From a virus: 24,220 nucleotides of DNA. A program made the translations under genes and the position numbers. Location: the IMG/VR virus record IMGVR_UViG_3300042691_042027, positions 1 to 24,220 of that record; one strand, given 5' to 3'. The notes beneath the pieces were generated by a model. The model had not been told where the DNA came from. It ran no database searches and worked only from the letters and a program-made list of their open reading frames with translations. Positions 1 to 24,220 of the stretch are shown here, in pieces (positions within the stretch are counted from its first letter, which is position 1; each line of letters opens with the position of its first letter).

Positions 1-55
1 GGTGAAGCCCGCACCCGCAAAACCAACGGCCGCGCCATATGGGAGTTATCCATGA
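1..55 (+). CDS. 3' end of an upstream phage gene (partial)
   Basis: A reading frame enters from the left edge and stops at TGA 53-55, which overlaps the ATG of the next gene in an ATGA junction, the same arrangement seen at many junctions here. Only about 18 codons are visible, a Pro/Ala/Lys-rich tail ending PYGSYP. Such tails occur in many phage proteins. Function cannot be assigned. The next gene's frame is also open to the left edge, so this call rests mainly on the junction pattern. Confidence 0.4.
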   Translation, partial: VKPAPAKPTAAPYGSYP

Positions 56-744
56 GTGTTGAAAAATACAAAAAACCAACACCACAACCCAAGCTCAATG
101 GCGCCATGGGACTCACGAGTGAGGATCTTGCGAGTAGCCTCGGCCTAAATCACTTTCACCTTGTTGAAAAACTCAAGCGTGACAAATTCGAGCAGAAGCT
201 CGGACCATGCTTTAAATCAATGGGTTGGAACTTCATCGTAGATGCGATGAAGGTGCAAACAGCGGGCCGTCCGCGCAGCGTTTGGGTGTTTGATACCGAT
301 GTCGCCAAGTACATCGCGGCCACCTGGCAGAATGAGCGCGGTGTCGGTTACATGAAATTCCTCCTCGAGTGTGAGCGCGTCGCTACCGAATTGACTCCAA
401 AGCTCATTCGCCGCGTCGAGGAGCTCGAGGCCATCGTGGCCGCGACAGAGCGCAAGCTCATTGGGCCAAAACACGCCGGCATGATTGCGGCGCCTGTGAC
501 CTATGAGCGGGAAACACTTTTCGGAACGGAATTCTTTGTCAGGTGGGAACTGAAGCACCGCGACACACTCGACGAGGTTTCTAGGCTCAAAGCTGCATCG
601 CGTCACTCGCGCCGCACAATGAAAGGCCTCATCGCAAAAATTGAGATTCTGGAAAGCATGCTCGAGAAACTGCAAGCCACGCAGTCAGGGCAGATCATGA
701 AACTCTTGCCCGCGAAGCCTCATAGATTGAAAGCGAGCGAGTGA
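52..744 (+). CDS. Putative phage DNA-binding regulator, Rha/antirepressor-like, with coiled-coil tail
   Basis: A 230-residue soluble protein. Residues about 20-45 (GLTSEDLASSLGLNHFHLVE) look like a helix-turn-helix start. Residues about 75-115 hold a segment (VAKYIAATWQNERG, then FLLECERV) resembling the alanine-rich helical part of phage Rha/antirepressor proteins. The last 100 residues are charged and helical, probably coiled coil. The ATG at 52 has a GGGAG about 7 bases upstream, but the frame is open to the window edge, so a longer protein is not excluded. It lies at the head of the recombination block. The family link is from remembered motif shape only; it could be an unrelated phage protein. 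No membrane segment or catalytic motif is visible. Confidence 0.5.
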   Translation: MSVEKYKKPTPQPKLNGAMGLTSEDLASSLGLNHFHLVEKLKRDKFEQKLGPCFKSMGWNFIVDAMKVQTAGRPRSVWVFDTDVAKYIAATWQNERGVGYMKFLLECERVATELTPKLIRRVEELEAIVAATERKLIGPKHAGMIAAPVTYERETLFGTEFFVRWELKHRDTLDEVSRLKAASRHSRRTMKGLIAKIEILESMLEKLQATQSGQIMKLLPAKPHRLKASE

Positions 745-1079
745 TGCCGGGTGAGAAAGCCATCCTAGAACTGCGCAACATGCTCGTTGAAGCCGGCATG
801 GGCCGTGATGTGGCCGCGGCCGTGCTCGAGACATGGTGGAGTCGCTGGGTGCGTGTGCCGCTTTACACCAAGGCCGTGCCCAATGGTGAGGCTGACTTTT
901 ACCACGGCATGATTGACGGTGCATTGCTCGATTTTGTACGTGAGCAATGCATTAACCGCGACCGGCAACAACTCCCCAGCCTGCCCGCCTTGCGTGCCGC
1001 CTCATGGCTCACCGTCATTAGTGAGGAACCTTTGGCCTCCAAACCGCAAAAGGTTGAGTCACCCAAAATCATCCTGTAA
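744..1079 (+). CDS. Hypothetical phage protein, about 111 residues
   Basis: The ATG at 744 overlaps the previous stop by one base (TGATG); a GTG at 741 would add one residue. The N-terminal half is helical with the pattern LRNMLVEAGMGRDVAAAVLE, followed by a Trp-rich stretch (TWWSRW). There are no cysteine clusters or membrane segments. It is cotranscribed with the regulator-like gene before it. The next gene begins only after an 88-base gap holding a strong hairpin. I do not recognise the family. Confidence 0.6.
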   Translation: MPGEKAILELRNMLVEAGMGRDVAAAVLETWWSRWVRVPLYTKAVPNGEADFYHGMIDGALLDFVREQCINRDRQQLPSLPALRAASWLTVISEEPLASKPQKVESPKIIL

Positions 1080-1088
1080 ATTGCGCGG

Positions 1089-1161
1089 ACCGCTCCTTTC
1101 CTGCGCAGGGATGCGAGCGGGTGCTTCATCCACACCAACTCGCATTTAGGAAAGGAGCGGT
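1089..1161 (+). promoter_or_regulatory. Long nested hairpin that buries the ribosome binding site of the Gp157-like gene
   Basis: ACCGCTCCTTTCCT at 1089-1102 is perfectly complementary to AGGAAAGGAGCGGT at 1148-1161 (14 bp). Inside it ATGCGAG (1111-1117) pairs with CTCGCAT (1139-1145), and GGTG (1120-1123) with CACC (1133-1136), leaving a 9-base loop. The right arm contains AAAGGAG (1151-1157), the only good Shine-Dalgarno for the ATG at 1168. No T-run follows, so it is not a standard terminator. The pairing is directly visible; translational control is an inference. Confidence 0.7.
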
Positions 1162-1167
1162 GCCCTT

Positions 1168-1752
1168 ATGTCCGAAACGTCACTCGTGCCCACGCCACCA
1201 AAAATCCCTCTCACAATCGCCACCAATCAAATCGAATACATGGTCGAAGCCATCGAGGATGGCCTGACCGTCACGCCGCCGGAATTCGAGCTTGCGCGTG
1301 ACCAGTTTCAGGATGCGTGCGACCGGCGCATCATGCATTTCCGCATCCTCGAGTCCAAAATCGACATGCTCAAAGAGCTCAAGCGGCAGGTGAACGCCAA
1401 AATACAGGCCGCGGAAACCGCGCTCGAGTCCTTGGAAATCCACACCACAGGCCTCATCCAACAACACCCGGAGCTCACCTTTGAAGGCCGTATGGGCAAG
1501 CTCAAGCTGCAGCGCAAGCCAGGCGTGGCAGCGATTGAATGGCAGCCACACACGCTTTACGAAGCGCGCTCGTGGACGGTGTATCCCGGCATCCTTGAGA
1601 TGGCGTCCTACCTCAAGCCGTACATCACACCTACGGTGATTGATGTTTTTGACAAAAAAAGGTTTGAGGATGACATGCGCGCAGGCCGTGTTACACCTGC
1701 AGAAATGATTGTCAAAATACAAGCCAATGGCACAATTCTGAGGGTGAAATGA
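1168..1752 (+). CDS. Gp157-like phage coiled-coil protein
   Basis: A 194-residue protein. Residues about 40-110 form a long charged helix (repeated Leu/Ile with Lys/Glu), followed by a short beta-rich C-terminal part starting near GKLKLQRKPG. A long coiled coil then a small domain with a K-L-x-L-x-R-K segment is the layout of the Siphovirus Gp157 family, commonly encoded next to single-strand annealing or recombination proteins. Here it directly precedes an ERF gene with a 4-base ATGA overlap, which supports the call. Its molecular role is not firmly known. Its ribosome binding site lies in a 14-bp stem, so expression is probably regulated, and through coupling perhaps ERF as well. Family membership is likely but not proven by eye. 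Confidence 0.65.
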   Translation: MSETSLVPTPPKIPLTIATNQIEYMVEAIEDGLTVTPPEFELARDQFQDACDRRIMHFRILESKIDMLKELKRQVNAKIQAAETALESLEIHTTGLIQQHPELTFEGRMGKLKLQRKPGVAAIEWQPHTLYEARSWTVYPGILEMASYLKPYITPTVIDVFDKKRFEDDMRAGRVTPAEMIVKIQANGTILRVK

Positions 1753-2447
1753 GAACAAGCCAAGAAATCGACAAGCTCGCGGACGCGCTCGCACAGGCAC
1801 AATTGGAAATGCCACCCGCTGAATTGGACAAACGCAATCCGCATTTCAATTCGGAGTATGCAAGCTTTTCAAGTATCGTTAAGGCGTCGCGCATCGTTGG
1901 AAAGCACGGGATCGCAATCTCCCAAGGCACGCTCCTCGGACCCAACGGTGAGCGCACCTTGGTGACGATGCTCATGCACAAGTCTGGGCAGTGGATTGCA
2001 AGCGATTGGCCGCTCGATCCAGTGCAGAAAACCCCGCAAGGGATGGGCTCAGCGCTCACCTATGGCAAGCGCTATATGCAAGCCACGATTCTAAATATGC
2101 CAACGGGTGAGGATGATGATGACGGACATGAAGCAAGCGCAAAATCCACTGCCGACAAACCTGCCGCGGCACCCGCGAAGGCGGCACAAGCGGCAGCGCC
2201 AACGCAAGCTCAAGATGCGCAATCAGGCGACCCATACATGCGGCAACCACCTCAGCGGAAATTCGTCGCAGCCGAAAATGAAAAGCAATTCCTCGCAAAC
2301 TACTTGCTCAAAAACCGCGGCATCACCGACGAAAACCAACGCGCCGAAATTTTCTCGCAAGTCGCCAAGGCTGCCCTTAATAAGCCGATGCGTGAGATTC
2401 CTGCGATCGTTGATGGCGTCATGAAGGAATTTGCCAATGAGCCATGA
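1749..2447 (+). CDS. erf: ERF-family single-strand DNA annealing protein
   Basis: A 232-residue protein with the ERF signature: KRNPHFNSEYA (residues 28-38), LMHKSGQWI (about 75-83), GSALTYGKRY (100-109) and an acidic DDDDG (122-126). ERF proteins anneal complementary single strands during phage recombination, end repair or circularisation. A low-complexity Ala/Pro/Gln linker (about 130-170) leads to a helical C-terminal segment of about 60 residues that may bind partners such as SSB or DNA. The ATG overlaps the previous stop by 4 bases. The length is normal for the family. The gene is intact. It is one of the firmest functional calls in the left half. Confidence 0.9.
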   Translation: MRTSQEIDKLADALAQAQLEMPPAELDKRNPHFNSEYASFSSIVKASRIVGKHGIAISQGTLLGPNGERTLVTMLMHKSGQWIASDWPLDPVQKTPQGMGSALTYGKRYMQATILNMPTGEDDDDGHEASAKSTADKPAAAPAKAAQAAAPTQAQDAQSGDPYMRQPPQRKFVAAENEKQFLANYLLKNRGITDENQRAEIFSQVAKAALNKPMREIPAIVDGVMKEFANEP

Positions 2448-2520
2448 CCTCGTCGTGACCATCGGTTACATCACGTTCGGTGTGCTCGCGGCACTCGTCG
2501 CATTGGCGTTACTGTCGTGA
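2437..2520 (+). CDS. 27-residue single-pass membrane peptide
   Basis: The ATG at 2437 lies 11 bases inside the end of erf, with AAGGA about 8 bases upstream. It encodes 27 residues: a short polar start (MSHDLVV) then an almost unbroken hydrophobic run (YITFGVLAALVALALLS) long enough for one membrane helix. Its TGA at 2518-2520 overlaps a GTG start at 2517, giving a tight erf / peptide / next-gene chain. The coupling and hydrophobic pattern support a real gene. The function is unknown; small phage membrane peptides may act in lysis control, membrane anchoring or host interference, but nothing here decides between these. Confidence 0.5.
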   Translation: MSHDLVVTIGYITFGVLAALVALALLS

Positions 2521-2846
2521 TATGCTCGGCCGCGATGAAACTCCGCGGCATCACACTCGAGCTCAAGCGCTCCGAGGTCGAAAATCACCCGGCCTCGGAT
2601 TTTGTCATGCGCGCAATGATGCGTGACTGGCTCACCATGTTTGACGCCATCCGCCGCCACCTGCCCGCTTTGCTCACGCAGAGCTTCCGCGCCTGGGACG
2701 AAAACCCCATTTACCTGGAAATTTACGAGCGCGCCAAAAACGGCGAATCCGCCACCTCGATCGCGCGTGACATCGGTTATAGTCTTGCCAATGTGACTAA
2801 AATCATCCGCGGAATGCGGGCACTCGAAAAGGAGGGTTGCGAATGA
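2517..2846 (+). CDS. Putative DNA-binding protein with C-terminal helix-turn-helix
   Basis: A 109-residue protein. The GTG at 2517 overlaps the preceding stop in a GTGA junction and is preferred to the internal ATG at 2535, though neither has a clear Shine-Dalgarno. The C-terminal third (KNGESATSIARDIGYSLANV, then a KIIRGMRALEKEG helix) matches a helix-turn-helix of the resolvase/sigma-like type: a short Ser-Ala-Thr-x-Ile-Ala turn, then a putative recognition helix. The N-terminal part is helical and basic. A regulator of early genes is plausible, but there is no catalytic serine, so it is not a recombinase. Confidence 0.6.
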   Translation: MICSAAMKLRGITLELKRSEVENHPASDFVMRAMMRDWLTMFDAIRRHLPALLTQSFRAWDENPIYLEIYERAKNGESATSIARDIGYSLANVTKIIRGMRALEKEGCE

Positions 2847-3070
2847 CTTTCATGAAATTCGCTTTTGTCGTGTATGCGCTTGTGGGTTTGTCTTTTGCCG
2901 TTGGTTGGACCCTTGAGGCGTGGAAAAAGGATATCCAAATCCGCGAGCACCTTTTTGTTGCCGCGGTCATTCCGTTCTGGCCGGTGCTCCTGAGTTTGTA
3001 CGCCGCCATCCGCCTGAAGGATTGGGCCCACGATCTGAGATTGAAGCATGCGCATTCAAATCACCTTTGA
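2843..3070 (+). CDS. Small two-segment membrane protein
   Basis: 75 residues. The ATG at 2843 overlaps the previous stop (ATGA) and has GGAGG at 2831-2835, a good distance away. Two hydrophobic segments are seen: about residues 5-22 (ending GLSFAVGW) and about 38-58 (FVAAVIPFWPVLLSLYAA), separated by a charged loop (EAWKKDIQIRE), with a basic His-rich tail. Topology and size would fit a class II holin-like protein, but no endolysin lies nearby and it sits in the early block, so a holin call is not justified. Confidence 0.6.
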   Translation: MTFMKFAFVVYALVGLSFAVGWTLEAWKKDIQIREHLFVAAVIPFWPVLLSLYAAIRLKDWAHDLRLKHAHSNHL

Positions 3071-3455
3071 AGATTTGCCCGATGGCCGCATCGTGGTGGT
3101 GGGTGAATTCCCGCGCGGTGCCACCGCTGAGGTTTACACCTCCTCGGAGTCGCAGGCCGAGCGCTTTGCGCTCACAGTCATGGGCATCATCCACAAGCTG
3201 CAACGGCAGCTATTCGCCACCGATGTGGCATGGTTTCAAAAAGAACTGACAACCTGGCTTCGGGAGTATTTCAAATCAGGCGCGAAATCTCCCGAGCTCA
3301 TCATTGGAGCTCCCACGTATGACGGCACCCGAAAGCAAAGCAAACCCCTCGTCGCGCCTCCTCAAATGGGCAAAAACGCTAGTATCACCTCTCTACTCGG
3401 CCGATTTGGAAAGGCAGCAGTTAGCGCTGACCCAGATGGCCTCGGGGATAAGTGA
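3048..3455 (+). CDS. Hypothetical phage protein, 135 residues
   Basis: Starts at ATG 3048, 23 bases inside the end of the membrane-protein gene. The N-terminal half looks like a compact alpha/beta fold (MRIQITFEDLPDGRIVVVGE), followed by a helix with FALTVMGIIHKLQRQLF. The last 46 residues overlap another plus-strand frame by 137 bases and are low in recognisable structure. The family is unknown. The ribosome binding site is weak (GAAG), so it may rely on coupling from upstream. Confidence 0.55.
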   Translation: MRIQITFEDLPDGRIVVVGEFPRGATAEVYTSSESQAERFALTVMGIIHKLQRQLFATDVAWFQKELTTWLREYFKSGAKSPELIIGAPTYDGTRKQSKPLVAPPQMGKNASITSLLGRFGKAAVSADPDGLGDK

Positions 3456-3912
3456 GCTCACGGGCGTGGCCAACCGCGAGCGCTCGCGCGCGCGTGAGGC
3501 CTTGGATGAATGCAACAACCACAAGATCGACGCGGCGATTTTTGCGCTCGCTGCCGCGCGCATGTTTTCCGAGCTCGGTTTTTTGGTGGGGCAATCACCC
3601 GTCGAGAGTGAGCGCAGCGTGCATTTGCTCATGGTCAGCGGTGGGCCCGGTTTCGAGTGGGCCACGCTCATCCCACAGGATTTGATGTATCAGTTTGGCC
3701 GCTGGATACCGCAAAGCCCTGCGGTGAGCGAGGAGGGCGCCTTAGAGCTCGCAGGCCAAGGGCGCGCCAACCTCATGAATTGGTTTCAGCACGGTGCACA
3801 CACACCCGAGGTGCCCAAGAAACGCGGCCGCAAGCCCAAGGGCGCCACGGTGAGCGAGGGCGAGGGTGAGGAAACCGCCGTCAACGGTGCGCCGGCGGAG
3901 GCCGTTCAATAG
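3319..3912 (+). CDS. Hypothetical protein with AT-hook-like basic tail
   Basis: 197 residues from ATG 3319, chosen because GGAG (3306-3309) sits 9 bases upstream. This gives a 137-base overlap with the preceding gene in another frame. A later ATG at 3436 would cut the overlap to 20 bases but lacks a Shine-Dalgarno. The middle is helical (HKIDAAIFALAAARMFSELG) followed by a mixed segment. Residues 167-175 read KKRGRKPKG, close to the AT-hook core that binds the minor groove of AT-rich DNA, ahead of an acidic tail. Its stop overlaps the converging minus-strand zinc-protein gene by 7 bases. A DNA- or nucleoprotein-associated role is an inference from the tail alone. Confidence 0.65.
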   Translation: MTAPESKANPSSRLLKWAKTLVSPLYSADLERQQLALTQMASGISELTGVANRERSRAREALDECNNHKIDAAIFALAAARMFSELGFLVGQSPVESERSVHLLMVSGGPGFEWATLIPQDLMYQFGRWIPQSPAVSEEGALELAGQGRANLMNWFQHGAHTPEVPKKRGRKPKGATVSEGEGEETAVNGAPAEAVQ

Positions 3913-4061
3913 TCGCCGCCGTCGTAATCATCATCCTCGCATTGCCCTGGTGACTCGCCGCTGCCGTTACAGGCGGTGCACACGCTGCCATCCACCCGTC
4001 CCTCGCCCGAGCCGTTGCACGTGCCGCAAATGGGCCGCTCCTCATCGTCAGCGCTGCACAT
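3906..4061 (-). CDS. 51-residue zinc-binding protein with two DnaJ-type CxxCNGSG motifs
   Basis: A small minus-strand gene. The protein has CGTCNGSG at residues 12-19 and CTACNGSG at 28-35, so C12, C15, C28 and C31 form one four-cysteine zinc site of the kind found in the DnaJ/Hsp40 cysteine-rich domain. An acidic Asp/Tyr/Gly tail follows. There is no J domain, so it is a free-standing half of the usual two-zinc module. The ATG at 4061 has a strong GGAGG with 6-base spacing and overlaps the upstream gene by 14 bases. It ends 7 bases inside the converging plus-strand gene. Zinc binding is a confident family inference; a chaperone or protein-binding role is only suggested. Confidence 0.8.
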   Translation of the reverse strand: MCSADDEERPICGTCNGSGEGRVDGSVCTACNGSGESPGQCEDDDYDGGDY

Positions 4062-4296
4062 CACTCACCTCCAGTTTTTTCGCGCGAATCGCGCATTCAT
4101 ACATGCCAATTTTGGCCCACGCCCGCAGCACATTCGACACTGCGCGCTTGGTGATCCGGCGATTTTCTTTTGCCAAAAACCGCACCGCGTCGGTGATCAG
4201 ATCGTCCGTGAGCGGCACGTGCACCTCGGCTATGCGGTCGAGATCGTCCATAAGTTTCTGGTGTTTGTCGGCCCAAGAAACGGTTTGCATACGCAT
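4048..4296 (-). CDS. Hypothetical small helical protein
   Basis: 82 residues from the ATG at 4296, two bases after the stop of the preceding cassette gene. A GTG at 4308 or an ATG at 4290 are alternatives, and no start has a strong Shine-Dalgarno. The sequence is helical and basic in the middle (FLAKENRRITKRAVSNVLRA), a pattern that could form a winged or simple helix-turn-helix, then MYECAIRAKKLEV. It overlaps the zinc-protein gene by 14 bases, so the two are probably coupled. A DNA-binding role is possible but unproven. Confidence 0.65.
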   Translation of the reverse strand: MRMQTVSWADKHQKLMDDLDRIAEVHVPLTDDLITDAVRFLAKENRRITKRAVSNVLRAWAKIGMYECAIRAKKLEVSDVQR

Positions 4297-4298
4297 GG

Positions 4299-4565
4299 TC
4301 AACCCCACACCCGTGCGGCTTCGCGCGACTCAGCTTCGGTGCCAGCGCACCGGTGGTAATCGCTCAAAAGCTCGCCACAATACTCGCAGCGCGGGTAGTC
4401 ATCGAGGCCGCCGAGGCCTGTGAGGTCATTTGTCCATTTGCCACGGTCAGGGCCCTCGAGAAACTCGGCGATTTGCCCACCCGCGCGGGTTTTCATCACC
4501 TTCACCAGGTAGCCACGCAAAACGTGGGTGGGAGCTCGGGAAACGAGCTCAGGATTGATTCTCAT
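4299..4565 (-). CDS. Hypothetical small protein with a cysteine cluster
   Basis: 88 residues from the ATG at 4565, which overlaps the upstream stop in ATGA and is preceded by GGTGG. The longer frame upstream of this start is antisense to the neighbouring coding gene and was discarded. The N-terminal part is beta-like (LRGYLVKVMKTRAGGQIAEF). The C-terminal part has CEYCGELLSDYHRC, three cysteines plus a histidine that could hold a metal. It is followed closely by the next cassette gene. The family is not recognised. Confidence 0.65.
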   Translation of the reverse strand: MRINPELVSRAPTHVLRGYLVKVMKTRAGGQIAEFLEGPDRGKWTNDLTGLGGLDDYPRCEYCGELLSDYHRCAGTEAESREAARVWG

Positions 4566-4900
4566 TGGCCCACCACCTTTGCGCACACGCGCTTTTGGAG
4601 CTCGGCCATAAAGCGCTTGCCCTCGCCCGACTTGCGCATTTGAAACTGGCCGTTCTTCAGAGCGACATAGCCACCCACCGAGCCACCATCCGTGCCAAAC
4701 ACCGAGCCACCGCGCAGGGGGGCGAGCTCGAGCACCGAACCTGCAAACATGTCGCAATGGGTGAAAGCTTCCTTGTCGCCAGGAGTGAAAAACTTGGAGA
4801 TGGCCACCACCGACATGGAATACATCGACCACTGGAAACCAAACTCCTCACAGGCAGCGAGGAATGCATCGACTTGGGCTTGGACTTGGGTGCGCTTCAT
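4562..4900 (-). CDS. Hypothetical protein, first gene of the minus-strand cassette
   Basis: 112 residues from the ATG at 4900, chosen for the GGAGG with 6-base spacing just upstream; earlier in-frame codons run into the control region. The sequence starts with an amphipathic helix (QAQVDAFLAACEEFGFQW), then a Ser/Met/Val strand region, and a Gly-rich stretch (LRGGSVFGTDGGSVGGYVAL). There is no membrane segment. It heads four consecutive minus-strand genes probably driven by the promoter near 4985-5013. Unknown function; cytosolic by composition. Confidence 0.7.
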   Translation of the reverse strand: MKRTQVQAQVDAFLAACEEFGFQWSMYSMSVVAISKFFTPGDKEAFTHCDMFAGSVLELAPLRGGSVFGTDGGSVGGYVALKNGQFQMRKSGEGKRFMAELQKRVCAKVVGQ

Positions 4901-4984
4901 GGGGAACCTCCGTGCCGCGAGAGATTCGCGACTTCTGAACTGACTTATGCATGCTCTGTGCCAATGACCTGGCCAGCGAAACGA

Positions 4985-5013
4985 CAGATATTTTCGATTT
5001 ATCGATGTGTCAA
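4985..5013 (-). promoter_or_regulatory. Sigma70-type promoter for the minus-strand cassette
   Basis: On the minus strand TTGACA (5013-5008) is a perfect -35 box. A 17-base spacer leads to TATCTG (4990-4985), a fair -10 box. Transcription would begin near 4978 and run through a leader of about 78 bases to the start at 4900. A 12-bp palindrome lies inside the spacer. Confidence 0.55.
4994..5005. promoter_or_regulatory. Palindrome TCGATTTATCGA between -35 and -10: operator candidate
   Basis: TCGAT and ATCGA are exact inverted repeats around TT. The site lies wholly in the spacer of the minus-strand promoter, where a bound repressor would block RNA polymerase. Confidence 0.45.
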
Positions 5014-5033
5014 TGGATTTTCCACTGTCAATG
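5008..5033. repeat. Direct repeat TGTCAATG, two copies 18 bases apart
   Basis: Copies are at 5008-5015 and 5026-5033. Each reads TTGACA on the minus strand, so there are two potential -35 boxes. Only the promoter-proximal one has a plausible -10 at standard spacing. The second copy could be a regulator half-site. Confidence 0.55.
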
Positions 5034-5050
5034 TTGGCGTTTATAGCCAA
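5034..5050. promoter_or_regulatory. Inverted repeat TTGGC-N7-GCCAA
   Basis: Perfect 5-bp arms around a 7-base AT-rich centre, 17 bases in all, a usual size for a dimeric repressor site. It overlaps the weak plus-strand -35 candidate at 5034-5039. Confidence 0.4.
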
Positions 5051-5078
5051 TATGGGCTGTTATTTTTCCGTGGTCACT

Positions 5079-5093
5079 GTCCAACCCTTGGAC
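5079..5093. promoter_or_regulatory. Inverted repeat GTCCAA-CCC-TTGGAC
   Basis: Perfect 6-bp arms around CCC. It lies between the weak plus-strand promoter candidate and the gene at 5208. The short loop and lack of a T-run argue against a terminator, so a protein-binding site is more likely. Confidence 0.4.
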
Positions 5094-5207
5094 GCCTTGA
5101 GGCCTACACAACCCATTGAAATCTCGATGCGCGGAGCTTGGCACGCAGTGTGCTCAATGCGTAATCAGAAGCTGCGCACGGTGCGGAGCTCCGGAGATTT
5201 AAGAACC

Positions 5208-5450
5208 ATGTACGTCATCACCACCCGCTACGGCTCCTTTTGGACAGGCTCTAGTTTTGGCTCGGAATTCCCCGAAGCTCGCAAGCTCAAAAACTTCCGC
5301 GATGCACTCAAAGAGCTTCGCAAAGCAAACAACACCGGACTCGCTGGCCCGTGCGTCATGGTGGTGAATTACGGAATGGAAAACGAGGAAACCTTGGACG
5401 TGACGGGCGCATATACACACGACTCAAATGTGAGACAGTTCAAAGGTTGA
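5208..5450 (+). CDS. Hypothetical phage protein, 80 residues
   Basis: Start ATG 5208 (MYVITTRYGSFWTG), with GGAG at 5193-5196 eleven bases upstream. An in-frame extension back to 5007 crosses the control region and is rejected. The sequence has a beta-like start, then a basic helix (ARKLKNFRDALKELRKA) and a beta-like end (CVMVVNYGMENEETLDV). It is the first plus-strand gene after the divergent region, so it is likely expressed early. The family is not recognised. Confidence 0.65.
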   Translation: MYVITTRYGSFWTGSSFGSEFPEARKLKNFRDALKELRKANNTGLAGPCVMVVNYGMENEETLDVTGAYTHDSNVRQFKG

Positions 5451-5501
5451 ACCGGGTCGAGAAATCGATTAGGAGGTCATGTGGAAATCATCGGAGTCAT
5501 C

Positions 5502-5747
5502 ATGAAAAGCAATCCACCGAAATTAACCATGCAGGTCGTGATTGACCTGGCACTCCACGCCCGAGTCAAAACGCTCGCGGCGCGCTCGGGGCGCTCGGTC
5601 AAAGAAACCCTCGAGGGCATCCTTGAGGCGGCGCTGCCAAAGGCGGAATACCTGGCTGAAAGGCCGCGCATCGGTCGCATCAAGGCGCGCATTGCCGCAC
5701 GCACCGAGCGCATCACGCGGGAGCACCGCGAAAGGCTTGCGCGATGA
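5502..5747 (+). CDS. Ribbon-helix-helix-like DNA-binding protein
   Basis: 81 residues from ATG 5502 (GGAG at 5493-5496). A GTG at 5481 behind a strong AGGAGG would add seven residues and is the alternative. KLTMQVVIDLALHARVKTLA (residues about 7-26) gives the short strand plus helix of a ribbon-helix-helix fold, and GRSVKETLEGILEAAL the second helix with the typical Gly-x-Ser-x-x-Glu start. The tail is very basic (Arg-rich). Such proteins bind operators as dimers, so it is a candidate regulator of the nearby palindromes. Its stop overlaps the next start (ATGA). Confidence 0.65.
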   Translation: MKSNPPKLTMQVVIDLALHARVKTLAARSGRSVKETLEGILEAALPKAEYLAERPRIGRIKARIAARTERITREHRERLAR

Positions 5748-5998
5748 AACCCGCCACACTCGAGTCCCTGGCCGCCATCTCCAAGGAGGTGGCTCGTGCC
5801 CGCGAAAAGCACCCAGGCAACGCGCATCTCCTGGCCGCACTCGTTGAGGAGGTGGGCGAGCTCGCCAAAGACCTCCTCGAGGGCAACCCAGGATGGCGCG
5901 CCGAGGCGATTCAGGTGGCCACCGTGGCCGTGCGCATCCTCGAGGAGGGCGACGGTGACTTTCATCAACATACGGGGGAAAAATGCTCGAAACCTTGA
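5744..5998 (+). CDS. MazG-like nucleotide pyrophosphohydrolase, minimal form
   Basis: 84 residues. EEVGEL at residues 35-40 supplies the metal-binding glutamates of the all-alpha NTP pyrophosphatase (MazG/dUTPase-like) fold. EAIQVATVAVRILEEGD (about 54-70) gives the second helix, with Glu then Gln where many members have E-x-x-D. Phage members hydrolyse (d)NTPs or alarmones to NMP and diphosphate. The missing Asp leaves activity uncertain. The ATG at 5744 overlaps the previous stop by 4 bases; the end overlaps the next gene by 16 bases. The short length is within range for single-domain phage versions. Confidence 0.7.
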   Translation: MKPATLESLAAISKEVARAREKHPGNAHLLAALVEEVGELAKDLLEGNPGWRAEAIQVATVAVRILEEGDGDFHQHTGEKCSKP

Positions 5999-6246
5999 CC
6001 ATCCTTTCGCTCGTGGCCTGTGCCGTGGCCACCACCGCCATCATTTGCTCAATGCGCTGGCACCGGCATGACGTGGAGCGCTTCCGCACCGAGCGGCAGG
6101 AGCTCCTCACACGCCTCGCTGAAACCATCGAAGGCCTGCAAAAAACACACAACTCACTCACCCAATCCGTAGCCACAATTGACCAGAAGGTGGAAAACAC
6201 CCGTTCCGCGCTCGAGCTCGGCAAGATGCAAATGAGGCGCCCATGA
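5983..6246 (+). CDS. Membrane-anchored coiled-coil protein
   Basis: 87 residues. An N-terminal hydrophobic helix (TILSLVACAVATTAIICSM, about residues 5-23) is followed by a charged helical region (ERFRTERQELLTRLAETIEG) with heptad spacing to about residue 75. The topology resembles one-pass proteins with a cytosolic or periplasmic coiled coil, such as some spanin or anchor proteins, but no lysis genes are near. The start has GGGGGAA just upstream. Its stop overlaps the next ATG by 4 bases. Confidence 0.65.
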   Translation: MLETLTILSLVACAVATTAIICSMRWHRHDVERFRTERQELLTRLAETIEGLQKTHNSLTQSVATIDQKVENTRSALELGKMQMRRP

Positions 6247-6542
6247 ATGATCCGATTTTTGAAGCTTTCCTTGCGGACGTGCGCGCGCTCATGGGCCGGC
6301 ACGGGTTTGTCGGCATCTCCGTGGTGGCCGTGGACGCCCAAGGCCAGCCCAAGGCGTTTTGCGAGGTGCCACCCACCCACATGCCGCACCTTTTGGTGGA
6401 AAGTCATCTCTTGCACCACCGCATCCTTGATGCCGTGGCTCGAGCACGCGATGCCGAGGCACATGCTGCCCACGTTCGAGCACTCGCAGGCATGCCCACT
6501 GAGCCAGGCATTGGCGCCAAACACCTCACAGTGGTGACGTGA
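6243..6542 (+). CDS. Hypothetical phage protein, 99 residues
   Basis: ATG 6243 overlaps the previous stop (ATGA); GAGG lies upstream. The N-terminal part reads like an alpha/beta unit (FLADVRALMGRHGFVGISVV) with a central His-rich segment (THMPHLLVESHLLHHR), then an Ala-rich helix. The several histidines do not form a recognised metal motif. The family is unknown. Large antisense frames over this gene are shadows caused by high GC. Confidence 0.6.
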   Translation: MNDPIFEAFLADVRALMGRHGFVGISVVAVDAQGQPKAFCEVPPTHMPHLLVESHLLHHRILDAVARARDAEAHAAHVRALAGMPTEPGIGAKHLTVVT

Positions 6543-6946
6543 TGGCCTACGATCCCGATCGTGACGTTTGCATACAGATTGCCGAAATCGTCCAACAATG
6601 GGCGCATGAGATTTTAGTGTATGGCGAGCCTGTCCGCAGTGCTCACGAGAAAATACTCAAAACCATGCGAATCCTTGTCGCCAAGGCAAATGAGAGCCAC
6701 TCGATTGCCGATTGGGACAGTTTTAGGAATTTCATCCAAGGCCGTGAGTCGCAAGAGCGTAGGCTCAAATCGAATTTGCACGCCGTGGAGCTCAGGCTTC
6801 AAATCGCAGAGGACAGACTCAAACTCAGTGATGAGGAGGCGCGACTTTTGCGCTCGGTTGTGCGCCGTGAAGGGCCACCCGACTTAGGACCGACGTTAGA
6901 GGAAACTGTCCAGGAAATTGAGAAACTCGAAAAGGAACTCCCATGA
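6542..6946 (+). CDS. Hypothetical coiled-coil protein, about 134 residues
   Basis: The ATG at 6542 overlaps the previous stop by one base (TGATG); a GTG at 6539 is equally close. The first half is helical and mildly basic. From about residue 70 there is a long charged helix (RRLKSNLHAVELRLQIAEDR) ending in an acidic tail with ETVQEIEKLEKEL. No catalytic residues are visible. Probably an early protein of unknown role. Confidence 0.6.
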   Translation: MAYDPDRDVCIQIAEIVQQWAHEILVYGEPVRSAHEKILKTMRILVAKANESHSIADWDSFRNFIQGRESQERRLKSNLHAVELRLQIAEDRLKLSDEEARLLRSVVRREGPPDLGPTLEETVQEIEKLEKELP

Positions 6947-7011
6947 CCCGTGGCGGACACGCTTTTGGGCGGCAATGGCACTCCGCTCAACCGGCTTTTT
7001 TTGGAGGATGA
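6943..7011 (+). CDS. Possible 22-residue coupled peptide
   Basis: The ATG overlaps the previous stop in ATGA and reads MTRGGHAFGRQWHSAQPAFF plus two glycines before TGA 7009-7011. The frame ends on the GGAGG (7003-7007) that serves the GTG at 7015. It may be a genuine micro-gene or simply carry coupled ribosomes to the next start. The composition is unremarkable and there is no membrane helix. Confidence 0.3.
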   Translation: MTRGGHAFGRQWHSAQPAFFGG

Positions 7012-7014
7012 GGC

Positions 7015-7212
7015 GTGATCGACGAGGATGGCCTCACCGACCAGGAGGTGGACTTGGCGCGCGCCGCGGTGGTGCTGCCGCGCGAGCCCGAGGTTGACAT
7101 ACCGATGACTTTCTCGGATGCGACGCAACAATTCATGGATGATGTGGCCAAACCCAAATCGCTTTTCAGCCGCGCCGCCGCCGCGCTCCTGCGCTGGGCG
7201 GGTATAATTTAG
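7015..7212 (+). CDS. Small acidic hypothetical protein
   Basis: 65 residues from GTG 7015, supported by GGAGG (7003-7007) at 7-base spacing. The start is acidic (MIDEDGLTDQEVDLARAAVV) and the end amphipathic (SRAAAALLRWAGII). Its last codons contain TATAAT (7203-7208), part of a possible promoter for the virion block. It closes the run of small genes. The family is unknown. Confidence 0.55.
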   Translation: MIDEDGLTDQEVDLARAAVVLPREPEVDIPMTFSDATQQFMDDVAKPKSLFSRAAAALLRWAGII

Positions 7213-7229
7213 GTTCTCCGCGCGGAGAA
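7203..7229 (+). promoter_or_regulatory. TATAAT box followed by a perfect 16-bp palindrome: candidate controlled late promoter
   Basis: TATAAT (7203-7208) is a perfect -10 box in an otherwise GC-rich area. TTCTCCGCGCGGAGAA (7214-7229) is perfectly self-complementary and starts about where transcription would. No -35 is visible at 16-18 bases. AGGTTC (7211-7216) can instead pair with GAACCT (7256-7261). The palindrome could be an operator; there is no T-run, so it is not a normal terminator. The rest of the gap to 7321 shows nothing clear, though a packaging site could lie here. Confidence 0.4.
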
Positions 7230-7321
7230 GGCGAGCTCAGATTTAGAGAGGCTGTGAACCTTGCAGGCCGGAAAGACGGTCGCACCTCGCAGGCAATCCA
7301 ATTTTCTGCCATACTCTCCTC

Positions 7322-7807
7322 ATGAAAAAGCCAGCACCTCAAAAGAGACCTGGCCACGAGGCACCGGCCAAACGTGGCCGCGGTCAGCCAACCGCATACA
7401 AGCCCGAATACTGCACGCTCATTATTCAGCACATGGCCTATGGTCACTCGCTCGTGAGCTTTGCTGCGGAAATCGGTGTTGTAAAAGAAACCGTAAACGA
7501 ATGGGCCCGCACCATCCCGGAATTCTCTGCCGCAAAAAAGCTTGCACTCCAACTCTGCCAACGCTGGTGGGAGGCTCAGGGCATGCAAAACCTCATCCTG
7601 CCCGAGGGAACCAAGTTCAATACGGTGGTGTGGAGCACCATCATGAAAAACCGCTTCCGTGATGACTACTGCGACAAGGTGCAACACGAGGTCACTGGGC
7701 CCGAGGGCGGACCACTGCAATTGGCAGTTTCCAAACTCTCGCTCGAGGAGGTTCGCGCCCGCCGTGCCGAGGTCGAGCGGCAGTTAGATGCACTCAAGTC
7801 AAGCTAG
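7322..7807 (+). CDS. terS: Terminase small subunit
   Basis: 161 residues. A basic N-terminal tail (KRGRGQPTAYKPEY) precedes a helix-turn-helix at about residues 41-63 (SFAAEIGVVKETVNEWAR), the DNA-recognition fold of small terminases, then helices for ring assembly and an acidic, charged end. The small subunit recognises the packaging site and stimulates the large subunit. It overlaps the large-subunit gene by 20 bases, the standard pairing, which makes the call firm despite the variability of this family. The ATG at 7322 lacks a good Shine-Dalgarno. Confidence 0.85.
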   Translation: MKKPAPQKRPGHEAPAKRGRGQPTAYKPEYCTLIIQHMAYGHSLVSFAAEIGVVKETVNEWARTIPEFSAAKKLALQLCQRWWEAQGMQNLILPEGTKFNTVVWSTIMKNRFRDDYCDKVQHEVTGPEGGPLQLAVSKLSLEEVRARRAEVERQLDALKSS

Positions 7808-9278
7808 AGAGCTCGAGCTCGAGCGGCAACGCCTCATCCTCGACGAGCGCGAGCGTGAGATCCTGGCGCATGAGCGCTGGACCGCAGGCGACCTCACATA
7901 CAAAATGCACCGCTGCCAACTCATCGTGCACGAGCGCTTGCGCAACCTGCCCAGGGAGGCGCGTTGGCGGATTGCTGAGTGTGGCCGTGGCTGGGGAAAA
8001 TCCTGGCTCGACGTGATGATGGCCCTCGAGGACGCTTCGCAATTTCCCAATGACTACCCGGTGTGGATCATTGGCCCCGAGCTCAAACAAACCCGCCGCA
8101 TCGTCGAGCCCATCATGCGGGTGATCACCGCCGATGCGCCGCCTGGCATGGTGCGCCACCTCGCCAGCGAGGACATGTGGGAAGTCACCAACCCAAAGAC
8201 CGGGTGCAAAAACTGGATTTTGCTCGGGGGCTTCAACCTCGGCAGCTATGACAAATGGCGTGGGCAGCGCGGCAAGAGCTTTTTTTTGGAGGAGGCGCGC
8301 GACATCAAGCCTGAGAGCTACCTCGAGGGTGTGGTCGACACCATGACGCCCATGGCCATGCACTCGTGGGGCGGCATCACCATTTTCACCACGGTGCCCA
8401 GGGAATTGGACCATCCTTATGACTCACACACGGTGCCAGCGGCCAAGCTCCACAACGCCTACCTGCAATTCACCATCCACGACAACCCCACCATCGATGA
8501 TGACCAGAAAGCGCAAATCATCCGTGACATGGGTGGTGAGGACAGCCCCTCCTACAAGCGCGAGCACCTGTGCCTGCGGGTGCGCGATGGCAGCTTGGCC
8601 ATCCTGCCGTCCTTTGACTCGGCGCGGCAGGTGCGCGAGCTCACACCCCCGGACTTCTGCCATTGGGTGACCTGCATCGATGGCGGCGGCATTGAGGACA
8701 AGACGGTGGCGCAGCTTTGCTACTGGGATTTCGAGCGGGCGTGCTTTTGCATCTATGACGAGGAGGCCTTTGAGCCCAACACGGCCTCGGACATCATTGC
8801 CGAGCGCATCTTTGACATGGAGCGGCGCAACCTTTCGCCACACACACCCGCGGGCGAGCGCATGCCAAAAATGCTCGAGCCACCCAGGCCAGCGGACCTC
8901 GCAGGGCAAACCCGCATCGACCTATTTAGGTTGCACGGACTCTCAACCCAAACGCCGATGAAAGATGACCTCGAGGCCTCGGTCAATGTGCTCGAGGTGG
9001 CCAGCCGCCGCGGCAAGCTCGAGGTGCACCCACGCTGCAAGCTCACGGTGGTGACCTTTGAGCACGGGCGCTTCACCGACAACCGCCGCGACCTGCGGCG
9101 CACCAAGGAGCTCGGCCACTGCGACGCCTTCATGAGCGCGGTTTACGGCCACCGCGCCATCAACCGCACCAACCCATGGCCGGTGCAGGAGGTGCAAAGC
9201 TTCCGGCAGGTGGTGCGCACGCAACCTGCGGACCCAGATGTGGCAAACTTGGCTCGTGCATTGAAAATGAGGAGATGA
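7788..9278 (+). CDS. terL: Terminase large subunit (packaging ATPase-nuclease)
   Basis: 496 residues. The ATPase has Walker A GRGWGKS (residues 66-72), Walker B FFLEEA (165-170) with the catalytic glutamate, and a coupling-type motif TIFTTVP (198-204). The nuclease follows: CIDGGGIEDKT (about 296-305, Asp298) starts the RNase H-like fold, and GHCDAF (about 443-448, Asp446) supplies the late acidic residue. The protein pumps DNA into the prohead through the portal and cuts it. The length is normal. The ATG at 7788 lies inside the end of the small-subunit gene. All key motifs are intact, so the gene should be active. Confidence 0.95.
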   Translation: MHSSQARELELERQRLILDEREREILAHERWTAGDLTYKMHRCQLIVHERLRNLPREARWRIAECGRGWGKSWLDVMMALEDASQFPNDYPVWIIGPELKQTRRIVEPIMRVITADAPPGMVRHLASEDMWEVTNPKTGCKNWILLGGFNLGSYDKWRGQRGKSFFLEEARDIKPESYLEGVVDTMTPMAMHSWGGITIFTTVPRELDHPYDSHTVPAAKLHNAYLQFTIHDNPTIDDDQKAQIIRDMGGEDSPSYKREHLCLRVRDGSLAILPSFDSARQVRELTPPDFCHWVTCIDGGGIEDKTVAQLCYWDFERACFCIYDEEAFEPNTASDIIAERIFDMERRNLSPHTPAGERMPKMLEPPRPADLAGQTRIDLFRLHGLSTQTPMKDDLEASVNVLEVASRRGKLEVHPRCKLTVVTFEHGRFTDNRRDLRRTKELGHCDAFMSAVYGHRAINRTNPWPVQEVQSFRQVVRTQPADPDVANLARALKMRR

Positions 9279-9282
9279 GGGA

Positions 9283-9495
9283 GTGGAAAAAGAAAAGAGT
9301 GTCTTTGGCGCCGAGGCCTCCACCTACGCGATGTGGTGTGGATCTGAAAACCTCACAAAAACCTGGACATTTGAAACCATGCAGCGCGGTTGGGAAGCCA
9401 TCAAAAACCGCAGAATGAAACCAAACGAACGCGGGCCCATCTCAATTTACGAGCTCATTCATGGCCGCGAACGGGTGAAGGAAAGGCGGAGGTGA
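9283..9495 (+). CDS. Small hypothetical protein after the terminase
   Basis: 70 residues from GTG 9283, with GGAG (9271-9274) 8 bases upstream. Residues 25-45 (TWTFETMQRGWEAIKNRRM) are helical, and the end is strongly basic (HGRERVKERRR). It begins four bases after the terminase stop. An alternative ATG at 9275 in another frame gives a Pro/Arg-rich product and is less likely. Function unknown; the basic tail could contact nucleic acid. Confidence 0.5.
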   Translation: MEKEKSVFGAEASTYAMWCGSENLTKTWTFETMQRGWEAIKNRRMKPNERGPISIYELIHGRERVKERRR

Positions 9496-9508
9496 GTGTC
9501 AGGGCCTC

Positions 9509-9535
9509 ACGCGGATTTTACCCTTCGGGTCGCGT
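9509..9535 (+). other. Bulged hairpin in the 9496-9650 gap
   Basis: ACGCG (9509-9513) pairs with CGCGT (9531-9535), and ACCC (9520-9523) with GGGT (9527-9530), leaving a GATTTT bulge on the left and a TTC loop. No T-run follows. It may stop transcription weakly, protect RNA, or be chance. Confidence 0.35.
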
Positions 9536-9598
9536 TCGGGCTTGCTCTCCCTACCCTCTCGTTGAGATCAAATCGTGTCAAATGGTGAGCTAGAGATT

Positions 9599-9638
9599 TT
9601 GGTTATTGGTAAGCTCATGGGTTGGTTATTGGTAAGCT
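9599..9638 (+). repeat. 17-bp perfect direct repeat, period 23
   Basis: TTGGTTATTGGTAAGCT occurs at 9599-9615 and 9622-9638, separated by CATGGGT-type sequence. It is AT-richer than the surroundings and lies just ahead of the GGAGG of the zinc-ribbon gene. It could be a paired binding site or a small tandem duplication. Confidence 0.7.
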
Positions 9639-9650
9639 AGGGAGGCTGAC

Positions 9651-9845
9651 TTGGCCGTTGGTGCAAAGCAAAACTCGAATGTGCGTTGCACGGTGTGCAA
9701 GCGATACTTTTACCCACATGGCACGCGTGAGCGGCGGGGCAAGGTGTGTCATCCCTGTGTGGAGGCCACGCCGGTGCGCGAGGTCAAAAGTGAAAACACT
9801 AAACGCACTAAAAAGAGTGAACGCACTAAAGTGGGGCAGAAATGA
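9651..9845 (+). CDS. Small zinc-ribbon protein with Lys-rich tail
   Basis: 64 residues from a TTG start at 9651, chosen because GGAGG (9641-9645) sits 5 bases upstream. Residues 13-16 CTVC and a second pair CHPC about 14 residues on form a four-cysteine zinc ribbon. The tail is rich in Lys, Thr, Arg and Ser (ENTKRTKKSERTKVGQK) and likely binds nucleic acid. Its stop overlaps the next ATG (ATGA). The position between terminase and head genes might suggest a packaging or late-expression helper, which is speculation. Confidence 0.6.
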   Translation: MAVGAKQNSNVRCTVCKRYFYPHGTRERRGKVCHPCVEATPVREVKSENTKRTKKSERTKVGQK

Positions 9846-10237
9846 AAATCACACTCGGCCAGCTTTTTGATAAAACCAAACTCCTGCGCACCGCCGATCC
9901 CACATTCAAAGAGATCGTCCGCAACCTGACGCCCTTCATCGACTACGTGAACCAAGGCTTTGGGCAAATCGTCCGCGCCCTCTCAGGCGAGCTCACATTC
10001 AATGACAACCTCAAGGGCGAGATCATCACCGTTGAGCTCCTGCATGCCACCGCCACCCGCGCGCAGGTCAAATCACGCGACATCCTGACCATCATCCCAC
10101 TGTCGGTGGAGTCCAACACGCTCTATGGCCTGGACCGCTCCTTCACCGATGCGGGCGAATTGCAATTGACCGCCTACTGGCGCAGCACACCCGTGACCAC
10201 TGCCATCAAATGCACCTTTTTTGTCGCATACAACTGA
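9842..10237 (+). CDS. Conserved-looking phage protein of the head region, unknown role
   Basis: 131 residues. The N-terminal part is helical (RTADPTFKEIVRNLTPFIDY) and the C-terminal part beta-rich (LTAYWRSTPVTTAIKCTFFV). The middle (KGEIITVELLHATATRAQVK) looks like a domain seen in phage fibre or virion-associated proteins with a beta-sandwich. It may be a small structural protein. The ATG overlaps the zinc-ribbon stop by 4 bases. The family is not identified with certainty. Confidence 0.6.
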   Translation: MKITLGQLFDKTKLLRTADPTFKEIVRNLTPFIDYVNQGFGQIVRALSGELTFNDNLKGEIITVELLHATATRAQVKSRDILTIIPLSVESNTLYGLDRSFTDAGELQLTAYWRSTPVTTAIKCTFFVAYN

Positions 10238-10244
10238 CGGCCGC

Positions 10245-10315
10245 TACTCGCCCTTGAATCCGTAACCGCTCCCACGTCATCCTGTGTGCAAACTCCACCC
10301 ACACAGAGGCGAGTA
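10245..10315 (+). promoter_or_regulatory. Hairpin region before the scaffold gene that can mask its start
   Basis: TACTCGCC (10245-10252) is complementary to GGCGAGTA (10308-10315). Immediately inside its right arm CTGTGTG (10282-10288) pairs with CACACAG (10300-10306) with an 11-base loop. Together they cover GAGG (10306-10309), the likely Shine-Dalgarno of the ATG at 10319. The complementarity is exact; a control role is inferred. Confidence 0.5.
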
Positions 10316-10318
10316 AAT

Positions 10319-11404
10319 ATGACGGACGCGGTAGCTCCCGCGGCTTCGGCCGCACCTGCTTTGCAAAATTCCAATTCCAGCACCCAGGCGCAGGCGCAAA
10401 ACAGCCAGCGCGCGCCACAGGCGCCCGATCCCAAGGCCGCCTCCGGCAACAATCCGCTCGCCCGTCCCTCACCCGATCCCGCCAACAAGAAACCCACCAC
10501 CGAGCCCACCAAGGCATCCTCTGCCGCGCCCAAAGACAAACCCGAGGGTGACACGCAGGCCGAGCAAAAGGAGGCCGCCGCCGAGCGCCGCCGCATCAAG
10601 GTCAAGGTCGATGGCCAGGAGCAGGAGCTCGACGAGGAGGAGGTGGTCCGCGACTACCAGAGCAACAAGGCCGCGCAAAAGCGCTTTGCCGAGGCCGCAG
10701 CGCTGCGCAAGGAAGCCGAGCAGATCATCAAGAACTGGAACGGCATGCGCGAGCAGTACAAGTCAAACCCCGAGCTCGCGCTCGAGCACCTCAAAGGTTT
10801 GGGCGTGGACGTGGACGCGGTTGCACGCAATCGCGCCATCAAAAAGCTCGAGTGGGATCTCATGACGCCGCAGGAGCGGCAAGCGCACGAGGACAGGCGC
10901 TTTCGCGAGGAGCACGAGAAGCGCGCTGCCACAGAAAAACAAACCGCCACCGAGCGCGCCGCACAAGAAAAGCGCGAGCGCGACAGAACGCACATCGGCA
11001 AACAAATCGATACGCATTTGCACCAAGTCTTCACTGAGAATGGCTATGACCCGTCCAATCCCATCGTCGCTACCATTGGCGCGCACGTGGGCATGCACAT
11101 GATGGCCAGCCTCAGGAGTCCCGAGGGGCCGATTGATGCCAGGGAAGCTCACCGCCGCGTGCTCAAAGACAGCATCGGTGTGGTGAACTACCTCATCAAG
11201 CAAAACCAGGGAGATCCCGCAAAATTGAAAGCTCTATTTCCGGAGCTTTTCAAAGTTTCACGTGCCGCATCGGTGGCAGAGGCCAAGCGCAACACGCCGC
11301 ATTATGGGCCCGGAAATTCTCCGCAAGCCCAGACGCCAAGCAAAAAAGCTGAGCCCATGACATTCCGCGAGGCAATGCAGAAAGAATATGGACTCAATTT
11401 TTAA
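10319..11404 (+). CDS. Capsid scaffolding-type protein
   Basis: 361 residues from ATG 10319 (GAGG 9 bases upstream); an in-frame ATG at 10286 lies within the hairpin region. The first 90 residues are Ala/Pro/Ser/Gln-rich and disordered. Then comes RRIKVKVDGQEQELDEEEVV, followed by RDYQSNKAAQKRFAEAAALR, an arrangement common in phage scaffold-like proteins. A long charged coiled coil follows to about residue 235 and a helical end (MTFREAMQKEYGLNF). It sits just before the putative decoration and capsid genes, where scaffolds usually lie. Scaffolds guide prohead assembly and then leave or are cut. No protease motif is visible. Confidence 0.75.
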   Translation: MTDAVAPAASAAPALQNSNSSTQAQAQNSQRAPQAPDPKAASGNNPLARPSPDPANKKPTTEPTKASSAAPKDKPEGDTQAEQKEAAAERRRIKVKVDGQEQELDEEEVVRDYQSNKAAQKRFAEAAALRKEAEQIIKNWNGMREQYKSNPELALEHLKGLGVDVDAVARNRAIKKLEWDLMTPQERQAHEDRRFREEHEKRAATEKQTATERAAQEKRERDRTHIGKQIDTHLHQVFTENGYDPSNPIVATIGAHVGMHMMASLRSPEGPIDAREAHRRVLKDSIGVVNYLIKQNQGDPAKLKALFPELFKVSRAASVAEAKRNTPHYGPGNSPQAQTPSKKAEPMTFREAMQKEYGLNF

Positions 11405-11419
11405 GCGAGGTAACTAAAC

Positions 11420-11947
11420 ATGTCGCGCGATATAGTTTTGCGCCATGACAAATTGGAAAGGTCACAGCTTTCCATTTTGCGTTTTGAATTTTCCGTAGCG
11501 AGCGGTGTGGCTTCACTCATTTCGGGTGCACCCGGAGCTCCGCTCATTTTCGGTGAGACGGCAACCCCGTTCACCATCGCGCTCGTGAACGCGCTTTTGG
11601 AGTTTGACTCCACCGGTGCGGCGCTTTCCACCACGAGCACATCCGAGCTCGCAACCACCACCATGTTTGGCTCGACTGCCATGGGCACGGACGCCTTCGG
11701 CATCGTGGTCGCATGCGGCGGCGGAGTGAAAAAGGCGCACTTCATCCGCGCCATTGAATACTCCAACTCCTCGTCCGCCATCAAAGGCGAGTACAAGGGC
11801 GCCAACTCGTCCGAGCCAGGAAACTCCCTTGCCTCTGCATTGTGGACGACGCCCGCCGGAAACGTCGCGGCACGTCTTGTCATCAACGGCCATGACTCGA
11901 TTTCAGCGGGCTTTCTGTCCGTCGAAATCGGCGTCGTTTTGAAGTGA
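11420..11947 (+). CDS. Putative capsid decoration (head) protein
   Basis: 175 residues, rich in Ser, Thr, Ala and Gly, with an alternating beta pattern (TTTMFGSTAMGTDAFGIVVA) and no membrane segment. It lies directly between the scaffold and the major capsid protein, where small decoration or cement proteins are often encoded. It is longer than the lambda gpD type and has no recognised motif, so the role rests on position and composition. A CGAGG is upstream of the ATG. Confidence 0.5.
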   Translation: MSRDIVLRHDKLERSQLSILRFEFSVASGVASLISGAPGAPLIFGETATPFTIALVNALLEFDSTGAALSTTSTSELATTTMFGSTAMGTDAFGIVVACGGGVKKAHFIRAIEYSNSSSAIKGEYKGANSSEPGNSLASALWTTPAGNVAARLVINGHDSISAGFLSVEIGVVLK

Positions 11948-11960
11948 GGTCACATAAACC

Positions 11961-13307
11961 ATGGCTCAACCTAATAACCAGCAGGCAACTGACCTATTTC
12001 AAGACTCCTATGGCAGTCTGAACAACCTCCTTCCGGAGGCACAGGCGTTCTGTGAGGTCGTGAAGTACACCGAGTCCGAGAAAGTTGGCGACAACTTCAT
12101 TGAAGGACTCGTGCTCACCGCCGAAGTCGGCATCACCTTCGGTGGCAAGGAGATTGAGGCATTTGCCATCAACCCCGCCATCGCCGGTGTTGTGAAGCAA
12201 ATCAGCATGCAGGCCTACTCGACGGTGCTGCCGTCAGTGATCCCCTGGAATGCTATTTCCCGCTCGGTGGACGCAGGCAAAACCGCGTTCGTCAAAGCCA
12301 CGGCACACGTGGTCGACAACAACATGGCGTCGCACTACCGCTTCATTGAGGCGGCCGCGCTTTACGGCCAATCTGACGCACTTCTGGGCTACGTGAGCTA
12401 CGCGACTGCAACCTACCGCACGGTGAGCTTCACCAACGGCGGCGGCGCACTCACGGTCAACGGTTCCTCGGTGACCTTCACGGCAGGCGTCAACACCACC
12501 TCGAAATGGATCTTGCTTGCTCCCGGCGAATTTGCCGCAGGCTTGTGGGTCGGAATGGAGGGTGTGGTTGTCAACCAAGTGGACTCCACCGGTGCCATCG
12601 TCGGCACGGGCAAGCTCGTTGCCGTCGATGCGGAAATGGGTGCGGTGCAAGTCGACTTCACACCAACCGCAGCGTCGAGCACCACGAGCCACCGCCTTTG
12701 CTATGACGGTTGGGAATCTCAGAAAGAGATGCCCGGCGCGTTCAAGATCATGCAAAACACCGGCTCGCTGTTTGGCGTCTCAGCAGCGACCTACTCGCTG
12801 TACAAGGGCACCACGCACGCGCTCGGTTCCGTGCTGCCGACTTTCGCACGCTTCAATGAAGGCGTTGTGAAGGCCGTCAACCGCGGTGGTTTGGGTGGCA
12901 AATCCCGCAAGGATGGCAACCTGACTGTGATCTGCAACCCGCGCACTTGGCAAAAGCTCCTCAATGAGCAGGCATCGCTACGTAGTTACGATAAGTCGTA
13001 CTCGAGCGCTGAATTTGTTCAGGGCGCCGAGTCGATTGTCTATTACACCGCTGCCGGCAAGGCTGAATTCATCGCGTCCGCGTACATGAAGGAGGGCTAT
13101 ATGCTCGCCCTGCATGTCAAGGATTGGGTGCGTTCGGGCTCGACGCAGATCCAAATGGGCGTGCCTGGAATTGACACGAAATTCTTGTTCGTGCTCCAGA
13201 ACAACGCCGGTATGGCATTCCGCACATTCAGCGACCAGTACGTGTTCTGCCGAGCACCTGCGAAGTCGATCTTGTTCACTGGCATCAATGACGAGAACGC
13301 ATCGTAA
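11961..13307 (+). CDS. Major capsid protein (HK97-fold candidate)
   Basis: 448 residues. The order scaffold / small head protein / this gene, its length, and a helical N-terminal arm followed by alternating helix and strand fit an HK97-fold major capsid protein. A Gly/Ser/Thr-rich beta segment at about residues 145-255 looks like an insertion domain that could project from the capsid. The late part (VICNPRTWQKLLNEQASLRS, then KFLFVLQNNAGMAFRTF) resembles the P-domain and the final strand region. No propeptide is obvious. Start ATG 11961 has GAGG upstream. A strong hairpin follows the stop. Assignment is by context and pattern. Confidence 0.8.
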   Translation: MAQPNNQQATDLFQDSYGSLNNLLPEAQAFCEVVKYTESEKVGDNFIEGLVLTAEVGITFGGKEIEAFAINPAIAGVVKQISMQAYSTVLPSVIPWNAISRSVDAGKTAFVKATAHVVDNNMASHYRFIEAAALYGQSDALLGYVSYATATYRTVSFTNGGGALTVNGSSVTFTAGVNTTSKWILLAPGEFAAGLWVGMEGVVVNQVDSTGAIVGTGKLVAVDAEMGAVQVDFTPTAASSTTSHRLCYDGWESQKEMPGAFKIMQNTGSLFGVSAATYSLYKGTTHALGSVLPTFARFNEGVVKAVNRGGLGGKSRKDGNLTVICNPRTWQKLLNEQASLRSYDKSYSSAEFVQGAESIVYYTAAGKAEFIASAYMKEGYMLALHVKDWVRSGSTQIQMGVPGIDTKFLFVLQNNAGMAFRTFSDQYVFCRAPAKSILFTGINDENAS

Positions 13308-13324
13308 TTGATCCTTTCTTGCCT

Positions 13325-13365
13325 TGGGAGTGAGTGAGTTGCCGGGAGCTCCTCATTCACTCCCA
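13325..13365 (+). terminator. 14-bp hairpin after the capsid gene (terminator or RNA-stabilising element)
   Basis: TGGGAGTGAGTGAG (13325-13338) pairs with CTCATTCACTCCCA (13352-13365), 14 positions with one G-T wobble, around a 13-base loop. ATCCTTT flanks it on both sides (13311-13317, 13365-13371). It begins 18 bases after the capsid stop. Only a short CCTTT follows, not a true T-run, so termination is likely partial at best; lowering read-through or stabilising the capsid message is possible. Confidence 0.5.
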
Positions 13366-13382
13366 TCCTTTGCGAGGACGCC

Positions 13383-15476
13383 ATGGAATCCATTTCATTT
13401 GCCGGCACAACCTATCAATTCCCAAACCGCGCCGGTGAAAATGGCTGGGCCACGGCACTCACGAGCTACCTGCGCGCGATTGGCACATACGCGCAAACCA
13501 CATCAAACCAGCGTGTCGGCACGCGCGTGGCCACCACCACACCGGTGACGGTTGCAAGCTCCGATTACGCCGTCATCGTCAAGCTCACAGCACCCGGAGC
13601 GGTGGCCGTTACGCTGCCCGCGGGCGCCACAGGGCGCACGTTTGTCATCACTGATGGCACAGGCGATGCATATACAAACAACATCACAATCACACCGGAC
13701 GGCACCGATAAAATCCAAGGCGCCTCATCCTATGTGATGAATGAAAACTACGGCTCGGTGACGCTGATTTGGGATGCGGCCGCGAGCTCGCCATCGTGGC
13801 GCATCGCAAGCTCGTTTGCGGGCGACAACCCCGTAGTTGCCAGCTTGCGCGCCACGGCCGGCACGGCCAGCACGAGCACCACCACCGGCACCATCATCGT
13901 CACGGGCGGCGTAGGCGTCTCCGGCGCCATCTATGCAGGGTCACTGCAGGCCACGCCGGTGGGTTCAACCACGGCCGCGTCAGGGGCCTTTACGACGCTC
14001 ACCTCCACAGGTGCCTCAACATTGGGCAGTGCCTCCAACGCCGTGGTCACAATTGGCCACTCGGCATCAACCGCCGCGCACCTGGCTTATGGCCGCTCGC
14101 TCACATTCACCGGTGACACCGGCGGTGATGCAGTCTTAGCCTTGGTGTCTGCGAGCACAAACAACGCGATTCTGACCGTCAACGGTCCTGACAACGCGGG
14201 CGCCGCCTCAAGCCTGTACTTTAAGAGCGCAAGCTCCGTGCGTTGGCGCATCCAAAGCGGTCAATCTTACACGGGCTACGCCGGCCAAACCGCCGATGCG
14301 CTGTTGTTTGTCAACGATCCCAACAGCGCTCCAGTTGCCTCGCTCGAGCCAGGAGCCATCGGCAAACTGCGCCTTTATTCCAACGCGGGCGCCAACAACG
14401 AGTACCTCGAGCTTAGCAAAACAGCCTCGGGCGGCGTTTCAGTCATCGACTCCAACAAAACTAGCGGTGGCACAGCGCGCAGCATTGAAATCCGCGTTGC
14501 CGGAACCGCCGCGGTCACAGTCAATGCCTCGGCCACAGCCTCAACCTCGACCACCACAGGCGCGGCCGTAGTCACGGGTGGGCTTGGTGTCAGCGGCGCC
14601 ATTTACGCAGGCTCATTACAAAACACGCCGGTGGGATCGACCACAGCAAGCTCGGGCGCCTTCACTACGCTCACCAGCACGGGCGCGTCGACCTTTGGCA
14701 GCGCGGGCAACGCGGTAGTTACAATTGGCCATACCGGGTCGACCGCTGCACAACTCATGTACGGCAACAGCTTCACGATGGCTGGCGCAGGCGCAGGCGG
14801 TGGCACGGCGGTTGACCTTGATTTCATCATCAACACCGGCGCAACAACCCGCTCGCCAGCCTTCCGGGCTCACAACGGCACGCATCAAAGTCGCATCGGT
14901 TTGCAAGGCTCAACGAGTGGGCTTATCACGGGTGCCACAACCGGTGGTCTCTGCATCCGTTCTGATGGTGTTGGAATTTGGTTCAGCGGTGACTCTGGTG
15001 GAACCACCCACGGCTCGTGTTCCACCGCTGGTGAATGGACCTTCCCACTGCAGCCAGCGTTCATGATGCAAAAAACCGGCTCTCAAACAATTGAAGTCGG
15101 CAGCGAAAATGTCGATTGGACCGGCACCGAGGTTTACGATCAGGGGAGTGATTTCGACGGCACGTCGACGTTCACAGCGCCGGTAACTGGAATCTATGAA
15201 TTCTGTGGCTGTGTGTTCATCTCAAGCCAAACCACGGTGCTCAACGACACGATGGAGCTTATTCTGCGCGTCAACAGCGTGGATGTGCTGACCATCGCTC
15301 GCCACGTCGTTCAAGTAGGCGTGGCTGCTACCAACTACAACATGAATTTCACCACCCGTTGGAAGGTCACAGCTGGGCACACGGTCGTTATCAAGATGTC
15401 TAACGGCGGAACAAACACGGCGACCATCGGCGGCGGCGCGGATCGCACGTGGTTCTCCGGTCAGTTGGTTGCATGA
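13383..15476 (+). CDS. Phage fibre protein with duplicated stalk repeats and C1q-like tip
   Basis: 697 residues. The N-terminus (TTYQFPNRAGENGWATALTS) resembles fibre attachment segments. A beta module with DGTGDAYTNNITITPDGTDK follows (about 60-125). Residues about 162-237 and 386-461 are two copies of one repeat (ASTSTTTG ... VTGGVGVSGAIYAGSLQ ... TPVGSTTASSGAFTTLTSTG), 224 residues apart. Residues about 557-697 form a beta domain with FTAPVTGIYEF and a final TWFSGQLVA, matching the C1q/TNF-like trimeric fold. Such tips bind receptors. It is encoded right after the capsid, so it could be a head or tail fibre. GAGG lies upstream of ATG 13383. It is intact. Confidence 0.8.
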   Translation: MESISFAGTTYQFPNRAGENGWATALTSYLRAIGTYAQTTSNQRVGTRVATTTPVTVASSDYAVIVKLTAPGAVAVTLPAGATGRTFVITDGTGDAYTNNITITPDGTDKIQGASSYVMNENYGSVTLIWDAAASSPSWRIASSFAGDNPVVASLRATAGTASTSTTTGTIIVTGGVGVSGAIYAGSLQATPVGSTTAASGAFTTLTSTGASTLGSASNAVVTIGHSASTAAHLAYGRSLTFTGDTGGDAVLALVSASTNNAILTVNGPDNAGAASSLYFKSASSVRWRIQSGQSYTGYAGQTADALLFVNDPNSAPVASLEPGAIGKLRLYSNAGANNEYLELSKTASGGVSVIDSNKTSGGTARSIEIRVAGTAAVTVNASATASTSTTTGAAVVTGGLGVSGAIYAGSLQNTPVGSTTASSGAFTTLTSTGASTFGSAGNAVVTIGHTGSTAAQLMYGNSFTMAGAGAGGGTAVDLDFIINTGATTRSPAFRAHNGTHQSRIGLQGSTSGLITGATTGGLCIRSDGVGIWFSGDSGGTTHGSCSTAGEWTFPLQPAFMMQKTGSQTIEVGSENVDWTGTEVYDQGSDFDGTSTFTAPVTGIYEFCGCVFISSQTTVLNDTMELILRVNSVDVLTIARHVVQVGVAATNYNMNFTTRWKVTAGHTVVIKMSNGGTNTATIGGGADRTWFSGQLVA
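13866..14766 (+). repeat. Two in-gene repeat units (13866-14095 and 14538-14766) of the fibre
   Basis: The two roughly 230-base units are 672 bases apart, keep the same frame and are much closer in protein than in DNA, with many synonymous changes. This points to an old duplication held by selection on the protein. Confidence 0.7.
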
Positions 15477-15485
15477 GAGGTGTCT

Positions 15486-15794
15486 ATGAAAGTTGCACTC
15501 GTTAATGGCATCGAGCGTAAAGATGGCGTGTTGGTGGAGTACCACCTCATCAAAAGTCTCTTTATTCAAGATGACCAAATCAATGTTGAGTTTGTTTCCT
15601 ACCTGAATAAGGCGGCCTACTTTGCTGATAAGGACCAGGTTGGAAAATCGCGTTACGCTCAGGTAGCGTTCACCGGTTTTCCAATAAAAGAAAAAGACAT
15701 CCTCGATGCTCTCAAGGCATTGCCTGAGTTTGCTGGGGCGCAAGAAGATCGCGAGCAGAAGCCGCCGAAACCCATTGAATCGAGATTTCCATAA
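15486..15794 (+). CDS. Small protein downstream of the fibre
   Basis: 102 residues from ATG 15486 (GAGAGG 5 bases upstream; a GTG at 15480 would add two). The start is beta-rich (MKVALVNGIERKDGVLVEYH), later a helix (KEKDILDALKALPEFAG), then a Pro/Lys-rich tail. Position directly after a fibre gene is where fibre chaperones or tip-associated proteins are often encoded, but no motif supports that. Function unknown. Confidence 0.6.
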   Translation: MKVALVNGIERKDGVLVEYHLIKSLFIQDDQINVEFVSYLNKAAYFADKDQVGKSRYAQVAFTGFPIKEKDILDALKALPEFAGAQEDREQKPPKPIESRFP

Positions 15795-15814
15795 ACCCCA
15801 AAAGGAGCTCCCCA

Positions 15815-16153
15815 ATGCCCAGTTTGAAAGTTTCGCAGATTCTGACTGATGAAAACGACAAGCCGATTGATGTTATCGAGCGCGAAGGAAAGCCCAAGCT
15901 CACGCTTGCGATTGCCTGCATCTTGGCGCTCGCGCTGCAACACCAACAACTCTCTGTCGAACAATCGGGCAAACGTTACGATGTCATGAAAAAGCTCAAG
16001 CGCGCGGAGGCAAAAGGCACGGAAACGCTTTCGCTCACCGTTGATGACGCAAAGCTCCTTTTGGAATGCGCTGCCGTGCGTTGGAATTCTTGGGTGTTTG
16101 GGCAAATCAAAGACGCCCTTGACGGCGTGAAAGACGAGGAGGGTGAAGCGTGA
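15815..16153 (+). CDS. Hypothetical structural-block protein, 112 residues
   Basis: ATG 15815 follows AAAGGAG (15801-15807). This GGAG is part of the palindrome GGAGCTCC (15804-15811). Residues about 28-50 are helical and hydrophobic (LTLAIACILALALQHQQLS) but short and flanked by charge, so more likely a buried helix than a membrane segment. The rest is helical with an acidic end. Its stop overlaps the next start (GTGA). It could be a small tail or head-completion protein; no family is recognised. Confidence 0.6.
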   Translation: MPSLKVSQILTDENDKPIDVIEREGKPKLTLAIACILALALQHQQLSVEQSGKRYDVMKKLKRAEAKGTETLSLTVDDAKLLLECAAVRWNSWVFGQIKDALDGVKDEEGEA

Positions 16154-16467
16154 ATGTCGAACTGATTGAGGAAATCCTGCAAGAGTTTGTCGACAACATG
16201 CACGACGCGATGCACGCGGGAAAATACGAGGATGAAGCGCCGGCGCCAGAAATGGACGCCATGGGTGACGCCATGAGCGAGGAGGAAATGGGTGAGGGCG
16301 AGTCCACCACCAATCCACCCAAGGCCGCGGCCGATGAGGACGTTGCGAGCGTTTTCAAGCAAATCCGTGGCGGCGATGGCCTGCCGAACCGCGAAGGCGC
16401 GGCATTGGCCATTCCCGGCGCACGCAAACCGCCGAGCAAAGGGTTTCCCGCACGCAAGAGGGCATAA
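16150..16467 (+). CDS. Acidic, Met-rich small protein
   Basis: 105 residues from GTG 16150 (GTGA junction). The N-terminal helix (VELIEEILQEFVDNMHDAMH) leads to a very acidic Glu/Met-rich middle (MGDAMSEEEMGEG), then a basic, Pro-rich end (GARKPPSKGFPARKRA). A disordered protein with opposite charge at each end could bridge virion proteins or bind DNA. It is encoded just before the adaptor. Unknown family. Confidence 0.6.
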   Translation: MNVELIEEILQEFVDNMHDAMHAGKYEDEAPAPEMDAMGDAMSEEEMGEGESTTNPPKAAADEDVASVFKQIRGGDGLPNREGAALAIPGARKPPSKGFPARKRA

Positions 16468-16470
16468 GCC

Positions 16471-17415
16471 ATGATGACAAGCACGCAGTTTATTGCCGCG
16501 GTTGAAGATCTCATCTCAATGCCCGTTAACCAGACGCGCTTTGATGAGGACGCTTTGATGCGCTTTGGTGACTCCGTGCTGCGCACGCACATTCTGCCGC
16601 TCATCTTGGGCGTGCGTGAGAGCTACCTCGAGGCGTGGGAAAATTACACGGTCACGGGTGACAACTCTTATGCCGTGCCCGCGCGCGCCACAGGCCGCGC
16701 CGTCATCTCAGTGAACTACTGGCCTGCGGTGGATGAGGGTGAGTACAAGCTCATTCCCATCAAGACGCACGAGGCGCATGAGTACACCACCGCGGGTGGC
16801 GTGCCGACACACTTCTATCTTTCGGGCGATCGCATCTATGTGCTGCCGGTGCCAACCGACACCACGCACGAGGTGCGCGTACTGCATGACCGCAAGCCAT
16901 CCTTGCTCACGGATGTGGCCAACACCGCGCAGATCACAGCCATCAACACCAGCACCGGTGCGCTGACATGCTCATCGGTGCCAACCACGGTGATCACCGC
17001 GTCCACACCGGTGGACCTCATCCAAGGCGTGGCGGGAAACAGGCCAGCGGCCATTGATCTCACACCGACGAATGTTTCCTCAACCATCGTGACACTCACC
17101 GCGGCCGACCTGCCCGAGGGGCTCGCGGTGGGCGATTACATCGCCTTGGCAGGCTATTCGCCGGTGCTGCAAATCCCTGAGGAACTGCACGATCTGACGG
17201 TGCTCGCGGTGGCGCTCAAGATTTGCCCATCGATTGGTGACCTGGAGCTCACCAAGGAGCTCAAAGACCAGTTCAAAACCGAATCAACGTCGATGACAAA
17301 GCTCTATGTGCCGCGGGTCAAAGGCTCAACCCAGGCCATCGTGCCGCGGCAGGGCCTCCTGCGCGGGCGTAGAGGCGGCCGGCAACCCTTTTACCCACAG
17401 GATCCTTTGACATGA
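16471..17415 (+). CDS. Head-tail adaptor (podovirus-type connector) protein
   Basis: 314 residues. The opening (EDLISMPVNQTRFDEDALMR, then FGDSVLRTHILPLILGVRES) is the helical core seen in podovirus adaptor proteins that sit under the portal. A beta insertion at about 155-230 (ITAINTSTGALTCSSVPTTV, then PEGLAVGDYIALAGYSPVLQ) and a helical end with PEELHDLTVLAVALKICPSI complete the usual pattern. The adaptor joins portal and tail nozzle. The ATG at 16471 is followed by a second ATG at 16474. It overlaps the nozzle gene by 4 bases, consistent with their joint function. Confidence 0.8.
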   Translation: MMTSTQFIAAVEDLISMPVNQTRFDEDALMRFGDSVLRTHILPLILGVRESYLEAWENYTVTGDNSYAVPARATGRAVISVNYWPAVDEGEYKLIPIKTHEAHEYTTAGGVPTHFYLSGDRIYVLPVPTDTTHEVRVLHDRKPSLLTDVANTAQITAINTSTGALTCSSVPTTVITASTPVDLIQGVAGNRPAAIDLTPTNVSSTIVTLTAADLPEGLAVGDYIALAGYSPVLQIPEELHDLTVLAVALKICPSIGDLELTKELKDQFKTESTSMTKLYVPRVKGSTQAIVPRQGLLRGRRGGRQPFYPQDPLT

Positions 17416-20400
17416 CGCAGGCCACGGTTTCGTCATGGCGTGGGCTCTATGTGCAGCCCAACTCATTCTCCGAGGTGCCCGATGGCGCTTTGGAGGTGGC
17501 CGAAAACGTTGTCGTGACTTTCGACGGCCGCTTGCGCAAGGTGCGCGGCATCACCCAACTCTCAGGCACACTCACCACGCCAACCACGGTGCTCGCGTAT
17601 TTGGATGAGATTTTCGTTGTGTACAACTCGAAAATCGGCAGCGTGAATACAAGCACGGGCGTGGTGAGTGACCTAACGGGTGCGGTGACCATCAACTCGG
17701 GTTCCAAGGCGCGCGCCGCGGAGGCGGGTGGCAACCTTTACATTGCCTCGGCCACGGGTGTGCGAAAGCTCGAGTCCGCATCCGCCACGGTGCTCGCCGC
17801 GGGCATTCCCGCGGGCTTGGACCTCACCATTTCGCTTTCGGGTGTGTCCGGCATCTTGGCACCATTCACCATGGTGGGATACCGCGTCGTTTTCGGCAGG
17901 CTTGACGCCAACAAAAACAAGGTCACGGGCGCACCCAGCGAACTCACCACCAAGGGCAACGCAGCACAACAATCGGGCGCCACGGCAGCGCACACCGCCA
18001 CACCCAAGTACGTGCTGGTGACCACGAGCTCGGTGCATGGCCTGACCACCGGTGACACGGTGGTGATTGAGGACGCCGATGATTCGGGCGGCGACGCGGA
18101 TGGCACATACACCATCACGCTTGCCTCCTCTCACACCTTTGTCGATGGCGACGTCAACACCGGAACCGATGTCATCACAGAGGTGGGCCACGGTTTTGCA
18201 ACCGGGCAAATCGTGCGTTTCAGCAACTCCGGTGGCGCGTTGCCGACAGGACTCGCGGCAGCGACCGACTATTGGGTGATTTGGGTTTCCACTGACACGT
18301 ACAAGGTGGCCTCATCCTACGCCAATGCGCTCGCGGGAACGCAGGTCGACATCACCGGTGCTGCCGGCGGTGGTACGCACACGGCGACGCCCACCACCAC
18401 ATCGCAGTTTCGTTACACCATCACGGGAGATGCCACCGGCCTCACGGTTGTGACCTACGGCATTTACAAAAAACCGACGATTGTTTTCACGCTGCCGACT
18501 GAGCTCACAACCTCGTGCTTTTATCAGGTGTATCGCACCACGGCGTCGGCATCCGCCACCACGCAGCCCAACGATGATGGCCAACTCATTTATGAAGCCA
18601 ACTTCACGAGCACGGAAATATCCAACGGCTACGTGACTTTTCAGGATACAATTGATGAGATTTTCAAAGGCGCCGACCTGTACACCAACCCCAACCAAGG
18701 GGGCGCGGCCTCCGCAAACGGGCGTCCGCCGTTTTGCGCTGACCTGTGTTTGTTCCGCGATTGCATGGTTTATGGAAATGTGCAATTTCCGTTCAATCTC
18801 ACGCTTTCGCTCATTTCAGTCACTGCGGCGAATTTTGTCGCAAACGATTACATCGAAATCACCAGCGGTGCCACCTCACGCCGTTACATCGCCACCACCA
18901 CCTTGCCGCAAAGCGAAGGTGGGCCAGCGGCGGCAACACCAAACACAGCGACAAACTGGGACTATGGCGGGCTTTCGGTCGGCGGGCACGCGTTTTTCTA
19001 CCTCTCAAACTCGAGCTCAACCTCAATTTCGGTGCCAATCGCAACGACGGCCAAGAGCTTAGGCAAGGCCATCAACCGCCGCACGCTTTCTGAGGTGTAT
19101 GCGCGTTACCTTTCGGCCACCAATGATGTGCCAGGGCAGCTTTACCTTTTTACGAAAGCGCTCACACCGACGTTTTCCATCACCGCAAGCTCCACTACCG
19201 TGGGTGCAAACTTTCTGCCGGTGCTGCCCACATCGGGCACAACCGTTGCGGCCGAGAATCAGGATGAAGCCAACGTGCTTTACACGAGCAAGATTGGCGA
19301 ATACGAGGCGGTGCCGATTGGCAACCGCTTTCCGGTGGGCCCAAAGAGCTCCAACATCTTGCGCATCTTTCCACTGCGCGATTCTGTCATCATCCTGACC
19401 GACGCCGGCGTTTACAAAATGACAGGCGATGCGCCCTCAAACTTCCAAATCACGCTTTTGGACTCGACCGTGATTTGCGTGGCCGCTGACAGTGCGGCCA
19501 TTCTGAACAATGAGGTGTTTTTCCTTTCGAACCAGTGTGTGGTTGCAGCGAGCGAGTCTGGTGTGCAGGGCGTGAGCAGGCAAATCGAGCCGTTGTTTCG
19601 CGGCATCATCGGCCGCACGGACATTGCCTCGCTTGCCGATGGCGTGGGCTATGACTCGGAGCATGAATACCGCCTCTCAACCATCACGCCTGACTCGGAT
19701 GAGCACAACGTTGTTTACATTTACAACACGGTGACCGAGGCGTGGACCACGGCCACGCGCGTGTTTCTAGATGCGGTGGTCGACCCATCGGCTGACCGCT
19801 TGTATTTGCTCAACGCTGACAACCAAGTCGACAAAGAACGCAAAGAGCAAACCAAGCTCGATTACACGGGTGACAGTGAGGCCGGCACCGCAGGGCCGCT
19901 CACAGGCACCGACACCGCCGAGCTCGTGTTTGCCAACCTCGAGCCCGAGGTGGGCGATATCGTCATCAAGAGTGGCAACGAAGGATTCAACAAAATCGAA
20001 TCGATTGACGATTCGGTGAGTCCATTGCGTTACACCTTCACGGGCGACGTGGATTTTGTCGAAACCGATGTCATCACGCTTTACAAACCCATCATCTCAC
20101 TCGTGCGCACGGCGCCCATCACCGCGGGTGACGTTTCGCGCTGGAAACAAGCGTGGCAATTCAACCTGCATTTCCGCGACAACTCGTGCTCGGAGCTCGC
20201 GATCTCGTTTTACACCGACCAGTGCAACGGCACCGACGAAATTTCTTGGGTTGGTGTCGTGACAAATAACGGTTGGGGTTACAACTGGGGCGGACCGTGG
20301 GGCGGTGACTCAATCGAGCAGGTTTACGTAACAGCACCATCGCAACCGTGCATCACATACATTCCCAAGGAAGCCTCACGCTTCATTTTTATCCAAGCGC

Positions 20401-20489
20401 AATGGCAGCATGAGGTTCCGGCCGAAGCTATGGACATCCAAGCCATGTCATTCTCAATGCGCGCCTATGGCACGAGGGTTTCACGATGA
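17412..20489 (+). CDS. Tail nozzle / P22 gp10-like tail hub protein
   Basis: 1025 residues, beta-rich throughout. The opening (WRGLYVQPNSFSEVPDGALE, then VAENVVVTFDGRLRKVRGIT) and the block around residues 655-745 (VIILTDAGVYKMTGDAPSNF ... LLDSTVICVAADSAAI ... NNEVFFLSNQCVV) follow the beta-propeller pattern of podovirus nozzle/stabilisation proteins, which close the portal channel and hold the tail tip. Residues about 199-326 hold an extra module with two HGLxTGDxVVI / HGFATGQIVRF units, fibre-like. It sits between adaptor and portal with 4-base overlaps on both sides. The length is larger than P22 gp10, partly due to the insert. Confidence 0.8.
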   Translation: MTQATVSSWRGLYVQPNSFSEVPDGALEVAENVVVTFDGRLRKVRGITQLSGTLTTPTTVLAYLDEIFVVYNSKIGSVNTSTGVVSDLTGAVTINSGSKARAAEAGGNLYIASATGVRKLESASATVLAAGIPAGLDLTISLSGVSGILAPFTMVGYRVVFGRLDANKNKVTGAPSELTTKGNAAQQSGATAAHTATPKYVLVTTSSVHGLTTGDTVVIEDADDSGGDADGTYTITLASSHTFVDGDVNTGTDVITEVGHGFATGQIVRFSNSGGALPTGLAAATDYWVIWVSTDTYKVASSYANALAGTQVDITGAAGGGTHTATPTTTSQFRYTITGDATGLTVVTYGIYKKPTIVFTLPTELTTSCFYQVYRTTASASATTQPNDDGQLIYEANFTSTEISNGYVTFQDTIDEIFKGADLYTNPNQGGAASANGRPPFCADLCLFRDCMVYGNVQFPFNLTLSLISVTAANFVANDYIEITSGATSRRYIATTTLPQSEGGPAAATPNTATNWDYGGLSVGGHAFFYLSNSSSTSISVPIATTAKSLGKAINRRTLSEVYARYLSATNDVPGQLYLFTKALTPTFSITASSTTVGANFLPVLPTSGTTVAAENQDEANVLYTSKIGEYEAVPIGNRFPVGPKSSNILRIFPLRDSVIILTDAGVYKMTGDAPSNFQITLLDSTVICVAADSAAILNNEVFFLSNQCVVAASESGVQGVSRQIEPLFRGIIGRTDIASLADGVGYDSEHEYRLSTITPDSDEHNVVYIYNTVTEAWTTATRVFLDAVVDPSADRLYLLNADNQVDKERKEQTKLDYTGDSEAGTAGPLTGTDTAELVFANLEPEVGDIVIKSGNEGFNKIESIDDSVSPLRYTFTGDVDFVETDVITLYKPIISLVRTAPITAGDVSRWKQAWQFNLHFRDNSCSELAISFYTDQCNGTDEISWVGVVTNNGWGYNWGGPWGGDSIEQVYVTAPSQPCITYIPKEASRFIFIQAQWQHEVPAEAMDIQAMSFSMRAYGTRVSR

Positions 20490-22426
20490 AATATTGGGCC
20501 AACGAGGAGCCGCGCAAGCTCATTCGCACAATCCAAGGTCAGATTGAGGAATTTGACCACACGATGCACACGGAAATCGGCAAAGTGTGGCGCCGCAACC
20601 GGCGTTACTACTACCCGAACCTGAAATCCGAGGGATTGGAGTTTGCGGGTGAGAAAGAAGAGCTCGTAAAGGTCAATTCCAACAAATTCCGCCTCCGTGG
20701 GCGGCAGCTTTTCGCGGCACTCACGCGCTCCAAGCTCAACTACCGGCCGCGGGCGATGGTGCAGGGCAAAAACGTGCTCGGCAACACGCAAATCCTCAAA
20801 GGACTCATCAATCACGTCATCGAGAAAGACAAATTCAACCGTTACGCAAACCGCATGCTCGAGCACGCGATTGTTTACGGCATGGGCTACATGTTTCCGA
20901 TGTGGCGCACCGACCGCGGCAAAATCATCGCAGCCGATGATGCGGGAATGCCGGTTTACACGGGCAAAGCGCAGATCATCAACCCCTACCCGTGGCAGGT
21001 GAAATTCGACACGGCGATTGATGACTTCAACGAGCTCGAGGAGCTCAAGGTTGAGCTCTTTTACAACCGATGGGACTTGATTGCGCAGTTTCCTTCGATT
21101 GCCGAGTACATTTACCGCCTGCCATCGGCCTACAAATCCAAGGAAGGCGATGACCGCTCCGACATGGGCGAGGACTTGGTGCGCGTGATTGCTTTCGTGC
21201 ACCTCGACACGCCTGCCACCAAGGATGGGCGTTTGCTCATCTACTCGGATGAAAACACCATCTATTCGGATGGGCCCAACAAGTACGATGAGCTCGGCAT
21301 TGTGCAATTTAAGCCTGAGCCGATTGATGACACGCCATGGGGTTACACGCCATTAAATGACGTGGCGCCGCTGCAAGAGACTTTGGACCTTGCACTCTCA
21401 ACCGCGGCATCGAACCTCGAGGCCTACGGTGTGGGCGCCATGCTCAACCCGCAAAACAACAACATTGGCCTCACGGAAATGCTCGGGCGCGCATTCATCA
21501 CATACATGCCAGCCAATGCCGAGGGCGGCGGCAAGCCTGAGCCCTTGCAATGGCCACAGACACCCGCCGAGGCGTGGAAATTCCACGAGGTGGTGGATTC
21601 TGAAATGTTGCAGATCATGAATCTCAACCCGACCATCACCGGCAACCCACCGCCAAACGTCACGAGCAACGTCATGGTCGAAACGTTGCAGGCCTCGACG
21701 ATTGAATTTCTGCAACCGTGGATGCAACCGTTTTATGAGTCCGCTGAGATTGGCATGGAGCGCGCGGTGTCGAACTACCGCAAGTTTGCTCCCGATGGCA
21801 CCATCATCGCCATCGCTGGGCCCAACAACATCGCGCAGGCGCGTGAGTTTAGGGCGGGTGACCTGCCGCACGTTGACCGCATCTCCGTGCAGCAACAATC
21901 GCCTTTGGCGGCCACCGCCGCGGGCTTGGGTGCTCTGGCCGACAAGCTCATGCAGCGCGGGATGATCCCCAATGTCCAACTTCTGTTTGAATTCTTGGAA
22001 ACCGGCCGCATCGAGTCGATGTACGAAAGCTCGCTCGCGCAGATTGAGCAAATCCGCGCCGAGAACGATGCCCTAAGAGAGGGCAAAATTGTCAAGGCCT
22101 GGCCTACGGATTTGAACCCGCTACACGTGGCCGAGCACGCGGCCATCATCGGTGACCAGGAACTGCGCTCGCGCGCCGATGACCTAGCGGACATGAGCTC
22201 CGAGGCGCAGCAGGCACGCGCGATTTTGAAAAACACCATGAATCATATCCTCGAGCACCTCGAGCTCGAGAAAACCACCGATCCGATGTTGCGCGCCATC
22301 ATCGCCACCGGCCACGCGCCGGAGATGTTGCCAGCGGCGCAGGGACCGGCGCCTGAGGATGCGCAGGGGCCCATGCTGCCGGCCGAGGGAACGCCCGCTG
22401 AACCAATGCCTGCAGGAGGTGTGTGA
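20486..22426 (+). CDS. Portal protein
   Basis: 646 residues, mainly helical with a mixed core, in the size range of podovirus portals. Typical segments are the opening charged helix (LIRTIQGQIEEFDHTMHTEI), NPYPWQVKFDTAIDDFNELE, PWGYTPLNDVAPLQETLDLA (the wing-to-clip region), TGNPPPNVTSNVMVETLQAS, and a long C-terminal helix, which could be the barrel, ending in a Pro/Ala-rich tail. The dodecameric portal is the DNA gate that docks the terminase. ATG 20486 overlaps the nozzle stop by 4 bases. Its place after the nozzle, far from the terminase, is unusual. Confidence 0.85.
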   Translation: MKYWANEEPRKLIRTIQGQIEEFDHTMHTEIGKVWRRNRRYYYPNLKSEGLEFAGEKEELVKVNSNKFRLRGRQLFAALTRSKLNYRPRAMVQGKNVLGNTQILKGLINHVIEKDKFNRYANRMLEHAIVYGMGYMFPMWRTDRGKIIAADDAGMPVYTGKAQIINPYPWQVKFDTAIDDFNELEELKVELFYNRWDLIAQFPSIAEYIYRLPSAYKSKEGDDRSDMGEDLVRVIAFVHLDTPATKDGRLLIYSDENTIYSDGPNKYDELGIVQFKPEPIDDTPWGYTPLNDVAPLQETLDLALSTAASNLEAYGVGAMLNPQNNNIGLTEMLGRAFITYMPANAEGGGKPEPLQWPQTPAEAWKFHEVVDSEMLQIMNLNPTITGNPPPNVTSNVMVETLQASTIEFLQPWMQPFYESAEIGMERAVSNYRKFAPDGTIIAIAGPNNIAQAREFRAGDLPHVDRISVQQQSPLAATAAGLGALADKLMQRGMIPNVQLLFEFLETGRIESMYESSLAQIEQIRAENDALREGKIVKAWPTDLNPLHVAEHAAIIGDQELRSRADDLADMSSEAQQARAILKNTMNHILEHLELEKTTDPMLRAIIATGHAPEMLPAAQGPAPEDAQGPMLPAEGTPAEPMPAGGV

Positions 22427-24220
22427 TGGCCTTTCAATTTCCACTGACCATGAGTTTATTGAATCGCAAATCCGACGCGCTCCTGAACCCGCAGGCCGCG
22501 GTTGGGCCTGCGCAGGGCCAGGGGCCGGGCGGTGGTGGCAGTTCACCCGCCAACCTCACCATTCCACAGGGCGGCGGCGCGGGTGGCCAGGGCGGGCAGC
22601 CCGGAGCTCCCGCAGCGCCAAAGACAGGCTTTCAGAACGCCAAGGCCATCATCGACCGCAACGCGGGGCAAATGGGTGATGACTTGGGGGATCTGGGACT
22701 CGGGATTGCGAGCTCGACGAAAAAAGCGCAGGAGGCGGCCAACAAGTACATCGGCGAGACGCAGTACAAGGACAAGGTGGATTACAACCGGGTGTCACAG
22801 GCACCCGACGATGCGGAGGCCTATGGCGAGGTCGCAAGCTTTCTCGCTGAGCCACCGCCAAACGTGGCCGAATGGGACTACGCGCCTGAGAAAACGGTTG
22901 ATAGCTACGGCAAGGAATTGCAGGGATACAGCACCATGCTCGGTGGTGCCGAAAAGCTCAAGGAGCGCAACGCGGCCGCGGGCGACCCGTACACCGACAA
23001 GATGGCGCAAATCGACTCGACCTTGATGCAAAGCTCGCCCTTGTGGAAACAAAAGCTCATGGATCTGACCATGGGTGTGCAGAACTACGGCAACACTTTG
23101 GAAAGCGAAAAAGCGCGCACGCAATCCGCGCGTGAGGCCGCGCTCGCCGCGCACGAGGCCGAGCAGGCCGATATCAGGCGGCAGCTTGAGGGCATGGGCC
23201 AAGGGATCATGGGTGGTATCCAAGGACGCTTATCCGAGGAGCAGAAAAAGCGCCAAGCGGACGTCGAAAAACTGCGCGGCGATTTCATGGGCAAGGCCTC
23301 GGGCGCAATTGGCAAACAGATTGCCGGCGCTTTGCAGAAGTTTGACGATGACGCCGCCGCAGCACTCGCAAGCGCGCGCGCGGACGCGGGGCAATACTCG
23401 CCCGATGACCTGCGCGCCATCGAGCGCGAGTTTGCCAACATGCGCACCAAGCTCGCGCAGGATCTGCAAAGCAAATACTCGGCCGAAAAGTATGCGCGCT
23501 TTGACGCACCCGAGCTCGAGCTCTCGGACATCACCAGCGACGACGAGGCGCGGCGCTTTGCCAAGATCATGAGCTTGATTGACCCATCGCGCTCACTCAT
23601 GCGCACAACCCCGCGCGGCGTGACCTCGAGTTGGGATCCCAATGAAACACAATCCGCCATCGACGATGACTTGGCCGCGGCGCTGGGTGGCATCAACCCC
23701 TACGTCGAGTCGCGCCGTGGCACCTGGGGCGGCGGTGGTGGGCCATCGCCCACGGGCGCGGGCGGGGCTAAGGGCAAGACCGATGAGGGATTGAACGATC
23801 CCAACGGCGACGATTGGAACCCATCGGATATGGACGTGCCCGACACTTCTGGTGAGTGGAAGGAGGCGGCCGAGGATGTGTTTTCGCCTAAGGCGCACAT
23901 CGAAAACACCGTGGGTGGCGTGCAGGAGGCGGCCAAGGTGGGTGAGGCCATGTGGCCATGGCTCAAGGAGGGCGTGGAAACCATCACACCCTCAGCGGGT
24001 GAAGCCACGGCGATGCAGGGCAAGGCGCCCGGCATGGTGGCCGAGCGCTTGGACCCCAGCGGCGTGGTGGGCAAGGTCAATGACGCCGTGGTCAATCCTG
24101 CCATCGACAAGGTCGGCCAAGGCGTGGATTGGGCCGCCGATGCAATTGGCGACGCCATCTTTGGCGGCAACAACGAGTCAAGCGGACCTGGCAATGCTGC
24201 ATACCAAAAAAGCAACGCCA
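22426..24220 (+). CDS. Large internal-virion / ejection-protein candidate (partial, runs off the window)
   Basis: The ATG at 22426 overlaps the portal stop by one base (TGATG), with AGGAGG just upstream. The frame then stays open for 598 codons to the window edge. Residues about 22-65 are Gly/Pro/Gln-rich and disordered. There is a charged coiled coil at about 215-300 (ESEKARTQSAREAALAAHEA), further Ala-rich helices, a Gly-rich linker at about 435-455, and more helices to the end. Long, helical, disordered proteins encoded after the portal are often ejected or internal virion proteins in short-tailed phages, but no lytic enzyme motif is seen in the visible part. The coding call is firm; the role is an inference. 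Confidence 0.75.
   Translation, partial: MAFQFPLTMSLLNRKSDALLNPQAAVGPAQGQGPGGGGSSPANLTIPQGGGAGGQGGQPGAPAAPKTGFQNAKAIIDRNAGQMGDDLGDLGLGIASSTKKAQEAANKYIGETQYKDKVDYNRVSQAPDDAEAYGEVASFLAEPPPNVAEWDYAPEKTVDSYGKELQGYSTMLGGAEKLKERNAAAGDPYTDKMAQIDSTLMQSSPLWKQKLMDLTMGVQNYGNTLESEKARTQSAREAALAAHEAEQADIRRQLEGMGQGIMGGIQGRLSEEQKKRQADVEKLRGDFMGKASGAIGKQIAGALQKFDDDAAAALASARADAGQYSPDDLRAIEREFANMRTKLAQDLQSKYSAEKYARFDAPELELSDITSDDEARRFAKIMSLIDPSRSLMRTTPRGVTSSWDPNETQSAIDDDLAAALGGINPYVESRRGTWGGGGGPSPTGAGGAKGKTDEGLNDPNGDDWNPSDMDVPDTSGEWKEAAEDVFSPKAHIENTVGGVQEAAKVGEAMWPWLKEGVETITPSAGEATAMQGKAPGMVAERLDPSGVVGKVNDAVVNPAIDKVGQGVDWAADAIGDAIFGGNNESSGPGNAAYQKSNA

Follow-up and report, generated by a model that had tools for sequence, protein, structure and literature searches.

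Palindromic elements in a divergent phage intergenic region and their paired recurrence ahead of a putative ribbon-helix-helix gene

Does the non-coding gap between two divergently oriented gene clusters of a phage serve as a control region, and if so, which of its inverted repeats might be operators and which protein might bind them? The question is raised by a short segment (positions 4985-5093) of the virus record IMGVR_UViG_3300042691_042027, which was analysed over its whole length of 24,220 bases (hereafter, the window); every statement that something is unique or found nowhere else covers these 24 kb only. The initial annotation had read this segment as a compact divergent control region, with an operator inside a leftward promoter and with additional repeats pointing to more than one regulator. 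The features on which our assessment is based are collected in Table 1.

Table 1. Genes, promoter candidate and repeat elements in and around the divergent gap (positions are those of the window).
Feature	Position	Strand	Description
First gene of the minus-strand cluster	4562-4900	-	112 aa; ATG start, GGAGG upstream
Divergent intergenic gap	4901-5207		307 bp; 51% GC
Candidate sigma-70 promoter	5013-4985	-	TTGACA-17-TATCTG; -35 at 5013-5008, -10 at 4990-4985
Operator-like TCGATTTATCGA	4994-5005		In promoter spacer; two 5-bp arms, asymmetric TT centre
Imperfect inverted repeat	5001-5019 and 5110-5128 (arms)	+	15/19; matched by 2.7% of gap shuffles
TGTCAATG words	5008 and 5026 (5008-5033)	+	18 bp apart; each holds a minus-strand TTGACA
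Inverted repeat TTGGCGTTTATAGCCAA	5034-5050		TTGGC-N7-GCCAA; single occurrence in window
Inverted repeat GTCCAACCCTTGGAC	5079-5093		GTCCAA-CCC-TTGGAC; perfect arms
First plus-strand gene	5208-5450	+	80 aa; no known family
Second 15-bp element GTTCAAAGGTTGAAC	5438-5452		GTTCAA-AGG-TTGAAC; overlaps stop codon of 5208 gene; resembles GTCCAACCCTTGGAC
Second 12-bp element TCGAGAAATCGA	5457-5468		Just before AGGAGG; other strand TCGATTTCTCGA matches TCGATTTATCGA at 11/12
Possible ribbon-helix-helix (RHH) gene	5481-5747	+	88 aa; GTG start, AGGAGG at 5471-5476 upstream

The gap and its genomic setting

The gap is a true divergent intergenic region, because genes start at 4900 on the minus strand and at 5208 on the plus strand. 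The leftward start is in turn supported by the preceding GGAGG and by a single relative of the encoded protein, a homologue with 57% identity from the locus L002, whose first residue aligns with that start. In L002, too, the homologous gene adjoins a divergent gap bearing a palindrome, and the view of the segment as a divergent control region is thus well supported by the gene layout. The core of the gap (4985-5093) has a GC content of 41% versus 58% for the window. On the plus strand, the gene at 5481 is followed by small genes and then by the terminase genes, whereas on the minus strand overlapping small genes extend down to 3906. The four tiny overlapping genes of the 3906-4900 interval form an island between plus-strand gene blocks, and the product of one of them (3906-4061) carries paired CxxCxGSG motifs resembling a DnaJ zinc finger, with no match in Pfam.

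DNA searches of phage records found no similar DNA in the phage collection and, taken together with protein scans of viral contigs and species genomes, yielded distant relatives only. In its virion proteins, the window shows a distant relationship (about 28-51% identity) to a phage of Silvanigrella aquatica and to a few IMG/VR contigs. For the virion module (7322-24220, plus strand), the phage collection offers a single named relative, the unannotated Silvanigrella phage CP017838.1, and the related IMG/VR contigs constitute a small uncharacterised group. Other recognisable plus-strand products include an ERF-family single-strand annealing protein (1749-2447; Pfam E 2.8e-20), which is probably a phage recombinase, and an SU10-type adaptor protein (16471-17415; Pfam E 7e-10).

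Promoter candidate and repeats within the gap

The leftward promoter proposed by the initial annotation is present, with its perfect TTGACA (6/6 consensus on the minus strand), 17-nt spacer and TATCTG, but its strength was overstated. The -10 hexamer agrees with TATAAT at three of six positions, retaining the A at position 2 and lacking the T at position 6, that is, the last T, which is a highly conserved -10 position; a plain consensus promoter scan did not report the site. The overall count of 9/12 matches was equalled in 56% of dinucleotide-shuffled versions of the gap. When scored with a weighted matrix, the site ranked fifth among 241,920 placements in the window, and 25% of gap shuffles were as good. 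It is the top-scoring site of the gap, is correctly oriented and lies ~78 bases from the start codon. Considered alone, the leftward promoter is indistinguishable from chance. Two other candidates were rejected, namely, a second promoter built on the other TTGACA (5031-5026), for which there is no acceptable -10, and a plus-strand terminator at 5043-5060, of a kind that the scan yields by chance.

The repeated TGTCAATG words had likewise been given more significance than they carry. Although they are indeed present 18 bp apart, the gap contains two repeated 8-mers against 0.8 expected, a number within chance (20% of shuffles), and across the window TGTCAATG shows no enrichment; at this level, the pair was rejected as a regulator array. 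TCAATG, which occurs four times in the gap, is a borderline case (6% of shuffles).

The 12-bp palindrome described in the promoter spacer exists, but really consists of two 5-bp arms around TT, and the two further inverted repeats of different sequence were found exactly as described, the one at 5034-5050 overlapping a weak plus-strand TTGGCG-18-TGTTAT. Counting arms of at least 5 and loops of at most 8, the gap holds six inverted repeats versus 2.2 in shuffles, a number attained in 2% of the latter; 15% of the 307-bp stretches of the window hold as many, so that the enrichment is modest.

Paired recurrence of two gap palindromes

Two of the gap palindromes, slightly changed, recur together at 5438-5468, ahead of the Shine-Dalgarno sequence of the 5481 gene, an arrangement that had been overlooked in the initial annotation. 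The TCGANNNNTCGA and GTNCAANNNTTGNAC forms each occur at exactly these two places within the whole window, whereas TTGGC-N7-GCCAA has no further copy there. The paired copies ahead of the RHH-like gene span 31 bp and represent two of the six gap palindromes. Among ~2,380 control segments of 51 bases drawn from the window, only two, which overlap each other and cover 5438-5468, match two of the six, and neither 20,000 shuffles of the 5438-5468 segment nor 4,000 shuffles of the gap produced two matches, in a test that was designed after the recurrence had been seen and that includes one copy (5438-5452) overlapping the coding end of the 5208 gene. The copies of the 15-bp element differ symmetrically, with C/G replaced by T/A in both arms.

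The paired recurrence exceeds chance expectation and bears directly on one alternative, namely, that the palindromes are chance inverted repeats of an AT-rich non-coding gap and that their reappearance ahead of the 5481 gene is a coincidence found by looking. Consistent with this explanation, the inverted-repeat density of the gap is matched by 15% of window stretches, and both the repeated words and the promoter score are at or close to chance level. However, the double recurrence is unique in the window, with an estimated chance probability of less than 1e-4, a figure that does not yet take into account the small number of gaps inspected. Coincidence is an unlikely source of the paired recurrence, and we regard the chance explanation as a whole as unlikely, too.

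Independent evidence for reading the palindromes as operators comes from the joint reappearance of two of them in front of the RHH-like gene, the sole other place in the window where they are found as a pair. At the level of sequence, the paired recurrence supports the notion of operators common to the gap and the 5481 gene. Thus, the operator reading put forward in the initial annotation is now backed by an observation additional to those on which it was built, whereas its extension to more than one regulator acting on the region is plausible only.

A different explanation invokes RNA rather than DNA: the recurring elements would form hairpins in plus-strand leaders and control translation rather than transcription. 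The elements at 5438-5452 and 5457-5468 could indeed fold as 6-bp stems ahead of the AGGAGG, as could 5079-5093, in the form of GUYCAA/UUGRAC stems with a triloop and of a GAAA-capped stem immediately upstream of the 5481 Shine-Dalgarno sequence, and the stems stay paired despite the C-G to T-A change. Yet, the stability of the 5430-5510 leader is no greater than that of shuffled sequences (z -0.10), the element at 4994-5005, being upstream of the leftward start, would have no role in a plus-strand leader, and there was no match to any Rfam family, so that control by RNA appears quite improbable. That the gap is instead a replication origin, an attachment site or a host-factor site, as might befit an AT-rich non-coding segment with inverted repeats beside a strand switch, is more improbable still, given that it contains neither an iteron array nor significant direct repeats and that two elements paired at a gene start fit operators better.

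A possible shared-operator circuit and its relatives

We favour, with a probability of roughly 60%, the view that the region holds the promoters and operators of two divergent phage transcription units, with the 5481 gene under the same control. One weak promoter of the host type would read leftward into the small-gene cluster (4900-3906), and the rightward unit, comprising the 5208 gene, the RHH-like gene and the genes towards the packaging module, would be transcribed from a putative rightward promoter. Dimeric phage DNA-binding proteins may recognise at least two types of operator, TCGATTTATCGA and GTCCAANNNTTGGAC. A protein bound to the former, between the -35 and -10 elements of the leftward promoter, would exclude RNA polymerase, and the latter would be the operator type of the rightward side. 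With both operators directly ahead of it, the RHH-like gene would probably be subject to the same control and, in the simplest form of the circuit, its own product would feed back on one of the two sites. It is doubtful that the two unrelated operator types act as a linked pair, in the divergent promoter gap and again ahead of the RHH regulator gene, through which two different regulators would together govern the cluster of small genes, the operon read rightward and the regulator as well. Overall, the segment looks like a genuine divergent control region of an ordinary phage type, for which the evidence of shared operators is better, and that of the promoter weaker, than first claimed. The kind of device is already well known; the paired recurrence is the new result.

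Three proteins had been named as candidate regulators. The RHH (5481) and HTH (2517) candidates find weak, below-cut-off profile support, but the third, a Rha-like protein (52-744), has no Rha match in PHROG, NCBIfam or Pfam profiles. The product of the 5481-5747 gene, which stands one gene away from the gap, scored against several RHH profiles, in all cases below the cut-off (FitA-like, 18.4 vs 27 bits; ParD, 17.4 vs 27.3; Omega, 17.2 vs 33.3; RelB-like, 14.7 vs 50). Its single-sequence structural model (pLDDT 70) consists of two helices and a turn, with no strand; this model and that of the 4048-4308 (minus strand) product were too uncertain for use as search queries. The most economical guess, which we advance tentatively and consider possible rather than probable, is that the 5481 product controls its own gene through the 12-bp element; the HTH-like protein could be the binder of the 15-bp element.

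Several known systems offer parallels. In lambda-type phages, the multi-site operators OR and OL separate divergent units and mediate feedback on a regulator gene through three related sites. The arrangement proposed for the window is similar in having multi-site operators between divergent units and feedback on a regulator gene, but its sites are dissimilar rather than three related ones, and the gap is not flanked by a recognised cI/cro-like pair. Another counterpart is the 33-34 intergenic switch of mycobacteriophage BPs (PR/Prep, OR), where a 12-bp palindrome lies between the -35 and -10 elements of a divergent promoter and blocks RNA polymerase when bound, as known from experiment, and further copies of the operator occur elsewhere in the genome (PMC4557955). 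The window resembles BPs in its predicted divergent promoters, its operator-like 12-bp palindrome in a promoter spacer and the additional copy of that palindrome. By contrast, the BPs operator, CGACATATGTCG, differs in sequence from that of the window, the repressor gene of BPs is one of the divergent pair, and in the window two dissimilar palindromes recur. The RHH protein RelB of Escherichia coli binds a 12-bp palindrome ahead of its own gene, with the half-site TTGTAATTACAA (PMC2812701). The relO/RelB system thus resembles the window in combining a small RHH or, in our case, putatively RHH-like protein with a 12-bp palindrome ahead of its gene, but the sequences differ and the window revealed no gene for a partner toxin. 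If the proposed circuit is true, it opens a way into gene regulation in a phage group that is uncharacterised and a distant relative of the Silvanigrella phage, and it singles out a candidate regulator and two short DNA elements for direct tests.

The compound operator pattern was absent from the viral contigs scanned, and among the loci retrieved the window alone contained the 12-bp or the 15-bp element; L002 and the relatives of the virion module lack these palindromic sites. The RHH-like proteins encoded in L002 do not align with those of the window. On the opposite strand, L002 encodes a homologue of the 5744 gene as well as small- and large-terminase-like ORFs, the latter assigned from their translations by eye rather than by a profile match. 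The L002/L020 gap contains a strong inverted repeat, GTTTCAGAAACCAAC/GTTTGATTCTGAAAC (15 nt, 87% complementary, arms 4 nt apart; L020 5585-5618), which is likely an operator with a sequence different from those of the window. Elsewhere in L002, the 7060-7746 segment is a low-complexity array that reads as alternating repeats of the MALA and GSGDGS types in different frames.
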